The notes below the pieces were generated by a model. That model had not been told where the DNA came from and ran no database searches. It worked only from the letters and a program-made list of their open reading frames with translations. Of a stretch of DNA of 64,000 nucleotides, positions 1 to 64,000 are shown in pieces. Source of the DNA: Phycisphaerae bacterium (GTDB lineage Bacteria; Planctomycetota; Phycisphaerae; UBA1845; Fen-1342). Location: positions 62,001 to 126,000 of the forward strand of contig JAUIEC010000008.1 of assembly GCA_030428945.1 (NCBI GenBank), written 5' to 3'. Numbering within the stretch: position 1 is the first letter of the stretch; each line of letters begins with the position of its first letter. The translations under genes were made by a program, and so were the position numbers.

Positions 1-737
1 TCCGGGTGCTGCAGGATCTGGGGTTGCGGGAGACGTACGAGTTGCGTTGCGCGGTCGGGCAACTGGTGCCGATGATGCTGCATCTGCGGGAATACGACGC
101 GGCCCGCGCGGCGGCGGCCGATGTGCTCGGGCAGTTGCGGATCGATTTCGCGGAAGCGTCGCCGGTGGAGAAACCGCAGGTGGCGTCCGACCTGGCCAGC
201 GCCCTGAACACGATGGGACGCGCACTCTCGCCGTATGCGCTGCTGGGGCGAGCGGGTGACCTGCCGGCCAGCGACCCGGCGGAGGCGGTCGCGCTGCACC
301 GCGAGGCCTACGCGCTGGTGATGCGGTACATGCACGCGGGCGCCCTGGTCGGGCACTGCGGCACCGAGGCGTTGCACGCCCTGCGGATGGAGGCGGCGAA
401 TCTCGCCCTGCTTGGTGCGCCGGACGCGGCGATCGCCATCCTGATCGAGGGCCTGGAGGCCGTCGGGCCGCAGCCGGAACTGACCCGGGTGCTTCCGAGC
501 GAGGAACTGCAGATGTGGATCCTGCTCGGGCACCTGCACCTGGAGCAGGGTGCCTGCGCCGCGGCCGGGGAAGCCCTGGATCGGGCCGAGGCTCTCGCGG
601 CGCAGTTTCGGGCCCGGGGCTGGGTGCTGCCGTTTCAACGGCGGACGCGCGGCGATCTGGACCTGCTGCGGGCGGGGGTTGGCCGCGCGGCCGGGCGGCA
701 GTTGCAGGGGCAGGGGGGTCGCGCTACACTTGATTGA
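1..737 (+). CDS. C-terminal part of a TPR-rich protein (5' end outside window)
   Basis: The reading frame is open at the first base and ends at a TGA at 735-737, so only the last ~244 codons are present. The visible part is alpha-helical and Ala/Leu/Glu-rich, with helix pairs resembling degenerate tetratricopeptide repeats (for example the stretch around window positions 400-600). No catalytic motif is visible. Planctomycete Ser/Thr kinases often end in long TPR arrays like those of the two kinases at 7644 and 16659, so this could be the tail of a third such kinase. That is an inference from style only. Confidence 0.6.
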   Translation, partial: RVLQDLGLRETYELRCAVGQLVPMMLHLREYDAARAAAADVLGQLRIDFAEASPVEKPQVASDLASALNTMGRALSPYALLGRAGDLPASDPAEAVALHREAYALVMRYMHAGALVGHCGTEALHALRMEAANLALLGAPDAAIAILIEGLEAVGPQPELTRVLPSEELQMWILLGHLHLEQGACAAAGEALDRAEALAAQFRARGWVLPFQRRTRGDLDLLRAGVGRAAGRQLQGQGGRATLD

Positions 738-758
738 CACGAGTTTCAGGCAGGAAAA

Positions 759-842
759 ATGATGCAGGATCTGGCCGGCTGGCTTGGTTTTTCGGTTTTC
801 GTGCTGCTGGCGGCGTGGTCGATCAGTCGCGGCGGCGGGTGA
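759..842 (+). CDS. 27-residue single-pass membrane microprotein
   Basis: A short ORF begins with two adjacent ATG codons just after an A-rich AGGAAAAA stretch, 21 bases after the stop of the TPR protein. It encodes an N-terminal polar residue run, one hydrophobic segment of about 15 residues (WLGFSVFVLLAAW) and a short Arg/Gly tail. This is the layout of a small single-span membrane protein. No family is recognised. The length makes chance possible, but the position, hydrophobic pattern and ribosome-site-like sequence support it modestly. Confidence 0.35.
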   Translation: MMQDLAGWLGFSVFVLLAAWSISRGGG

Positions 843-900
843 GGGTCGGGCTGCGATCGCTAGGAGTTTCCTGGCGCGACGTTTCCCGCCCCGCTGTGCA

Positions 901-973
901 GGGGCCGTAGCTCAATTGGGAGAGCGCCGGCTTTGCAAGCCGGAGGTTGCCGGTTCGATCCCGGTCGGCTCCA
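901..973 (+). tRNA. tRNA-Ala (UGC)
   Basis: A complete cloverleaf can be drawn. The acceptor stem GGGGCCG pairs with CGGCTCC (one G-U pair), with discriminator A and no encoded CCA. The D arm has GCTC/GAGC, the anticodon stem CCGGC/GCCGG carries TGC at 934-936, and the T arm contains GGTTCGATC. The sequence matches the usual bacterial tRNA-Ala(UGC) pattern. Confidence 0.95.
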
Positions 974-992
974 TTTCCCTTTTCACGTAATC

Positions 993-1028
993 AAAAAGAG
1001 GGACAGCCACGTGGCTGTCCCCCTTTTC
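993..1028 (+). terminator. Rho-independent terminator after tRNA-Ala
   Basis: A perfect inverted repeat (GGGACAGCCAC / GTGGCTGTCCC) is flanked by an A-run on the left and CCCTTTT on the right, 20 bases after the tRNA. It suits termination of the tRNA transcript. Confidence 0.75.
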
Positions 1029-1031
1029 TAA

Positions 1032-1059
1032 GCCCCGACGCCCATTCGGACGCCGGGGC
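1032..1059 (-). terminator. Hairpin after the first PEP-CTERM gene
   Basis: GCCCCGACG and CGCCGGGGC can pair around a 10-base loop, 30 bases beyond the stop of the leftward gene. On the minus strand it is followed by a weak T-poor tract, so termination is likely but not certain. Confidence 0.5.
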
Positions 1060-1088
1060 CTGTTATTCGGGTACCGGACCGTGTTGCC

Positions 1089-1820
1089 TTAGCGCCGCCG
1101 CGTGAACAGGCCGGCCACCAGCATGAGGGCCAGCGAGGCGGGTTCGGGGACGACCGAGATCCGGAAGTCCTTCTTCTGGATCAGGGCCGAGGAACCGGCT
1201 TCGCTGGTCGTGGCCAGGATGTTGTTGAGGATCACCTCGACCCTGGTTGCGCCGGTGGCGAAGACGATGCCTTCGCTGGACAGCAACTGGTTCAGGTTCA
1301 CATCGAGCGCCCCGGTCCAGATCACGCCGAAGCCCGGGCCGTCGTCGGCCAGGTTGTAGTCTCCGCCCGACGGCGTGTAGACCATGTTGGCGTTCACGCT
1401 GACCGGCGTGATGTTGACATCGTCGACTTCGGTGATGTTGATGAACACCGGGGTCGAAATGGTGGCCGAGGTGTCCAGGCCGCCGGCGCCGAAGATCGTG
1501 TAGTCGCCGGCCTCGCGGATCTCGAGCGCGTCGATCCCGAAACTCGGCTTGGCTTCGATCGCCAGGGACAGGGTTCCGATCGTGCTGTCGAAGGCGCCAC
1601 CCTGGGCGTTCGACACGAACGAGATCGGGTCGAAATCAAGGGTGTCGCCGGAGACCATCGGACTGCCGAACAGCGGGGGCGGGTCGGTGGCCGTGTCTTC
1701 GGTGACGCTGACGAAATCAACGGTGTTTCCGCTGAAGTCGCCGTAGTTGATCTGTGCGGTTGCTGACGCGGCCAGGACCCCGATGAGGCCGAGCGCGGCG
1801 CCGCAGTGGAATACGCGCAT
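1089..1820 (-). CDS. PEP-CTERM sorting-domain secreted protein (paralogue 1)
   Basis: 243 residues with a Sec signal peptide (Arg at residue 2, hydrophobic core, AxA-like site near residues 20-22, ATAQ). A beta-rich Asp/Thr/Gly body follows, then a C-terminal sorting tag: the VPEPASLAL motif, a short hydrophobic helix and a terminal RRR. PEP-CTERM tags are known to be recognised by exosortase, which trims and anchors proteins to the cell surface. The start has a GGGAGAG ribosome site 3-6 bases upstream. It is about two-thirds identical by eye to the next gene at 2040-2768, and the two share promoter and leader sequence, so they are a tandem duplication. Ligand or role is unknown. Confidence 0.85.
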   Translation of the reverse strand: MRVFHCGAALGLIGVLAASATAQINYGDFSGNTVDFVSVTEDTATDPPPLFGSPMVSGDTLDFDPISFVSNAQGGAFDSTIGTLSLAIEAKPSFGIDALEIREAGDYTIFGAGGLDTSATISTPVFINITEVDDVNITPVSVNANMVYTPSGGDYNLADDGPGFGVIWTGALDVNLNQLLSSEGIVFATGATRVEVILNNILATTSEAGSSALIQKKDFRISVVPEPASLALMLVAGLFTRRR

Positions 1821-1892
1821 GCTTCTCTCCCAATAGATGTACCTTCGACACAGCAGGCCCGGGAAGACGTGCCCGCGGAATCTCTCCGCTAG

Positions 1893-1922
1893 TGTTTAGG
1901 CACCCGATTTCGGCGATTTCAA
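1893..1922 (-). promoter_or_regulatory. Promoter of PEP-CTERM gene 1
   Basis: On the minus strand TTGAAA (1917-1922), an 18-base spacer and TAAACA (1893-1898) precede the gene. The same elements, spacing and flanking CTCTCC/GTGTTT blocks recur before the second paralogue, which supports function. Confidence 0.6.
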
Positions 1923-1982
1923 GTCGTGTTTTCTGGGGCGTTGCATCGCCGGCGATGTGCCGCGCGGTCGGCGCAAACAGAA

Positions 1983-2016
1983 CCCCGGCGCCCTTCCAAT
2001 CAGAAGGTCGCCGGGG
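1983..2016 (-). terminator. Terminator after PEP-CTERM gene 2
   Basis: CCCCGGCG and CGCCGGGG flank an imperfect inner stem (CCTTC/GAAGG), placed 24 bases past the stop codon. On the minus strand it is followed by TTCTGTTT. Confidence 0.65.
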
Positions 2017-2039
2017 GTCATGGTGAGTGTTCCGGCCGG

Positions 2040-2768
2040 TTACCGGCGGCGGTTGAAGGCCAGTCCGAGCAGGCCGAGCAGCGCCAGCGAGGACGGTTCG
2101 GGAACGATCGTGATCTTGAAATCTTCCTTGACGATTTCGGCGAACGAATCGGCTTCGCTGGTGGTGGCGAGGATGTTGTTCAGGATGACCTCGACGCGGG
2201 TGGCGCCGGTGGCGAAGACGATGCCTTCGCTGGAAAGCAACTGGTCGACATCGACGTCCAGCGCGCCGCTCCAGGGGAGGTTCGTGCCCGGCCCGTCATC
2301 GGCGAGGTTGTAGCTTCCGCCCATGGTGAAGACCATGTTGGCGGACAGGCTGATCGGCGAGACGCTGACCCCGTCGATCTCGGTGACGTCGATGAAGACC
2401 GGCGTCGAGACGGTGGCCGAGGTGTCGCTGGTGCCGACCCCGGTGAGCGAGAAGTTGCCCGACTCGCGCAGTTCGAAGGCCTCGACGGCGAAGCCCGGTT
2501 TGGCTTCGATGGCCAGGGCGAGGGTTCCGATGGTGCTGTCGAGCGATCCGGCGGCGGACTGGGACAGGAAGTCCGGGTCGAAGTCGAGGGTGTCGCCGGA
2601 GACGTTGGGCGGGCCGAACAGCGGGGGGGCGTCGGTGGCGGAGTCTTCGGTGACGCTGACGAAATCGACGGTGGATCCGCTGAAATCGCCATAATTGATC
2701 TGGGCGGCGGCGGTCGCGGCCAGGAGTCCGGTCAGGCCGAGTACGGCGCCACACTGAAATACACGCAT
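2040..2768 (-). CDS. PEP-CTERM sorting-domain secreted protein (paralogue 2)
   Basis: 242 residues with the same architecture as the gene at 1089: signal peptide ending near ATAAAQ, a beta-rich extracellular body, then VPEPSSLAL, a hydrophobic helix and a final RRR. The family signals export and exosortase-dependent surface retention. The ribosome site (GGGAGAG) and the first codons are nearly identical to those of paralogue 1. Differences are concentrated in the middle of the protein, consistent with divergence after duplication. A terminator-like hairpin separates the two copies, so each is probably transcribed from its own promoter. Function beyond surface display is not predictable. Confidence 0.85.
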   Translation of the reverse strand: MRVFQCGAVLGLTGLLAATAAAQINYGDFSGSTVDFVSVTEDSATDAPPLFGPPNVSGDTLDFDPDFLSQSAAGSLDSTIGTLALAIEAKPGFAVEAFELRESGNFSLTGVGTSDTSATVSTPVFIDVTEIDGVSVSPISLSANMVFTMGGSYNLADDGPGTNLPWSGALDVDVDQLLSSEGIVFATGATRVEVILNNILATTSEADSFAEIVKEDFKITIVPEPSSLALLGLLGLAFNRRR

Positions 2769-2841
2769 GCTTCTCTCCCAATTGCACTTACGTTCGTTGT
2801 AGCGGGCGCGCGGATGCGGGCCTGCGAAACCTCTCCAGTAG

Positions 2842-2871
2842 TGTTTAGGCGCGCGGTTCCGGCCATTTCAA
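2842..2871 (-). promoter_or_regulatory. Promoter of PEP-CTERM gene 2
   Basis: TTGAAA (2866-2871), 18-base spacer and TAAACA (2842-2847) on the minus strand, matching the promoter of paralogue 1 in elements and spacing. Confidence 0.6.
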
Positions 2872-2947
2872 ACGGTGTTTTTGCCTGGGGTGGAGGCGGG
2901 TCGGCGGAGGGGGGCGGGGATCTGTCGAAAAAGTGTGTCGGGGGGCG

Positions 2948-2976
2948 TTGACAGCCTCCGGGGAGCTGGGTACTTT
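2948..2976 (+). promoter_or_regulatory. Promoter of the 23S-5S rRNA unit
   Basis: A perfect TTGACA (2948-2953), a 17-base spacer and TACTTT (2971-2976) point rightward into the rRNA leader. It lies about 260 bases before the mature 23S end and no other promoter of this quality is seen between. Confidence 0.7.
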
Positions 2977-3059
2977 ACTGGACCCTCGTGAGAGCGGGGG
3001 CAGCCGGCCGCGACCGGGCGGAAGCGCGTGGGCGTGAGCTGGTCGGCGATCTTTGACAA

Positions 3060-3236
3060 GTGCATAGTGTGGATACGTAGGCAATTGAACCGTGTCGATC
3101 ACGGTGCCTGTGGTTGGTCCGCGGGTCGGGCGTTTCGGCGTCCGGCGGGTGGGCTGATTCGCGGGTGTCGTGTGATTTCTGAGAATAGATTCTTTCGAGG
3201 ATATGTGCCTGGCTGATCGCAGGACTTCATAAATGT
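3060..3236 (+). other. 23S rRNA leader with processing-stem left arms
   Basis: The leader carries segments complementary to the 23S trailer. 3066-3077 pairs perfectly (12 bp) with 6150-6161, 3089-3095 with 6134-6140, 3205-3212 with 6078-6085, and the stretch just before and into the mature end (from 3227) with 6041-6057. These would form the long helix that RNase III-type enzymes cut to release pre-23S. Confidence 0.75.
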
Positions 3237-6048
<2,812 letters not shown>

Positions 6049-6217
6049 GCATTTATGATCTCCTGGATCAACGCGCGTCAGGCACATTCACGTGAGAATC
6101 TGCTGCAGGCCGGAGAAATCCCGCCTGCCTCAAACACGGTACGACGCTGCGTATCCACACTGCACAAAACTGCAAGCTCCGCTGCACCGGCCCGAGGAGG
6201 CCAACGCAGCGACAAAG
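6049..6217 (+). other. 23S-5S spacer with processing-stem right arms
   Basis: This spacer holds the complements of the leader segments (6049-6057, 6078-6085, 6134-6140, 6150-6161). No tRNA is present in it. Confidence 0.7.
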
Positions 6218-6330
6218 TCTTCCGGTGAAGTTACGTGCGGGGTCACACCTGATCCCATTCCGAACTCAGAAGTTAAGCCCGCACGGCCGATGGTAGTCCT
6301 GATCGGGCAAGAGTAGGTGATCGCCGGTTT
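6218..6330 (+). rRNA. rrf: 5S ribosomal RNA
   Basis: The central 5S signature is present (CACACCTGATCCCATTCCGA, then AACTCAGAAGTTAAG and CCGATGGTAGT). The ends (TCCGGTGA and TCGCCGG) pair to give helix I. Exact ends are uncertain by a few bases. Confidence 0.92.
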
Positions 6331-6334
6331 TGTC

Positions 6335-6375
6335 GGCCCAACGACGTCACAAGCGTCGTTGGGCCGTTTTTTTTT
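6335..6375 (+). terminator. Terminator of the rRNA unit
   Basis: A 12-bp perfect stem (GGCCCAACGACG / CGTCGTTGGGCC) with a 7-base loop is followed by G and nine T residues. It is a textbook intrinsic terminator five bases after 5S. Confidence 0.95.
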
Positions 6376-6536
6376 GCCCCCGCACACCACCGGGTCCGGC
6401 CCCGGAGCCGCCCCGCCCTCAGCCGCTCCCAAAAATCTCCGATTTCGCCGGCCACCCGCCGGCCGGTCTCCCATTCAGACGGGTGCCGCAGGTCACACGC
6501 GACCGGCGGACGACAACCCGCAACGGAGGACCGGCC

Positions 6537-6707
6537 ATGAATCGGACCACAAACCCCACCCGCGAAGATCTGCTCGGCGTCGCCGCCGTCTGTGGCGTCT
6601 ACGCCCTGGCCTTCGGACTGCTGCTGAACCTGGTCCGGGTGCTGTCGACGGTCGCCGGGCGGCTCGACAGCTCGTGGCAGCTCGCCAGCCAGGGGATGCT
6701 GCCATGA
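6537..6707 (+). CDS. 56-residue small membrane protein
   Basis: The ATG follows a strong GGAGGA site by 6 bases. The peptide has a polar N-terminus (about 12 residues), one hydrophobic span (LLGVAAVCGVYALAFGLLL) and a polar C-terminus. Its stop overlaps the next ATG as ATGA, so the two small genes are translationally coupled. Together with the ECF-like sigma factor and kinase genes that follow, they may form one cluster. No family is recognised. Confidence 0.55.
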   Translation: MNRTTNPTREDLLGVAAVCGVYALAFGLLLNLVRVLSTVAGRLDSSWQLASQGMLP

Positions 6708-6931
6708 GCCGGCGTAGCAGACGATCGGTCGCGCTCGCGGTCGCCGCGGCGCTCTTCGCCGTCCTGGCCGGGATGTCCAGCCTGGGCGGCGGCGAACCCG
6801 CTCCACCAGCCGACGAGGGGCGACCGGCCCTGTCGTCGCGGCAGGCCCTGGCACAGATCGACCGCCAGTGTCACGCGGTGATCCTGGGGGCGTACGACAG
6901 CCTGCACCGTCTGGGCCAGCTCGGACGCTGA
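6704..6931 (+). CDS. 75-residue exported or membrane-anchored small protein
   Basis: It starts inside the stop of the previous gene (ATGA overlap). The N-terminus is Arg-rich (MSRRSRRS), followed by a hydrophobic stretch (VALAVAAALFAVLAGM) that could be a signal peptide or anchor, then a Pro/Ala linker and an amphipathic helix with one Cys. It ends 27 bases before the sigma factor gene. Its place directly before an ECF-like sigma gene raises the idea of a membrane regulator, but no anti-sigma motif (such as a zinc-binding HxxxCxxC) is visible. Confidence 0.5.
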   Translation: MSRRSRRSVALAVAAALFAVLAGMSSLGGGEPAPPADEGRPALSSRQALAQIDRQCHAVILGAYDSLHRLGQLGR

Positions 6932-6958
6932 TCGTCGCCCGGGCGGGGATCAACTAGG

Positions 6959-7576
6959 ATGCCGTCGATGGCCGCTTCCGAGAAACCAGATGTGACCCGG
7001 CTGCTGCAGGCCGTGCGTGACGGCGAGACCGACGCCCGGGCCCGGCTCTTCGAAGTCGTCTACGCCGAACTGCGGCAGGTCGCCGCCCGGGCCCGCTTCG
7101 TCGGCGGACACGGCGAGACGATGCAGCCGACGGTCCTGGCAAACGAGGCCTACCTGATGCTCGCCCGCCGCCTGTCCATTCCGCTGCACAACGAGCCCAC
7201 CAATCGGCAGGAGTTCTTCCGGGCCGCGGCGCTGGCGATGCGGATGATCCTCCGCGACTACTGGCGGGCCCGGACCGCCCGGAAACGCGGCGGTGGCCAA
7301 CCGCGACCGGGGCTGGGCGACCACGACCCGGCCGCGCCGCAGGCCGAGTTCGAGCAGCACGAGTTCCTGGCGCTCGACGCCTCACTCAAGCGGCTGGAGC
7401 AGTACAACCCGCGCTGGTATGCCGTCGTGCTGTACCGGCACTTCGCCGGGCGAAGCATCGAGGAGACGGCCGACCTGGTCGGCGTAGCGGTGTCGACGGT
7501 CAAGTCGGACTGGCAACTCGCCCGGGCGTGGCTGCGGCGCGACATCGAGGGAAGCGCGACGGCGGATGACCGTTGA
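6959..7576 (+). CDS. ECF-like RNA polymerase sigma factor (Sigma70_ECF family)
   Basis: 205 residues. Region 2 spans about residues 10-90 (DVTRLLQAVRDGETDARARL, then helices ending with a DYWRARTARKR segment) and region 4 about 125-195, with the helix-turn-helix RSIEETADLVGVAVSTVKSD. This is the ECF-like type common in planctomycetes, in which the gene is typically next to a large Ser/Thr kinase. Here the kinase begins 67 bases downstream on the same strand. The known theme for such pairs is control of the sigma factor by kinase signalling rather than by a classical anti-sigma factor, but for this pair it is an inference. An alternative ATG lies 9 bases downstream. Confidence 0.88.
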   Translation: MPSMAASEKPDVTRLLQAVRDGETDARARLFEVVYAELRQVAARARFVGGHGETMQPTVLANEAYLMLARRLSIPLHNEPTNRQEFFRAAALAMRMILRDYWRARTARKRGGGQPRPGLGDHDPAAPQAEFEQHEFLALDASLKRLEQYNPRWYAVVLYRHFAGRSIEETADLVGVAVSTVKSDWQLARAWLRRDIEGSATADDR

Positions 7577-7643
7577 GCGTTCCCCCGCGCGCCACGGGCA
7601 GGGCGTGCCGCGCTGACGGTGGTCTGATCGCAGGAGACTGTGC

Positions 7644-10600
7644 GTGAGCCGAGCGAATCCTCCGGAGTTCTCACCGGAGCAGCGAGCCCTGATCGATCAG
7701 CTCACCCGAGAGGCCCTCGAGGTGCCCGCGGACCGGCGGGCCGCCCACGTGCGGGCCGGCGCGGGCGGTGACCAGGCGGTCATTCGCGAGGTCCTCGATC
7801 TGCTGGCGCAACTCGACCGTCCGGGGGCGACCGACTACCTCGCGGATCCGGCCGTCCTGCCGACCGCGCTGGCCGCACCGGACGAGACGCGGGTCTCGGG
7901 CGGCGGCGGGGTGGTCCGCGGAAGCGAGCGGCCCGGCGATCAGATCGGACCGTATCGCCTGGTCGAGCAGCTTGGTGAGGGCGGGTTCGGCGTGGTCTGG
8001 ATGGCCGAGCAGCAGGAGCCGGTCCGTCGGCGGGTGGCGCTGAAGATCATCAAGCTGGGCATGGACACCACCCAGGTCATTCGGCGCTTCGAGGCCGAGC
8101 GGCAGGCCCTCGCGCTGATGGATCATCCCGGCATCTCGAAGGTCTTCGACGCCGGCGCGACCGACAGCGGACGGCCGTACTTCGCGATGGAACTGGTCGA
8201 CGGGGTTCCGCTGACCAATTACTGCGACGCCCGCAGCCTGTCGCTGGCCGATCGCCTGGGGCTGTTCATGGAGGTCTGCGACGCCGTCCAGCACGCGCAC
8301 CAGAAGGGGATCATTCACCGCGACATCAAGCCGAGCAACATCCTGGTGGCCGAGATCGACGGTCGGCCGGTGCCGAAGGTGATCGACTTCGGGATCGCCA
8401 AGGCGACCGACCAGCGTCTGACCGAACACACCATGTTCACCGAGCACGGCCAGTTCATCGGCACGCCCGCGTACATGTCGCCGGAACAGGCGGATCCGCA
8501 CGCGGCCGACATCGACACGCGCAGCGACATCTATTCGCTCGGCGTGGTCCTGTACGAACTGCTGGTCGGGACGACGCCCTTTGATGTGCGATCGCTGCGG
8601 GGGGCGGCCCTCGACGAGATCAAGCGGATCATCTGCGAAGTCGAACCGAGTCGTCCCAGCACACGGACGGGCACCCTGGGCGACGATCTGCGGTCCGTCG
8701 CGGACCAGCGCCGCGTGGGGACCCGCCGGCTGGGGACGGTTCTGCGGGGCGATCTCGACTGGATCGTGATGAAGGCCCTCGAGAAGGACCGACGCCGGCG
8801 GTACGAATCCGCGACCGGACTGGCGGCCGACATTCGGCGGCACCTGCGAAACGAACCGGTCGAAGCTTCGCCACCCAGCGCGACCTATCGACTCGGGCGC
8901 CTGATCCGGCGCAACCGCGGCGTCTTCGCGGCGGGCGCTGCGATCGTCGTGTTGCTGGTCGCGGGCATCGCGGGGACCAGCGTCGGGCTGGTGCGGGCAC
9001 TGCGGGCCGAAGCCGTCGCCCGCAGCGAGGCGGAGCGGGCCCGGATCGCGGCCGGGCGGGCGGCCACGACGGCGGACCTGCTGACCGACGCGCTGGCGGG
9101 GGTCGGACCATCGGTCGCGCAGGGGCGCGACACGGCCCTGCTGGAGGAGGTCCTGCAGCGGGCCGAGCAGCGGATCGCCAGCGACCTGCCGGACGAGCCC
9201 GAGATCGAGGCGCCGCTGCGACGCACGCTCGCGGCGACGTACTACCAGATGGGCCTGTTCGAGAAGGCCCAGGAGAACAGCCGGCGGGCCCTCGAACTGT
9301 ATCGCGAAATGCACCCGGGCGATCACCCGGACCGGGCGGCCTGCCTGAACAGTCTCGGGTTGGCGCTGGAGGCCCGGTCGTGTGATGACGAAGCCGAGGT
9401 GTTCTACCGGGCGTCACTGGCGATGCGTGAGCGCCTGGATCGCGAGGACGATGACGATGCCGAAGCCGAGGCGCTCCGCAACCTGGCGACGCTGCTGACC
9501 TTCCAGGACCGGTCCGCCGAGGCCCGGGACCTGCTCGAACGGGCGCTGCGGAAACTCGAACGGTTCCACGGCGGGGCGGATCACTCGGACAATGCAACGG
9601 TGATCAACGCCCTCGGCAATCTCGAACGGCGCGACGGAAACCTGGAACTCGCCCGCGGGCACTATGCGGCCGCCCTGGCGATGCACCGCCGGGTGCTGGA
9701 TCCGCGGCACCCGTTCATCGCCACGGATCTCCGCAACCTCGGCGGCCTGCTCGAGGAACTGGGCGAGACGCAGGCGGCCGAAGACCTGCTGCGTGAAGCG
9801 ATCGCGCTCGACCGCGTCGTGCTGGGTGATCACGCGGACCTGGCGGCATCGCTCAGCTTCCTGGGCGAACTGCTCCGCGATCAGGGTCGCTTCGCGGACG
9901 CCGAGCCGATCCTGCATGAGGCGGTCGAGGTCGCCCGCCGCACGTTGCGGCCGGATCACCCGGAGATCGCCCGACACCTGACCAGCCTGGCGATCTGTGT
10001 TAGTTCCGGCGGCGACCCCGAGCGGGCGCTGGAACTTCACCGGAAGGCGCTGAAGATCGACGAGAGCGCGGCCGGTGGTCTGCCGGACCGGACGGTCACG
10101 ACGCGCAACAACATCGCGTACTGCCTGATGGACCTCGGCCGCCTGGACGAGGCTGAGGAGGTCTTCCGGCAGGCGGTCGCGGATCAGCAGAAGCTGACGC
10201 CGGAGGGGTCGGAGAAACTGGCCACGCTCTTGAACAACCTCGGCCGCTGCCTGCGTCAGCAGGAGAACCTGGCGGAAGCGACCAGGGTGTTCGAGCGCGT
10301 TCTCGCGGTACGGCGTGATCTGCACGGCGCCGCGCACCCGAGCATCGCCAACACGCTCAACGATCTGGGCAGCGTCTATGCCGGCCGGCAGGAACTGGAT
10401 CGGGCCGAAACACTGAAGCGCGACGCCGTGGCGATGTACGAGGACCTGCTCGGCGCCGATCATCTTTATGCCACCATCGTGCGCGTGTCGCTGGCCGGTG
10501 TGCTGCGTTCCCGGGGCCGGCACGAGGAGGCCGCGGAGATCTACCAGCAGGCGCTGCCGCAGTTTGTCGAGACCTTCGGCCCGGGGCACGCCCGGACGCT

Positions 10601-10967
10601 GATGGTGCGGACCGCGCTGGGTGAACTGCTGCGGACGCTGGACCGATCCGAGCAGGCCGCCGAACAGTTTCAACTGGTGCTGGCCGCCGCCGACCCGGAA
10701 GCGCCGGCCGTCGACCTGTCAGACGTGCGGGTCCGCCTCGGCGCGGCGCTGGTTGACCTGCAGCGTTACGACGAGGCGGAACCCGTGCTGCTGCAGGCCG
10801 AGCGTGAACGGGCCGAACAGCCGGAGGCGGCCGGGGACCCGGCATCGGCCCGCCGCGAACTGGTGGCGCTCTATGAGGCGTGGCATGCGGCGCGTCCGGG
10901 GGCGGGCCACGACGCGCGGGCGGCAACCTGGCGGGCCCGGCTGCACGACGTGACCGAGGCACCTTGA
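7644..10967 (+). CDS. Membrane Ser/Thr protein kinase with long TPR ectodomain
   Basis: 1107 residues from a GTG start preceded by CAGGAG. The kinase domain (about 100-410) has the glycine loop GEGGFG (111-116), catalytic Lys134, HRDIKPSN with Asp227 and DFG with Asp248, so it should be active. One membrane span lies near residues 430-452. The rest is an array of about a dozen TPRs, including tetratricopeptides of the kinesin-light-chain type (repeated 'HP..A..L.NLG' units). The kinase would be cytoplasmic and the TPR array outside, sensing or scaffolding partners. It follows the ECF-like sigma gene on the same strand, the common planctomycete pairing. Its substrate is unknown. Confidence 0.9.
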   Translation: MSRANPPEFSPEQRALIDQLTREALEVPADRRAAHVRAGAGGDQAVIREVLDLLAQLDRPGATDYLADPAVLPTALAAPDETRVSGGGGVVRGSERPGDQIGPYRLVEQLGEGGFGVVWMAEQQEPVRRRVALKIIKLGMDTTQVIRRFEAERQALALMDHPGISKVFDAGATDSGRPYFAMELVDGVPLTNYCDARSLSLADRLGLFMEVCDAVQHAHQKGIIHRDIKPSNILVAEIDGRPVPKVIDFGIAKATDQRLTEHTMFTEHGQFIGTPAYMSPEQADPHAADIDTRSDIYSLGVVLYELLVGTTPFDVRSLRGAALDEIKRIICEVEPSRPSTRTGTLGDDLRSVADQRRVGTRRLGTVLRGDLDWIVMKALEKDRRRRYESATGLAADIRRHLRNEPVEASPPSATYRLGRLIRRNRGVFAAGAAIVVLLVAGIAGTSVGLVRALRAEAVARSEAERARIAAGRAATTADLLTDALAGVGPSVAQGRDTALLEEVLQRAEQRIASDLPDEPEIEAPLRRTLAATYYQMGLFEKAQENSRRALELYREMHPGDHPDRAACLNSLGLALEARSCDDEAEVFYRASLAMRERLDREDDDDAEAEALRNLATLLTFQDRSAEARDLLERALRKLERFHGGADHSDNATVINALGNLERRDGNLELARGHYAAALAMHRRVLDPRHPFIATDLRNLGGLLEELGETQAAEDLLREAIALDRVVLGDHADLAASLSFLGELLRDQGRFADAEPILHEAVEVARRTLRPDHPEIARHLTSLAICVSSGGDPERALELHRKALKIDESAAGGLPDRTVTTRNNIAYCLMDLGRLDEAEEVFRQAVADQQKLTPEGSEKLATLLNNLGRCLRQQENLAEATRVFERVLAVRRDLHGAAHPSIANTLNDLGSVYAGRQELDRAETLKRDAVAMYEDLLGADHLYATIVRVSLAGVLRSRGRHEEAAEIYQQALPQFVETFGPGHARTLMVRTALGELLRTLDRSEQAAEQFQLVLAAADPEAPAVDLSDVRVRLGAALVDLQRYDEAEPVLLQAERERAEQPEAAGDPASARRELVALYEAWHAARPGAGHDARAATWRARLHDVTEAP

Positions 10968-11153
10968 TCCCGGCTTGCCGAAAAAGCCCGGCCGCAACGC
11001 ATTTCGCAAACGCTGATCGCTTCCGCACAGTTCCCGCGGGCGGACCGCGGGTCCGCGTATACCGGGTTCGTCAAGAGGAGCGGGGCGGCCCCGCTCCGCA
11101 TGTACCGGGGCGCCCGGTCGGGAGCCGGGTGCCCGAGGCATGGGAGGTGCCCG

Positions 11154-12071
11154 ATGCGTACGCGAAACGTTCTTCTGCTGACCCTGCTCGGCGGCCTGCT
11201 GAACGCGGCCCCGGTGATGGCGCAATGTGCGGCCATCGATCGCGATGGCGACGGCGATGTCGACCTGACCGACCTGTCGATCGTGACGACTGACTTCGGC
11301 TGCGTCGGCGTCTGCCGCGGCGATGTTGACGGGAACGGGATGACCGACTTCGCCGATCTGAACCTGGTGGTCGGTGCGCTCGGCTGCCCGAACGGGCGGA
11401 TCTGCTGCAACGAACCGCCGCAGGCGACGATCTTCGCCAACGTGGTGCCGATCGGGAACGCGATCGCACCCGGCAGCGATCCGGCCGTGCTGGGGTTCTA
11501 CGGCGGCATGACCCATTACACCTTCGATCTGCAGAGCAACGGGGCCGACTGGTTCGGGGCCAACGTCAACGCGACGCTGTTCGTGCCCGGGGCCTACTTC
11601 TTCGCCCACCCGCTCGAGGCGCCGTTCGGCGATCCGCCCAACCCGGCCGCGATTCCCCCGAACCCCGCGCTGGAGTTCGACAGCTACTGGACGCAGGCGG
11701 CCGTGATTCCGCCCGGCGGGGCCGGCATTCCGGCCGGTCCGGGGATCAACGCGCTCGGCCCGCAGGTGATGGACGCGCTGTGGACCGACACGGCGATCCT
11801 GCCGGCCGGCACGTACACGCTGGCGCGCTACACGATTCTGTGTCCGCCGACGATTCGCCCGAAGGTCGTGCCGTCGGGAACCAGCACGGCGCCGCTGATC
11901 GGATCGATTCGCGGGTGCATCGTCTCGTCGAGCAACACGCAGCCGGACTGTTTCCCGGTCGGCTTCGACATCGTCAACTGCTACAACCCGGCCGACGCGG
12001 ACGCCGACTGCACGGTCGGCATCACCGACCTGGCACTGATCCTGGCCAACTTCGGCCTGACCTGTCCGTGA
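11154..12071 (+). CDS. Secreted protein with dockerin-like Ca-binding repeats
   Basis: 305 residues. The ATG at 11154 follows GGGAGG and gives a clean signal peptide (hydrophobic LLLTLLGGLL, cut near VMAQ). An earlier in-frame ATG at 11100 would bury that signal. Directly after it are two EF-hand-like dockerin repeats (DRDGDGDVDLTDLSIV and DVDGNGMTDFADLNLV), and a third degenerate one closes the protein (ADADCTVGITDLALILANFG). The middle is beta-rich with several Cys pairs. Dockerin-type repeats bind calcium and often mediate surface assembly. The partner and role here are unknown. Confidence 0.75.
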   Translation: MRTRNVLLLTLLGGLLNAAPVMAQCAAIDRDGDGDVDLTDLSIVTTDFGCVGVCRGDVDGNGMTDFADLNLVVGALGCPNGRICCNEPPQATIFANVVPIGNAIAPGSDPAVLGFYGGMTHYTFDLQSNGADWFGANVNATLFVPGAYFFAHPLEAPFGDPPNPAAIPPNPALEFDSYWTQAAVIPPGGAGIPAGPGINALGPQVMDALWTDTAILPAGTYTLARYTILCPPTIRPKVVPSGTSTAPLIGSIRGCIVSSSNTQPDCFPVGFDIVNCYNPADADADCTVGITDLALILANFGLTCP

Positions 12072-12075
12072 GCGC

Positions 12076-12165
12076 AGTAAGCAAGTAAGCAAGTAAGCAA
12101 GTAAGCAGGTGAGCAAGTAAGCAGGTGAGCAAGTAAGCAAGTTCGCCAGTTGCAAGTCAGCGGGT
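12076..12165 (+). repeat. Tandem 8-bp repeat (GCAAGTAA type)
   Basis: About ten degenerate copies of an octamer (GCAAGTAA with variants GCAGGTGA, GCAAGTCA) start right after the dockerin gene stop. The same unit recurs at 21537 and, in reverse, near 22592. Confidence 0.85.
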
Positions 12166-12218
12166 GAGCAAGCTGGCAGGGGGGCGCGGTCACCTGCGCA
12201 CGGTGTGCTTCTCCAATG

Positions 12219-12254
12219 AGCCCGCGCCGCGAGACGGTCTTGCGGCGCGGGACT
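12219..12254. terminator. Hairpin between convergent genes
   Basis: CCCGCGCCGC and GCGGCGCGGG form a 10-bp stem with an 11-base loop between the dockerin gene (+) and the esterase gene (-). The downstream T-tract is weak on both sides. Confidence 0.5.
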
Positions 12255-12309
12255 CCTTGTTTCCGTTCCGGTATCGGATCGCCCACTCGACCGAACAACC
12301 GTGGGACCT

Positions 12310-12333
12310 GTTCCCCGTTCCCTGTTCCCTTCC
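12310..12333 (-). repeat. Short GGGAACA-type tandem repeat
   Basis: About three degenerate copies of GGGAACA (read on the minus strand) abut the esterase stop codon. The same heptamer forms a perfect array at 22508-22550. Confidence 0.6.
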
Positions 12334-13239
12334 CTAAGGCATGTTTTCCTGCAGGAACGTGGCGATCAGGCTTGCGAGTTGGACCGACTCGGCGCTGCCG
12401 CTCTTGTAGCCGTAGGCGTGGCCGGCATCGAGCGGGACGATCCAGTGGACGCCCCCGCGTGGTGCCAGTGCGTCGTCGAGCACCTGCGTCTGTTCGAACG
12501 CGACCACGCGGTCCTTTGTGCCGTGAATCGAAAGGGTCGGCGGCGGGTTGTCGCCGACAAAGGTCACCGGGCTGGCCTGGGCCCATTTCTCCGGGCATTC
12601 GTCCCGCTTGCAGGTCATGTAATTCAGGACCAGCGGACGGATCCAGGGGCCCGCTTCCGAGAAGCGATACCGCAGGTCCGCCGGGCCGTAGATGTTGATC
12701 ACCGCCTGGACATCGGTGGCCACCTCGTCCGGGCCGCAGTCGGCGAACGTCTCGTCCGGCGTCCGGCAGTAGCCCACCGTCATCGCGATGTTCGAACCGG
12801 CCGACGCGCCGCCGACCGCGATCCGCCGCGGGTCTCCGCCCAGCCGTTCGGCCGACTGACGCAGGTACCGCAGAGCCGCGAAGGCATCCTGGCAGGCGGC
12901 CGGGAAGGGGTGCGCGGGGGCGAGCCGGTACGAGGCTGCGGCGGCGACGAAGCCATGCCGGGCGAGTTGATCGATGATGCTGTCGAACTGGTGGCGCGAG
13001 CCGAAGTTGAAGGCCCCGCCGTGCAGCAGCAGCACCATCGGACGGGCCTGCGGCGGCGTGTTCGTGCGGGTGCGGACCGAACGCACGGGGCGGGCGATGG
13101 CCATGTCGAGCGGCTGCGTATCGCGTTCGGCGAAGATTTCTTTCGTCCGGCTGATCTCGTAGAGCCCCGGCGGGCGGGAGGCGCATCCGACCAGCAGAAA
13201 CAGCATTGTGACGGCGGAAAGGGGGATTCTGGCGTTCAT
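12334..13239 (-). CDS. Alpha/beta-hydrolase esterase lipoprotein (lipase/esterase 'HGG' family)
   Basis: 301 residues starting with a lipobox signal (hydrophobic LSAVTMLFLLVGC, Cys near residue 17), so it is probably lipid-anchored. The catalytic domain has the oxyanion HGGAFNFG motif, the nucleophile elbow GGASAGS with its Ser, an Asp in GTKDRVV and a His in DAGHAYGY, giving a complete Ser-Asp-His triad. This is the hormone-sensitive-lipase/BD-FAE-like type of carboxylesterase. The ATG chosen gives the lipoprotein signal, while longer in-frame starts read through the sigma gene promoter. Substrate is not predictable. Confidence 0.8.
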   Translation of the reverse strand: MNARIPLSAVTMLFLLVGCASRPPGLYEISRTKEIFAERDTQPLDMAIARPVRSVRTRTNTPPQARPMVLLLHGGAFNFGSRHQFDSIIDQLARHGFVAAAASYRLAPAHPFPAACQDAFAALRYLRQSAERLGGDPRRIAVGGASAGSNIAMTVGYCRTPDETFADCGPDEVATDVQAVINIYGPADLRYRFSEAGPWIRPLVLNYMTCKRDECPEKWAQASPVTFVGDNPPPTLSIHGTKDRVVAFEQTQVLDDALAPRGGVHWIVPLDAGHAYGYKSGSAESVQLASLIATFLQENMP

Positions 13240-13308
13240 ATGGGGGGTACTGTAGGCGAGAATCGGACCTTGGGCGATCCCGGTAAAAATGCCGCTCTCA
13301 ATTCGGAA

Positions 13309-13337
13309 TTGACGATTGCCGGCCGATGTTAAATAAT
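13309..13337 (+). promoter_or_regulatory. Promoter before the sigma-70 gene
   Basis: TTGACG (13309-13314), a 17-base spacer and AATAAT (13332-13337) read rightward, in a locally AT-richer stretch 145 bases before the start codon. Confidence 0.5.
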
Positions 13338-13482
13338 AGGATGCAGTGAGAGTCGCCCGGGCCCACGCCCCGACGCGGCTGTCAGGGAATACCCCGCCAA
13401 GGGGGCCCGCGGGCCGGGTTCGGTGTCTGCCACAGGCAGACCGTCCACGCCAGTGCCCGTCTGACGTGAGAGGATGGTACAT

Positions 13483-15168
13483 ATGAGCAAGTATCGTTGC
13501 AGCCAGATGGCGGAGCTGGGCGCACAGTTGCGTCGAGGCCCGCGTCGTCTGCGGTTGCGACAGCTTGCTGCGATCGAATTCACTCTCTCGGTCACCGAAC
13601 CTTCCCGCAGCTATCCGGTCGAGTTCCTGGTCCACAGCCTGACCGGGTTCCGCCCGCCGACCGCGCAGCCCGATGCCGTCCCGGTCGCCCTCGCGGGTGA
13701 GGACGTCCGCCTGGACCTGATCCTGCTGGCCGAGGAACTCAGCGCCGACGCCGACCTGAACGTCGAGTTGTGGCAGGGCCGCGTCTCGACGGTCGGGCAG
13801 GTGGCCGAACGCTTCGGCGTCAGCACCAAGACGATCTTCCGCTGGCACAAGCGGGGCCTGATCGGCTGGCGGATGCGCTTCGCCGATCGCCGCTTCCGGC
13901 TGGTGTTTCCCGAGCACTGCGTACGCCGCTTCGTGGCCCGCAACGGCGACCTGGTCAACCGCGGCAGTTCGTTCTCGCAACTGACCCGCGCCGAGCGCCG
14001 GCAGATCATCACCCGGGCCGAGTCGCTCGTGGCCGAAGGCCGGCACCGCACGATCAACTCGGTCGCCAAGGTGCTCAGCGGTGAGAGCGGACGGGCGGTC
14101 GAAACGATCCGCCTGATCCTGAAATCACACGACGAGGCCCGCCCGAAGGCGGGAATCTTCAACCGCGTCAGCCTCGAGGTTCCGCCCGACGACCGTCGCC
14201 TGGCGATCTGGGAGGCGCACCTCGAAGGTCTCTCGGTCGCGGCCATTGCGACGAAGTTCCGGCTCGGCCACGGCGAAGCGTACGCCCTGGTCACCGAGAT
14301 GCGGGCCCGCGAGATGAAGTCGAGCAGGATCGACTTCATTTCGAGCGAAGAATTCAGCGGACCGGATGCCGAGGCCCGGATCGTCAACTGCCCCGACCTC
14401 GACGGCGCCGGCGAGGCGGCCGAGGACGTCGGCCGGGTGCCGCCCGGACTGCCGCCGTACCTGCAGCAGTTGTTCCGTTTCCCGCTGCTGTCGCGTGAGC
14501 AGGAAGTGGCGCTGTTCCGCCTGCTGAACTTCCTGCGTTTCCAGGCCGACCAGGCCCGCGAGCAGATCGACCCCGAGCGGGTTACGGCCGCCCAGTTGGA
14601 TGCGATCGACGCCCTGCTGGCCCGCGCCGGGCAGGTCAAGTCGCGCATCACCCAGGCCAACCTGCGGCTGGTGGTCAGCATCGCCAAGCGGCACACCCGT
14701 CCGACCCAGGACTTCTTCGAGCTGGTCAGCGACGGCAACGTCTCGCTGATGCGGGCGGTCGACCGCTTCGACTACTCGCGCGGCTTCAAGTTCAGCACCT
14801 ACGCGTCGTGGGCGATCATCAAGAACTTCGCCCGCAGCGTGCCGGAGGAGAAGGCGCTGCTCGACCGGTTCCAGACCGGCCGCGACGAACTGCTCGAGCA
14901 CTGCGTCGGCGTCACGCCGGAGGACCAGGAGGGAGACGACCTTCCGGCCATGCGGACCACCATCGAGCGGATGCTCGATACGCTCGACGATCGCGATCGC
15001 GAGATCCTGCGGCAGCGTTTCGGGCTCGACGAGCACAAGGAGCCGAAGACGCTCGAGCAGATCGGGCAGCACTTCGGCGTGTCCAAGGAACGTATCCGTC
15101 AGCTCGAAGCGCGCGCCATCGCCCGCCTCCGCAGCGACTTCGAAGACGAAGCCAGCATCACCACCTGA
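13483..15168 (+). CDS. Sigma-70 family factor with N-terminal helix-turn-helix and no region 3
   Basis: 561 residues. The ATG at 13483 is preceded by GAGAGG at good spacing (another ATG lies 9 bases upstream). The C-terminal part holds sigma region 2 (residues ~385-450, including ANLRLVVSIAKRH, DFFELVSDGNVSLMRAVDRF and FKFSTYASWAI) and region 4 (~490-555, LDDRDREILRQRFGL and the HTH FGVSKERIRQLEARA). Only about 45 residues separate them, so region 3 appears absent. The first ~330 residues are unusual: a MerR/DNA-invertase-like HTH at about 107-126 (VAERFGVSTKTIFRWHKRGL) and further helical segments. A regulatory rather than housekeeping factor is likely. Confidence 0.85.
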   Translation: MSKYRCSQMAELGAQLRRGPRRLRLRQLAAIEFTLSVTEPSRSYPVEFLVHSLTGFRPPTAQPDAVPVALAGEDVRLDLILLAEELSADADLNVELWQGRVSTVGQVAERFGVSTKTIFRWHKRGLIGWRMRFADRRFRLVFPEHCVRRFVARNGDLVNRGSSFSQLTRAERRQIITRAESLVAEGRHRTINSVAKVLSGESGRAVETIRLILKSHDEARPKAGIFNRVSLEVPPDDRRLAIWEAHLEGLSVAAIATKFRLGHGEAYALVTEMRAREMKSSRIDFISSEEFSGPDAEARIVNCPDLDGAGEAAEDVGRVPPGLPPYLQQLFRFPLLSREQEVALFRLLNFLRFQADQAREQIDPERVTAAQLDAIDALLARAGQVKSRITQANLRLVVSIAKRHTRPTQDFFELVSDGNVSLMRAVDRFDYSRGFKFSTYASWAIIKNFARSVPEEKALLDRFQTGRDELLEHCVGVTPEDQEGDDLPAMRTTIERMLDTLDDRDREILRQRFGLDEHKEPKTLEQIGQHFGVSKERIRQLEARAIARLRSDFEDEASITT

Positions 15169-15300
15169 CCGCCGCCGCGCCGGTCGCGTCCCCACCCGGC
15201 TGACCCTGGGAGCCCTCGTCGTTCCTGTTCCCGCGCGATTTCACGTCCGAGCTGATGAATTGCGGTTCCGTCGATTCAACAGTTGAGTTATCGTGCAGGC

Positions 15301-15927
15301 ATGAGCGAGCCTGCCCTGGAACGTGAGTATCGGATCCATCGGCCGGAAGAGTGGGAGGCGATGAACTCGCCGGTCCGGATCGAGATCACCGCCATCATGG
15401 AGATGATCGGGACCTGCTCGATCGCCGAGATCGCCCGCCACATGGGCCGCAAACCCGATTCCCTCTACCACCACGTGCGACGCCTGCAGGAGGTCGGCCT
15501 CGTCCTGCAGGATGGTTTCCGCAAGGTCGGGCGGCAGACCGAGGCGCTCTTCCGCCTGCGGGCGGCGGCGATCCTGGTCGGGTTTGACGCCACCTCGCCG
15601 GCCAATCGGGCGCATTTCGGGAAGGTGGCGGCCACGCTCCTGCGGATGGTCCAGCGGGAGTTCGTTGCGGCCGTCGAGGCGGGTGACGGCCTGGCGATGC
15701 GTGGCGAGGGCAAGAACCTGTGGATCCGTCGCGAGGTTGTGCGCCTGTCGGCCCGCAACCTGGCGGCGCTGAACGAGCATCTGCAAGCGATGGTCGGAAT
15801 CCTGGACGAGGCTCGCCGGGACACGACCAGCCCGCCGCACACGGTGACGCTGCTGATGAACCCACTGCTCGGCCGGTCCGGGTCGATTGTCGGGAGTGGT
15901 CAGAAGCGGGAGACGGCGAAGGACTGA
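15301..15927 (+). CDS. Winged-helix (ArsR-like) transcriptional regulator
   Basis: 208 residues. Residues ~20-95 form a winged helix: SPVRIEITAIMEMIGTCSIA, the recognition helix region RHMGRKPDSLYHHVRRLQEV and a wing. The pattern is that of ArsR-type or HTH_20 regulators. No metal-binding Cys motif is present, so a metal sensor is unlikely. The C-terminal half is helical and may dimerise or bind a ligand. A TTG 18 bases upstream is an alternative start. It stands alone between the sigma factor and tRNA-Glu. Confidence 0.75.
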   Translation: MSEPALEREYRIHRPEEWEAMNSPVRIEITAIMEMIGTCSIAEIARHMGRKPDSLYHHVRRLQEVGLVLQDGFRKVGRQTEALFRLRAAAILVGFDATSPANRAHFGKVAATLLRMVQREFVAAVEAGDGLAMRGEGKNLWIRREVVRLSARNLAALNEHLQAMVGILDEARRDTTSPPHTVTLLMNPLLGRSGSIVGSGQKRETAKD

Positions 15928-15985
15928 GCCTGGCAGGGCGGGGGCGGCCTGCTTCCAATCCCGGCGACCTGCAACCGCGCAGCAA

Positions 15986-16020
15986 AAGACGCCCGCCGGG
16001 GGATTCCGGCGGGCGTCTTC
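15986..16020 (-). terminator. Terminator of tRNA-Glu (possibly bidirectional)
   Basis: A 14-bp perfect stem (AAGACGCCCGCCGG / CCGGCGGGCGTCTT) lies 7 bases past the tRNA. The minus strand ends in TTTT, and the plus strand also serves the winged-helix gene. Confidence 0.8.
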
Positions 16021-16026
16021 ATAAAG

Positions 16027-16099
16027 CACCCCCAAGGGGATTCGAACCCCTGTCGCTGGCATGAAAAGCCAGTGTCCTAGGCCTCTAGACGATGGGGGC
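16027..16099 (-). tRNA. tRNA-Glu (UUC)
   Basis: On the minus strand GCCCCCA pairs with TGGGGGT, with discriminator G and no encoded CCA. The anticodon stem CTGGC/GCCAG carries loop TTTTCAT with anticodon TTC. The T arm has GGTTCGAATCC and the D arm TCGTCTAGAGG, which is typical of bacterial tRNA-Glu. Confidence 0.95.
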
Positions 16100-16269
16100 T
16101 TTGTGAGTCGCAGAATAGTACGGAAGGGGAGCCGGGGCGTCAACCGCCGCGAAGGACGTTGCAGACCCCTCCTGTGGCCGGTGCGGGCGGCATTTCCGTG
16201 TCCGATAACCCTGGCGGGACAGGCGCACGCTGTACTGGCTGGTCCCGCCGGGGGTTACCTGGAGAATCG

Positions 16270-16320
16270 CTACCTGGTGTCAGCGACGATGTGGTCGATT
16301 TCGGTGATCTGATCGATCAT
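16270..16320 (-). CDS. Candidate 16-residue peptide
   Basis: A tiny leftward ORF (MIDQITEIDHIVADTR) follows an AAAGG site by about 9 bases. It lies 32 bases beyond the 26-residue ORF at 16353-16433 and its first codons repeat the end of that ORF (IDQIT). It may be a real small peptide or just a by-product of the repeated GGTGATCTGATCGAT sequence. Confidence 0.25.
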   Translation of the reverse strand: MIDQITEIDHIVADTR

Positions 16321-16352
16321 GATCGTAACCTTTCTACTGGTGGTGGTTTAGC

Positions 16353-16433
16353 TCAGGTGATCTGATCGATGAAAGGCAGAACGGCGGAAGCCATGGAGAG
16401 CATCAGGTCGAGAATCGCTGTCACAACATTCAT
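16353..16433 (-). CDS. Candidate 26-residue hydrophobic peptide
   Basis: The ATG has a GGAG site 7 bases upstream, and a TTGACA-N18-CATACT promoter lies about 160 bases further up. The peptide is mostly hydrophobic (MNVVTAILDLMLSMASAVLP) and could be amphipathic. It ends in FIDQIT, echoed by the next small ORF. No known family. Toxin, leader or signalling peptide are all possible. Confidence 0.35.
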   Translation of the reverse strand: MNVVTAILDLMLSMASAVLPFIDQIT

Positions 16434-16592
16434 CACGGGGCTCCGTGATGCGTACGGCCAACCTTCGCATTGAGGTGCGCAACGGTGAGAGGGCAAGCTG
16501 CCCATGCGAAAGTCGCAACCCGCCACCGGAAACCCAAACCGGCGGCCGACCGCACTGGACTTATTTTCTGAGAAACACCTCGCTCAGGAGGA
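16434..16592. other. Leader region of the small ORFs; nothing else seen
   Basis: Between the leftward promoter (16593-16622) and the 26-residue ORF there is no further coding potential of convincing length. It could act as an untranslated leader. Confidence 0.3.
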
Positions 16593-16622
16593 AGTATGTG
16601 CCGATAAAGTATCCATTGTCAA
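16593..16622 (-). promoter_or_regulatory. Leftward promoter before the small ORFs
   Basis: TTGACA (16617-16622), an 18-base spacer and CATACT (16593-16598) on the minus strand. Confidence 0.45.
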
Positions 16623-16658
16623 GTCCGATTACTCCGCTGGGCGAGGAGTGGAGCGGCG

Positions 16659-19142
16659 ATGCGGCTCCTGAGAAACGACGGCGCTGACGCACAGCCGCTG
16701 GCGGGTGGCCTTCGGGCCTCGGTCAGTCCGTGCCCCAACTGTAACGAGAGCAAACGCCTGAGTCTTGCCGGCAGTGCCTGGATGCGCTGCGGTGCCTGCC
16801 AGTTCCTGCTGCCCCAGGGCGCCGCCGCGTTCGAGCAGCACTCCGTCTCGGCCGAGGCCGGCGCGGCCGGTTTCGGACCCGGCATCCTGCTTCGCGAGCG
16901 TTATCGGCTCGTGCATCTGCTCGGGCAGGGCGCCCACGGCCGGACGTTCCTGGCCGAGCACGAGTTCCTCGGACATCCCTGCGTCGTTAAGGCTTTGCCC
17001 TATCGGATCGTCGACGCCAGTGACGCGGCCGTCCGGCGTCTGCGGACGGAAGCCTCGGCCGGGTTCCGGGTCAACGACGGGCACGTCGTGCGGGTGCTGG
17101 ACTTCGATGCCTGCGAAGGCGTCTGGTACTTCGTGATGGAATACGTCGAGGGGCTCGACCTCTCGACCGCGGTCCGCGCCGGGCTCCCGATCGACTGGCG
17201 CCAGGCTGTCCGGATCGCGACCGAGGCGGCCACCGGGCTGGCCGCGATCCACCGGGCCGGAATGGTTCACCGGGACATCAAGCCGAGCAACCTGATCCTG
17301 GGGCGCGACGGACGCGTGCGGGTCGCGGACCTCGGTGTGGTCGGGCTGGTGCAGACGCAGCAGCAGGACTTCCAACTGGCGGGCCAGCACGAACCGGTGG
17401 GCACGCTGGGATACGCCGCTCCGGAGATTTTCGAGGAGGATGTTCGCGAGGACCCGCGGGCCGACCTGTACTCGCTGGGCGCGACCCTGTACGAACTGGT
17501 GACCACCCGCTCGCTGCGGCCGACCGGCAGCATCTACCAGGTGCTGCTGGATGCTCTTCCGGGGCACGCCGCGTGGCCGGAGGATGCCGGGGTCGAGGTT
17601 CCCGACTGGCTCGTGCGCGGGATCCTGCGCCTGCTCGAACCCGACCCTGACGACCGCTTCGCATCGGCGGACGCGTTCCTTGATTTCCTGCGACAGCCCA
17701 CCGGTGGCGTGACCCGCCCGCAACTGGTCGTGGAGCGTCCGGAGCCGCGCGGCCTGGTGGTCCTGCCGCTGGAGAACACGGATACCTCGGACAGCAACGA
17801 CTGGGTCGGTCACGCGGTGGCGGATCACCTGTCGCGGGCGCTGGGTCAGTTGGCGGGCGCGTACGTCGTCGACCGCAACCTGTTCCAGGAGACGCTGGCG
17901 CGCGTGCCGCGCGGTTCCGGCGAGGACCGGGTCGCGCACCTGCTGCGGGCGGGCCGCCTGAACGGGGCCGCGACGATCGTGGAGGGCGACTTCTCGGTGG
18001 ATGGCGGAGACGTCGCGTTTCGGCTGCGGATGCATGTGGCCGGCGGGCTGGCGCGTGAACTGAGGCCGAGTCGCGGGCCGTTGGCGGGCCTGGCGGATCT
18101 GGAGAACGAACTGCTGGGGCAGGTCGCGACGGCGCTCGGGTTGCAGCAGGGGGGCGGGCAGCCGGCGGCGACGTCCGCGTCGGCGGCGCTGGCTGCGCAG
18201 GAGCGGTTCTTCGCCGGTCGAAGGGCGTTCTTCCGCGGCGATTACGAGGCCGCCCGGAACCTCGGGCTGGAAGCGGTTGATCTGGATCCCGAGTTCATCG
18301 AGGCCCTGGGATTCGTCGGCGTCTGCTGCGCGCGGATGGGGCGTTACGACGAGGCCAGCCGCTACAACACCCAGCAGGAGGAACTGGCCGGGCAGCGCAA
18401 CGACGAGCGTTCGCGGGTCGAAGCCTTCGCGAACCGGGCGACGATGCACTACTTCCGCGGCGACTACGAACCCGCCGAGGCCGCCCTGCGTCAGGCCATC
18501 GAGATTGCCGACGCGCTCGGCATGGCTTCCGAGGTCGCCCTGATCAACAACAATCTCGGCTTCGTGCAGTTGCAGCTTGGTCTGACCGACAAGGCGGCCG
18601 GGACGTTTGCGCGGGCGATCGAGACGCACAAGACCTACGGCGCGCTGGTGTCGCTGGTCGCCCCCTACAACGGGATGGGCAACGTTCTTCGCGAACAGCA
18701 GCGCTACGAAGAGGCCCGCAGCTACTTCGAGCGGGCGCTGGCGCTCGCCCAGGAGAGCGACGACCAGGTCAATGTCGGCGTCGGCTACATGAACCTCGGG
18801 CAGTGCGCCCTGCTGCTCGGCCGGCTGGGCGATGCCAAACACGAACTGGCCAGAGCGCTGAGCATTCTCGAACGAACCACCTTCTGGAACGGGCTGGCCC
18901 GGGTCTACGAATTCATGGCCGACCTGAACCTGCAGCTTGGAAACGCGGCCGAGGCGACCCGTTGTGCCGAACGACGGATCGAACTGGCCGCCCGGCACAA
19001 CAACCTGCGGATGGAAGCGGCCGCGTGGCGGCAGAAGGCCGGCGCGGTGCGCCTGGTCGGGCGCAGCGACGAAGCGGCCGCGTGCCAGGCGCGGGCGGAG
19101 GAAGCGGAGGCGCGTCAGCAACGGGCATCGCGGTCGGCCTGA
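16659..19142 (+). CDS. Soluble Ser/Thr kinase with zinc ribbon, TolB-like and TPR domains
   Basis: 827 residues. An N-terminal zinc ribbon has paired cysteines (C25/C28 and C44/C47). The kinase domain (~80-345) has GQGAHG, the VVKALP Lys, HRDIKPSN with Asp206, and DLG (Asp224) instead of DFG, which is tolerated in some active kinases. Residues ~365-480 resemble the TolB/adenylate-cyclase-associated 'LVVLPLENTD' domain, which often links signalling domains to TPRs. The C-terminal half is a TPR array (~500-815). No membrane span is seen, so it should be cytoplasmic. It lies 44 bases before the hybrid histidine kinase on the same strand, so the two may be co-expressed. Confidence 0.88.
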   Translation: MRLLRNDGADAQPLAGGLRASVSPCPNCNESKRLSLAGSAWMRCGACQFLLPQGAAAFEQHSVSAEAGAAGFGPGILLRERYRLVHLLGQGAHGRTFLAEHEFLGHPCVVKALPYRIVDASDAAVRRLRTEASAGFRVNDGHVVRVLDFDACEGVWYFVMEYVEGLDLSTAVRAGLPIDWRQAVRIATEAATGLAAIHRAGMVHRDIKPSNLILGRDGRVRVADLGVVGLVQTQQQDFQLAGQHEPVGTLGYAAPEIFEEDVREDPRADLYSLGATLYELVTTRSLRPTGSIYQVLLDALPGHAAWPEDAGVEVPDWLVRGILRLLEPDPDDRFASADAFLDFLRQPTGGVTRPQLVVERPEPRGLVVLPLENTDTSDSNDWVGHAVADHLSRALGQLAGAYVVDRNLFQETLARVPRGSGEDRVAHLLRAGRLNGAATIVEGDFSVDGGDVAFRLRMHVAGGLARELRPSRGPLAGLADLENELLGQVATALGLQQGGGQPAATSASAALAAQERFFAGRRAFFRGDYEAARNLGLEAVDLDPEFIEALGFVGVCCARMGRYDEASRYNTQQEELAGQRNDERSRVEAFANRATMHYFRGDYEPAEAALRQAIEIADALGMASEVALINNNLGFVQLQLGLTDKAAGTFARAIETHKTYGALVSLVAPYNGMGNVLREQQRYEEARSYFERALALAQESDDQVNVGVGYMNLGQCALLLGRLGDAKHELARALSILERTTFWNGLARVYEFMADLNLQLGNAAEATRCAERRIELAARHNNLRMEAAAWRQKAGAVRLVGRSDEAAACQARAEEAEARQQRASRSA

Positions 19143-19185
19143 GCGACCGGGTGCGGGACTGTCGGGATTCTCGGAGGCATGCGCG

Positions 19186-21561
19186 ATGGAAATCGTCCTC
19201 GGCACGGTGGCGGCGGCGGCGCTGATCGGCTGCGGGTTGCTGGCGCTTCGCGCGCGGCGTCTCGCGGCCGCGCAGGCCCGCAGCGCGACCGTGATCGCCG
19301 GCCAGCAGCGCCTCCTGAACATGGTGCAGGCGCTGCCGCACACCGCCCACGTCGTCCGTCGTGACGGCCGCGAGCTGTGTCTTGATGCCGAGGGTCAACT
19401 GGCGCCGCGCGGATCGATTCTCGACCGGGTTCCGGAGGCCCTGCGGATGGATCTGCGTGCGCGGATCGAGCGGGTCCTCGACCAGGGCGGTGAGGAGAGC
19501 CTGCGGTGCGAGGTGGACGGGCGCTGGCTTGATCTCGAGGTCTTTCCGACCGGTCCCGACGAGACGACCGAACCGCTCTGCGTGGTGGCGCTGCACGACG
19601 CGACCGACCAGGAACGGGCCAACGAACGCCTGCGTCATCTGGCCAACCGCAACGGCGCGATCCTGAAGAGCTCGATGGACGGCTTCTTCGTGGTCGGCGC
19701 GAACTACGAGTTCATCGAGGTCAACGAGGCCTTCTGCCGCATGACCGGCTATTCCGGCGAAGAACTGCTCGGCATGAAGATCTCGGACCTCGAAGCGCCC
19801 GATGTCGCGCCGGAGCAGGTGCCCGCCAACGCACGGACCGGACTGCACCAGTTCCCGACCGCCCACCGGCACAAGGACGGGCACATCATCTATCTCGAAA
19901 TCAGCGTCAACGTCCACCGCGACGATGGCAACCGCATCCTGGTCGGCTTCGCCCGCGACGTGACCGAACGCCGCCAGGCCGAGCAGGAATTCACCCGCCT
20001 GAGCCGGCAGCATCGCCTGATCCTCGACTCGGCCGTCGAGGGAATCTTCGGCGTCGATCTCGAGGGACGGACGACTTTCGTCAACCCCGCGGCCGCCCGC
20101 CTGCTTGGTGTGCGGGCCGGCGAGCTGATCGGTCGGCCGATGCACACGATCTTCTGCGACGCCGGGGCCGACCCCTCCGAACCCTGCCCGAACCGCTGCC
20201 CGCTCGGGCGGGTGCTCGAGCAGGGTGGCAGCATCAGCGAAGCCGAGATGGAACTGGCGGCCGCCGCGGGCGACCCGCTGCCGGTGACCTATTCGATCAC
20301 GCCGACCTACGAAGGAACCCGGACGGTCGGCGCGGTGATCGTCTTCCGGGACGTCTCCGAGCGCGTCGCGGCCGAGCGTGAACGGCGGCAGCTCGAAGCG
20401 CACCTGCAGCAGGTCCAGCGACTCGAGAGTCTCGGGGCGCTGGCGGGCGGCATCGCCCACGACCTGAACAACATGCTGGTCGGCGTGCTGGGCAACGCCT
20501 GCCTGGCGGCCGAGGAGACGCAGCGCGGCAAGGACGTCGAACCGCGCCTGCAGCGGATCATCACGGCCGGGCAGCGGGCTTCAAAGATCATTTCGCAGAT
20601 CCTGGCGTATTCGGGGCACGTGACCCCGGACCCGGCTCCGCTGGACCTGGCCCGTTTCGTGCGCGAGACGGTCGACCTGACGCGGGCGAACGTGCCGGAG
20701 AACATCGAGCTTTCGGCCACGTTGCCGGCCGACCTGCCGCTGGTCGAGGCCGACCACGGGCAACTGCAGCAGGTGCTGAGCAACCTGGTGATCAACGCGG
20801 CCGAAGCGATCGGTGAGGCGGGCGGACGGATCGAGGTGCGGGTCGAGACGCGTTCGATCCGGGCGGAGGAGATCCGCCCCGGCGAGGATCTGCTGGAGGG
20901 TGCGTTCCTGGCGCTGATCGTCCGGGACGATGGCTGCGGGATTCCGCCGGACAAGCTCAGCCGGATCTTCGAGCCGTTCTTCTCGCAGAAGGGCGTGGGT
21001 CGCGGGCTGGGACTGGCGGCGATGCACGGCATCGTGCGGGCACACGGCGGGGCCGTCCGGGTCGAGAGCGAGGTCGGCCGGGGAACGACCTTCACCGTGC
21101 TGCTGCCGAGCATGCCGGCCGGAGCGCGGGTGGCCGCCCCCGAGTCGCACCCGCGCGAGGTCAGCGGCGACGCGACGGTGCTGGTGATCGATGACGAGGC
21201 GGATGTCCGCGAGGTGGTGCACGACGTGCTGGCGAGTCGCGGCATGCGCGTGCTGGCGGCGTCGGATGGTGCCCGCGGGCTGGAGATCTATCAGTCGCAG
21301 CCCGACGCGATCGACCTGGTGCTGCTCGACATGACCATGCCGGGCCTCAGCGGGGCCGAGGTCTTCCAGGCGATCCGGGCGGCCCGTCCGGACGCGCGCG
21401 TCGTCGTCGCCAGCGGGTTCGCCGAGAAGGACGTTCTGGAGCAGCTCGGCGAAGGCCACCCCGACGGCTTCGTGCACAAGCCCTTCACGCTCAATGCTCT
21501 GCTCGAACGGGTCTCGGCCGTGCTTGGCGACAGTCACGCAAGTGAGCAAGTGAGCAAGTGA
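19186..21561 (+). CDS. Hybrid sensor histidine kinase with PAS domains and receiver
   Basis: 791 residues. The ATG at 19186 follows GGAGG by 9 bases. A membrane span (residues ~4-24) is followed by three PAS-like domains (~45-130, ~150-270, ~275-395), one with a Cys-rich insert (CDAGADPSEPCPNRCPL). The HisKA helix has His425 in GGIAHDLNN, the ATPase domain has the N, G1 and G2 boxes (DDGCGIPPD, GRGLGLA), and a C-terminal receiver has phospho-acceptor Asp715 (LVLLDMTMPG). The last residues (ASEQVSK) and the stop codon come from an octamer tandem repeat that runs into the gene end, so the C-terminus is repeat-derived. Confidence 0.9.
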   Translation: MEIVLGTVAAAALIGCGLLALRARRLAAAQARSATVIAGQQRLLNMVQALPHTAHVVRRDGRELCLDAEGQLAPRGSILDRVPEALRMDLRARIERVLDQGGEESLRCEVDGRWLDLEVFPTGPDETTEPLCVVALHDATDQERANERLRHLANRNGAILKSSMDGFFVVGANYEFIEVNEAFCRMTGYSGEELLGMKISDLEAPDVAPEQVPANARTGLHQFPTAHRHKDGHIIYLEISVNVHRDDGNRILVGFARDVTERRQAEQEFTRLSRQHRLILDSAVEGIFGVDLEGRTTFVNPAAARLLGVRAGELIGRPMHTIFCDAGADPSEPCPNRCPLGRVLEQGGSISEAEMELAAAAGDPLPVTYSITPTYEGTRTVGAVIVFRDVSERVAAERERRQLEAHLQQVQRLESLGALAGGIAHDLNNMLVGVLGNACLAAEETQRGKDVEPRLQRIITAGQRASKIISQILAYSGHVTPDPAPLDLARFVRETVDLTRANVPENIELSATLPADLPLVEADHGQLQQVLSNLVINAAEAIGEAGGRIEVRVETRSIRAEEIRPGEDLLEGAFLALIVRDDGCGIPPDKLSRIFEPFFSQKGVGRGLGLAAMHGIVRAHGGAVRVESEVGRGTTFTVLLPSMPAGARVAAPESHPREVSGDATVLVIDDEADVREVVHDVLASRGMRVLAASDGARGLEIYQSQPDAIDLVLLDMTMPGLSGAEVFQAIRAARPDARVVVASGFAEKDVLEQLGEGHPDGFVHKPFTLNALLERVSAVLGDSHASEQVSK

Positions 21562-21598
21562 GCAAGTCAGCAAGTAAGCAAGTAAGCAATTTAGCACG
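21537..21598 (+). repeat. Tandem 8-bp repeat (GCAAGTGA/GCAAGTAA)
   Basis: About seven degenerate octamer copies overlap the last codons and stop of the hybrid kinase gene. They are the same family as 12076-12165. Confidence 0.85.
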
Positions 21599-21660
21599 TG
21601 CGAGGCGGCCCGCCCGGCGTGCTTCCTGTTCCCGGTTCCCGTCTGCCCTACAATCCCGGC

Positions 21661-21879
21661 ATGAAGCTGGTGGAAGGCGAGCACTACTACTGCGAGAACG
21701 GCCTGTACGTCTTCACGTCGCTGTTCCTCCTGCTGCGGGGGTACTGCTGCGAGTCGGGCTGTCGGCATTGTCCCTATGACGCCAAGGGCTGGCCGCGGGA
21801 CGAGTTCCGCCAGGCGCTGCCGCAGGCGTACGCGACGGCGTGCGCGGCGATCCGGGCCCGCCGGCAGCGGGATGCCTGA
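21661..21879 (+). CDS. DUF5522-type small cysteine protein
   Basis: 72 residues. The sequence matches the conserved layout of DUF5522: EG..YY.ENGLYVFT, LLLRGYCC and CRHCPY. Four cysteines (CC, then C..C with His) suggest metal or redox binding. Function of the family is unknown. The ATG is chosen because it begins at the family's usual start. An in-frame start 63 bases upstream would add repeat-derived residues only. It stands alone between the hybrid kinase and a secreted protein. Confidence 0.8.
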   Translation: MKLVEGEHYYCENGLYVFTSLFLLLRGYCCESGCRHCPYDAKGWPRDEFRQALPQAYATACAAIRARRQRDA

Positions 21880-21945
21880 TTTCGCCAACCTCGGCCGATC
21901 CCGGGTGTCTCTGCAGATGCCCGGGCAACAACCGAGGAGAACACG

Positions 21946-22506
21946 ATGCATCTGCGATCCCGCTTTGCGCTGGCGCTGCTGGCCGGCCTGACCGCCCCCA
22001 TCACGTTTGCCCAGGTACAGGTCACCCGAACGGGGCAGGCCGTAGCGCCGCCGCCGCCGCCGACCCCGATCCGGGTGGAACTGGACGATCTTGACGGCGA
22101 CGTGATTCGCCGCGGCAACGACTGGCTGCTCGAGATCGAGTACGAGGTCAAGGTTCGCACGCCGCAGCACCTGGTTCCGCTGGTCCTGTACGTCGATGTC
22201 AGCGAGGGCGGCCGCGCGATCCGCGACCACCAGGGTCGCCCGCTGCAGATCGCGATCCCGCTGGATCGGCCGACCAAGCAGAAGCGCAGCAAGATCGAGT
22301 ATGAAGGCACCGCCCTGGTCGTGCTCGACCCGCGTTCGTTCGGCAAGGCCGACTTCGACCTGCGCGGCTCGGTCGTCCAGGCGGGCAGCACGCACGTCCT
22401 GGCCCGCGAAGAGGGGGACGCCGATTACGATCGCCCCTGGCGCTGGCGGCCGACCTTCGGCGTCGGTGTCGGGATCGGCCCCGTCGGCGTCGGGATCGGG
22501 ATTTAG
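21946..22506 (+). CDS. Secreted protein of unknown function
   Basis: 186 residues with a signal peptide (hydrophobic FALALLAGLTAPITF, cut near AQ), a Pro-rich linker (APPPPPTP) and a beta-rich domain. It ends in a Gly/Val/Ile repeat (GVGVGIGPVGVGIGI) that resembles a membrane-interacting or glycine-zipper-like tail. The ribosome site is GAGGAGA. No family is recognised. A perfect heptamer array starts immediately after the stop. Confidence 0.6.
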   Translation: MHLRSRFALALLAGLTAPITFAQVQVTRTGQAVAPPPPPTPIRVELDDLDGDVIRRGNDWLLEIEYEVKVRTPQHLVPLVLYVDVSEGGRAIRDHQGRPLQIAIPLDRPTKQKRSKIEYEGTALVVLDPRSFGKADFDLRGSVVQAGSTHVLAREEGDADYDRPWRWRPTFGVGVGIGPVGVGIGI

Positions 22507-22507
22507 G

Positions 22508-22550
22508 GAAGGGAACAGGGAACAGGGAACAGGGAACAGGGAACAGGGAG
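22508..22550 (+). repeat. Perfect 7-bp tandem repeat (GGGAACA)
   Basis: Five exact copies of GGGAACA plus partial ends follow the stop of the previous gene. Degenerate copies appear near 12310 (opposite strand) and 21622. Confidence 0.9.
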
Positions 22551-22591
22551 GTGGGGCGGCCGGTTCGGCATCCGGGGCTCGGGGGTGCCCT

Positions 22592-22622
22592 TGCCTTGCT
22601 TACCTGCTCACCCGCTTACTCT
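22592..22622 (-). repeat. Short octamer repeat, reverse orientation
   Basis: About three to four degenerate copies of the GCAAGTAA-type octamer lie on the minus strand, just past the stop of the next leftward gene. Confidence 0.6.
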
Positions 22623-22626
22623 TCCG

Positions 22627-23040
22627 TCACTCGCTGTCCTGGAACGCGTAGCCTGTTACGCCGAGGCCGACGCCGTCTTCGGTGGTGACGATCTTGAGCG
22701 ATTCGCCGGCCTGCAGGCGAAGGGGGGCGAAGCTGCCGGGATCGCCGACCGCGTAGACGCCGACCGGGCGGTCGTCGATCAGCAGGGTGGCCGTCACGCA
22801 TGCGGATGCACATCGACCGAGGTGAATGCTGGTGACGTAGCAGCGCTGTCCGTCCGGCACGGTCAGCAGCGTGACCGGGCTGTCGGCCCGGCTCCAGGCG
22901 GTCTTCCAGAAGCTGTGTCGGGCGAGTGCTTCGAACTGCGTGACGCTCGCCGGCCGGCCGCGCTGGGCGATCTGTCCGGAGAGGATCGCGCCGAGTGCGA
23001 CGGCACCGACGAGTGCCAGGATCCGGGTGGTTTTCTGCAT
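22627..23040 (-). CDS. Small exported protein of unknown function
   Basis: 137 residues. The ATG is preceded by GGGAG. The N-terminus is a signal peptide or anchor (ILALVGAVALGAILSG). The mature part is beta-rich with a cysteine pair (RCASAC) and a possible third Cys in GQRCYVTS. Alternating hydrophobic strands suggest a beta-sandwich. No family is recognised. It is followed by octamer repeats rather than a clear terminator. Confidence 0.6.
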   Translation of the reverse strand: MQKTTRILALVGAVALGAILSGQIAQRGRPASVTQFEALARHSFWKTAWSRADSPVTLLTVPDGQRCYVTSIHLGRCASACVTATLLIDDRPVGVYAVGDPGSFAPLRLQAGESLKIVTTEDGVGLGVTGYAFQDSE

Positions 23041-23154
23041 GGGCTGCTCCCGCTTCGGGGTACCGTTCCGTCGTCACCCTTCGGGAACCGCCCGAGGTGT
23101 CCGCTGAACGTCCGGCGCATTGTCGTCGGAAAGCGGGGTGCGCCAAACCAAAGC

Positions 23155-23186
23155 GGCGGCCTGCGGAACGAATCCCGCAGGCCGCC
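23155..23186 (-). terminator. Hairpin after the dockerin-type gene
   Basis: A perfect 12-bp stem (GGCGGCCTGCGG / CCGCAGGCCGCC) with an 8-base loop sits 22 bases past the stop. On the minus strand it is followed by GCTTTGGTTT. Confidence 0.65.
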
Positions 23187-23208
23187 AACTGGAGGGAAGA
23201 GGAGAGAA

Positions 23209-24582
23209 TCAGCAGGTGGCACCGAAGTTCGCCAGCACCACGGCCAGGTCGCTCAGATCGGTGTCGCCATCGCCGTCCGCGTCACCCGGGCAGGTGGGCG
23301 AGGGCGGGCTCGTGCAGCCGAAGTCGGCCAGCACGACGGCCAGGTCGCTCAGCCCGACGACACCGTCGCCGTCCAGGTCGCCGCGGATCTGGCAGGTCAC
23401 GTCGAGGGCGTCCAGTTCGTCCGCCCGGACGAACCCGCTGCGGATCGTGGCCAGGCCGAGCACTTCGGCCGGGACCCAGATGCCCGGCGTCACGGCGCCC
23501 GGGACCGGCGGGACCAAAATGTCACCTTCTTCGATCGGCAGGCCGCAGAGGCTGTCGATCATGCCGATCGTGCCCGACCCGCGCGACAGCGAGAAGAACA
23601 GCATGTCGGTGCCGCCACCCAACCAGTCGTAGGGGCCCATCGACGGCTCGTAGACGCCGCTGCCGTTCTCGGCCAGGACCAGTGCGTCGAGTTCATCCGG
23701 CGGCGACCCGATCGGTCCCGTGTTCAGGCCGAGCAGCGGGGCCGGGGCGAAGATGAACGGACCGACGCCGGGACCCGGCGCGACCAGCACATCGGCGCCG
23801 GTGACACCGACCGTCAGAGCCGAACCGCTGTGGGCGAAGCCCTCGAGGCCGTCGAACGTGACGTCATCCAGCGAGAAGTAGACCGGATAGATCGGCGGGC
23901 CGCCCAGCGGCGTGTCGATGTCCAGCGCGTCGAGGTTCGTACCCGCGTCCGGGACGCCCGGGCCGAACGGGTTCGGTTCGATCAGCCCGAAGCCCGGTCC
24001 GCCGAACGGCAGCAGTCCGTCGCCGTCGAGCATCGCCACGTTGCCGACGATCGGCGCCGAGCACGGCCCGATCATCGCACCGGCGTCACGGAACACGTCG
24101 GCCGAGGCTTCGCGGGCACCGGTCGCGCCTTCGGTGAAGACGTTCGGGGGCGGCGTGGCGCCGATGCCGACCGCGAACTCGTCGACCGAGAAGTGCCATA
24201 CGTTGCGGATGCCCTGCGGGCGGACGATCGCATCGCGGCCGTAGCTGAGGGCGTCGACTTCGACGAAGCCGACCATGCCGGGGCCGTAGCCGGGGGCGTA
24301 GGCCGGCAGCGCCAGCCCGCCCGGGCCGGCCGGGATGTAGATGCACGGTCCCGGCGTCGGCCCTGGGGCGGGTCCTCCAAAGAAACCGGCCAGGATGTCA
24401 CCTTCGGTCAGTGGCGGGCCGCCCGCACAGGCATCGGGGGCGCCGATCGGGGGGCCCTGGAAGTCGACCGAAAAGGTACCCTGGGCGGCCGCGATCGCCG
24501 CGCTCCCAAAAGCAAACGTCGCGATGACACCAAGTTGAACGGCCCAGCGGCGTGCGCGGGTGGTGATCTGGAAGTCTCTCAT
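23209..24582 (-). CDS. Large secreted protein with two C-terminal dockerin-like repeats
   Basis: 457 residues. A strong AGGAGG site precedes the ATG. The signal peptide is long (GVIATFAFGSAAIAAAQ). The body is Gly/Pro/Asp-rich and beta-like with few Lys, typical of planctomycete exoproteins. The last ~60 residues hold two calcium-binding dockerin-type repeats (DLDGDGVVGLSDLAVVLADF and DADGDGDTDLSDLAVVLANF), each followed by a Cys. These repeats usually bind Ca and may anchor the protein at the surface. Partner and function are unknown. The paralogue-like arrangement at 11154 shares the repeat type only. Confidence 0.75.
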   Translation of the reverse strand: MRDFQITTRARRWAVQLGVIATFAFGSAAIAAAQGTFSVDFQGPPIGAPDACAGGPPLTEGDILAGFFGGPAPGPTPGPCIYIPAGPGGLALPAYAPGYGPGMVGFVEVDALSYGRDAIVRPQGIRNVWHFSVDEFAVGIGATPPPNVFTEGATGAREASADVFRDAGAMIGPCSAPIVGNVAMLDGDGLLPFGGPGFGLIEPNPFGPGVPDAGTNLDALDIDTPLGGPPIYPVYFSLDDVTFDGLEGFAHSGSALTVGVTGADVLVAPGPGVGPFIFAPAPLLGLNTGPIGSPPDELDALVLAENGSGVYEPSMGPYDWLGGGTDMLFFSLSRGSGTIGMIDSLCGLPIEEGDILVPPVPGAVTPGIWVPAEVLGLATIRSGFVRADELDALDVTCQIRGDLDGDGVVGLSDLAVVLADFGCTSPPSPTCPGDADGDGDTDLSDLAVVLANFGATC

Positions 24583-24931
24583 TCTGATCCTCCTCGAAAT
24601 GGAACAGAGTCGTGCCCGCCGGCGGCGCCCTTCGCTGCCTGGCCGAGATCGCCGATCCGTTCCGCACGACGATCTGCCCGGATGACGGACCAGCCGGCGC
24701 GGTGGCCGGGCAAAATCCGAAAAAACTTCGCCGCGCCCGCCGCCGTCCGGGCCGATCGCGATTGGTTTGCTCGAACGCCCGGCCGGCAGCTCGGCGCGGG
24801 TGTGCCACCGCGATCCTCGTGGTGTCTTTCGGGGTCGTGGGCCGTGAAGCAGATTTGCCAGGCTCCACCCTGAACCCGGTTCGCCCCCGGGTTACAATCC
24901 TCCCCCAATGGGCCCGCGCGCCCGTTTTTTT
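24583..24931. other. Intergenic region before tRNA-Ser
   Basis: It should contain the promoters of the leftward dockerin gene and of tRNA-Ser, but no high-quality promoter is evident. A small GC hairpin with a T-run (GGGCCCGCGCGCCCGTTTTTTT, 24910-24931) sits directly before the tRNA. Confidence 0.4.
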
Positions 24932-25016
24932 GGAGAGGTGGCCGAGCGGCTGAAGGCGGCGGTCTTGAAAACCGCTGATGCGCAAGCATCCGGGGGTTCG
25001 AATCCCTCCCTCTCCG
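24932..25016 (+). tRNA. tRNA-Ser (UGA)
   Basis: A class II tRNA of 85 nt. The acceptor GGAGAGG pairs with CCTCTCC, with discriminator G. Anticodon stem GCGGT/ACCGC carries loop CTTGAAA with anticodon TGA. A long variable arm (TGATGCGCAAGCATC) and T arm GGTTCGAATCC follow. Its 3' end is a likely attachment site because an integrase gene starts 134 bases downstream. Confidence 0.95.
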
Positions 25017-25025
25017 ATTTCTTTG

Positions 25026-25064
25026 AGGCCCGTGAGTCCTAAGTGATGGACTGACGGGCCTTTA
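25026..25064 (+). terminator. Terminator of tRNA-Ser
   Basis: AGGCCCGT..GTCC pairs with GGAC..ACGGGCCT, followed by TTTAT, beginning 10 bases after the tRNA. Confidence 0.7.
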
Positions 25065-25149
25065 TCATCTGCTGGCTTCTTCGAGATCCCCGTTTTGTGG
25101 CGGTGTTTGTGGCGTTTTGTAGCGCCAGGGTTCTCCGAGGAGCGCGTCC

Positions 25150-26529
25150 ATGTCACGCAAGAACCAGTCGTTTCGGACAGGCAAAGTCACCGGGTACCTT
25201 CGTGGAGAGGTCTGGTACCTGTGTTACTACGAGAATGGCCGGCGCTGCCGGCCGCGCGTCGGGACGGACAAGTCCGCCGCCCGACAGCTGGCAGCACAGA
25301 CCAACGCGCAGCTCGCGACCGGCGGGCCGGCACCAATGAGCTTCGTCCCCATCAAGCTCAGTGCGCTGCGCGACCAGTGGCTCGACTACCACGAGGACGT
25401 GCTGCGATCGTCAGTCGCAACCATCCAGCGCTATCGAACCGCCACTGCCCATCTAATCCGGTTTATTGGAGTCACCCGTGGCGTTGAGTTGGCATCGCAC
25501 TTTCGGCCGGCGCATGCCGAAGCGTTCGCGGCGCATCTGCGGCGTGTGAAAGTGGCACCCAACGGACACCCGAACGCGACGAAACGACCGCTGAGCGACA
25601 AGGGCGTCAAGTACATCCTGGAGGTGAGTCGGAGCCTGTTCAACTACGCGGGCCAGCGCCGGCACCTGCCGCCGTATGCCGAGAATCCGTTTTCGGCGAT
25701 CGGGATCGATCGGATCCCGATCGAAGACTCAAAACCGTTCATTGGGCTCACAAGTGATCAGGAGCGGCGCTTCCTGGAATCGTGTGACAACTGGGCGTTT
25801 CCAATCTTCCTGACGCTCATGCTGACGGGTATGCGGCCCGGTGAACTGACGCACGCGCTGTTGCCGAATGACCTCGATCTGGACGGGGGCTGGCTTCACG
25901 TCCGCAACAAGCGCGAGTTGGGCTGGCGGGTGAAGACCCGCAACGATCGCGCTATCCCGCTTGTGCCGGAGTTGATTTCCGTACTCAGGTCGGTGATCGG
26001 CAACCGCGCAGCGGGGCCGGCATTCCTCAGGCGGCGGTACCTCGCCGAGGAGCCACCCGCTCTGGCGTGCCTTACTGAGAACGAGCTCCGGGCCGAACTG
26101 ATCCGCCGCGTTGAATTCAGAACGGCGGACTCCGACGGGTCCATCACGCGCGAGACATCACACCGCATCGCACAACGGTTGTGGCGCGACTGCGGAGCGA
26201 TCAAGACGGACGAAATCCGCACGGCGTTCAAACGACTTACCGGACGGATTGAACTTCCGCACCTGACCGCGCCAATGGTGCTTCGGCACATGTTCGCCAC
26301 AACACTTCAGGACGCGAATGTCGATCCGTTGATCCGCAACCAACTCATGGGGCACGTGTCGGCCGAGCGGCGGGCCACGGCGGGAGGCCTCGGGATGACC
26401 GGCACCTACACGCACACCCGGCCCGAGACTGCCCGGAAACAAATGGCCGCGGCACTCAGCGACCGAGCTGCGCTTGCCGTTGCACGGGAGTGGTTGGCCG
26501 AATGCGCGTGCCGTGGGCGAGAACGCTGA
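25150..26529 (+). CDS. Tyrosine recombinase (integrase)
   Basis: 459 residues. The ATG is preceded by GAGGAG at 7 bases. The N-terminal half has a SAM-like core-binding domain (~65-170). The catalytic domain has the first Arg in LTGMRPGEL, the second Arg in MVLRHMFATTL, the GH of LMGHVSAE and the nucleophile Tyr in TYTHTRPE. The usual His of the HxxR box is replaced by Met (MVLR), a noticeable change. Length and layout fit element-encoded integrases. Its position beside the tRNA-Ser 3' end suggests it integrated the DNA to its right. Confidence 0.88.
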   Translation: MSRKNQSFRTGKVTGYLRGEVWYLCYYENGRRCRPRVGTDKSAARQLAAQTNAQLATGGPAPMSFVPIKLSALRDQWLDYHEDVLRSSVATIQRYRTATAHLIRFIGVTRGVELASHFRPAHAEAFAAHLRRVKVAPNGHPNATKRPLSDKGVKYILEVSRSLFNYAGQRRHLPPYAENPFSAIGIDRIPIEDSKPFIGLTSDQERRFLESCDNWAFPIFLTLMLTGMRPGELTHALLPNDLDLDGGWLHVRNKRELGWRVKTRNDRAIPLVPELISVLRSVIGNRAAGPAFLRRRYLAEEPPALACLTENELRAELIRRVEFRTADSDGSITRETSHRIAQRLWRDCGAIKTDEIRTAFKRLTGRIELPHLTAPMVLRHMFATTLQDANVDPLIRNQLMGHVSAERRATAGGLGMTGTYTHTRPETARKQMAAALSDRAALAVAREWLAECACRGRER

Positions 26530-26615
26530 TGCGACCGACCGGGTCTCGACGCCATCGCGTGCATCACCTGGGATCGCCACCGAAGCTAACGGGTGGGCCC
26601 GTGTCTGCGACCACC

Positions 26616-26643
26616 TTAATTCGAGGCCAAAACGTGTTATAAT
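26616..26643 (+). promoter_or_regulatory. Promoter of cassette unit 1
   Basis: TTAATT (26616-26621), a 16-base spacer and a perfect TATAAT (26638-26643), preceded by CCACC. The same CCACC-TTAATT-N16 arrangement recurs at 31755 before unit 2. Confidence 0.7.
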
Positions 26644-26679
26644 AGAGTGAGAGCAAATAGCTATCAGCAAGTACTTTCC

Positions 26680-26718
26680 GGCCGCGCAGACGTTGTGTCT
26701 CAGCGGCCCTTTTTTCTT
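26680..26718 (+). terminator. Promoter-proximal terminator or attenuator of unit 1
   Basis: GGCCGC pairs with GCGGCC, with an inner AGAC/GTCT stem, followed by CTTTTTTCTT. It lies between the promoter and the first gene, so most transcripts would stop unless antitermination occurs. Confidence 0.7.
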
Positions 26719-26738
26719 GTCCCGATCCAGGAGACTGC

Positions 26739-26912
26739 ATGAAACAGAACCGTCCCCCGCCGCGCGATCCGTTCTCATTCTGGCTCTGGTGTCTCGACGC
26801 ATTCATCGTCGAGCCGCTTGAGACCATCCTCCGCCCCCGAGCCGACTCTCCCGGTAAATGCTCTTCCTCAACCCGACCAAAACGCCGACGCCGTCGCAGG
26901 AGGCGGCGATGA
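26739..26912 (+). CDS. 57-residue protein, first gene after the attenuator
   Basis: The ATG is preceded by CAGGAGA. The peptide has an aromatic stretch (DPFSFWLWCLDAFIVEPLET) that could sit at a membrane surface and ends in an Arg run. That run comes from codons overlapping the AGGAGG ribosome site of the next gene (ATGA overlap), so the C-terminus may be shaped by coupling rather than function. No family recognised. Confidence 0.5.
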   Translation: MKQNRPPPRDPFSFWLWCLDAFIVEPLETILRPRADSPGKCSSSTRPKRRRRRRRRR

Positions 26913-27058
26913 GCAGCGACCGCAGCTTCCTCATCGTCGCAGGCGTCATCGTCAGCGCAGCCATCTTGATTCGATCTGAACCAGCTTCAGGCTGGTCGCT
27001 CCTGATCGTGCTTGTGATCGTCCTCGGGGCAATGGGGCGGCACATTCGCCGCGGCTAA
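26909..27058 (+). CDS. 49-residue two-span membrane protein
   Basis: It starts within the stop of the previous gene and has an AGGAGG site 5 bases upstream. Two hydrophobic spans (FLIVAGVIVSAAILI and SLLIVLVIVLGAMG) are joined by a short loop and end in a basic tail (RHIRRG). Translational coupling suggests that it works with the preceding small protein. Unknown function. The paired layout resembles small membrane proteins of mobile elements. Confidence 0.55.
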   Translation: MSSDRSFLIVAGVIVSAAILIRSEPASGWSLLIVLVIVLGAMGRHIRRG

Positions 27059-27159
27059 CACGGCCGCTCGCCACTCAGCGAGTTGGCAAAGACCACAGAC
27101 AATCGATCGCACACCACTTCCTTCTTGATTGATCTCCGTTCCAAACATGGAGCCCTACG

Positions 27160-28716
27160 ATGCGACCTTCCTTCGAGGATGCGTGCCGGGACTACGTTCT
27201 GTCCGGGCATGCGTTCCTGCACATTCCCACGAACGAAACGACGCGGCTGCTGGCGAGTCTGCGGTCGCTGGCAGCCGATTTACCACCCGACGGCCGCAGC
27301 GTCTACACCTGGTCGGCTGCGACCGGTTGGCGCGATGCCGATGGCCAGCCTGCCAGGAACGCCGCGGGCGTTGAGCTCGGCGCTCCCAGTCCGCAGACGG
27401 CGCCGCAGCAGATCCTCGAACTGCCTGAGGACTCGCTGTTCGTGCTGCTCGACTTCGAGCCATACCTGCATTCGCGCACCTTCGCGTACTTCGATGTAGT
27501 GCTGGCCTGGCTCAACGAACTGCGGGAGGTCCTCGCCGCTACCAGCCGCACGGTCATCTTCGCCGGCCAGTTGACGGTGCCCGATGCACTGTCCGATGCG
27601 GTCACCGAACTCTCCTTTCCGCTTCCTGACGAGGGCGCGATCGAAACTGCAATCCGTTTCGTTGGTGACGGCCACGAACTGGACGAGGCGGCGCTGCCGA
27701 AGCTCGTCTCGGCCTGCCGGGGAATGACCGAGCAGCAGATCGAAGACCGCACGGCCCTCGCGCTGCGGCGGTTCAAGCGCCTCGACGGCGACGCGGCCAA
27801 CCTGCTGCGCCACGAGAAGGCAGCGGTGATTCGTCGCACCGGCCTGCTGGAGTACCGCGACCCGCCGTCCGGCGGACTCGACCGCATCGGCGGCTGGGAG
27901 AACGTCAAGCAACACGTCCGGCTCGACAAACCGTGCTTCGACAAGGCTGCCCGCGTATTCGGGATCGAGTTCCCACGCGGCTTGCTGCTGGTCGGCATCT
28001 CCGGTGGTGGAAAGACGCAGATGAGCCTCTGCATCGCCAGCTACTTTGATCTGCCGCTGATCCAGCTCGATGTCGGCAGCCTGATGAGCAAGTGGGTCGG
28101 CGAATCCGAACGGAACATGCGCGCCGCGATTCAGTTGCTCGAAGGCATCGGCCCCTGCGTGTTGCAACTGGACGAGATCGAGAAAGGCTTCGGCGGTGTC
28201 GGCGGTGAACAGGATGGCGGCTCCGCGCAGCGCAGTTTCGGCGTTTTTCTGAAATGGATGGGCGATCGCACGTCGCCGGCGTACGTCGTCGCAACGGCGA
28301 ACAACATCGCGGCCCTGCCGGTCGAGTTTCGGCGCAAGGGGCGTTTCGATGAGGTCTTCGGCGTCAACGTGCCGACCTCGGCTGAACGACGCGAGATCTT
28401 CGCGATTCATCTCGGACTGCGCGGCCGGGATGCTGCACAGTTCGACCTCGATGCCCTCGTTGAAGCATCGGACAGCTACACCGGCGCTGACATCAAGGAA
28501 GTCGTCCAGCTTGGTCTCAAGCTCGCGTTTCACCACGGGACGGAACTGGAGTCGCACCACCTGCTGACGGCTTTGCCCGAAGTCCGGCCACTCTCGCAGA
28601 CCGATCCCGAAGCAGTCAGCCAGGTGACCGCCTGGCTGGATGCGCACACGAAGCCCGCCGGCGCTCGGCTGGCGGAACCGTCGAGCAAACAGCGCCGACG
28701 ACCCGTCACTGTCTGA
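27160..28716 (+). CDS. Ycf46-like AAA+ ATPase
   Basis: 518 residues. The N-terminal ~230 residues are a divergent Rossmann-like domain, as in Ycf46. The AAA+ domain (~240-470) has Walker A GISGGGKT (Lys285), Walker B with D338/E339 (VLQLDEIEKGFGG), sensor 1 (VVATANNIAALP) and an arginine-finger segment (RRKGRFDE). The pattern 'VLQLDEIEK..FG.FL.WM..RTSP.YVVATAN' is the Ycf46/Cdc48-like signature. Classical AAA+ proteins are hexameric remodelling or unfolding machines. Being the first large gene of a unit that ends with a ubiquitin-like protein, it may act as an unfoldase for modified targets, by analogy with Cdc48. That role is an inference. Confidence 0.85.
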   Translation: MRPSFEDACRDYVLSGHAFLHIPTNETTRLLASLRSLAADLPPDGRSVYTWSAATGWRDADGQPARNAAGVELGAPSPQTAPQQILELPEDSLFVLLDFEPYLHSRTFAYFDVVLAWLNELREVLAATSRTVIFAGQLTVPDALSDAVTELSFPLPDEGAIETAIRFVGDGHELDEAALPKLVSACRGMTEQQIEDRTALALRRFKRLDGDAANLLRHEKAAVIRRTGLLEYRDPPSGGLDRIGGWENVKQHVRLDKPCFDKAARVFGIEFPRGLLLVGISGGGKTQMSLCIASYFDLPLIQLDVGSLMSKWVGESERNMRAAIQLLEGIGPCVLQLDEIEKGFGGVGGEQDGGSAQRSFGVFLKWMGDRTSPAYVVATANNIAALPVEFRRKGRFDEVFGVNVPTSAERREIFAIHLGLRGRDAAQFDLDALVEASDSYTGADIKEVVQLGLKLAFHHGTELESHHLLTALPEVRPLSQTDPEAVSQVTAWLDAHTKPAGARLAEPSSKQRRRPVTV

Positions 28717-28752
28717 GGCGGACCCCACCAACCAATCCTTCAGGAGCAACAC

Positions 28753-29727
28753 ATGACTACCATGACTGCGCCCAGTGCGCAGACTGGCGGCACTGCGCCC
28801 GCAACGGAAGAACCGATCAACCTGTTCAAACTCGGGTGCCTGTTCGTCATCCGGGCCTCGTACTGGTCCTGCCGGATCAGTAACGACCCCGACGACTTCC
28901 AGCTCTCGCCGACCGAGATCGAGAGCCGCGCGATCGCCTCGTTCGGTTCCAAAGATCTGATCGATCCGACCAGGGGGCGAATGGTTTTCCAGCAGTTGGA
29001 ACGGCGAGCGCGCCACGAATTGGCCCGTTTCTCTCGGCCGTTCCCGGCCGCCAGCGCTCACTTCACGCCGTGGCAGCATGTGCCGGAACTGATCGAGCGG
29101 CTCGAAGTCATCCAGTCAGAATTCAACGGGGCCGTAGAGGCGTTCATCGAGAAGTATCCGGAGCTTCGCAGCAACTGGCAGGCCGAGCACCCGGAAGTGC
29201 CGGACTCCGCGTACCCACCAGCCAGCGACCTGCCGCGTCGCTTCAGCCTGGCGTGGCACACGTTCAAGGTGGCCGGAGCCGGCGCCACGGCTGTCGACGA
29301 CATCGAGACCGAACTGGCCGGGCGGAAGATTCGCACCGAGCAGCTCAACCAGATGAAACGCGATCTGCAGGCCGAGTGCCGGCAGTTCTCGGCCGACTAT
29401 GTCGTTGCCTTCAGAAAGGAGGTGGCGGACTTCTGCGACCAGGTCGTCGCGGCTGGCGGCAGTGTGCACGGCAAGACATTGCAGGCGATCCGGCGTCGAA
29501 TCGACAGCTTCAACAGCATGAACATCTTCACCGACTCGGAGGCTGCAAGTGGGCTTGCGCAACTGCGCCAGAGCCTCTTCGGCGTAACGGGCGAGATGCT
29601 CAAACAGCAACCCGACGTGGCGGCCCAACTCAGCGAAGCGTGCAAGACGCTGCGGCATGGACTGCTCGACCCGGACAACATCTCGGCGCTGACAGGCCGT
29701 CTCAAGCGTCGCGTCATTCTTGATTAA
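28753..29727 (+). CDS. DUF3150-like protein
   Basis: 324 residues, ATG after a CAGGAG site. The N-terminal block (FKLGCLFVIRASYWSCRISN, then SPTEIESRAIASFGSKDLID) resembles the conserved start of DUF3150 proteins of plasmids and phages, with a 'SKRLIDP'-like motif and an RRA-type helix after it. The remainder is helical and probably coiled-coil (residues ~190-240). DUF3150 function is unknown. It lies 36 bases after the AAA+ gene, and in elements these two families tend to be neighbours. A substrate-adaptor role for the ATPase is possible. Confidence 0.6.
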   Translation: MTTMTAPSAQTGGTAPATEEPINLFKLGCLFVIRASYWSCRISNDPDDFQLSPTEIESRAIASFGSKDLIDPTRGRMVFQQLERRARHELARFSRPFPAASAHFTPWQHVPELIERLEVIQSEFNGAVEAFIEKYPELRSNWQAEHPEVPDSAYPPASDLPRRFSLAWHTFKVAGAGATAVDDIETELAGRKIRTEQLNQMKRDLQAECRQFSADYVVAFRKEVADFCDQVVAAGGSVHGKTLQAIRRRIDSFNSMNIFTDSEAASGLAQLRQSLFGVTGEMLKQQPDVAAQLSEACKTLRHGLLDPDNISALTGRLKRRVILD

Positions 29728-29756
29728 GTCCCGTTCCATTCAAAGGAGGAATCAGC

Positions 29757-30170
29757 TTGTCACATTTCGTTGAATGCCGACCCGGATTCACCGATCTGGC
29801 GGCGCTCGTGGATGCGCTCGTCGCCGTCGGCTTCGAGCGCGACCAGGTCGAGGTGCATGAACAGTCCGTCGCGCTCTTCGGCTACCAGGGAGACGAACGG
29901 CCGCAGCGCGCCAACGTGGTCATTCGCCGCCAACACGTTGGCCGAGGCGCGAACGACGTTGGCTGGGAGCGATGCAGCGACGGAACGATCCGCTCATGGA
30001 TCAGCGAGTTCGACGCCCGTCACCGTCTTGATGCGTCCATGCAGCGCCGCATTCGCCAGGAGTACGCCTGTGCGGCCGTCACGCGGCAGCAGCAGGCTCT
30101 GGGGCGACAGGTCGAGCGCCGCATGCTGCCGGACGGCGAAATCGAGTTGCAGGTCAGCGGTTACCGCTAG
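29757..30170 (+). CDS. DUF1257 (Ycf35-like) protein
   Basis: 137 residues starting at TTG, fixed by a strong AAAGGAGG site 6 bases upstream and by the family's invariant start MSHF. Other family marks are a central GYQGD turn, the VIRRQHVGRGANDVGW segment, and the late RRIRQEYACAAV helix plus a charged C-terminal strand. DUF1257 is conserved in plastids (ycf35), cyanobacteria and many bacteria but has no firm function. In many genomes it sits beside a Ycf46-like ATPase and a DUF2997 protein, as here. Confidence 0.8.
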   Translation: MSHFVECRPGFTDLAALVDALVAVGFERDQVEVHEQSVALFGYQGDERPQRANVVIRRQHVGRGANDVGWERCSDGTIRSWISEFDARHRLDASMQRRIRQEYACAAVTRQQQALGRQVERRMLPDGEIELQVSGYR

Positions 30171-30190
30171 CCCGCCAGAAAGGAGAACAC

Positions 30191-30394
30191 ATGCACCATC
30201 CCACCGTGTGCGTGAGGATCCGCAGCGACGGATCCTGCACGGTCGACGCCAACAACTTTCCCGATTCGAGCTGCCATCAGGTGACCGCGGAGATCCTGAA
30301 GGCTCTTGCCGCAACCCAAACGCGCGAGTTCGACAAACCCGAGGCACGGGCCATGCGGAGCGTCGAGCGCGGGCAACGAGAGTCATCACGATGA
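30191..30394 (+). CDS. DUF2997-like small protein
   Basis: 67 residues, ATG after AAAGGAGA. The pattern fits DUF2997: a short beta-hairpin (VCVRIRSDGSCTVDANNF), a Ser-Cys pair and helix (SSCHQVTAEILKALA), then a K-P-E-A end. DUF2997 proteins commonly sit next to DUF1257 proteins, exactly as here. Its stop overlaps the next ATG (ATGA), showing translational coupling. Confidence 0.65.
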   Translation: MHHPTVCVRIRSDGSCTVDANNFPDSSCHQVTAEILKALAATQTREFDKPEARAMRSVERGQRESSR

Positions 30395-30663
30395 CGCGCC
30401 TTCGAATCGGCGGCGAAGGTGTCATCCGAAGTCTGTGGTTCGACGAGATCGATCTCGCCTCCCTCGGCACGGTACACGTTCAGCGTGCCAGCCACGTCGA
30501 GTTCGACACAGCTCGGCAGTGCTGGACCGTCGTACCCGCCAGTACGCGATCGGTCGTCTTTTCGTCTCGATCGCGAAGTGAAGCCCTTGCCTGGGAGGCC
30601 GAGCACTTCCAGCCCGGTGGCCGCTTCTGGCCGCCATCCATCGAAAGAGAAAGGAGAACATGA
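30391..30663 (+). CDS. 90-residue unknown protein
   Basis: It is coupled to the DUF2997 gene by an ATGA overlap. The predicted fold is a small beta-rich domain (IRSLWFDEIDLASLG, ASHVEFDTARQCWTVV) followed by a helix (RSEALAWEAEHF), like small beta-alpha proteins seen in planctomycete elements. No family name can be given. The next ORF again overlaps as ATGA. Confidence 0.6.
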   Translation: MTRLRIGGEGVIRSLWFDEIDLASLGTVHVQRASHVEFDTARQCWTVVPASTRSVVFSSRSRSEALAWEAEHFQPGGRFWPPSIERERRT

Positions 30664-30785
30664 CCATCCTGTCCTGCCTGGCCCGCATGTTCGGGCCACA
30701 CCGGCGCCAGTTCGTCCGCGCACATCAGCGCGGCCGGCGTCGCGTCCGGGCGTACAACCGCCGCCATCCGAGGCTCCGCCGATGA
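30660..30785 (+). CDS. 41-residue basic peptide
   Basis: It is linked to its neighbours by ATGA overlaps on both sides and has an AAAGGAGA ribosome site. It is strongly basic (14 Arg residues) with one hydrophobic start (MTILSCLARMFG). It might bind nucleic acid or a membrane. No family recognised. Conservation of the overlaps is the main support. Confidence 0.5.
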   Translation: MTILSCLARMFGPHRRQFVRAHQRGRRRVRAYNRRHPRLRR

Positions 30786-31246
30786 CGCCGGCCGATCTGT
30801 ACGACGCTTCGCTCGAGCCGCTGCGCTATGGAATCTGCACATACCGAGGCAGCGATCACATCGAACACGCGGCCCTCGCGATCCGTTACCACACCTGGCC
30901 GCCGCCACTGCTGCGGTGTCTGCGTGATGCGCTGTCGGATGGGATCACAATCACGATCCGCAGTGAACAGCGTGAAATCTACATCCAGTCTCGGTCCCGC
31001 GTGCAGATCTGCACTCATGCGGGCGTTCATCGCTCCGTCCTCGATGCGCCCGCGTGGGATGCGACGCTGGAGCAGGTAGATGGCGCGATCCTGGCGCACT
31101 TCGAGCGTGTTCGCGCCAAACAGGCTTCTTTTGAGCTGACCATTCAGGGCCAGTGCCTGGAGTTCGCCACCGTAGTTCAAAGCAACGGCAGCGTTCTGCA
31201 GACTTCGATCCTAGGCCCGATTCAGCACCCCATCCCATCCGCGTGA
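30782..31246 (+). CDS. 154-residue unknown protein
   Basis: It starts inside the previous stop (ATGA). The sequence is mixed alpha/beta: a helix around PPPLLRCLRDALSDG and strands at ITITIRSEQREIYIQ and FELTIQGQCLEFATVV. Two or three strand-helix units are visible but no motif that names a family. Three or four Cys residues are scattered. It lies between the DUF-type genes and the ubiquitin-like gene, so it may be an accessory of that system. Confidence 0.6.
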   Translation: MTPADLYDASLEPLRYGICTYRGSDHIEHAALAIRYHTWPPPLLRCLRDALSDGITITIRSEQREIYIQSRSRVQICTHAGVHRSVLDAPAWDATLEQVDGAILAHFERVRAKQASFELTIQGQCLEFATVVQSNGSVLQTSILGPIQHPIPSA

Positions 31247-31318
31247 GGCGTCCGCCCAACCGCGGCCCGTTTCGCTGTTACGACCTTGAATTCAATCCAC
31301 TTGCACAGGAGTCAAGCC

Positions 31319-31474
31319 ATGCTGCTTGCCATCACCGAAATCGATCCGTCCGACATTTTGCATTTGTACTGCAGCGATCTTGACGAGATCGCGGCCATCA
31401 ATCGTTCGCTCGCGCGGCTCGACGAAGAGATCACCACGTGGGAGCTCTACGAGACCGGCCTGTCGCTCGTCTGA
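31319..31474 (+). CDS. 51-residue acidic protein
   Basis: ATG after an ACAGGAG site. The peptide is acidic and helical (DLDEIAAINRSLARLDEEIT) with a hydrophobic start. It lies 21 bases before the ubiquitin-like gene. No family recognised. Confidence 0.5.
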   Translation: MLLAITEIDPSDILHLYCSDLDEIAAINRSLARLDEEITTWELYETGLSLV

Positions 31475-31495
31475 CCTTCATCAACGGAGAATCAC

Positions 31496-31738
31496 ATGCG
31501 CGTTCTGTACATCAACAACGACGGTGGCGGCTTCGCCGATTTCATCAACGTGCCCGACGGCCAGGCCGTCTCGGACTTCTTCGCGGAGCGAATGACTGAC
31601 GAAGATGCGGGCGAATACCTGATCCGAGTTAACCGCCAGCCAGTCGCCCGCGACCAGAAACTGCGTGACGGTGACCGGATCAGCATCACGCCGGTAAAGA
31701 TCGAGGGTGCCCTGGCTGGTGAGATTCCATCTGCCTGA
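31496..31738 (+). CDS. Ubiquitin-like beta-grasp (ThiS/MoaD-type) protein
   Basis: 80 residues, ATG after an AACGGAG site. The layout is a beta-grasp: an N-terminal hairpin ([20 protein letters not shown]), a helix ([10 protein letters not shown]), then [10 protein letters not shown] and the ThiS/Ubl signature turn [11 protein letters not shown]. In ThiS, MoaD and ubiquitin-like modifiers this fold ends in Gly-Gly for activation by an E1. Here the end is KIEGA followed by LAGEIPSA, so no terminal Gly-Gly is present and trimming may be required. It closes unit 1. Unit 2 supplies E2-, peptidase- and E1-like proteins, so it is the natural candidate modifier. Confidence 0.75.
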
Positions 31739-31754
31739 CGAACCAGCGTCCACC

Positions 31755-31782
31755 TTAATTTGAGGGCGAATCGCGCCATAGT
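31755..31782 (+). promoter_or_regulatory. Promoter of cassette unit 2
   Basis: CCACC-TTAATT (31755-31760), a 16-base spacer and CATAGT (31777-31782). This mirrors the unit 1 promoter in sequence and spacing. Confidence 0.6.
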
Positions 31783-31825
31783 AAGAAAATACGAATCCTG
31801 ACGTCGCGCACCCGCCCAATCTGCA

Positions 31826-31869
31826 CCGGGCGCCTGCCTCATACCGAAGCAGGCGCCCGGACCCTTTTC
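31826..31869 (+). terminator. Promoter-proximal terminator or attenuator of unit 2
   Basis: A perfect 12-bp stem (CCGGGCGCCTGC / GCAGGCGCCCGG) with an 11-base loop is followed by ACCCTTTTC, between the promoter and the first gene. This is the same placement as in unit 1. Confidence 0.7.
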
Positions 31870-31883
31870 AGAAGGATACTCCG

Positions 31884-32867
31884 ATGCAACCACGCCCACT
31901 GCTACGCTGCGCCCGGCGCATCGCAGCGGCACTCGAACCGCCACCAGCCCCTGACACAGACCTCGAACGATACCTCGTCGAAAGCATCGAGATGATCACC
32001 CGTATCCGAGATCAGCACAGCAGGCGTCGCCGCGCCGCCGAGCACGGCTGGAAACTCGCGGCCGGCCGGATCCGCAGCCATATCGAACGCGATCTGGCCG
32101 CGGTCGGCGACATCCTGAACCGTTGCCGCATCGCACTCGCTCCGTCCCCGCGTAGACCGAGTCTGTGTGAGATCTACGCCGAAGTCACACAACTGGCCGA
32201 CGAGTTCGCCGAAGTGCGCTACGATGGGCATCAACGCTGCGTCATCGTGGTCACCGATCCGATCACCCTGCACGAAACACCGCTCGGCCGATTTGAGGTC
32301 TCGCTGCCGGTCGCTGCGTTACCCCGGCCCGCAGCCGCCGTCCGCGTGCGGGCCCTCGACCCGAATCCGGCCGGCGCCAATCCCGAAGTCACGCACCCGC
32401 ATGTGTCCAGCGAACGACTCTGCTGCGGGGACGGCGGTGCTCCCCTGAACAGTGCCCTGATGTCCCATCGGCTCTGCGACGCCGCTCTGATCGTGCGGTC
32501 GATACTGGGGCACTACAACCCTGACTCCGCATACGTCGCCTTAGAGGACTGGCATGGCGTGCCCTGCAGCGAATGCGATTGCACGGTTGCCGAAGACGAT
32601 GCCGAAGCGTGCCAGAACTGCAGCGACCGCTTCTGCGAAGATTGCACGCGGCTCTGCAGTTGCTGCGACGATGTGACCTGCCTCAGCTGTGCCGGCACCT
32701 GCGAGTCCTGCCGCGAGCGCTGCTGCGAGCCGTGCCTGCACCCCTGCGAAACCTGCGAAGAGACAACCTGCGAAGGCTGCCTGGAAACGGGCAACTGCCC
32801 AGCCTGCCGTGAACAACAGGAGGAAGACGATGCCGCGAACAACGAACAGGCTCTGCTGGCCGACTGA
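31884..32867 (+). CDS. E2-like (UBC-fold) protein fused to a cysteine-rich zinc-binding tail
   Basis: 327 residues. An N-terminal helical part (~1-95) is followed by a UBC-like fold: strands [11 protein letters not shown] and GRFEVSLPV, then [14 protein letters not shown] (171-184) and a helix ending at EDW (to 223). HP(N/H)V followed nine or ten residues later by Cys is the E2 active-site pattern, making C180 or C181 the likely thioester cysteine. The tail (228-308) has 23 cysteines in repeated C-x2-C pairs, like treble-clef or RING-type zinc modules, so E2 and E3-like activities may be joined in one chain. It is the first gene of unit 2 and overlaps the JAB gene by 38 bases. Confidence 0.75.
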
Positions 32868-33537
32868 ACCGCCAGCTGCTCTCGACAGCGACGACGCACC
32901 AGTGTTGCGTTTCACACCGCCCGCCTGGGCCAAGCTGCTCTACCTGCGTGACGCCGGCCCGACCGAAATCGGCGCGTTCGGCATCACATCAGCTGACGAT
33001 CTGCTGCGAGTCGAGGAGATCGCGACCGTCGCACAGACCGCCTCGGTTGCCAGCGTCGCCTTCGACGACGCGGCCGTGGCAGACTTCTTCGACGACCAGA
33101 TTGATCAGAGCCGCCGCCCGGAGCAGTTCGCGCGGATGTGGATCCACACCCACCCCGGCGACTCGGCCGATCCGAGCTCCGTCGACAAATCCACCTTCGC
33201 GCGTGTCTTCGGCCGGTGTGATTGGAGCGTGATGTTCATCCTTGCCCGCGGCGGCGACACGTACGCTCGGCTGCAGTTCAGCGTGGGCCCCGGCGGCTCG
33301 CTGCAGATCCCCGTAGCAATCGACTACAGCCGAGCGTTCCCCGGCTCCGACGCCGCAAACTGGCAGGCCGAGTACGAGCGAAACGTCACGCCGCAGCGGC
33401 AGCCCGCACGAATCGGCAGGGCAGAGCGTGCGAGCGCCTTGTTCGACGACCACGATCTCCTCACCGACGACCTGAACGATCCGGACGATCCGTCAGCGAT
33501 CACCGCCGACTACGACCCTTGGGAGGACATGCATTGA
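32830..33537 (+). CDS. JAB/MPN (JAMM) metallopeptidase
   Basis: 235 residues. The ATG at 32830 has a strong AGGAGG site and lies inside the end of the E2-like gene. The JAMM zinc site is intact: Glu46 in EIGAFG, and H106-x-H108-x10-D119 within [23 protein letters not shown] proteases cleave isopeptide bonds of ubiquitin-like modifiers or process their C-termini. In this context the enzyme may mature the Ubl encoded at 31496 and remove it from targets. The last ~65 residues are acidic and variable. Its stop overlaps the TTG start of the E1-like gene (TTGA). Confidence 0.88.
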
Positions 33538-34286
33538 AACACCCCGACCGCGATCTCCGCCAGCGCGAGATCATTCCACCCGACCGGCTCGCAGCAACCA
33601 GCGCGACAGTAATCGGCGTCGGCGCCGTCGGCCGCCAGGTCGCCCTGCAACTCGCCGCGATCGGCGTACCGCGCCTGCACCTGATCGACCACGACATCGT
33701 CGAACCGGTCAACCTCGGCCCGCAGGGCTACTTGGCCGAAGACATCGGCCGCCCGAAGGTCGACGCGACGGCCGAACTCTGCCACCGCCTGAACCCCGAG
33801 TTCGAACTGACGACCACACCTCGCCGCTTTCTTCGGAGCCAGCAGCTCAACAGCGCAGTGTTCTGCTGCGTCGACTCGATCCGCACCCGCGGCCTGATCT
33901 GGCAGGCCGTCGCACGAGCGCTGGCAGCAACGCCACATCTGGCGACATTGGACGCGCGACGTGGACGAGTCATGTTCTTCGCAGACGCCCGCATGTCCGG
34001 CGAAGTCATCCGAATCCTGGCCGCCGCGGACGCGATCTCAGTCGCCCACTATTCGAACACACTGTTCCGCCAGGAGGAGGCATTCGTCGGCACCTGCACC
34101 GCCCGCAGCACAGTCTTCACGGCCAACATTGCCGCCGGCCTGATGATCCACCAATTCGCCCGTCACCTCCGCGGCCTGCCCACCAACGCCGATCTGGTCT
34201 TGAACCTGCTCGCCAGCGAGATCACGGCACACCCAACCAGCACGATGAAGAGGAGCTCCGATGCCCCGCAACAGAACTCTGTTTGA
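33534..34286 (+). CDS. ThiF/E1-like adenylyltransferase
   Basis: 250 residues from a TTG start preceded by GGGAGG at 7 bases and overlapping the JAB stop (TTGA). The Rossmann ATP site is GVGAVG (28-33), with acidic residues D52/D54 ([12 protein letters not shown]), N60, Q64 and K75 and then D114 (CCVDSIRTR). A candidate catalytic Cys is C188 (GTCTARST). E1/ThiF enzymes adenylate the C-terminus of a Ubl and transfer it to a Cys. The usual Arg of the N-x-x-R/Q motif is missing (NLGPQGY). It is single-domain, smaller than eukaryotic E1, as in bacterial systems and PRTRC-type ThiF proteins. It closes unit 2. Confidence 0.88.
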
Positions 34287-34350
34287 TTCGAGCCCGCCGG
34301 TCCCGCGCACTCGCCTGGTGAGGCCCGCTCCGAAGGACCATGCTCGCCCG
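34261..34350 (+). pseudogene. Possible remnant of a further cassette gene
   Basis: An ATG with a good GAGGAG site overlaps the end of the E1-like gene by 26 bases, in the same style as the other couplings. The encoded start ([20 protein letters not shown]) soon runs into the opposite-strand nsrR-like gene and loses coding character. It may be the stump of a gene cut off when the neighbouring block arrived. Confidence 0.3.
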
Positions 34351-34352
34351 AT

Positions 34353-34808
34353 TCAGCGCGTCGCTTCGCCGCCGAGGTTCAGGAGCTTGCGGAGCACGCG
34401 AGGTTTTTTGCGGACAATGTCTTCGAGTGTCTGTTTATTGAGGACGTCGATGAACGCGCGGAGCGCCTTTTGGATCTGGCCGCGGAGTGCGCAGGCGGAT
34501 CCGATGCAGCATTTGCTGCGACCCGGGTCAAAGCACTCGACCAGTCGGAAATCCGGCTCCATGTCGACCACCACCTGGCCAACGCGAATGTCCTCGGGAT
34601 TGCGGGCCAGGGCGATCCCGCCACCCTTGCCGCGGGCGACGGTGATGTAGCCCCGTGCCCGGAGATCGTTGATCACCTTGAGCAGGTGGTTGAGGGAGAT
34701 TCCGTATGTCTTGGCGACCTCACCGGTCGGCACGGGTTTTTCCGGCCGCTGGGCGGCCAGGTAGATCAGGGTTCTGAGGGCGTAGTCGGTGTGCGACGTG
34801 ATTCTCAT
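34353..34808 (-). CDS. nsrR: Rrf2-family NsrR-like NO-sensing repressor
   Basis: 151 residues. The winged helix (~1-70, with SHTDYALRTLIYLAAQ and TYGISLNHLLKVINDL) is followed by the Rrf2 cysteine cluster (CFDPGRSKCCIGSACALRG), which in NsrR holds an Fe-S cluster destroyed by NO. This loss relieves repression of NO-defence genes. A TACAAT -10 element ends 8 bases before the ATG at 34808, so the message may be leaderless. An ATG 9 bases upstream is an alternative start. It directly precedes the truncated-haemoglobin operon, its expected target. Confidence 0.8.
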   Translation of the reverse strand: MRITSHTDYALRTLIYLAAQRPEKPVPTGEVAKTYGISLNHLLKVINDLRARGYITVARGKGGGIALARNPEDIRVGQVVVDMEPDFRLVECFDPGRSKCCIGSACALRGQIQKALRAFIDVLNKQTLEDIVRKKPRVLRKLLNLGGEATR

Positions 34809-34870
34809 GGGGCCCATTGTAACACGCGACGTGCTGCCCGACGCCAAGGCCCGGGATCAACGAGGACGCA

Positions 34871-35863
34871 TCATGCTGTGGCCACCGGCGTCGGTGTCGG
34901 AAGAAACGGATCCGCGAGGATATCGACGGAAGCGACTCCGGCGATGAAGAGCGCTCGTTGCAGCTTGCTGACGATCGCGGGGTCACCGCACAGAAAAGCC
35001 CGTGGCGCCGCGGCCAGCGATTTGGTCACCTCGTGAGCACAGGCATCCAGTGGTTGATTGGTGATTGGCCCGACGTCGGAGCCCTCCAGAGCGCACAGAT
35101 GCAAGCGGAGTTGCCCCTCCGTCGCGCGGCAGAGCTCACCAAGTTCATCAATCAAGTAGAGGCGGTCCGCTCGCAGCGCCCCCTGCAGCAGGTGAATCGG
35201 GCCGCGGTGCCCTTGGGCGAGCGCATCGCGCAGGATACCCCACAGGGGCGAAAGCCCGGTTCCTGTCCCGGCCAGGATCAGCGGGCGATCCACGTCGCCG
35301 TCGTCTCCGGGCAGGTAGTAGCAGGTTCCGTTCGGGCCACGCACCTCAAGCTCCGCGCCTGGTTGAAGAGTGCAGAGCCAGTTGCTCACCAGCCCGCCGG
35401 GAATACGGCGCACATGTATCTCGAGGAAGTCCTCGGCCGTGACGCTGGCCAGCGAGTAGCTCCGCAGCGCGCCGTCCGGGTGGCGGACGTTGACGAACTG
35501 GCCTGGCCGGTAGGCAAACGAGTCGCGCGCGACGAATCGCAACCTGGCGATTCCCTCGCCGATGGATTCGCTCGACTGCAGCACGCACCTGATCGGCGCG
35601 GCGCCGGCCACGCTGGACAGTGTCACGCGTTCTTTCGGATACGCCTGGCAGGCCAGAAAGAATCCCTGTTCGGCCAGCGAGGGCTTGAGGCCGGCCTGTG
35701 CGTCCGGCGGCGCGGGCGTGCCCTGAACCAGGCAGGCCTGGCAGTGTCCCGCCCGGCAGGAGTGATCCACCGGGCGCTCGTGGCGCAGCAGGCAGTCGAG
35801 CACGGACTCCCCGGGAAGCAGCGGCAGGTTTTCTCCGTCGATGGTTACGGTCGGCGCAGTCAT
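34871..35863 (-). CDS. 2Fe-2S ferredoxin-FAD/NAD(P)H reductase
   Basis: 330 residues. An N-terminal plant-type 2Fe-2S ferredoxin has the cysteines CRAGHCQACLV plus a fourth in GFFLACQAYP. Next is an FAD-binding domain (RSYSLAS) and an NAD(P) domain (LAGTGTGLSPLWGIL, LCGDPAIV). This is the layout of phenol-hydroxylase and methane-monooxygenase-type reductases. Its start overlaps the haemoglobin stop (ATGA), so it is translated with it. It probably supplies electrons to the truncated haemoglobin to recycle it after NO oxidation. Confidence 0.85.
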   Translation of the reverse strand: MTAPTVTIDGENLPLLPGESVLDCLLRHERPVDHSCRAGHCQACLVQGTPAPPDAQAGLKPSLAEQGFFLACQAYPKERVTLSSVAGAAPIRCVLQSSESIGEGIARLRFVARDSFAYRPGQFVNVRHPDGALRSYSLASVTAEDFLEIHVRRIPGGLVSNWLCTLQPGAELEVRGPNGTCYYLPGDDGDVDRPLILAGTGTGLSPLWGILRDALAQGHRGPIHLLQGALRADRLYLIDELGELCRATEGQLRLHLCALEGSDVGPITNQPLDACAHEVTKSLAAAPRAFLCGDPAIVSKLQRALFIAGVASVDILADPFLPTPTPVATA

Positions 35864-36225
35864 CGATTCAACACGTCCTTTCGTGTCGATTCGGCGAGGG
35901 CGGCGACTTCCTGAACTTCAGCCTGGCCGACGCCGAGTGACTCGAGCGTCGCGGTCAGATGTTCGACAACGGCATCGACGTGTTCATCCGCGAGACCACC
36001 GTCGACGAGGTGCTTGTGCGCCTGACGCAGGTCCTGGCCTGAATACTCGGCCGGGCCGCCGGTCACGAACGTCAGAAACGAACGCTGTTTGGCGATCTGC
36101 GCATCCATGTCGACGCCTTCGAAGAACTTCGCGACGCGATCATCCGTCAGGATGCGACGGTAGAAGTCATCGACGGCCGCCTGCATGGCCGGGGCGCCAC
36201 CGAGCCTCTCGAACAATGAACTCAT
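35860..36225 (-). CDS. Group 1 truncated haemoglobin
   Basis: 121 residues. The ATG at 36225 is preceded by GAGGAG at 5 bases. It shows the trHbN pattern: LFERLGG, the B-helix FY (DDFYRRILTD), FLTFVTGGP and the proximal His segment AHKHLVDGGL. Such proteins convert NO plus oxygen to nitrate when a reductase is present. Being coupled to a ferredoxin reductase and next to an NsrR-like repressor makes NO dioxygenase activity the best guess. Confidence 0.88.
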   Translation of the reverse strand: MSSLFERLGGAPAMQAAVDDFYRRILTDDRVAKFFEGVDMDAQIAKQRSFLTFVTGGPAEYSGQDLRQAHKHLVDGGLADEHVDAVVEHLTATLESLGVGQAEVQEVAALAESTRKDVLNR

Positions 36226-36305
36226 TTCTTCTCCTCGTGATTGCAAAGCGGAAAAGCGACTCGCTCTGCGGGTGCAACGTTGTTGTCCAGTTCCTGACCG
36301 CCAAA

Positions 36306-36326
36306 ACTGGTATTGTCAATACCAGT
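36306..36326. promoter_or_regulatory. Perfect palindromic operator
   Basis: ACTGGTATT-GTC-AATACCAGT is a perfect 9-3-9 inverted repeat at the shared edge of the haemoglobin operon and the divergent MarR-like gene. It overlaps the haemoglobin -10 box, fitting a repressor site. The binding protein may be the NsrR-like or the MarR-like regulator. Confidence 0.75.
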
Positions 36327-36352
36327 ATAAGAGCGGATGGTGCGTCCAGCAA
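36325..36352 (-). promoter_or_regulatory. Promoter of the haemoglobin-reductase operon
   Basis: TTGCTG (36347-36352), a 16-base spacer and TATACT (36325-36330) on the minus strand, with the palindrome covering the expected transcription start. Confidence 0.5.
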
Positions 36353-36984
36353 GCCGCGCGCGTCGACGGAAACACTGGGCGGCTGCACCGGCTGGAGTCA
36401 GTGCGGGCCTGGCGGTCATCGCGGGATCGGCCGCTCCAATCGGACTGGGCGGCCTGGCCGAGCAGCTTGCGATCACCGCCGGGACGACGAGTGCGACGGT
36501 AACGACTCTGGTCGGGAAAGGGCTTGTCGCGAAACGCCGACGAAAAACAGACCGGCGGGAAGTGCAACTGAAACTGACGGCGAAAGGAAAGCGGGTGGCT
36601 GCATCCGCGGGAGAGTGGCCGGAGGCAGTCCTGGCTGCTGCGGCGGCACTTTCCCAGGGCGATCAGGCAGGCCTTGTTCGAGGACTGATTGCCTTGATTC
36701 GCGAGTTACTGGAGCGCGGGGCCGTTCCTACCGCGCGCATGTGTGTGGGCTGCCGGTTCTTTCGGCCAAACGAGTATCCGACTGGAGCGAAGCGCCATCA
36801 CTGTCAGTATATCGATGCACCGATTGGTGACAGTGATTTGCGTGTCGAGTGCGCCGAGATGGAGCCAATTGAAGCAGAACTCGCCCCGCGCTTGTGGAAC
36901 TTATTCGTTAAAGGCAGATCGCTCGGTACAGAGCTGCAGATGCCTGAAGAACAGGAAATGCGGGGAAGAGGGCGTGTGCGATGA
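36337..36984 (+). CDS. MarR-like regulator with a cysteine/histidine tail
   Basis: 215 residues. The winged helix is at about 40-100 (LAEQLAITAGTTSATVTTLV, then KRRRKTDRREVQLKLTAKGK), as in MarR proteins, though the N-terminal dimer helix looks short. An in-frame stop 9 bases upstream fixes the start region. The C-terminal part carries C-x2-C and H-x-C (CVGCRFF and HHCQYID), a likely metal or Fe-S site. It starts 10 bases after the palindrome and is divergent from the haemoglobin operon. Redox sensing is plausible. Confidence 0.7.
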   Translation: MVRPASRARRRKHWAAAPAGVSAGLAVIAGSAAPIGLGGLAEQLAITAGTTSATVTTLVGKGLVAKRRRKTDRREVQLKLTAKGKRVAASAGEWPEAVLAAAAALSQGDQAGLVRGLIALIRELLERGAVPTARMCVGCRFFRPNEYPTGAKRHHCQYIDAPIGDSDLRVECAEMEPIEAELAPRLWNLFVKGRSLGTELQMPEEQEMRGRGRVR

Positions 36985-37083
36985 GATCGCGAGCTTGAAA
37001 CCTGTCGCTTTTCGAAGTCGTTGCTCGGAGCCGGTGGACCGGCTCCGAGTTGTTTTCCCGCGGACAAACAAGGAGCCATTACC

Positions 37084-37323
37084 ATGTCGACGAAAGCCAC
37101 ATTCTACCATGCTGGATGCCCGGTGTGTGTTGACGCTGAGCGGACCGTGGCCGAAGGACTTGATCGGGCGCGATTCGATGTAGAGATCGTGCATCTGGGC
37201 GATCACGCTGATCGAGTTGCTGAGGCTGAGAGATTCGGTGTGAAGTCTGTGCCCGCCCTCGTCATTGACGCGCAGGTCTATCACATCAACCACGGTGCTG
37301 ATCTGTCGGCACTCAAGGGTTGA
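37084..37323 (+). CDS. Glutaredoxin-like thioredoxin-fold protein
   Basis: 79 residues, ATG after CAAGGAG. The fold starts with ATFYHAGCPVCVDAE, giving a CPVC redox motif at the start of the first helix, and has the cis-Pro turn SVPAL. It looks like a small thiol-disulphide or metal-handling protein. It follows the MarR-like gene on the same strand and ends at a strong hairpin. Confidence 0.75.
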   Translation: MSTKATFYHAGCPVCVDAERTVAEGLDRARFDVEIVHLGDHADRVAEAERFGVKSVPALVIDAQVYHINHGADLSALKG

Positions 37324-37339
37324 CCTGAAATCCGGCGAA

Positions 37340-37365
37340 GGGCTTCGGCGAACAAGCCGAAGCCC
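37340..37365. terminator. Hairpin after the glutaredoxin-like gene
   Basis: GGGCTTCGGC and GCCGAAGCCC form a perfect 10-bp stem with a 6-base loop, without a T-run, between convergent genes. Confidence 0.5.
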
Positions 37366-37606
37366 GCGCGCTGTTGCATGACTCCGGTGGGCGTGCTCCC
37401 AAGTCTCCAGCGGCAAGTCACTGCAGCCCTGGCATAAGCGAAGTGCAATCACTTCGCCGAGCTGCCCGGTGCCGTCTTGGCCCGGATCGTCGCAAGACAC
37501 GAAAAGTTCGGTCGGCCCGTGGCAGCGCTGGCTGGCACCGCGGATCATCGTCGGACAAACGGACGCCAGCGTTGTGGGACGATCGGCGCCCTGCCGCTGA
37601 GGGGTG
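37366..37606. other. Intergenic region between convergent genes
   Basis: About 240 bases after the hairpin up to the TDT transporter stop. No convincing gene or signal seen. Confidence 0.3.
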
Positions 37607-38719
37607 TTAACGGACCAGGCCCTCGTCCCCCCGCCTGGCCAGCAGGCGCGTCAGGACTTCGTGAGCCAGCCCGAGAAAGGCGGTGGCCCAAGCGGCCAGC
37701 GCGATCCAAAGGAAGACGGCCGCGATGGATGCGAGGAAGGGCAGGTCGATTGCTTCAGCCAGGCGCCAGGTACAGGCCGTGTACATGCCGAGCGGAAAGA
37801 CGGCGCCCCAGTAGAGCGGGTCGTATGCCAGCGGGAAGCGGCGGAATCCGTGCCGCCAGACGCCGAGGATCACCAGCATCGGAATCCACCACGTGGCGGT
37901 GGCCCAGAAGAACAGCGTGAATCCCTTCAGAAAGGGAAGGAACTGCTGCAACAGGGCCGAGCCAGGCGTTGCGCTGATGAGCATGGTGCCGGCCAGCGTG
38001 GAGATCGCCATGGCGCCCATGTTGATCCAGTACGGTGGCGCGAGCTCGGACGGTTCGAGCGGGAAGAAGGTGTAACGATAGAAGATCAGCGAAATGATCC
38101 AGATGTAGAGCATGCCGCCGCCAAGCCACATCGCAAGCGAGAAGAACAGCGCGAGTTCCTGACTGTCCGGATGAAGGCCATGTGCGAGCTGAGTGCCCAG
38201 GACGCTGACGGACTGCGTGGCGACCACCGCCACCAGCCAGCCGCCGTTGATTCCCTTTGCCAGCGCGGGCTTGTTGGCCTTGACGGTCAGGATCGTGAAA
38301 ACTGTGTAGGTCAGCAGGCACCACAAGACGATTCCCAGGCACCACAACGCCGTTGCGATGGATCGATTCGACAGGACCAGCAGGAACTGGCTACCGAGCA
38401 CGCACGTGCCGGCCACGGTTGTGAAGAAGCCCACGCAGCGCCCGTGGTCGAAGAGGTCGGCGAGCATGCGACCTGCGAACAGCGTAGCGCGCACGACGGT
38501 AAGCGTTACCAGGACCACATAGAAGACGACGTTCAGAACGAGCAGGCCGTGCCCGATGGCGCCCAGGCCCAGGAGATGCGACGCAATCGAAACGATCCCC
38601 GTCGCCATCACCAGTGCGAAGTACGCCGGGTGCAGTCCCGCGACCCCATCGAGGATACGGGGCCAGACCGCTGAAGCAGACGGCGTTGCCTGGGATGGGG
38701 GCTCGCGCGAAGGGCTCAT
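37607..38719 (-). CDS. TDT-family (TehA/SLAC1-like) membrane transporter
   Basis: 370 residues. The start at 38719 overlaps the upstream stop (ATGA), and a longer in-frame start is less likely. About ten hydrophobic spans are visible, beginning with FALVMATGIVSIASHLLGL, which is typical of the tellurite-resistance/dicarboxylate transporter family of five helical hairpins. Family members move small anions such as nitrate, chloride, sulphite or malate. In this operon, anion movement linked to the nitrate-reductase-like complex is possible but unproven. Confidence 0.8.
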   Translation of the reverse strand: MSPSREPPSQATPSASAVWPRILDGVAGLHPAYFALVMATGIVSIASHLLGLGAIGHGLLVLNVVFYVVLVTLTVVRATLFAGRMLADLFDHGRCVGFFTTVAGTCVLGSQFLLVLSNRSIATALWCLGIVLWCLLTYTVFTILTVKANKPALAKGINGGWLVAVVATQSVSVLGTQLAHGLHPDSQELALFFSLAMWLGGGMLYIWIISLIFYRYTFFPLEPSELAPPYWINMGAMAISTLAGTMLISATPGSALLQQFLPFLKGFTLFFWATATWWIPMLVILGVWRHGFRRFPLAYDPLYWGAVFPLGMYTACTWRLAEAIDLPFLASIAAVFLWIALAAWATAFLGLAHEVLTRLLARRGDEGLVR

Positions 38720-38937
38720 CGCTCCAGCCGGTACAGTTGCCACAGCAGGCCGGTATTCAAAAGGAAGCAAACCAGACTGGCCCCGGCCGCGGGCCAGATA
38801 ACCGCCTGGTCGCCACCCAGATGGGCGTTCATGGTGGCGGTCAGCAGCCAGAGCTGCAGGACGACCAGAATGAGAACGATGCAGAGGATCCCCGAGACGA
38901 TCGTGGTGAGCTGTTCACGCTTGGCGCTGCGCTTCAT
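38716..38937 (-). CDS. Small two-span membrane protein
   Basis: 73 residues, linked by ATGA overlaps to the Rieske gene before and the transporter gene after. Two membrane helices (IVSGILCIVLILVVLQLWLL and WPAAGASLVCFLLNTGLLW) are joined by a short polar loop. It is probably an accessory subunit of the neighbouring membrane redox complex. No family recognised with confidence. Confidence 0.6.
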   Translation of the reverse strand: MKRSAKREQLTTIVSGILCIVLILVVLQLWLLTATMNAHLGGDQAVIWPAAGASLVCFLLNTGLLWQLYRLER

Positions 38938-39476
38938 GTTGTTCGCTCCTCGACGCCCTCGGCGTAGAGTTGTCCGTCACGTGATGCGATCAGAATCCTG
39001 GGAAGCGGGCGGCGCGGCGGTCCGGCCAGGGGCCGGCCGGTCGTCAGTTCGAAGAAGCCATGGTGACACGGACACCGGAAGACCCCCGCCGCAACGTCCG
39101 GCAGCACAGCGCACGACAGGTGCGTGCACTTGCTTCCGTAAGCCAGAAAGGTGTCCTCGGCCGTTCGAACCAGCAGGCAGGCGTCGTGCGGACCGGGATA
39201 GTTGAACGATACGGCGGTGCCGACCGGGATGTCACCGACGGCTGCGATCCGCCGCGACTCGAACTTGCGGCCGCGGCGTAGCGTGTTGAGCATTCCGATC
39301 CAGCCCTGCCCCACGACGAAGGCAAAGCTGGTCAGCACCATGAACTTCGTGAAGTCGCGCCGCGCGACGTAGTTATCCTCTGGCACATCGATCGGAAAGT
39401 CGCGCCGCCACTTCGGTTGCTGATCCCACGGGGCGCCATCGGGTGTCAGGACGGGCAGTGATACGTTCTTCCGCAT
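38934..39476 (-). CDS. Rieske [2Fe-2S] protein
   Basis: 180 residues. One membrane helix (~46-65) is followed by the Rieske domain with box 1 C117-T-H119-L-S-C122 and box 2 C135-P-C137-H138-H. Ligands are C117, H119, C135 and H138, with C122/C137 forming the usual disulphide. Anchored in the membrane, it can pass electrons between quinol and a partner. It sits in an operon with an Fe-S ferredoxin, a molybdoenzyme and a cytochrome b, so it is probably an electron-transfer subunit of that complex. Confidence 0.88.
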   Translation of the reverse strand: MRKNVSLPVLTPDGAPWDQQPKWRRDFPIDVPEDNYVARRDFTKFMVLTSFAFVVGQGWIGMLNTLRRGRKFESRRIAAVGDIPVGTAVSFNYPGPHDACLLVRTAEDTFLAYGSKCTHLSCAVLPDVAAGVFRCPCHHGFFELTTGRPLAGPPRRPLPRILIASRDGQLYAEGVEERTT

Positions 39477-39480
39477 GCGC

Positions 39481-40119
39481 TTACTCTCCTGTTCGCGGAC
39501 TTGTGCCGATTACGGACAGTGCGATGCGCCGTCCGGTCGGCCCGGCTTCCATGGCCGCGGTGACGTCGACGTACTCCGGCCTGGATTCCGGGACCATCAT
39601 GTGGACCCTGGTCGTGACCACCTGTTCTCCGAAGCGGAAGCGATTAATCGATTGCGCCTGCGGTCGCAGGGCCTCGATTTCCTCGTGTGTTCCGAAAAAC
39701 AGCGCCTGGCTCGGGCAGACGCTGGCACACATCGGCTTCTTGCCGACCGAGGTGCGGTCGTAGCACATGTCGCACTTCATCATCAGCTCGAGCTCGACCT
39801 TCATTTTCGGTACGCCGAACGGGCAGGCGAGCACGCAGTTGCTGCATGCGATGCAGTGCGGCTTGCGGGCACTCTGAACGACACCGTCGGCCGATCTCTT
39901 GATCGCATCCGCCGGGCAGACCTCCGCGCACGTGGGCGAGTGGCAGTGCATGCAGATCACCGGTGCCGTCTGTGTCGACTGGGCGCGATCGACGTACTCC
40001 AGATGGATCATCGAGTGGCCCTTGTGGGTATCACACTCACCACACGCCTGAACACACGCCTGGCACCCAATGCAGCGGCTTGGATCAATGAAGAAGTCCA
40101 TGTTCTCGGGAACTGCCAT
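39481..40119 (-). CDS. 4Fe-4S dicluster ferredoxin (DmsB/NrfC/FdhB-like)
   Basis: 212 residues with four cysteine clusters: [11 protein letters not shown], the [14 protein letters not shown] block, [14 protein letters not shown] and [21 protein letters not shown]. They should hold three to four [4Fe-4S] clusters. Such subunits relay electrons between a membrane cytochrome and a molybdopterin enzyme. The molybdoenzyme gene lies 33 bases upstream in transcription order. No signal peptide is seen, so the complex may be cytoplasmic-facing. Confidence 0.88.
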
Positions 40120-40152
40120 GACTGTCCTCTGCGGGCCAACTTCCGGCGCGAA

Positions 40153-42399
40153 CTAACCCTGCTGCGGTTCCAACTGCTCCGCATACTCTGGTGCGTGTTC
40201 CGCTTTGCGCAGGCGTACCGCGCAGACTTTGTATTCGGGGATCTTCGAGATCGGATCCTGGGCCGAGATCGTCAACTGGTTGGCACTCTTTCGACCGGGC
40301 CAATGGTACGGAATGAAGACCGTGTCCGGCCGGATGGTCGTCACGACCATGGCCCGCAGAGTGCAGTCACCGCGGCGCGACTCGGCCGTGACCCAGTCAC
40401 CGTCCTGCACGCCGAGCGATTCCGCCAACTGCGGATGCATTTCGATGCGCGGTTCGGGATACTGATCCACCAGCGGGCCGATGCGCCGCGTCTGCGTTCC
40501 CGACAGGAACTGGCTGACGACCCGGCCCGTCGTCAGGATAACGGGGTATTCCTGGTCAACGTCCTCGGTCGGCGGCGTGTACTCGGCGACGTTGAAGCGT
40601 GCCCTGCCGTCCGGGAAGTAGAACGGGCCGGCGCCCGTTGCGATCGGGTTCCAGGCACCCGGCTCGAACAGGCGCGGTGTACCGGGGTGGTCGTCGCTCG
40701 GGCACGGCCAGAACACGCCGTATTGCTTTTCGATCTTCTCGTAGGTGATCCCGGAGTAGTCTGCGACACCGCCACGCGAGGCAACCCGGAGTTCGTCGAA
40801 GATTTCGCGCGGACTGGAGAATGCGAGGCCGTGCGGGCGCCCGAGGGCCGCGGCGATGTCCTGAATGATCCGCCAGTCCTGCCGGGCCTCGCCGGGGCAG
40901 TCGATTGCCTTGTTGATCTTGATCACACGGCCCTCGGTCTGCGTGACCGTGCCCTCGTCTTCCTCGTGCAGCGATCCGGGCAACACGATGTCGGCGTGCC
41001 GGGCCGTCTCGTTCAGGAAGAAGTCGATCGACACGAAGAAATCGAGCTTTTCGAGCGCACGCCTCACGAAGTTGTTGTCTGGCAGAGAGACAATCGGGTT
41101 GAAGCAGATGCTCAGCAGGCCACGGATCTCGCCGCGGTCGATCTTTCGAATGATTTCGTAAGCGTCCACGCCCCGGCCGGGAAGATCATCAGGCTCCACG
41201 CCCCAGACCTGGGCGATGTGGGCGCGGTGCTCGGGGTTGGCGATGTCGCGCGCTCCGGGCAACTGGTCGCACTTCTGGCCGTGCTCGCGGCCACCCTGAC
41301 CGTTGCCCTGTCCGGTGATGGTTGCATAGCCGCAGTTCTCCCGACCGATGCGACCCGAAGCGAGCACGATGTTGATCGCGCCCAGCACGTTCTGGACGCC
41401 GTGGCTGTGATGCTCGATTCCGCGGGCATGCATCAGGAAGCTGGTCTTCGCCTGTCCCCACCACTCGGCGGCCTGGCGAATCGATTTCTCGGGGACGCCG
41501 CTGATCCGAGAGGTTCTGGCCGGGGTCCACGTGCTGACGTGCTCGGCCAGTTTCTCGAACCCGGCGGTGTGCTTTTCGATGAAGTCGTGATCCAGCCAGT
41601 CGTGCTCGATCATCAGCTGCAGGATCCCATTGAACAGGGCCACATCGCGACCAGGCTTGACCGGCAGGAACAGGTCACACGTGCGTGCCATGGGCGTGAT
41701 GCGTGGATCGACGACAATGATCCGCGCACCGTTATCGCGAGCCTGCCAGACGTACTCGGTCGTGATCGGAGCGCACTCGGCCACGTTCGCACCGCTGATC
41801 CAGATCACCTCCGCCTTGAGTATGTCGCTCCACGGGTTCGCGGCCCGGTCGATCCCGAACGCCAGCTTGTTGCCGGCGGCCGCACTGACCATGCACAATC
41901 GGCCGTTGTAGTCGATGTTGGCGGTCCGCAGGCAGACGCGGGCGAACTTGCCCATCAGGTACGCCTTCTCGGTCGTCAGGCTGGCGCCGGTCAGGACGGC
42001 GAACGCGTCGTTCCCGTGTTCGGTCTGAATCCGCGCGATCGCGTCGGCCGCAACCCGAACAGCCGCGTCGTACTCGGTAGCACGAAAGCCGCCCGGCGCG
42101 GCCGGGTCACGCTGAAGGGCGTGCAGGAGCCTGTCCGGATGAGAGCCCTGCAGGTAGCGTTTTACGCCCTTGGGGCAGAGCATGCCGCGGTTGAACGGAA
42201 ACTCGTACCACGGCTCGAATCCGACAACCTCGTTGTCCTTTACTTTGAGCTGAATGCCGCACTGTTGGCCGCAGAAGCAGCAGTGCGTGTTTACGACGCG
42301 GTCGGGCTCAATGTTGCTCGCCAGCCGCGTGCCGCTTGCGTAGCCACGGTGCGGCCCGAACCGCTCGTTGACCTTCAGCGTGTCGGGACCCTGCGCCAT
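40153..42399 (-). CDS. Molybdopterin oxidoreductase, NasA/NapA-like catalytic subunit
   Basis: 748 residues, ATG after AGGAGG. The N-terminal [4Fe-4S] site follows C40-x2-C43-x3-C47-x27-C75, and the Mo ligand is probably C169 ([12 protein letters not shown]). The middle has the MGD-binding [13 protein letters not shown] and IVVDPR segments, and the end has the [11 protein letters not shown] MopB C-terminal fold. A Cys Mo ligand and this Cys spacing point to the nitrate reductase (NasA/NapA) and formate dehydrogenase branch. No twin-arginine signal is seen, so cytoplasmic nitrate reduction is the best guess. The complex would be with the 4Fe-4S, Rieske and cytochrome b proteins. Confidence 0.8.
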
Positions 42400-42401
42400 G
42401 C

Positions 42402-43505
42402 CTATTCCTCCTTGTCGCCGCCGAGCAGGTCGGCGATGTCGCCCGTCCCGCCGGAATCACCGTGGCCGCGGGCCCGGTCCCACAGGCGTCCCTGTGCGAT
42501 CGCCAGCATCGACCGGCGGCAGCGCGGGCAAACCCGCTGGTAGTGTCGGGCCGGGTCATCCGCAATCGCGTAGCGGTAGCCGAGTTTCTGCTCGACCTCG
42601 ATCAGGTCTTCTACGTGCATTTTTGAGGCGTACTCGTCATCGCACCGGACGCAGCGGGCTTGTTCGCCCAGAGCGCCGATGTCGCGGTAGAACGTCACAC
42701 CGAGTTGGGCCGGCCGCTGAAAGATGTGGAAGAGCTTTCCGAATGGCAGCCAGAGCAGAGTGAAGATCACCGTGATCGCGTGCAGAATCGCCAGGAAGTC
42801 GTAGGCATAGCCTCTCATCCAGGTATAGCTGGCCGTCAACATCAACCCCGTGACGCTGATGGCGAACAGCAGAATGAGCGGCAGAAAGTCCTCGCCGAAC
42901 TGCTGCACGGCCCCGGCGCCGTGGTCGCGCATGCGGCGATGCATCGCGATCATCACACCCGGGATCACGAGCAGCGAGGCCCAGACCAGCCCGTGAAACA
43001 GCATGAACCCGCCGAAGCCGTCGACCGCGAAGGTGATCGTCGGGAACCCGAAGACGTAGACCCGGTAGTGTTCGAAGTCGCCGGGCGGCGTCGCGAAGTG
43101 AATCCAGCCGAACACCAGCGGGAAGGTGATCATCGCAGCGATGACACAACCCCACATGATCAGCCAGTGGGCCAGCCAGCGTCGCCGGCCGCGCCGCATG
43201 ATGAAGTTGTTCAGCGCGAACATGCTGATCAGGCGTTTGACCCACTCCCGCAGATTGCGGGCCAGGTAGCGGCGATCCAGAAACACCTGCCAGCCGCGCC
43301 GCCAGTACATCTCCGTCGGCGGGCGTTGAAGCCAGATGGCATAGCGATAGGTGATGCCGAACACCGCGAACAACGAGGCGAATGTATAGCCGACCAGGGC
43401 GGCGTCGAAGTGGGCCAGGTTGCGCGAACCGGCGATGATCAGCACCGCCAGGGCGGCCGTGACCAATACGCCCCACAGAGTCGCCTTTGCTGCCGCGAAA
43501 TTCAT
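42402..43505 (-). CDS. NarI-like membrane cytochrome b with C-terminal zinc-ribbon cysteines
   Basis: 367 residues from the ATG at 43505. Five to six membrane helices (for example [40 protein letters not shown]) carry His residues suited to b-haem, as in respiratory nitrate reductase gamma subunits. The soluble tail has two C-x2-C pairs (CVRCDDEY and CPRCRR), a possible metal site for docking. It is the first gene of the operon and should link the quinone pool to the molybdoenzyme. The exact NarI relationship is by layout only. Confidence 0.7.
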
Positions 43506-43839
43506 GGGTTGTTCGTCCTGGCCGGTGGTGCAAGCGGCACCCCACAAAGGCGGGAGCCGTCGGACAAGAGGTTATCAACCCGCGGTGTACGATACAACCG
43601 GGCCCCCGTTTCTATGCTCATGCTCGGTCCTTCGCCTTGTCTCGGCTGCGGTGTCGACGCTGCGACTCGCTCCAGCGTCCGCGGTTGACTGGGCGCGTAC
43701 CTCGGCGTCCTGAACACTGAAAACTGAAAACCAACCGCTCGATCCCACGCAAAGCAGTCACGGACCTCCCCATTTTCACCCTTTCACTCCTTCACTTTTT
43801 CACGGCCGCAACAGCGCGATTTGATCCGTCAAACAGAAC
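43506..43839. other. Intergenic region with short tandem repeats
   Basis: It should hold the promoter of the redox operon. It contains degenerate octamer repeats (ACTGAAAA near 43715, TTTCAC-type at 43777-43803). No clear promoter is seen. Confidence 0.4.
43777..43803. repeat. Degenerate octamer repeat (TTTCACNC type)
   Basis: About four degenerate copies of an 8-bp unit (TTTCACCC, TTTCACTC and similar). The reverse complement appears at 46855-46890. Confidence 0.55.
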
Positions 43840-45468
43840 CTAGTGCACAGGTTGCAGCCGCTCCGGCACCGGAGCCGGCTCTTCGTCCACCGGTCGCCAG
43901 CCGGACATGATCCGCCACAGGTGCACAGCCCAGATCGCTATCCCGGCTACTTCCAGCAGGCCACTCACACCAACCAGAGGGTATACCCACGCCGTGAAGT
44001 CTGTGCCGATCTGAAGCCAGACGCGAAGGGCGCAGCCGACGTTGATCAGCAGAAACGGCGTCCACAACGCCTGCAGCCGGCTCGTGTCCAGGCCTTTCAG
44101 CGTCGGCACGATCTTCGCAGCCAGGCCCATGATCGTCACCGAGATGAAGCCGACCGTGATCGCGTGCCGAACCGCTCCGTAGTAAGCATGGGAGAAGCCG
44201 ATCTCGGCCGCGTGCCGCCTGCTTTCGGAGAGCATGGCGCCCGAGCCGGGCAGGAGGACGAACATGTACAGCGGCGCGAGGACCAGCAGCAGCATCGAGG
44301 TATGCAGCCAGTAAACGGCTGCCCGCACGAACTTCGTGCTGCGATCCCGTTTCTTCGGCCGCGCCAGCAGGCCCCAGCGGAACGTCAGCGCGACGCTGAC
44401 TGCTGCCAGCAGAAGTATGCACGCGTAGAGCAGCCCGGCCCAGGCGTGGTTTCCGGTCCGCTGCATCAGGATCAGGAATCCGGCTTCACCCATGACCGCG
44501 AGCACGAGCAGGGGCAGCCCGATGCGGGCCAGGCCGGGACAAGCTTCACGAAGTCCGAACAGCGACGGGAACATCTTCTGCCCGAGGCCGAGAATCATCA
44601 GCAGAGCGAATCCGTGAATCTGCAGGTCGCGCAGTGCGGCCTGATAGGTCTTGACGATCGCCAGGACAGCCGCGCGCGACGTCCCGGCGGTCATGGCCTG
44701 CAGCAAACCGAGATCGTAGATCGCCTGCGCCAGGAAGAACGACAGCGCGGCGAGTATATAGAGATCGCTTGTCTCGTATGGTTGTTGGCTGCGTCGCAGC
44801 GTGTTCACGATGATTGCCACGAACAGGCCGATCGCCGCGAGTTCCGCCAGGCCTGCGGCGATCGCCAGTTCACGCATCAGGGGGAACGCGTGCACCGGCT
44901 CGGCGATGACGCGCACGAAGATGCCGATGGTCATCAGGTAGAACGTGACGCTGGCCAGATCCGGACGCCAGAGATCCGTGTTCTTCAGGCGCGGAAGCGC
45001 CTGGTACGCGAATCCCATCACGAACAGACCGACCCAGCCGAACATCTGCGCGTGTCCGTGCGCGTTGATCTGGAAGATCGAGACCACGGTGAACGAACCG
45101 TGCAGCGCGATCTGAAGCAGCAGCCAGGCGCCCCACACAGCGCCGGCAGTGAGGACCACGACGATACCTGTCTTGAAAAAACGACGGTAGATCTTGTCCG
45201 CCAGCGCATCGGGCGGGTGGTGTCGCCCCGCGGCGCCCGACGGGCCGATGGCATTCTCCGGGTGCGACGGCCTGTGATTCAACTCGGCCAGGAGCGCTGG
45301 CAGGTCCACTCCGTGGACGCGCGCGAAACACTCGACTGTCTCCGCGGGGCCATTTGTGCCGCCGAAGTCGTGGTGGCCGTAGTGCTCAAAGACGGCCCGC
45401 AGGCTTGGTCGGGCCCGCAATACGTCCGGGATCGATGCGTCCCCGCCAATGAAACCGACCGAGCTCAT
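43840..45468 (-). CDS. NnrS-like membrane haem protein with N-terminal DUF542 domain
   Basis: 542 residues from the ATG at 45468, preceded by AAGG and overlapping the Rrf2 stop. Residues ~10-75 resemble DUF542, the ScdA/RIC N-terminal domain (DVLRARPSLRAVFEHYGHHD and ARVHGVDLPALLAEL), though the usual Cys pair is missing. About twelve membrane helices follow, with an early NAHGHAQMFGWVGLFVMGF block typical of NnrS haem- and copper-containing proteins. NnrS protects against NO-related damage to iron pools. The fusion suggests a link between NO sensing and iron-centre repair. Confidence 0.78.
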   Translation of the reverse strand: MSSVGFIGGDASIPDVLRARPSLRAVFEHYGHHDFGGTNGPAETVECFARVHGVDLPALLAELNHRPSHPENAIGPSGAAGRHHPPDALADKIYRRFFKTGIVVVLTAGAVWGAWLLLQIALHGSFTVVSIFQINAHGHAQMFGWVGLFVMGFAYQALPRLKNTDLWRPDLASVTFYLMTIGIFVRVIAEPVHAFPLMRELAIAAGLAELAAIGLFVAIIVNTLRRSQQPYETSDLYILAALSFFLAQAIYDLGLLQAMTAGTSRAAVLAIVKTYQAALRDLQIHGFALLMILGLGQKMFPSLFGLREACPGLARIGLPLLVLAVMGEAGFLILMQRTGNHAWAGLLYACILLLAAVSVALTFRWGLLARPKKRDRSTKFVRAAVYWLHTSMLLLVLAPLYMFVLLPGSGAMLSESRRHAAEIGFSHAYYGAVRHAITVGFISVTIMGLAAKIVPTLKGLDTSRLQALWTPFLLINVGCALRVWLQIGTDFTAWVYPLVGVSGLLEVAGIAIWAVHLWRIMSGWRPVDEEPAPVPERLQPVH

Positions 45469-45944
45469 TTCGCCTTCCGGGGGTTTCCGGGCCGCCCGGT
45501 GACCAGCGTGACCGGCTTTTTCTTCGAGGCGCACAGCGCTTTGCTCGGGCCGTCTTCGCTGAGCAATTCGGCAATGGTGGTCTCTGAAAAGGTCAGTTCG
45601 ATCTGCTCGGCCATGTCGTCCAACCTGCGATGCAGGGGGCAGAGTCGGGTGCCGTGCGACTCGATTCCAAGCGGACAGGCGTGAATGCGTCTCACCGGAT
45701 CGACTGTATTGACGACCTCCAGAACACTCATCGATTCCGGGGCTCGCGCGAGACGAAACCCGCCGCCCGTACCACGTTGGGACACGACCAGCCCGGCCCG
45801 CCCGAGGGTCTGAAGGATCTTGGAGAGGTACGGCGCGGAGATCCGGGTGGCCTTCGCCAGGTCCGGCGTCACGACGGGAGACCCCTGTCGCTGCGCCAGG
45901 GCCACGATCGCCCGCAGGGCGTACTCGGCAGTGGGCGAAATCAT
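45465..45944 (-). CDS. Rrf2-family regulator
   Basis: 159 residues. The ATG at 45944 follows GGGAG. The winged helix is at ~1-75 (TPDLAKATRISAPYLSKILQ) and the Rrf2 body has two cysteines (HACPLGIESHGTRLCPLH) that could bind Fe-S or act as thiols. It lacks the exact NsrR C-x-C-x spacing, so the signal may differ. It overlaps the NnrS-like gene by 4 bases and its promoter overlaps that of the divergent RIC gene. Confidence 0.78.
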   Translation of the reverse strand: MISPTAEYALRAIVALAQRQGSPVVTPDLAKATRISAPYLSKILQTLGRAGLVVSQRGTGGGFRLARAPESMSVLEVVNTVDPVRRIHACPLGIESHGTRLCPLHRRLDDMAEQIELTFSETTIAELLSEDGPSKALCASKKKPVTLVTGRPGNPRKAK

Positions 45945-45972
45945 CCCCGTCTCCCAATTGGACTTTCGGACC

Positions 45973-46012
45973 TTGACATCCAAATTGTAGGGCTTACGTT
46001 GGCCGCAAGCAA
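45973..46012. promoter_or_regulatory. Overlapping divergent promoters of rrf2-nnrS and ric
   Basis: Leftward: TTGCTT (46007-46012), 17-base spacer, TACAAT (45984-45989). Rightward: TTGACA (45973-45978) with a weak TACGTT at 45995. A small palindrome, GGATA-CACT-TATCC, lies nearby at 46021-46034. The overlap allows shared control. Confidence 0.5.
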
Positions 46013-46096
46013 TGGGGTTCCGGATACACTTATCCAGAACAGTCGACTGCCGGAGAGTGCAGATCGGCCTCGCCATGAGTCTTTGAGGAGACAATC

Positions 46097-46816
46097 ATGC
46101 TGTCAGTTCCCAATCCCGAAGTGTCCGTTGGGCAGCTCGTGGTCGAGCGACCCGGCCGGGCCCGCGTGTTCGAGAAGTACGGTCTCGACTATTGCTGTGG
46201 CGGCAAGACGCCGTTGGCCGAGGCGTGCCGCAGGAAAGGCGTCGCGCTGGACGATGTCCGCCAGGAGCTCGCGGCCAGCGATGGCGCAGCGGAGTCCTCG
46301 CAGACGGACTGGTCGGCGGTGCCGATGTGCGAACTCGCCGACCACATCGTGGCCACGCACCACACCCATTTACGACGCGAGCTGCCGCGTCTCGCGGCGC
46401 TGCTCGAGAAGGTGGCCCGCGTGCATGGCGACAACCACCCCGAGATCCGTCAATGCCGCACGGTGTTCCTGGAGCTGATGGGCGAGTTGGACGCGCACAT
46501 GATGAAGGAAGAGCGGGTTCTGTTTCCGCTGATCCGCCAGCTCGAAACAGAACAGTCGCCGGCCGCCATGCACTGCGGCTCAATTGACAATCCGATCCGC
46601 GTCATGGAGCACGAGCATGACGACGCCGGTCAGGCGCTCGCCCGGCTCCGCGAACTGACCCGTGGATACGTTCCGCCGGCTGACGTCTGCAACACCTACC
46701 GTGTGCTGCTGGACGGCCTGCTGGAATTGGAGCGCGACATGCACACGCACATCCACAAGGAGAATAACATCCTCTTTCCCAGGGCGGCCGCGGCGGCGCG
46801 GGGCGAGGCCTCCTGA
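46097..46816 (+). CDS. ric: RIC/ScdA (YtfE) iron-sulfur repair protein
   Basis: 239 residues, ATG after GAGGAG. The N-terminal DUF542 domain has the DYCCGG motif (31-36). The C-terminal hemerythrin-like domain carries His/Glu ligands (HHTHLRRELPRL, HMMKEERVLFPLI, MEHEHDDAGQAL, HIHKENNILFP) for a di-iron centre. RIC proteins repair Fe-S clusters damaged by NO or oxidants. It is divergent from the Rrf2 gene, which probably controls it. This fits the NO-defence theme of the block. Confidence 0.9.
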   Translation: MLSVPNPEVSVGQLVVERPGRARVFEKYGLDYCCGGKTPLAEACRRKGVALDDVRQELAASDGAAESSQTDWSAVPMCELADHIVATHHTHLRRELPRLAALLEKVARVHGDNHPEIRQCRTVFLELMGELDAHMMKEERVLFPLIRQLETEQSPAAMHCGSIDNPIRVMEHEHDDAGQALARLRELTRGYVPPADVCNTYRVLLDGLLELERDMHTHIHKENNILFPRAAAAARGEAS

Positions 46817-46854
46817 GGCCAGGTCAAGTTGGGTGGATCCATCGCGCTGCGTGA

Positions 46855-46890
46855 GCTGTGAAAAGGTGCAGGTGTGAAGGAGTGAAGAGT
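46855..46890. repeat. Degenerate octamer repeat (GTGAAGGA type)
   Basis: About four degenerate units (GTGAAAAG, GTGAAGGA, GTGAAGAG). This is the inverse of the repeat at 43777. Confidence 0.55.
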
Positions 46891-47045
46891 GGGAAGCAAC
46901 GCTGCGAAACCGGCGATTTACACTCCTTCGCATACTCACTCTGTCACGGCTCCGCAGCCGATTTTGGTCCGTCAATCCTGGCCACGGGCGGTCGTTGAGG
47001 CGCCACAGTTCGGCCGGGGACGTTCCCCTCGAAGGATGGAGAAGC

Positions 47046-48191
47046 ATGCGTAACGGGGTGTCGCCTGACTGGGATCCGCGCAGCGAGACGGTGCAACGCG
47101 ATCCGCTGTCTGCTTACGACAGAATGCGCGAGGTGTCTCCGGTGGCCTACAGCGCCTTCCTGGGGTGGTCGCTCTTTCGACACGCCGACGTTCTCCGCGT
47201 GTTGCACGATCCGGCTACGTTCAGCAACGAGGTATCGCGGCACGTCTCCGTGCCCAACGGGATGGACCCGCCTCGGCACACCCCCTTTCGCCAGTTGATC
47301 GAGCCGTATTTCTCCGCGTCACGCCTGACGGCCTTTGAACCGGTCTGTCGCGGCATCGCGGACGAACTGCTGGCGTCGGTCCGCGGCGCTGGCATCGTGG
47401 AGTGGATGGATCAGGTCGCGATGCACTTTGCGGTGCGGGTTCAATGTGCTCTGCTCAATTGGCCGCCGTCCATGCACGAGGCCCTGCGAACATGGATGGG
47501 CGCCAACCACGCGGCCGTGTTCGCGGAAGACCGGGAACAATTGGCGCATCTGGCGCGCGAGTTCGTCGAAGCGATACATTCGGTGATTCACAATCGCAGC
47601 GCTGCGGCCGATGACATCACGGGCGAACTGATACGTGAGCAGGTGCGGGGTCGGCCGCTGCACGAGCGTGAACTGGTCAGTATCCTGCGCAACTGGACGG
47701 CCGGTGAGGTCGGCACGATCAGCGCCTCGGTGGGCATCCTGATCCGATACCTGGCCGCATTTCCCAAAATTCAACAGCGCCTGCGCAGCGAACCGCAACG
47801 GCTTCCGTACGCCATCGACGAAATCCTCCGCATCGAGGGGCCCCTGGTGTCCAATCGCCGGGTGAACACGCAGCCGGTTGAGCTTCACGGTCGGCAGATC
47901 GAGGCGGGGCAGAGGATCACGATCATCTGGCCCGCGGCCAATCGCGACGGGCGGGTGTTCGATCAGCCGACCCGCTTCCGGTGGGACCGGGACCAGTCGC
48001 AGAGCCTGCTGTACGGTTCAGGTATTCACGTCTGTCCCGGCGCGCCGTTGGCGCGGCTGGAGCTGCGCGTGCTCATGGAGCAACTGCTCGCCTCTACTGA
48101 TTGGGTCGAGCCGGGGACTGATGCGGCGAGACCCGCGACGTATCCGGCTGGTGGTTACGTCCGTGTGCCGTTGTGCGTCAAGTGGCGATAG
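47046..48191 (+). CDS. Cytochrome P450
   Basis: 381 residues from the ATG at 47046 (GGAG site). The haem-binding loop is YGSGIHVCPGAPLARLELR with ligand C330. The ExxR motif lies in the K-helix (IDEILRIEG), and the I-helix is AGEVGTISA. Normally this I-helix holds an acid-alcohol pair (A-G-x-D/E-T) for oxygen activation. Here Val and Gly replace it, which hints at peroxide-driven chemistry or another reaction, as inferred for other P450s with altered I-helices. No redox partner is adjacent. Substrate is unknown. Confidence 0.85.
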   Translation: MRNGVSPDWDPRSETVQRDPLSAYDRMREVSPVAYSAFLGWSLFRHADVLRVLHDPATFSNEVSRHVSVPNGMDPPRHTPFRQLIEPYFSASRLTAFEPVCRGIADELLASVRGAGIVEWMDQVAMHFAVRVQCALLNWPPSMHEALRTWMGANHAAVFAEDREQLAHLAREFVEAIHSVIHNRSAAADDITGELIREQVRGRPLHERELVSILRNWTAGEVGTISASVGILIRYLAAFPKIQQRLRSEPQRLPYAIDEILRIEGPLVSNRRVNTQPVELHGRQIEAGQRITIIWPAANRDGRVFDQPTRFRWDRDQSQSLLYGSGIHVCPGAPLARLELRVLMEQLLASTDWVEPGTDAARPATYPAGGYVRVPLCVKWR

Positions 48192-48326
48192 GCGGGCGGT
48201 TGATCCGGGCCTGACATTCACATGCACACGGGCGCCCGCGGGACGGGGAAGCCTGAAACCTCGTGGTCTGGTGCCTGGCGCTGCCGAACCGGCCGCCGTT
48301 GGGTTACGATGATGCGGAGGTGCGCC

Positions 48327-49474
48327 ATGGCCCGGCAACACAAAAAGGGTGCGAATCCCGCGGAATGGGTGCTGCGCGAGCGCGTGAAGGAGCTGCGGTG
48401 TCTGTACACCGTCTCTCAGATCATTGCAGAGACTTCGCTCGCACGCAGAGAACGCATCCGACGAATCACTGCCACGCTGCCACCCGCGTGGCAGTTCCCC
48501 GACAGCGCCGTCGCGCGGATCACGCTCGATGACGAGGTGTTCGAGAGTGCTGAATACGAGTCTGCGCGTGCGTCGCAGCACGCCGGCCTCGTCGTCGATG
48601 GGGCCCGGCGCGGCTTGATCGAAGTCGGATACACCTCGTTACCCGTGGACAGAGACGATCCATTTCTTCCCGAAGAACAGGCCCTGCTCGAAAACGTCGC
48701 CCACCAGGTCTCGCTGTTCATCACACGGGAGGAGGGAGCCGATCGACGGGTGATCCTCGAGAAGCAGTTGCGCCATGCCGATCGCCTCGCCACCATTGGG
48801 CAACTCGCCGCCGGCGTGGCGCATGAGATGAATGAACCGCTGAGCAGTATTCTCGGCTTCGCGCAGCTCGCGCTCAAGAACACGGACGTCCCGCCGCAGG
48901 TCGCCGAAGATCTTCAGGAAATCGTCGGGTCATCGCTGCGCGCCCGTGAGATTATCAAGAAGCTGCTCCTGTTTGCACGACAGACTCCGCCCCGGATGAC
49001 CGCCTGCAATCTCAACCAGATCGTGGACGAGGCGTTGTTCCTGCTCGAAGCGGGCGGGCGGAAGCACAGTGTCACGTTCGTGCGACACCTCGCGGCTGGG
49101 CTGCCGGAGGTGGACGCGGATCCGCTTCAGTTGCGCCAGGTCGTGGTCAACCTGGTGGTCAACGCCCTGCAGGCGATCAGCGGCCCGGGACAGATCAACC
49201 TGGAAACACGGGCCGACGCGGCCGGCATCGAACTCGTCGTCTCCGACACAGGTTGCGGCATGACGCCGGAGGTTCTCAAGCAGATTTTCAATCCCTTTTA
49301 CACGACGAAGGATGTCGGCGAGGGGACCGGTCTGGGGCTCTCTGTCGTGCATGGCATCGTCACGACGCATGGTGGTACGATTCACGCGACAAGCGAGCCG
49401 GGGAAGGGGGCCCGGTTCGTCATGCGGCTGCCTCGGGCGGCGGGCGGTTTGAACGACGCGCGAGGCGACTCCTG

Positions 49475-49475
<1 letters not shown>
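48327..49475 (+). CDS. Soluble NtrB-like sensor histidine kinase
   Basis: 382 residues, ATG after GGAGG. The N-terminal ~135 residues are a sensor domain beginning WVLRERVKELRCLYTVSQII with a PPAWQFPD block, the same type as in the gene at 55647. Next come HisKA with His166 (VAHEMNEPLSSILG) and the ATPase domain with the SDTGCGM and GLGLSV boxes. No membrane span, so the sensed signal is cytoplasmic. It overlaps the NtrC-like response regulator by one base, a classic cognate pair. Confidence 0.88.
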
Positions 49476-50812
<1,337 letters not shown>

Positions 50813-50852
50813 GCCGCCCATGCAGGGTCGTCAAAGGCCTGCCCTGCCGCGC

Positions 50853-51980
50853 TCAGAAGAAATGCCTGGCGATCCGCAGGGCGCCCTGTTTCCAGGGGAC
50901 GCGGTGCGAGATCCCATCGGCTGATTGAAACTTCGATTCGTTCTCCACGTACCAGCGATAGTTGCGCACCAGCGCGTCCTGGTTCGAGAACTGCGGCCGG
51001 AACCCGAGCACGCGCTCGGCTTTCTCAATCGACACGAAGGAGTCCTTCGAGGCCGTCTCGTAGACCCATTTGTAGAGCGGCGAGAGTCGCAGCAACTCAA
51101 GCGCCCGCAGGGTCCAGATGACCGGGGTCGCCGGCAGCCCACGGATTCTGCGGCCAAAGCCGGCCGCGTCGAGCACGGCCTGGTAGTCTTCCCGCATCGT
51201 GGCGAACTCTTTCGCGCCGATGTTGAAGGTGTCGTTGACGCTTTCCTTCGGCCGCACGGCGCACAGGTAGATCGCCTGGCACAGGTCCTCCACATCAAGC
51301 AACTGGTAGCGGTTCCTGCCGTTGCCGATCATCGGGAAGCCGCGTCCATCGCGGGCCCAGTCATAGAGCAGGGCGAATACGCCGAGCCGTTCGGGTCCGA
51401 CAAACGATTTCGGCCGGATGATCGGCACGCACAGTCCCTTGTCCCGATAGTCGAGGCAGACGCGCTCGGCGAGGACCTTCGCCTGCCCGTAGGGGCCGAC
51501 GCCGTGCAGGCGATCCTCTTCGTACAGCGGGTGGTGGTCCGGGATTCCGTACACCGCCGTGCTGGAAACGTGTACGACGCGCCCAACACCCCGCTCCAGC
51601 GCAGCCTGCAGTACGGTTCGCGTACCGTCCACATCGGTTGTGAAGATGTCGCGCGGCTTGTAGAGGGGAAGCGCTGCCGCGCAATGGACAACAATCCGGC
51701 ACCCCTCGAGCGCCCGCGCCACGGCCTGTGCGTCACGGATGTCGCCGCGGACAATGCGGATGCGATCCGCGCAGTCCGGGTAGTCGAAGTCAGCGAGATC
51801 CAGCGACGTGACCTCGTGGCCGCGGGCGAGCAGGTACCGGACCAGGTTGATGCCGAGGAAGCCGGCCCCGCCGGTGATCAGGTACCGCGTGCCGCTGCCT
51901 GCAGCGCGGACCGGTGACGCATCGGTATCGCGTTCACCTGTCGTCTCGGCCGGATTCCGGCGCGGGCCATCAACCGCCAT
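50853..51980 (-). CDS. NAD-dependent epimerase/dehydratase (extended SDR)
   Basis: 375 residues, ATG after AGGAGA. The Rossmann motif GGAGFLG and catalytic YGQAK (Tyr-x3-Lys) with the preceding SST Ser mark an extended short-chain dehydrogenase. Members include sugar epimerases and 3-beta-hydroxysteroid-type enzymes. The KWVYET-type C-terminus does not identify a substrate. It is 12 bases after GDH in transcription order, so the two form an operon. Confidence 0.85.
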   Translation of the reverse strand: MAVDGPRRNPAETTGERDTDASPVRAAGSGTRYLITGGAGFLGINLVRYLLARGHEVTSLDLADFDYPDCADRIRIVRGDIRDAQAVARALEGCRIVVHCAAALPLYKPRDIFTTDVDGTRTVLQAALERGVGRVVHVSSTAVYGIPDHHPLYEEDRLHGVGPYGQAKVLAERVCLDYRDKGLCVPIIRPKSFVGPERLGVFALLYDWARDGRGFPMIGNGRNRYQLLDVEDLCQAIYLCAVRPKESVNDTFNIGAKEFATMREDYQAVLDAAGFGRRIRGLPATPVIWTLRALELLRLSPLYKWVYETASKDSFVSIEKAERVLGFRPQFSNQDALVRNYRWYVENESKFQSADGISHRVPWKQGALRIARHFF

Positions 51981-51992
51981 AATCGTGTTCTC

Positions 51993-53468
51993 CTAAGGGA
52001 AGATGCCGCGTTCGCTGTAGACGACTTCAAGCCGGGACAGCGCGACGATATGTGCGGCCGTACGCCAGTTCGTCGCGTAGCGTTCGGCCGTGTCGCGCAC
52101 GAGGCGATAGGCGGCGGTGATCCGCCGGTGCAGTTTCGCGTCCACCTCTTCCAGTTCCCAGAACTCGCTCCGCTTGTTCTGCAGCCATTCGAAATAGCTG
52201 ACGATCACGCCGCCGCAGTTGCACAGAATGTCGGGGATCACGTCGATGCCGCGCTCCTGAAGGGCAGCATCGCCTCCCGGGCTCGTCGGTCCGTTGGCAG
52301 CTTCGGCGATCATGCGCACGTTCAGCAGCGGTGCCGTTTCCGTCGTGATCTGGTTCTCGAGCGCCGCCGGCACAAAGATGTCGGCTTCCACGGAAAGAAA
52401 GGCATCGTGCGCAATCGCCTCGGTATCGGCGAACCCGGCAACGCCGCCGTGCGCTCGAACGTGGCTGGCGAGTTTCTCGGCGTCGATCCCCGCGGCGTTG
52501 TGAATCGCCCCGGTCACATCCTCGGCGGCCACAAGCCGCGCGCCCGTCGGTTGCAGCAGCCGGGCCACCCACGAACCGACATTGCCAAAGCCCTGGACGG
52601 TGTAGGTCACGTTCCGCAGATCGACTCCCCTGTCAGCGGCCCATTCCCGAATGACGAACACAACGCCCTGGCCGGTCGCTTTTTCGCGGCCCAGGCTGCC
52701 GCCGGACTCCACGGGCTTTCCGGTGACCACGTGCATGCACCGTCCGCGTTCCTGGGGAGGCATGGTGGTCAGGTACGTGTCGAGCATCCACGCCATGATC
52801 TGTGCGTTGGTGTTCACATCCGGCGCGGGAATGTCGTATTCCGGGCCGATGTTGTCACCCAGCGCGTAGGTGAATCGGCGCGTGATGCGCTCCAGTTCCC
52901 CTGCGCTGTACCGGGTCGGGTCGATCTGGATGCCTCCCTTCGCGCCTCCGAAGGGGACCTGCGCGATGGCAGACTTCCAGGTCATCCAGGCGGCGAGGGC
53001 CCGGACCTCATCCAGGCTCACGTGCGGGTGGTAGCGCAGGCCGCCCTTGAACGGCCCGAGCGCGTTGTTGTGCTGCACGCGGTATCCGGTGAACATTCTG
53101 ACCTGCCCGTCGTCGAGTCGGACGGGGAAGTTCACGACGATTTCGTTCATCGTCGCGGCCAGAATGCTCCGGATGTTCGGGCGCAGTTCCATCAGCCGCG
53201 ACGCACGCGCAAACTGCTCGATCACCGTGTCGTAGAGTGCGGGCCTGCGGGCCTCGGCCGCGCCCTGCTCGGTTGCCGGCGGCGTGCTCGGGATCGCCAC
53301 GGCACCCGCGGTCTGCGCCGCCCGTTCGAACCGCTCGAGTACCGTGTCATAGAGCCCGCGCTTGCGAGAATGGGCCTGCCCCTCGCTCGACGGCGACGAG
53401 GTTTCTGGCTCCGTCGTCGATCCGCCGCGTTCGTTGACCCTGTTCGAGATCTGCGAATTCCGATCCAT
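51993..53468 (-). CDS. gdhA: Glutamate dehydrogenase (Glu/Leu/Phe/Val DH family)
   Basis: 491 residues from the ATG at 53468, chosen for its GGAGGAG site. The first ~80 residues are an extra, low-complexity N-terminal part with a duplicated 'LYDTV-E-F-RA' motif (residues around 40 and 80). The catalytic core has KGGLRYHP and KSAIAQVPFGGAKGG with the essential Lys residues, and the NAD domain GFGNVGSW. It interconverts glutamate and 2-oxoglutarate, probably with NAD. The linked epimerase is unusual as a partner. Confidence 0.9.
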   Translation of the reverse strand: MDRNSQISNRVNERGGSTTEPETSSPSSEGQAHSRKRGLYDTVLERFERAAQTAGAVAIPSTPPATEQGAAEARRPALYDTVIEQFARASRLMELRPNIRSILAATMNEIVVNFPVRLDDGQVRMFTGYRVQHNNALGPFKGGLRYHPHVSLDEVRALAAWMTWKSAIAQVPFGGAKGGIQIDPTRYSAGELERITRRFTYALGDNIGPEYDIPAPDVNTNAQIMAWMLDTYLTTMPPQERGRCMHVVTGKPVESGGSLGREKATGQGVVFVIREWAADRGVDLRNVTYTVQGFGNVGSWVARLLQPTGARLVAAEDVTGAIHNAAGIDAEKLASHVRAHGGVAGFADTEAIAHDAFLSVEADIFVPAALENQITTETAPLLNVRMIAEAANGPTSPGGDAALQERGIDVIPDILCNCGGVIVSYFEWLQNKRSEFWELEEVDAKLHRRITAAYRLVRDTAERYATNWRTAAHIVALSRLEVVYSERGIFP

Positions 53469-53491
53469 GGAAGTCTCCTCCACGTTGCCCG

Positions 53492-53845
53492 TTACTCGTA
53501 TTCTTCACAGTGCCAGACGCCGTCCTTGTGCCCGGGGAGTCCGCAGGTGTCGCGATGTCGGCAGTTGACACACAGCCCCCTGGAGCGAGGTCCGGTTTCC
53601 GCTGCTGCCATGGGAGCAGCCGCCCGATACACCTTGGGGGCTGGCGGGGCACTCGCGGCGCGGCCGCTCTCGTCCGGCGTGAACTCCTCACAAAAGTGAA
53701 CAGGATGCGGGTTGCGGCGTCGATGCGTGCAATCCCGAGCGCAAGCACAGGTCGCACAGAGCCCCTCGCTTAACCCGGGCCGCTGACTCGCGTGCGATGC
53801 GGCATCCGGTGCGCCGCTTTCGAGTTTTCGACCGACCAGAAGCAT
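53492..53845 (-). CDS. Small protein with two cysteine modules
   Basis: 117 residues, ATG after AAGGAG. Two related modules, GLCATCACARDC..HFCEEF and GLCVNCRHRDTC..HCEEY, each give four cysteines in a C-x2-C-x5-C-x9-C-like array, likely one zinc each. A Pro/Ala linker separates them. It lies 24 bases before GDH in transcription order, so it may be co-transcribed. The modules match no family I can name, but the twin layout suggests internal duplication. Confidence 0.6.
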   Translation of the reverse strand: MLLVGRKLESGAPDAASHASQRPGLSEGLCATCACARDCTHRRRNPHPVHFCEEFTPDESGRAASAPPAPKVYRAAAPMAAAETGPRSRGLCVNCRHRDTCGLPGHKDGVWHCEEYE

Positions 53846-54371
53846 CTCGATCTCCTTGGGTTGCCATTGGTGTTGTGCTGTCTTGCATCTTCCGTGCCAC
53901 GCAAGGCGCATGCGTTGGCGAACGGACGCCGAGACGGGCCGCTGGCCGATCCTGCTGCAGAACGGGGCAAATCGGGGAGGCCAGGCCGCCGGACCGCGGA
54001 CCGGACATGTCTCGTGGGGGCTTCGCCGACCGGGGCGTTTCGCATCAGCGGGGAGGAACGCCCCGGCCTGATGCCGCCGCCTGTGGGGCGATAGCCAGAG
54101 TCCACCTCGCTCGCCGCGCGGGGCAAAGCGAACCAGGTGGTGAAGATTGTCCCGGCAACACCGCTTCGGCAGAGCCGGCGACGGTCGACCCCACCTCCCC
54201 GACCCGACTGAAACCTCGCGTCCTGGCACGGAGGGTGACTGTTCCCAGCCGGTCGCAGCGCTTTGCGAATCGCGGCACGGCAATTGCTACACGTCTAACA
54301 GGTGCCAGCGGAACGCCGCGGCCCGGTTGTGCAGCAACTACGCGCCATGGAGGCATGATGTGCCAAGACGA
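53846..54371. other. Intergenic region between divergent genes
   Basis: About 525 bases between the twin-cysteine gene (-) and the Rnk-like gene (+). Both promoters should be here but none is clear. Nothing else seen. Confidence 0.3.
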
Positions 54372-54776
54372 ATGATCCACATTACGGAAAACGACATGCA
54401 GCAACTCCGCGCGTTGCTGCGTACCGCCAAGGATCCATACGGGAAACAGCGGGCCTACCACCAGACGCTTCAGGGCGAATTGGATCGTGCGGTACTGGTC
54501 GCCGGTGCGGACGTCGCCTCAGATGTCATCACGATGAACTCTGAGGTGCGACTGCGCGACGGCCGAACCGACGCGGAGATTCGGTGCACGGTCGTCTTTC
54601 CGGACTCGGCCGATGCCGCGGAGGGGCGCATCTCCGTCCTGGCACCGCTGGGCGCTGCGTTGCTGGGATACCGGGTCGGCGACCGCGTGTCCTTCGAGGC
54701 CCCCGGAGGGCGACGCTCGTGCGAAATCGTCGATCTGATGTATCAACCCGAGGCGGCCGGAGACGAGCGCTTGTAA
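54372..54776 (+). CDS. GreA/GreB-type (Rnk-like) C-terminal domain protein
   Basis: 134 residues. The N-terminal helical part is short (MQQLRALLRTAKDPYG), followed by the GreA/B C-terminal domain: VITMNSEVRLRDGRTDAEIR, ISVLAPLGAALLGYRVGD and a final beta-strand. This matches Rnk proteins, which bind RNA polymerase but lack the Gre coiled-coil tip. It may modulate transcription or nucleotide pools. It sits with two small stress-type genes on the same strand. Confidence 0.75.
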   Translation: MIHITENDMQQLRALLRTAKDPYGKQRAYHQTLQGELDRAVLVAGADVASDVITMNSEVRLRDGRTDAEIRCTVVFPDSADAAEGRISVLAPLGAALLGYRVGDRVSFEAPGGRRSCEIVDLMYQPEAAGDERL

Positions 54777-54821
54777 CTGTGTCGCCGTGGTCATCCGGTT
54801 TCGACAACAGGGAGAATGGTA

Positions 54822-55043
54822 ATGGTTCGGAAGAGGGCTGCGATCAAAACGCTGGAGAACGTGAAGTGCGCGACGGAAACGGCCGAGTTCGGGGAAATCG
54901 TCCCCACGCGTGAACAGGTACGTTGGCGGGCGTACGAACTCTACGAGGCACGCCGCCACAACGGCCGCGGCGGCGACGCGGTGACAGACTGGATGGCCGC
55001 GGAACGCGAGCTGAGAGCATGCGCCGCGGACCGCGCGACCTGA
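54822..55043 (+). CDS. DUF2934 protein
   Basis: 73 residues from the ATG at 54822 (GGGAG at 7 bases; the ATG 6 bases earlier is too close). The block REQVRWRAYELYEARRHNGR..AVTDWMAAERELRA is the DUF2934 signature (R-x-RAYELWE ... W..AERELR). Function unknown. Often found among stress and mobile genes. Confidence 0.7.
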   Translation: MVRKRAAIKTLENVKCATETAEFGEIVPTREQVRWRAYELYEARRHNGRGGDAVTDWMAAERELRACAADRAT

Positions 55044-55170
55044 CAACGCGTCCGTGATGCATGGGACCATGAACACTGCCCGACATCGAAAGGAGCCAAA
55101 CGCGTTGGTGATCGACCACGTGCCCTGGTGTCTTAGTGCATCGAAACGACCTGAAAGGAGATTGCGAGCT

Positions 55171-55605
55171 GTGACAAGCAAGCACGAGCGCAAACAGCGA
55201 CTCGCCGACCTGTGGATGACTGCCACTGGTTCACTGGTGCGGTGCCGTCGCGTGGAGAGGCTCGGGAACCGGCTGCGATTTCAGGTAGCAGGAGACATTC
55301 AGCTTAACGAGGGAGACCACTGCGAACTGCTGTCGCACCGATCCGGCGAAAGCGCTCCTGCCGGGATGGGCGTCCCGTTCAATCGTGGCGCCACGATATG
55401 TCGTCTCGAGGAATCGGATGACGGAGGCACCCGCACGCTCACCATCGAGGCCATCCTCGGCGAGCGGCCGGACCACGACGGCCCCTGCCTGAGAGCGCGT
55501 CGTGGGTCGGCCGTCATTCGTGGTGACGTTGGCCAGTCAGTCAAGACGCGCGACCCGGAGCGCCTCCGGAACTGGCTCGCGTCTGCGAGCATCTCGGGGA
55601 GGTAA
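55171..55605 (+). CDS. Unknown protein, about 144 residues
   Basis: The start is chosen at a GTG with AAAGGAGA upstream. A TTG at 55105 with its own AAAGGAG is an alternative. The body is beta-strand-rich with a basic start (SKHERKQRLADLWMTATG). No family recognised. It is the last of three rightward genes after the Rnk-like gene. Confidence 0.45.
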   Translation: MTSKHERKQRLADLWMTATGSLVRCRRVERLGNRLRFQVAGDIQLNEGDHCELLSHRSGESAPAGMGVPFNRGATICRLEESDDGGTRTLTIEAILGERPDHDGPCLRARRGSAVIRGDVGQSVKTRDPERLRNWLASASISGR

Positions 55606-55646
55606 ACCGCGCCATGCGACGACTCAGAGTGCTTGCGCGTACCGCC

Positions 55647-56429
55647 TCACCGCTGTCGACGCGTTCCGGTGTCTTGGCCCCCAAGCTGAAGCGCCCGAAG
55701 ATCAGGCCGACGGCGCAGGTTGGGCGCTTCCGACAGCCACTGGATATTGAGGATCCCTTCGGGAAACCCGTAGCCCGTCTGCTGCAGGGCGAGTTCGGCC
55801 AGGCAGAGACTCCAGCCTTCGAACCAGAGGGTCAACTGCTCCCGCTGCGCATCCGAGCCCTGGAACACAACGATCAGGTCAATGTCGCTGCCCGGACCGG
55901 CATTCCCATTCTCTGTACTTCCGCCAAGGTAGAGGCCCGTTACCCCGAAACGCTCGGCGTCGAGCGCAGCCGCCAAAGCATCCGCGTAGCCTTCACGCCA
56001 CCGCCAATGGACGCCGGCAGTGGTGGCTCGCTCTCCGAGCAACTCCGTGTGCTTCCACTCGAGATACTCGCCAAGCCGGTGGGCGATGTTGCCAAGGAGT
56101 TCCTTCTCTTCGTCGAGGAAGGTTGCGGCTTCATCATCAATGACCGAAGCATCGGACACTTCTACGCAACCAACCTCCGTCCGATCGAGGCGGATCGGCG
56201 CGGTGATCGACTGGCCGGACGACGAATAGCCGGGCCCGACGTAGCTGCGCCCGAGATACTCAATCCTCGCTCCGGTCGCATCGGGGCGCTGCCATCCCGC
56301 CGGAATCGCTTCCAGCACGGCCAGGAATGTATGCGCCGGCGGTTGACCCCGGCAGGACAGAATCTCATGAACGCGGTAAAGGCAACTCAGCTCTTTCGCC
56401 CGCTCGCGCAGTTCCCGAAGCTCCTTCAT
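55647..56429 (-). CDS. Sensor-domain plus nucleotidyltransferase fusion
   Basis: 260 residues from the ATG at 56429 (GAGGAG at 7 bases). Residues ~1-130 match the sensor domain of the kinase at 48327 ([54 protein letters not shown]). Residues ~140-250 hold a nucleotidyltransferase fold with [20 protein letters not shown], giving the G-S and D-x-D catalytic marks. In other bacteria this sensor precedes kinases or PEP-utilising enzymes. Its joining to a nucleotidyltransferase is uncommon. It may modify a protein or RNA in response to the sensed signal. Confidence 0.7.
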
Positions 56430-56822
56430 CAACATTCTCCTCAGCCACGCACGCTGTCAGCCGCGTCGCTGGCACTGACGTTCTGGCGAACTCGGTTACG
56501 CCCCAAGGAAACATCTGCACACCGACCGCCCCGGGAAAAGCACCACTCGGAAGAACAGGCGGACGAGGCACGCCAGACGGGCAGAATCGAGCCCAACCAT
56601 GCTGGCCACCGTCCAGTATAACGGAGCGACCGAACGTACTTCCACACCGTGTGGGCCGCTCAGCGCAAGGGCTGAGCCATCGGTGATTTCGTCGCAACGG
56701 ATTCTCCCGGAGTCTCGGAGCCACGACCCGGGTGGCGGGACGCCCGGGTGTCAGGCAGCACATCGGTTGCGGGAGAATGGGCGGATGATTGACGTACAGG
56801 TCGTCAGCGGGAGTTAGGAAGC
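56430..56822. other. Intergenic region between divergent genes
   Basis: About 390 bases. It presumably holds both promoters. No clear signal seen. Confidence 0.3.
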
Positions 56823-57611
56823 ATGTTCAACGAGCTGCCGCAAACGCTGCTTCAGTACGCGTCGGTCGCATTTCTCTCACTCGTCGCGCTCATTGTCCTG
56901 ATGATTGTCCTCAACGCAACGGACCTCGGACGAACGATGCTTCCCAACTCCGTTGCTGAGGTCCTGTCAAAACTGTTGCCCCACTCGTTGATCGAAGGTG
57001 TCAGAGTAACAGGTGCCGGTCAGTTTGAACTGCGTGTGCAAGGTGCAGAGCGCCTGAAGACGGTGCATGTGCTGCAGACCGGGAGCGGGACGATTGCCTG
57101 GACCTATGATGAAGAACGACGGTGTCCCCAGTCAGGTACTTTTGCATTTACCGACTTTCGCCATAATCTCCGCACTGATACCGAATCGCCAATCAACCCC
57201 GACCTGATGCGATCACGTATTGCGCACGCTCTGAATAGAGTTCTTGACGTGAAGGGATTCTCGCCGGCAAGCCATGACGAAGCGGATATCCGGGTCAGTG
57301 TCTTCGCAGCTATCGAGCGTGAAGTCTCGATCGGCGACCTGCACGAAACGCTTGCCGGAAGTGATATCACCGAATGGAAAGCGGCGATCCGAACAGCGGT
57401 GCAACATGACGGAGCGCAGAACCCGGCGACCCTGGCTGCGGGATCGCTCCTGATCAATGTACTCGACACGGAATCGGGCGAATCGCTGTGGCGTGCGGCC
57501 ACATTCGGCAAGTTCGTAGTCGATGTCAGCGAGGGTGAGCGCGAGCGGAGAATCACGTTGGCTGTCTCCGAGATGTTGGGCTCTTTCCCGCCCAAATCTC
57601 CAGCCCACTGA
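56823..57611 (+). CDS. Membrane-anchored DUF4136-like protein
   Basis: 262 residues. A membrane helix at ~12-30 (YASVAFLSLVALIVLMIVL) anchors it. The C-terminal ~150 residues resemble DUF4136 (FAFTDFRHN, IAHALNRVLDVKGFSPAS, AAGSLLINVLDTESGESLW). DUF4136 proteins are usually lipoproteins or envelope proteins without known function. It is alone on its strand. Confidence 0.6.
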   Translation: MFNELPQTLLQYASVAFLSLVALIVLMIVLNATDLGRTMLPNSVAEVLSKLLPHSLIEGVRVTGAGQFELRVQGAERLKTVHVLQTGSGTIAWTYDEERRCPQSGTFAFTDFRHNLRTDTESPINPDLMRSRIAHALNRVLDVKGFSPASHDEADIRVSVFAAIEREVSIGDLHETLAGSDITEWKAAIRTAVQHDGAQNPATLAAGSLLINVLDTESGESLWRAATFGKFVVDVSEGERERRITLAVSEMLGSFPPKSPAH

Positions 57612-57824
57612 AACCGGGTTGATAACACGGGACACCAGGACGCGCCTCTCGCGCGAGCATTGGTCGTGCATCGCCCCGATTCACTGGAACTGACCTTCTC
57701 GCCGCGTTCACCTTATCCAGGTTACTGTGACTCAGATAGTCGCGTGCTGGAACTGATCTCCATATAGGGCTGAATCTCGAACTCCTGCCACGTCAAACTC
57801 CAGGCGGCCGGTTAGAATGCCCTC
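57612..57824. other. Intergenic region before the glutamate synthase-like gene
   Basis: 213 bases, no clear promoter, hairpin or small gene seen. Confidence 0.25.
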
Positions 57825-59417
57825 ATGGTGCGATACTGGTTCTATGGTGTGAGTCTCGGACTGATCGTGGCAACCGTGCTGGCGGGAGCGCTCTGGCCGC
57901 CTGCCTTTTGGGCGTTCCTGCTGATCGGGCCGCTGGTCGCGGTTGGGCTGTATGACACATTTCAGACTCGAAGCACCATTCTGCGGAACTTCCCCGTCAT
58001 CGGGCACCTCCGCTTCCTCTTCGAGGCAGTACGCCCTGAGCTGCAGCAGTACTTCATCGAGCTGAACACGGACGCGTTCCCGATCGAACGCGAACTGCGA
58101 AGCGTCGTGTATCAGCGGGCAAAGGGTGAACTTGAGACGCAGCCGTTCGGTACCCAGCGAAAGGTGTATGAGGTCGGCTACGAATGGGCGGCACATGCGC
58201 TCGAGGATGTGGAACGGCAGGAACAGGATCCACGTCTGATCGTCGGTGAAACCGTCTGCGCCAGGCCCTATTCACTCTCACGCCTGAACATCAGTGCGAT
58301 GAGCTTCGGCGCCCTTTCTCCGGCCGCAGTCCGTGCCCTGAACGGCGGTGCCAAGAAGGGCAACTTCGCCCACAACACCGGCGAGGGCGGCATCTCGCCC
58401 TATCACCTGGAGGCGGGCGGTGATCTGGTCTGGCAGATCGGGACCGGCTACTTTGGCTGCCGTACGCACGAGGGTCAGTTCGACGGTGACCTGTTCGCCG
58501 AGAACGCCGGGCGCGAGTCGGTCCGCATGATCGAGATCAAGCTTAGCCAGGGAGCCAAGCCTGGACATGGCGGCGTCCTTCCCGGCGCGAAAGTGACCGC
58601 CGAGATTGCACGCATCCGGCACGTGCTCGCCGGCGAAACCATCGTTTCTCCCCCGAGGCATTCGGCGTTTCGGACGCCAATCGAAATGATGGAGTTCGTT
58701 GCCAGACTTCGCGAACTCTCCGGCGGTAAACCCGTCGGGCTGAAGCTGTGCGTGGGGCGCAGGATGGAATTTCTTGCGATGTGCAAGGCAATGCTTGAGA
58801 CGGGAATCACCCCTGACTTCATCACTATCGATGGTGGCGAGGGAGGGACCGGCGCAGCACCGCTCGAGTTCAGCAACTCGATCGGGATGCCCGCTCGAGA
58901 CGCATGGGCGTTCGCCCACAACGCCCTGGTTGGCTGTGGATTACGAGATCGGGTCCGGATCATCGCCAGCGGTAAGATCCTGACCGGGTTCCACATGGTC
59001 CGGGCCATGGCGCTCGGTGCCGATGCTTGCAATTCTGCGCGCGGAATGATGCTGGCGCTTGGGTGCATCCAGGCGCTGCGTTGCAACAACAACACCTGTC
59101 CCACCGGGGTAGCGACTCAGAATCCCGCGCTGTACAACGGGCTGGTTGTGTCGGACAAGGCAGAGCGTATTGGCCGGTTCCACAGTGCAACGATCGCGAG
59201 TTTTCTGCAAGTCATGGACGCGATGGGTGTTGCGAGTCCTGAGAGCATCACGCCCGACCTGGTGTTTCGGCGTGTCAGTGACTCGAAGATCAGAACCTTC
59301 GCGGAAATTTACGAGTTCCTGGAGCCTCGCACACTCGTCGATGATGGTGATCATCCCGACATCTGGCGACGAGAATGGCAGGCTGCCTGTCCGGTCAGCT
59401 TTTCGGCGAGGAAGTAG
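57825..59417 (+). CDS. FMN-binding glutamate synthase-family protein (GltS-like domain)
   Basis: 530 residues. Two N-terminal membrane helices (~5-45) precede a domain like the central/FMN part of glutamate synthase: SAMSFGALSPAAVRALNGGA, KLSQGAKPGHGGVLPG, FITIDGGEGGTGAAP, and an Fe-S cysteine set CIQALRCNNNTCPTG (3Fe-4S type). Stand-alone forms of this family lack the amidotransferase domain. They may reduce or transfer nitrogen with ferredoxin-like partners. With the GDH and nitrogen genes nearby, a nitrogen-assimilation role is possible. Confidence 0.85.
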   Translation: MVRYWFYGVSLGLIVATVLAGALWPPAFWAFLLIGPLVAVGLYDTFQTRSTILRNFPVIGHLRFLFEAVRPELQQYFIELNTDAFPIERELRSVVYQRAKGELETQPFGTQRKVYEVGYEWAAHALEDVERQEQDPRLIVGETVCARPYSLSRLNISAMSFGALSPAAVRALNGGAKKGNFAHNTGEGGISPYHLEAGGDLVWQIGTGYFGCRTHEGQFDGDLFAENAGRESVRMIEIKLSQGAKPGHGGVLPGAKVTAEIARIRHVLAGETIVSPPRHSAFRTPIEMMEFVARLRELSGGKPVGLKLCVGRRMEFLAMCKAMLETGITPDFITIDGGEGGTGAAPLEFSNSIGMPARDAWAFAHNALVGCGLRDRVRIIASGKILTGFHMVRAMALGADACNSARGMMLALGCIQALRCNNNTCPTGVATQNPALYNGLVVSDKAERIGRFHSATIASFLQVMDAMGVASPESITPDLVFRRVSDSKIRTFAEIYEFLEPRTLVDDGDHPDIWRREWQAACPVSFSARK

Positions 59418-59526
59418 TTGTCTCGGGTCCGCCCATCATGCTCGATTCTTGTCGCGACATTCATCACATTCTTCGCAGTAGTCGATTCGATCGGGACGGT
59501 GCCCGTTTTCGGTGCGGTGCCCCGAG

Positions 59527-62500
59527 ATGAGGATGAGCCGACAAACGAAGGGATCCGCCGTGCCAGCAACGAGAGTGAGCGATCAGGGTGAGGACTGCGG
59601 AACGCGCTGGCGATGCTCGACTCGACTGGTCGTGGTCGTGCTGCTTGCGTTGGCACCAAGGGCGCTCGCGCAAGGTACGGACGTCCTCCAGGGACCAACC
59701 GTCGAGTCTTTCCAGGCGCGTATCGCCGCGCTGCAGGCGGAGGAGGCACTGGACCCAGCCGTTCAGGAACAGGCCGTCTCCACGTACCAGAACGCGATCA
59801 AACTTCTTGAGGCAGCCCACAGCAGCCGCTCGGCGGCGGAGGCGTCAACGGCCCTGATTCAGTCCGCACCCCAGGAAACCCAAACCCAGCGCGCCTTGCT
59901 CGACACCGAGACATTTGGCCTCGGCCAGCTTCCTGATTCTGCAAACGCGGACCGGACCGAGCTTGAGCAGGCGCTCGCGGACGCACAGGCATTGGCGGCG
60001 ACGATCCGAGGCGCAGCAGTAGAGCTCAACACTGCCCTCCGTCAGACTGACGCACGCCGCCCGGCTGCCAATCTGGAACTCACGACGGCGCGAAGGGAAC
60101 TGGTCGCGATCGAAAGCCCCGAATCGACGCCCCCGGCCGGCACGGGACCGGTCGCCGATGCGCTGTTGGCGCAGCACCAGGCGAAGCGTCGTTCTACGGC
60201 CGCCAGGGTTTTCGCGCTCGAGCAGGAGATCGTCGCCCTGCCGGCTCGACACGCGCTGCTACAGGCCAAGGTGGCCGTATTAGACAAACAGAAGCTCCTG
60301 GTAGATCAGCGTGTCTCCGCGTTGCAAGCGCGGCTGCAGGAGGCCCTGCAGCACCAGGCAGCGCTCGAGCAGGCGGCGGCCGAGCAGGCCTCCGAAGCGT
60401 TCGCCAATCAGCATCCGGTGATCGCCGCACAGGCTGACAGAAACGCGGAGCTCGGGCGCCAGTTGAATGATCTCGTAACGGACACCAGTCGCCTCGCGTC
60501 ACTCCGGCAGCGCGCCGCCGCCAGGCGAATGCAACTCGAAGACAGCGAGGCTGCTGTCGCCGAAGCGATGGGTATTGGTGCGAGAAGCCAGGATTACAGC
60601 GAGATCCTCCGACGAATACGCGACGAACTGCCGTCCTTGGGCACGCTTGGTCAGGCTGTTACCGCGCACCAGAAGCTGATCCTCGACGCGCGCCTGGCCA
60701 GGCTCCGGCTGCGAGCCCAACTTCGCTCGCTTGAGAACATCTCGGAGGCGGCCGGGCAACTCCTTGCGGCAACCGCAGTCGATCAGCCACCACCGCCATC
60801 CCGGGGCCGCGACACGCTCAATGAACTGCTGACAAAGCGCCGCAGCCTACTCGAACAGGTGATCTCAGCGTACGACACGTTAATCACGATCGCGGAGCAA
60901 CTGATACACGACCAGGCAGACCTCCAAACGGACACGGCGGCCCTGCTCGCTTCGATCCGGGAACGGCTCGTCTGGCTACCCAACGCACCGGTCCTGGGCC
61001 GGGCGAGCGGCGAGCACGTTCGCATGGGGCTCGCCTGGTTTCTGCAGCCACCCGGTGGATGGTCCGGTGTTCTGCAGCGCGCCATCGACCGACTCATGGC
61101 GCACGTCCCGTCCAGCCTGTTTGGCGCGGCCCTGGTGGGCCTGCTTTTCACTCTTCGCAGAGGTCTGCGCACCCAGGAGGCCGCGATCGCCGAGCGGATC
61201 GGCCGGTATGGCTTGGACGGCCACACGCTCACGCCGCGCGCTATCGCAATCGCGCTGCTGCGCAGTCTGCCGGTCCCCGTCGCGCTTGTGTTCATCGGTG
61301 TTCTGCTCCGTGTCGATGCCGCCCAACTCATATTCGACGCCGCGCTGGGACACGGGCTGATTGGCACAGGCATCGTCATCGCGATCCTCGGCACATTTCA
61401 CGCCTTCAGCACGGACAACGGCGTGTTCGATGCGCACTTGGGATGGACGCCACGGGCTCGCCTGGTACTGGATCGCAACCTGCGCTGGTTGATGGTCGTG
61501 CTGGTCCCAGTAACCATCGTCGTTGCGATGACAGATGCCAGCGGCATCGACGCGAACCGATACGGTGTCGGACGACTGGCTTTCATCGTAGCTTCCCTGG
61601 CACTGTCCGCTTTCTTCTTTCACGTCCTGCAGCCCCAGCGCGGGGCGTTCACAGAAATGTTGCGTGGCCGCCCGATCATCTGGCGTACCCGCTTCGTATG
61701 GTTTGGGCTGGTAGTGCTGATCCCGCTGGCGCTCGCCGGCATTGCGGCGTATGGGTATTACGACACCGCGAGCGAAATCCAGGACCGCCTGTTCTGGACA
61801 GGCTGGGTGTTGCTGCTTGGCCTGGTCACCTACAGCACGCTGGCCCGCTCAGTCGTTGTGATCCATCGACGGATGGCGCTCCAGCGGGCGCACGAGGCCA
61901 GGGAGCTGGCCCGTGCAACACGGGAACAGAAGTCGGCCGCGGAAGCCGCTGGCGAGGCCGTCCCAGAGCTCGACATCTCCGAGATCGACCTGTCATCAGT
62001 CAGCGCGCAGACACGACAGATCATTCTGGCGGCGGTCCTGGTGATCCTGGGACTCACCCTTTGGCTGATCTGGAGCGGACTGGTACCGGCACTGGGTGTC
62101 CTCGACAAGTCGGCCGCCTGGCATCGAACGGTCGGCACCGAAGCAGTTGCGGTGTCATGGGGCGCCGTGCTCACCTGCGCACTGATCCTGCTTGCGACCA
62201 TCGTCGCCTACCGCAACCTGCCAGGGTTCCTCGAAAGCACGGTCTTCCGGCTCGGCAGCCTTGACCGCGGGTCTCGCTTTGCGGTCAGCACGATCGCTGG
62301 CTACGTGATCCTCGGCATCGGCGTGGTCATCGCCCTCCAGCGGATCGGCTGGGACTGGTCGCGCGCGCAATGGGTCGTCGCGGCACTCGGCGTCGGGCTG
62401 GGCTTCGGCCTGCAGGAGATCGTCGCTAACTTTGCATCCGGTATCATCATTCTGTTGGAACGCCCCATTCGCGTCGGCGATGCGGTGACCATTGGAGGTC

Positions 62501-62985
62501 TCAGTGGTACGGTCTCCCGAATGCAGATTCGTGCGACCACCATCACCGACTGGGACAACCTTGAGATCATCGTCCCTAACAAGGACCTCATAACGCAGCA
62601 GGTGACCAACTGGACGCTGACCTCCACCGTGACGCGCGTCGTCGTCAAGGTTGGCGTGGAATACGCATCCAATCCCGAGGAAGTGCAGCGCATCCTGCTC
62701 GAGACGGCCAAGTCGGTCGGGAATGTGCGAAGCACACCGCCGCCATCAGTATTCTTTCTCGGCTTTGGTGACAGCTCACTCAATTTCGAGGTGCGCGCAT
62801 TCGTCAGCGAGTTGGGACACCGTGTCCCCGTCACCCACGAGCTCCACCGCCGCATTCACCGAGCCCTTAACGATGCCGGCATCGAGATCCCATTCCCGCA
62901 ACGCGATCTCCACATGAAGCCCGGTCCCAGCGCAGTCCAGGCAGACGACCCTGCCCCCGATTGCGACGATCCAGGCGATGCCTGA
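59527..62985 (+). CDS. Large MscS-family mechanosensitive channel (MscK/KefA-like)
   Basis: About 1152 residues. The start is uncertain (ATG 59527, 59533 or further in), but the signal peptide (LVVVVLLALAPRALAQ) must be included. A long periplasmic coiled coil (~50-430) precedes about ten membrane helices. The MscS pore and beta domain lie near the end (GVGLGFGLQEIVANFASGII, LLERPIRVGDAVTIGGLSG, IIVPNKDLITQQVTNW). MscK-type channels open under membrane tension, sometimes with ions, to prevent osmotic lysis. Confidence 0.85.
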   Translation: MRMSRQTKGSAVPATRVSDQGEDCGTRWRCSTRLVVVVLLALAPRALAQGTDVLQGPTVESFQARIAALQAEEALDPAVQEQAVSTYQNAIKLLEAAHSSRSAAEASTALIQSAPQETQTQRALLDTETFGLGQLPDSANADRTELEQALADAQALAATIRGAAVELNTALRQTDARRPAANLELTTARRELVAIESPESTPPAGTGPVADALLAQHQAKRRSTAARVFALEQEIVALPARHALLQAKVAVLDKQKLLVDQRVSALQARLQEALQHQAALEQAAAEQASEAFANQHPVIAAQADRNAELGRQLNDLVTDTSRLASLRQRAAARRMQLEDSEAAVAEAMGIGARSQDYSEILRRIRDELPSLGTLGQAVTAHQKLILDARLARLRLRAQLRSLENISEAAGQLLAATAVDQPPPPSRGRDTLNELLTKRRSLLEQVISAYDTLITIAEQLIHDQADLQTDTAALLASIRERLVWLPNAPVLGRASGEHVRMGLAWFLQPPGGWSGVLQRAIDRLMAHVPSSLFGAALVGLLFTLRRGLRTQEAAIAERIGRYGLDGHTLTPRAIAIALLRSLPVPVALVFIGVLLRVDAAQLIFDAALGHGLIGTGIVIAILGTFHAFSTDNGVFDAHLGWTPRARLVLDRNLRWLMVVLVPVTIVVAMTDASGIDANRYGVGRLAFIVASLALSAFFFHVLQPQRGAFTEMLRGRPIIWRTRFVWFGLVVLIPLALAGIAAYGYYDTASEIQDRLFWTGWVLLLGLVTYSTLARSVVVIHRRMALQRAHEARELARATREQKSAAEAAGEAVPELDISEIDLSSVSAQTRQIILAAVLVILGLTLWLIWSGLVPALGVLDKSAAWHRTVGTEAVAVSWGAVLTCALILLATIVAYRNLPGFLESTVFRLGSLDRGSRFAVSTIAGYVILGIGVVIALQRIGWDWSRAQWVVAALGVGLGFGLQEIVANFASGIIILLERPIRVGDAVTIGGLSGTVSRMQIRATTITDWDNLEIIVPNKDLITQQVTNWTLTSTVTRVVVKVGVEYASNPEEVQRILLETAKSVGNVRSTPPPSVFFLGFGDSSLNFEVRAFVSELGHRVPVTHELHRRIHRALNDAGIEIPFPQRDLHMKPGPSAVQADDPAPDCDDPGDA

Positions 62986-63209
62986 GGAAGACGCGTCACA
63001 ACCGTCGTCGTCCGATCGCCCCGGTTCGGATCTTATGGCCGTCGTCAGCCAAGCGACTCGTGCATGTCTGGCCGGTCCATCAAGGTCAACGAGGTCGGGT
63101 GCGCGAACAACAGGGTTGATGGCGCGTTCGCCCTCGCCTCGACGGCATCGCCCCCCGCGCTACTTGAAGCATGTACCGTCGAGTGCTGGCAGGTCGCCGC
63201 CGTGATCCC
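62986..63209. other. Intergenic region between convergent genes
   Basis: 224 bases between the channel gene (+) and the second recombinase (-). It might contain an attachment site, but no tRNA copy or inverted repeat is obvious. Confidence 0.3.
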
Positions 63210-64000
63210 TCAAGCGCGCTCCGGGCGCGGATCGCGGAGTCTCGACTCCAGGACCTCTGTTACCGGCTTCATCTCCTGCTGGAGGGCTCGCTGGTAGTGG
63301 AGCCGCAGCCGGTTCAGGTGTGTGTACTTGACGATCGCGCCCTTACCCGGTGCGTGCCCCATCAGGTATCGGCGCTCGTGTTCGGACATGCCGCCATTTG
63401 CCATCGCCGTGGCGAACAGGTGACGGAAATCCTTCATTGTGGCGGCCCGAGGCCAGCCGAGCTGCCGTGTTATCTGATGGAACTCATCCGCGATGCGGTC
63501 GTAGGTCAAAGCCCCGGCGTCGCGCATCATTTCGTTGCGGATTTTCAGTTTGTCTCTTGCTGTGGCCGCGCTGGCGCGGCGTTGACGCTGCGCGTACTCG
63601 ACCGCCAGGTCATCAAGCCCCGCACCCAGCAGCGGCGGGTGTTCCTGTCCCATGCGAGCCCTGCGGCGAACGTAGACGAGTCCTTTCTGATCGCCGCCCA
63701 CGTCGATCAGTTCGGACCACGGCCGCGGCAGAGGCAGGCGCTTGTCGCGTCTCCCCTTCGTCGAATAGTCCAGTGCCGGAATACTCCGAACGGTCAACCA
63801 GTCAGCCTCGAGCATCTCGCGGAACATGAAGACCAGTTCCGTGGGCCTGAGCCCAAAGCGGACAATCGGAGCGAACAATCGCAGCTGGTAGTCATCACAG
63901 GCCCGCAGGAAATCTGCCGCCATATCGACCGTGATGTCCGGCTCGCGGACCATGTCATCGGTCGCGCGGCCTCGGCCAACCACACTCCGGACAAACGGGT
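63210..64000 (-). CDS. Tyrosine recombinase (N-terminus outside window)
   Basis: The frame remains open at the window edge, so the 5' end is missing. The visible C-terminal domain has the first catalytic Arg in FGLRPTEL, the second in MKDFRHLFATAM, the GH of LMGHAPGK and the Tyr in KYTHLNR. The His of the HxxR box is replaced (KDFR). It is only distantly similar to the integrase at 25150. It may mark the right end of an element or the left end of a second one. Confidence 0.8.
   Translation of the reverse strand, partial: PFVRSVVGRGRATDDMVREPDITVDMAADFLRACDDYQLRLFAPIVRFGLRPTELVFMFREMLEADWLTVRSIPALDYSTKGRRDKRLPLPRPWSELIDVGGDQKGLVYVRRRARMGQEHPPLLGAGLDDLAVEYAQRQRRASAATARDKLKIRNEMMRDAGALTYDRIADEFHQITRQLGWPRAATMKDFRHLFATAMANGGMSEHERRYLMGHAPGKGAIVKYTHLNRLRLHYQRALQQEMKPVTEVLESRLRDPRPERA

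Follow-up and report, generated by a model that had tools for sequence, protein, structure and literature searches.

In Bil, as far as the accessible part of its report describes it, BilA possesses two ubiquitin-like (Ubl) domains, BilB a CEHH motif, and BilD an inactive together with an active adenylation domain (PMC11354881). The operon types 6a-6e of Iyer 2006, according to the available portion of that paper, contain E1, E2-like, and JAB genes, often on mobile DNA, with a Ubl in types 6d and 6e; E1 is fused to E2 or JAB in types 6a-6c, type 6d has an E2 without an upstream His and a JAB with its own N-terminal domain, and type 6e combines a polyUbl with an E2 that is inactive and a JAB fused to E1 (PMC1779556). 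CBASS type II (Cap2/Cap3), for its part, encodes an E1-E2 fusion. Bub corresponds to Iyer type 6e, and PRTRC, a set that also includes ParB, has a ThiF-like E1 near other Ubl-system parts. Furthermore, Burroughs 2011 reportedly defined the RING-type operon, in which a UQ_con-type E2 is accompanied by a separate RING, and may already list part of the set presented here.

The locus studied here lies in the window, by which we mean the whole 64,000-nucleotide stretch of DNA that was analysed. With a probability of roughly three in four, we read it as a compact operon for Ubl conjugation, travelling among bacteria, mobile elements, and large phages.

Results

Between positions 31496 and 34286 the plus strand of the window holds four adjacent open genes in the order Ubl, E2, JAMM, E1, exactly as an earlier note on this DNA had proposed. 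All four families co-occur in 58 of the 69 loci that were fetched (the viral loci L057 and L059, on the same contigs as L047 and L052, were left out), and the earlier note's suggestion to look for the same gene order elsewhere was borne out by 57 of these 58 complete loci, E1 being displaced in the remaining one. As the loci were retrieved via one cassette gene, only the presence of the other three families is informative; nevertheless, the recurrence of the four together is beyond chance, and in a later viral scan all four were found at 21 of 21 loci. A scan of genome contigs with a single E1 yielded 10 distant relatives. In plasmid records the E1 query gave 21 matches, none covering 80% of the query, and the JAMM query gave no match; among named phages, the JAMM query likewise had no match and a phage-type E1 query found 75 records.

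The Ubl (31496..31738, +) is an 80-aa protein with a single beta-grasp domain, in which Gly71 is followed by nine residues. Its alignment (14 rows, with L037 omitted and the L035 Ubl trimmed by us ahead of a run-on tail) displays 19 invariant columns, and its AlphaFold2 model, a beta-grasp with a pLDDT of 84, returned five matches at E <= 0.001 in a Foldseek search of the PDB (best 3e-4), Caldiarchaeum ubiquitin being among the structure matches. The protein resembles ThiS/MoaD, with a Pfam ThiS score (0.006) below the Pfam cut-off. Relatives' Ubls also have a tail beyond the conserved Gly, as expected if the Ubl is trimmed; in L178 and L180 the Ubl lacks the terminal Gly, as does one of the two Ubls in L172. 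Of the 13 other rows, 12 have a shorter tail than the window's Ubl, and the remaining one is the trimmed L035.

The JAMM peptidase (32830..33537, +) carries E46, H106xH108, and S116xxD119, the intact E..HxH..D of the earlier note, and all of these catalytic residues are invariant in 14 rows (L037 omitted). Its refined start, ATG at 32830, is preceded by AGGAGG; Pfam Prok-JAB matches at 5e-4, below the Pfam cut-off, and the best PDB match of its profile is an Rpn11-like protein of Caldiarchaeum (7e-4). The E1-like ThiF-fold enzyme (33534..34286, +; 250 aa; PF00899, 2.8e-23) has a refined TTG start at 33534, preceded by GGGAGG, at which TTGA overlaps the JAMM stop. Its alignment (11 rows) contains one invariant Cys, C188, and the window's enzyme has a 16-residue insert not seen in the 10 other rows. 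The E1 of L035 has ThiF as its best NCBIfam match (8e-16) and a weak match to PRTRC_ThiF (4e-7).

The E2-like protein (31884..32867, +; 327 aa) consists of a helical start, a UBC-like part with H171-P-H173 and Cys180, and a cysteine-rich tail. HPH and C180, forming the motif HPH-x6-C, are invariant in alignments of 15 rows (partial L041 and L045 omitted) and of 11 rows, and the E2 of L180 is without HPH. No Pfam family matches the protein, PDB profile searches with the full-length sequence and with the UBC part alone retrieved no E2, and the best PDB structure match of its model (pLDDT 77) is below significance (E 0.13). Against BFVD the model gave three matches at E <= 0.001, two of which are unnamed giant-virus proteins and uninformative. 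An hhalign comparison of the E2 profile with true planctomycete E2s (UQ_con; L185 and L189 omitted from their alignment) reached E 1.7e-6, controls with the JAMM and E1 profiles being null. On the invariant HPH and Cys and this profile match, with the fold search alone non-significant, we assign the protein by its sequence to the E2/UBC superfamily, with the His-Pro-x...Cys site and a predicted UBC fold. Of the family names in the earlier note, namely ThiF/E1, Prok-E2, JAB, and ThiS-like, ThiF is clear, JAB and ThiS stay under the cut-off, and the E2 has no Pfam match; the structure prediction it had recommended recovered the beta-grasp of the Ubl and no significant fold match for the E2. The tail, absent from that note, contains 23 Cys at 228-308, 19 of them invariant in 15 rows (about 20 conserved); it is probably zinc-binding and perhaps a built-in E3.

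Bil (BilABCD) shares with the cassette separate Ubl, E2, JAMM, and E1 genes in that named order as well as a patchy distribution. Because BilABCD has the same four parts, at least in the accessible part of its report (PMC11354881), the four-gene set is not distinct in itself, and what survives of the earlier claim that it is unlike known ones is the difference in protein architectures and in the AAA/DUF module. In comparison with the Bil features given in the text available, the cassette Ubl is one domain rather than the two of BilA, its E2 has HPH-x6-C instead of CEHH, and its E1 is a single ThiF domain instead of the two adenylation domains of BilD, on which grounds membership in Bil was rejected; the cassette furthermore adds the cysteine-rich tail and an ATPase module. 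PADLOC Bil models gave no BilC or BilB match for the cassette proteins, and the E1 matched BilD at 3e-6 versus CBASS E1-E2 at 1e-15. CBASS type II was rejected as well, since the cassette genes are separate and the E1-E2 models match the E1 only. The Iyer types 6a-6e, to the extent of their available description, share E1, E2-like, and JAB genes with the cassette, plus a Ubl in 6d and 6e, whereas the cassette genes are separate in contrast to the fusions of 6a-6c; type 6d was rejected on the HPH upstream of Cys180, and Bub/type 6e on the separate JAMM and E1, the one Ubl, and the retained Cys180. RING-type operons of planctomycetes and Caldiarchaeum also unite E1, E2, JAMM, and Ubl, but their E2 is a true UQ_con protein with HPN where the cassette has HPH. 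UQ_con E2s occur in 26 of 246 genomes of the phylum, two genomes (G435 and G583) having a match away from the cassette; the RING-type operon was rejected because the window's own genome has no UQ_con match and no separate RING gene was identified.

The mobile block of the earlier note is supported by a tyrosine-type integrase, a patchy distribution, and the tree, but no element ends were found. The integrase (25150..26529, +; PF00589, 4e-11) starts 132 bases from an adjoining tRNA-Ser gene (24931-25017), of whose end no second copy was found in the window or the rest of its contig. GC is 0.62-0.66 in the block versus 0.65-0.71 at 6-25 kb, and it stays at 0.60-0.66 onward to the window end, so that GC marks no right border. 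In the tree (nine duplicate loci removed, together with rows in which JAMM and E1 were not both present and long enough) the window cassette stands apart from cassettes of its own family, and the phage label switches at least five times. The full set is present on 26 distinct virus contigs, a spread in large phages which the earlier note had not foreseen. Close to viral cassettes lie genes for terminase, DNA polymerase, ligase, and UvsX-like proteins. The cultured phage crAss001 and Flavobacterium phage Fpv1 are read as having a diverged version, with E1 and JAMM clear and putative Ubl and E2 recognized by eye; in crAss001, which is grown in the laboratory on Bacteroides intestinalis, the genes in question are gp76-gp79, gp78 and gp79 being the candidates for E2 and Ubl. 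The literature search, with most subscription papers and preprints outside its reach, found no paper on the exact set or on a four-gene phage; the crAss papers among the matches listed do not contain 'ubiquitin', 'ThiF' or 'JAMM', which does not prove absence.

Upstream of the cassette sits a five-gene module encoding an AAA ATPase (27160..28716, +; PF00004, 8e-21; 9e-56 against the bacterial-neighbour profile), a DUF3150 protein (28753..29727, +; PF11348, 5e-21), a DUF1257 protein (29757..30170, +; PF06868, 5.7e-5, above the cut-off), a DUF2997-like protein (30191..30394, +), and the small conserved protein u1 (30391..30663, +). The DUF2997-like protein weakly matches the profile of neighbour cluster c11 (0.0045), which includes one PF11211 member, and is 42-48% identical to counterparts in genome G016, whose fetched stretches hold all five genes without the cassette; u1 matches neighbour cluster c8 (5e-11) and is 37% identical to an ORF of phage contig L168. 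The window AAA is 43-46% identical to AAAs of 119-181 kb phage contigs. AAA was rejected as a cassette marker because 123 of 298 genomes of the class have such a protein, mostly at 31-43% identity. Among the neighbours of 68 loci, AAA occurs in 14 and a GHKL-type ATPase, standing with DUF2958 beside some cassettes, in 12, never both; an AAA-like and VWA pair adjoins the cassette in three virus contigs.

Discussion

Conservation, motifs, the beta-grasp model, and the E2 profile match support the predicted roles of modifier, E2, deconjugase, and E1. One conserved operon holds all four, with catalytic residues invariant across the alignments, and Ubl conjugation by the cassette is likely. In the mechanism we propose, the JAMM would cut the tail of the Ubl off after Gly71; the E1, which is small and probably acts as a ThiF-like homodimer, would adenylate the Ubl, hold it on Cys188, and hand it to Cys180 of the E2, whose tail would hold targets instead of a separate E3; later, the JAMM would take the tag off, and the adjoining ATPase module may remodel tagged complexes.

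As to its purpose, our leading guess, tentative as it is, is a service to the phage or element, either takeover or counter-defence, ahead of host defence. A Bil-like anti-phage defence, in which an infection would set off the tagging of virion or host proteins, appears rather unlikely: it would fit the four parts as in the available account of Bil (PMC11354881) and the patchy spread, and PADLOC models for Cas3, type III methyltransferase, and GajB had two matches each among neighbours (102 neighbour proteins of 173 candidates), but these are raw counts uncorrected for background, the Bil models do not single out the cassette, and the full set is borne by many virus contigs. The three kinds of ATPase gene adjoining cassettes would suit protein quality control, the tag marking proteins for the ATPase and perhaps a protease; we consider this improbable, as no protease gene was identified among the eight proteins of the window block (by crude gene calling) and the ATPase module can occur alone.

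Least probable is a sulfur-carrier pathway, in which a ThiS/MoaD-like protein, ThiF, and JAMM would serve a small molecule with no protein tagging. The resemblance of the Ubl to ThiS/MoaD and the ThiF match of the L035 E1 speak for it, but the E2 in the operon is conserved and has both an active-site cysteine and the cysteine-rich tail, no biosynthesis gene was seen beside the cassette, and phages carry it. Whatever the family does, the window copy itself might be decaying and inactive, to which the E1 insert and the long Ubl tail could point; against this, the frames are open, all catalytic residues are kept, and ribosome-binding-like sites and the start/stop overlap are present, making decay improbable too.

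Returning to phage or element service, we further hypothesize, at slightly less than even odds, that complete Ubl systems are encoded by large tailed phages, the cultured gut phage crAss001 among them, and serve to tag proteins of the host or the virion in infection, that bacterial cassettes including the window's exchange with this phage pool, and that the E2 has its own zinc array and works as E2 and E3 in one chain. If so, phages that tag proteins in the manner of ubiquitin would have a tool of a new kind for phage-host conflict or virion building, and the targets and purpose of bacterial Ubl operons would become testable with a cultured gut phage. The DUF2997-DUF1257 pair of cyanobacteria, so far unexplained, is now placed in an ATPase module often adjoining tagging enzymes; DUF1257 is identified as ycf35 in the accessible part of an earlier paper (PMC4284462).

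The cassette and its conservation

An earlier note had placed genes for a ubiquitin-like protein (Ubl), an E2-like protein, a JAMM peptidase and a ThiF/E1-like enzyme in that order within a mobile block, and gene calling recovered this order at that place, all on the + strand: Ubl at 31496-31738, E2 at 31884-32867, JAMM at 32830-33537 and E1 at 33534-34286. The overlap is 38 bases between E2 and JAMM and four (TTGA) between JAMM and E1, with a ribosome-binding-like site before both downstream starts. ThiF was a strong Pfam match (2.8e-23), Prok-JAB (5e-4) and ThiS (0.006) matched below the Pfam cut-offs, and the E2 protein had no Pfam match. Upstream, on the same strand, lies an integrase gene 132 bases from tRNA-Ser, followed on that strand by genes for an AAA protein, DUF3150, DUF1257, a DUF2997-like protein and u1, and by the small ORFs u2 and u3.

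The gene order recurs elsewhere. Among 69 loci with a cassette match (57 bacterial, the window included, and 12 viral), all four families were present in 58 (48 of the 57 bacterial, 10 of the 12 viral), and 57 loci kept the order Ubl-E2-JAMM-E1, E1 being displaced in the remaining one. The E2 query matched in 14 of 200 relatives, and the JAMM profile in 35 of 397 class genomes and 15 of 392 phylum genomes, the window's own genome counted each time. In that genome the 16S probe site matches the target of EUB338-II, a probe for Planctomycetota. Genome G635, outside the class, holds six JAMM matches of the cassette family (L142, L144, L147, L148 and others). At locus L036 (3619-19901) the cassette is stretched, with about 5 kb from Ubl to E2 and about 9 kb from JAMM to E1, and at L033 (2885-4843) the start of the Ubl gene is abutted by an ORF for a reverse transcriptase of the group II intron type.

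Overall, the cassette is real and conserved and encodes a probably active system for Ubl conjugation, one that forms a separate subfamily. Citing Burroughs 2011, PMC4197634 places related operons in Actinobacteria, Planctomycetes and Acidobacteria, and the present family may be among them. For Bub operons, PMC13373217 describes protection against phages as not demonstrated.

Features of the four proteins

The predicted Ubl structure (pLDDT 84) is a beta-grasp, as had been claimed, with five PDB matches at E <= 0.001 (Mth1743, an RNF subunit, SUMO2, a MoaD-like protein and Caldiarchaeum ubiquitin). An alignment of 14 Ubl rows has 19 invariant columns, the last being Gly71, after which most rows carry Ala and 0-3 further residues and the window nine residues. 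Gly71 is also invariant in a 12-row set with viral Ubls; the wider viral scan shows Ubls without it in L178 and L180, and one of the two in L172 also lacks it.

The JAMM peptidase has its E..HxH..D motif intact as previously noted, E46, H106, H108 and D119, together with S116, being invariant in 14 rows. Likewise, the ThiF/E1-like assignment holds by both the Pfam match and the residues invariant in 11 rows, namely the glycine loop, D52, K75, D114 and C188, the last presumably at the position of the ThiF cysteine; a 16-residue insert is found only in the window E1 among these rows.

The model of the E2-like protein (pLDDT 77) follows the UBC order, from a helix through strands and an active-site loop to two helices, but the best PDB structure match, UFC1, was not significant (E 0.13), and profile searches of the PDB found no E2. 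True UQ_con E2s are present in 26 of 246 phylum genomes and absent from the window's own, and hhalign aligned the cassette E2 profile with them at probability 90 and E 1.7e-6, with HPH on HPN, Cys on Cys and YNxxSP matched, whereas the control JAMM and E1 profiles reached probabilities of 0.2 and 0.1. Neither H171-P-H173 nor Cys180 varies among 15 bacterial rows or among 11 rows made up of the window and viruses, and an HPH...C E2 match occurs in 20 of the 21 loci of a later viral scan (exception, L180). Furthermore, the window E2 tail holds 23 cysteines at 228-308, 19 of the tail cysteines being invariant in 15 rows, mainly as CxxC pairs, with weak matches to B-box, ZZ, RING and FYVE types; the tail would probably bind zinc and may serve as an E3.

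Genomic context

Neighbour genes in 68 loci were called with a home-made codon model, so that misses are expected. Type A context, as in the window, is defined by a window-type AAA (14 loci); type B by one or both of DUF2958 (20 loci) and a GHKL-type ATPase (12 loci). Neither B gene was called at any type A locus, and in three virus contigs their place is taken by a VWA/DUF2201 protein together with an ATPase that is AAA-like by a weak Pfam match. Against profiles built from neighbour genes, the window gave good matches for AAA (9e-56), u1 (5e-11) and the integrase (9e-53), weak ones for DUF3150 (0.006), the DUF2997-like gene (0.005) and DUF1257 (0.025), and nothing below E 0.6 for u2 and u3. 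A PADLOC scan of 102 of the 173 neighbour proteins, with no background set for comparison, yielded Cas3, type III methyltransferase and GajB-like matches (two each), mad8 (four) and HerA (three).

The module AAA-DUF3150-DUF1257-DUF2997-u1 occurs in the same order twice in genome G016 and once in G021, with 65-72% (AAA) and 57-64% (DUF3150) identity to the window; the AAA frame of G021 is broken. Neither G016 module has a cassette within the fetched 12 and 9 kb, the cassette of that genome lying on another contig, and in G021 a cassette E1 lies 5 kb upstream of the module. AAAs of G007 and G050 are 57-60% identical to the window's, with no further module gene recognised there. Virus contigs L161, L163, L164 and L168, of 119-181 kb, have an AAA with 43-46% identity to that of the window ~2-8 kb behind E1, followed by DUF3150 in L161, L163 and L168; DUF1257 is present in L161 and L168, and L168 also has u1 and a DUF2997-like ORF. 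L053 has a more distant AAA, with just 30% identity to that of the window.

Phage copies and exchange

The cassette has a wide phage reservoir, which lay beyond the reach of the earlier note. Virus status was taken from IMG/VR and hallmark genes: the terminase model matches four of the 12 viral records and adjoins the cassette in L049, L051 and L055, a DNA polymerase cluster occurs in L047, L050 and L052, and 56 flank proteins include RNA ligase, a UvsX-like recombinase and DNA ligase, with transposase matches too. Scanning IMG/VR with the E1 profile gave 21 loci, all with the four families (E <= 1e-3); since five of these were contigs met before, 26 distinct virus contigs carry the full set, including two near-identical pairs. 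In L166, L167, L169 and L171 the Ubl gene reads as a tandem of two or three Ubl domains, and the cassette is preceded, a few kb upstream, by another E1-like ORF. Two Ubl genes and three E2-like matches occur in L172.

Querying named phages with an E1 of viral type gave matches in 75 records out of 50,697, none reaching 60% identity, and four were inspected. In three of them, Bacteroides phage crAss001 (gp79-gp76), bajarodcaudo virus 1 and Flavobacterium phage Fpv1 (gp58-gp53), the order is a protein with a Ubl-like start, an HSHV/HSHL...C-x-G protein, JAMM (motif HSHN...SGTD) and E1. In Fpv1 (L240, 2659-4951) an endonuclease gene on the opposite strand splits JAMM in two. In addition to E1, Xanthomonas phage PhiXhv-12 (L239, 1751-5627) encodes an HPH...C protein of 892 aa whose end is rich in cysteine, and no JAMM was seen in the seven translated of its twelve features; an ORF ending in GG reads as a Ubl, as if no trimming were needed. 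Cassette HMMs were scored on crAss001, bajarodcaudo and PhiXhv-12 in a 17-protein set, for which E-values are lenient: E1 reached 3e-36, 5e-41 and 1e-34, respectively, JAMM 0.07 and 0.007, and Ubl and E2 were not detected (best 0.25). Because the HMMs do not detect them, Ubl and E2 in these phages are a motif reading, with motifs chosen after viewing them; out of 5000 shuffles, the E2 motif appeared in 0 for crAss001 gp78, in 4 for the bajarodcaudo protein and in 13 for that of PhiXhv-12, and the JAMM motif in 5 and 13 of 5000.

Exchange of the cassette between bacteria and phages has happened, without being rampant. In a tree built by a quick method from 72 rows of JAMM+E1 and rooted at the midpoint, the phage label changes at least five times, four of them forced by starred branches, versus 19.5 in shuffles. 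The window groups with type-A bacteria, on unstarred branches with supports of 83-90, and apart from L032 and L033, which are type-B cassettes from its own family; two type-A loci, L139 and L140, fall with viruses. Virus rows are the most diverse in this tree.

Other features of the window

GC falls to ~0.54 at 3001-6000 (0.60-0.71 elsewhere in the window), and no ORF of >=140 aa lies between about 2951 and 6273. Nearby, two neighbouring, similar ORFs (1089-1820 and 2040-2768, - strand) carry a sorting tail whose motif we take to be PEP-CTERM-like. By ORF reading, 63210-63983 (-) resembles a second tyrosine-recombinase-type protein. Behind the cassette, on the opposite strand (34353-43547, -), ORFs read by eye like an Rrf2 regulator, ferredoxin reductase, truncated haemoglobin, a TDT-type transporter, Rieske and 4Fe-4S proteins and a molybdopterin oxidoreductase.
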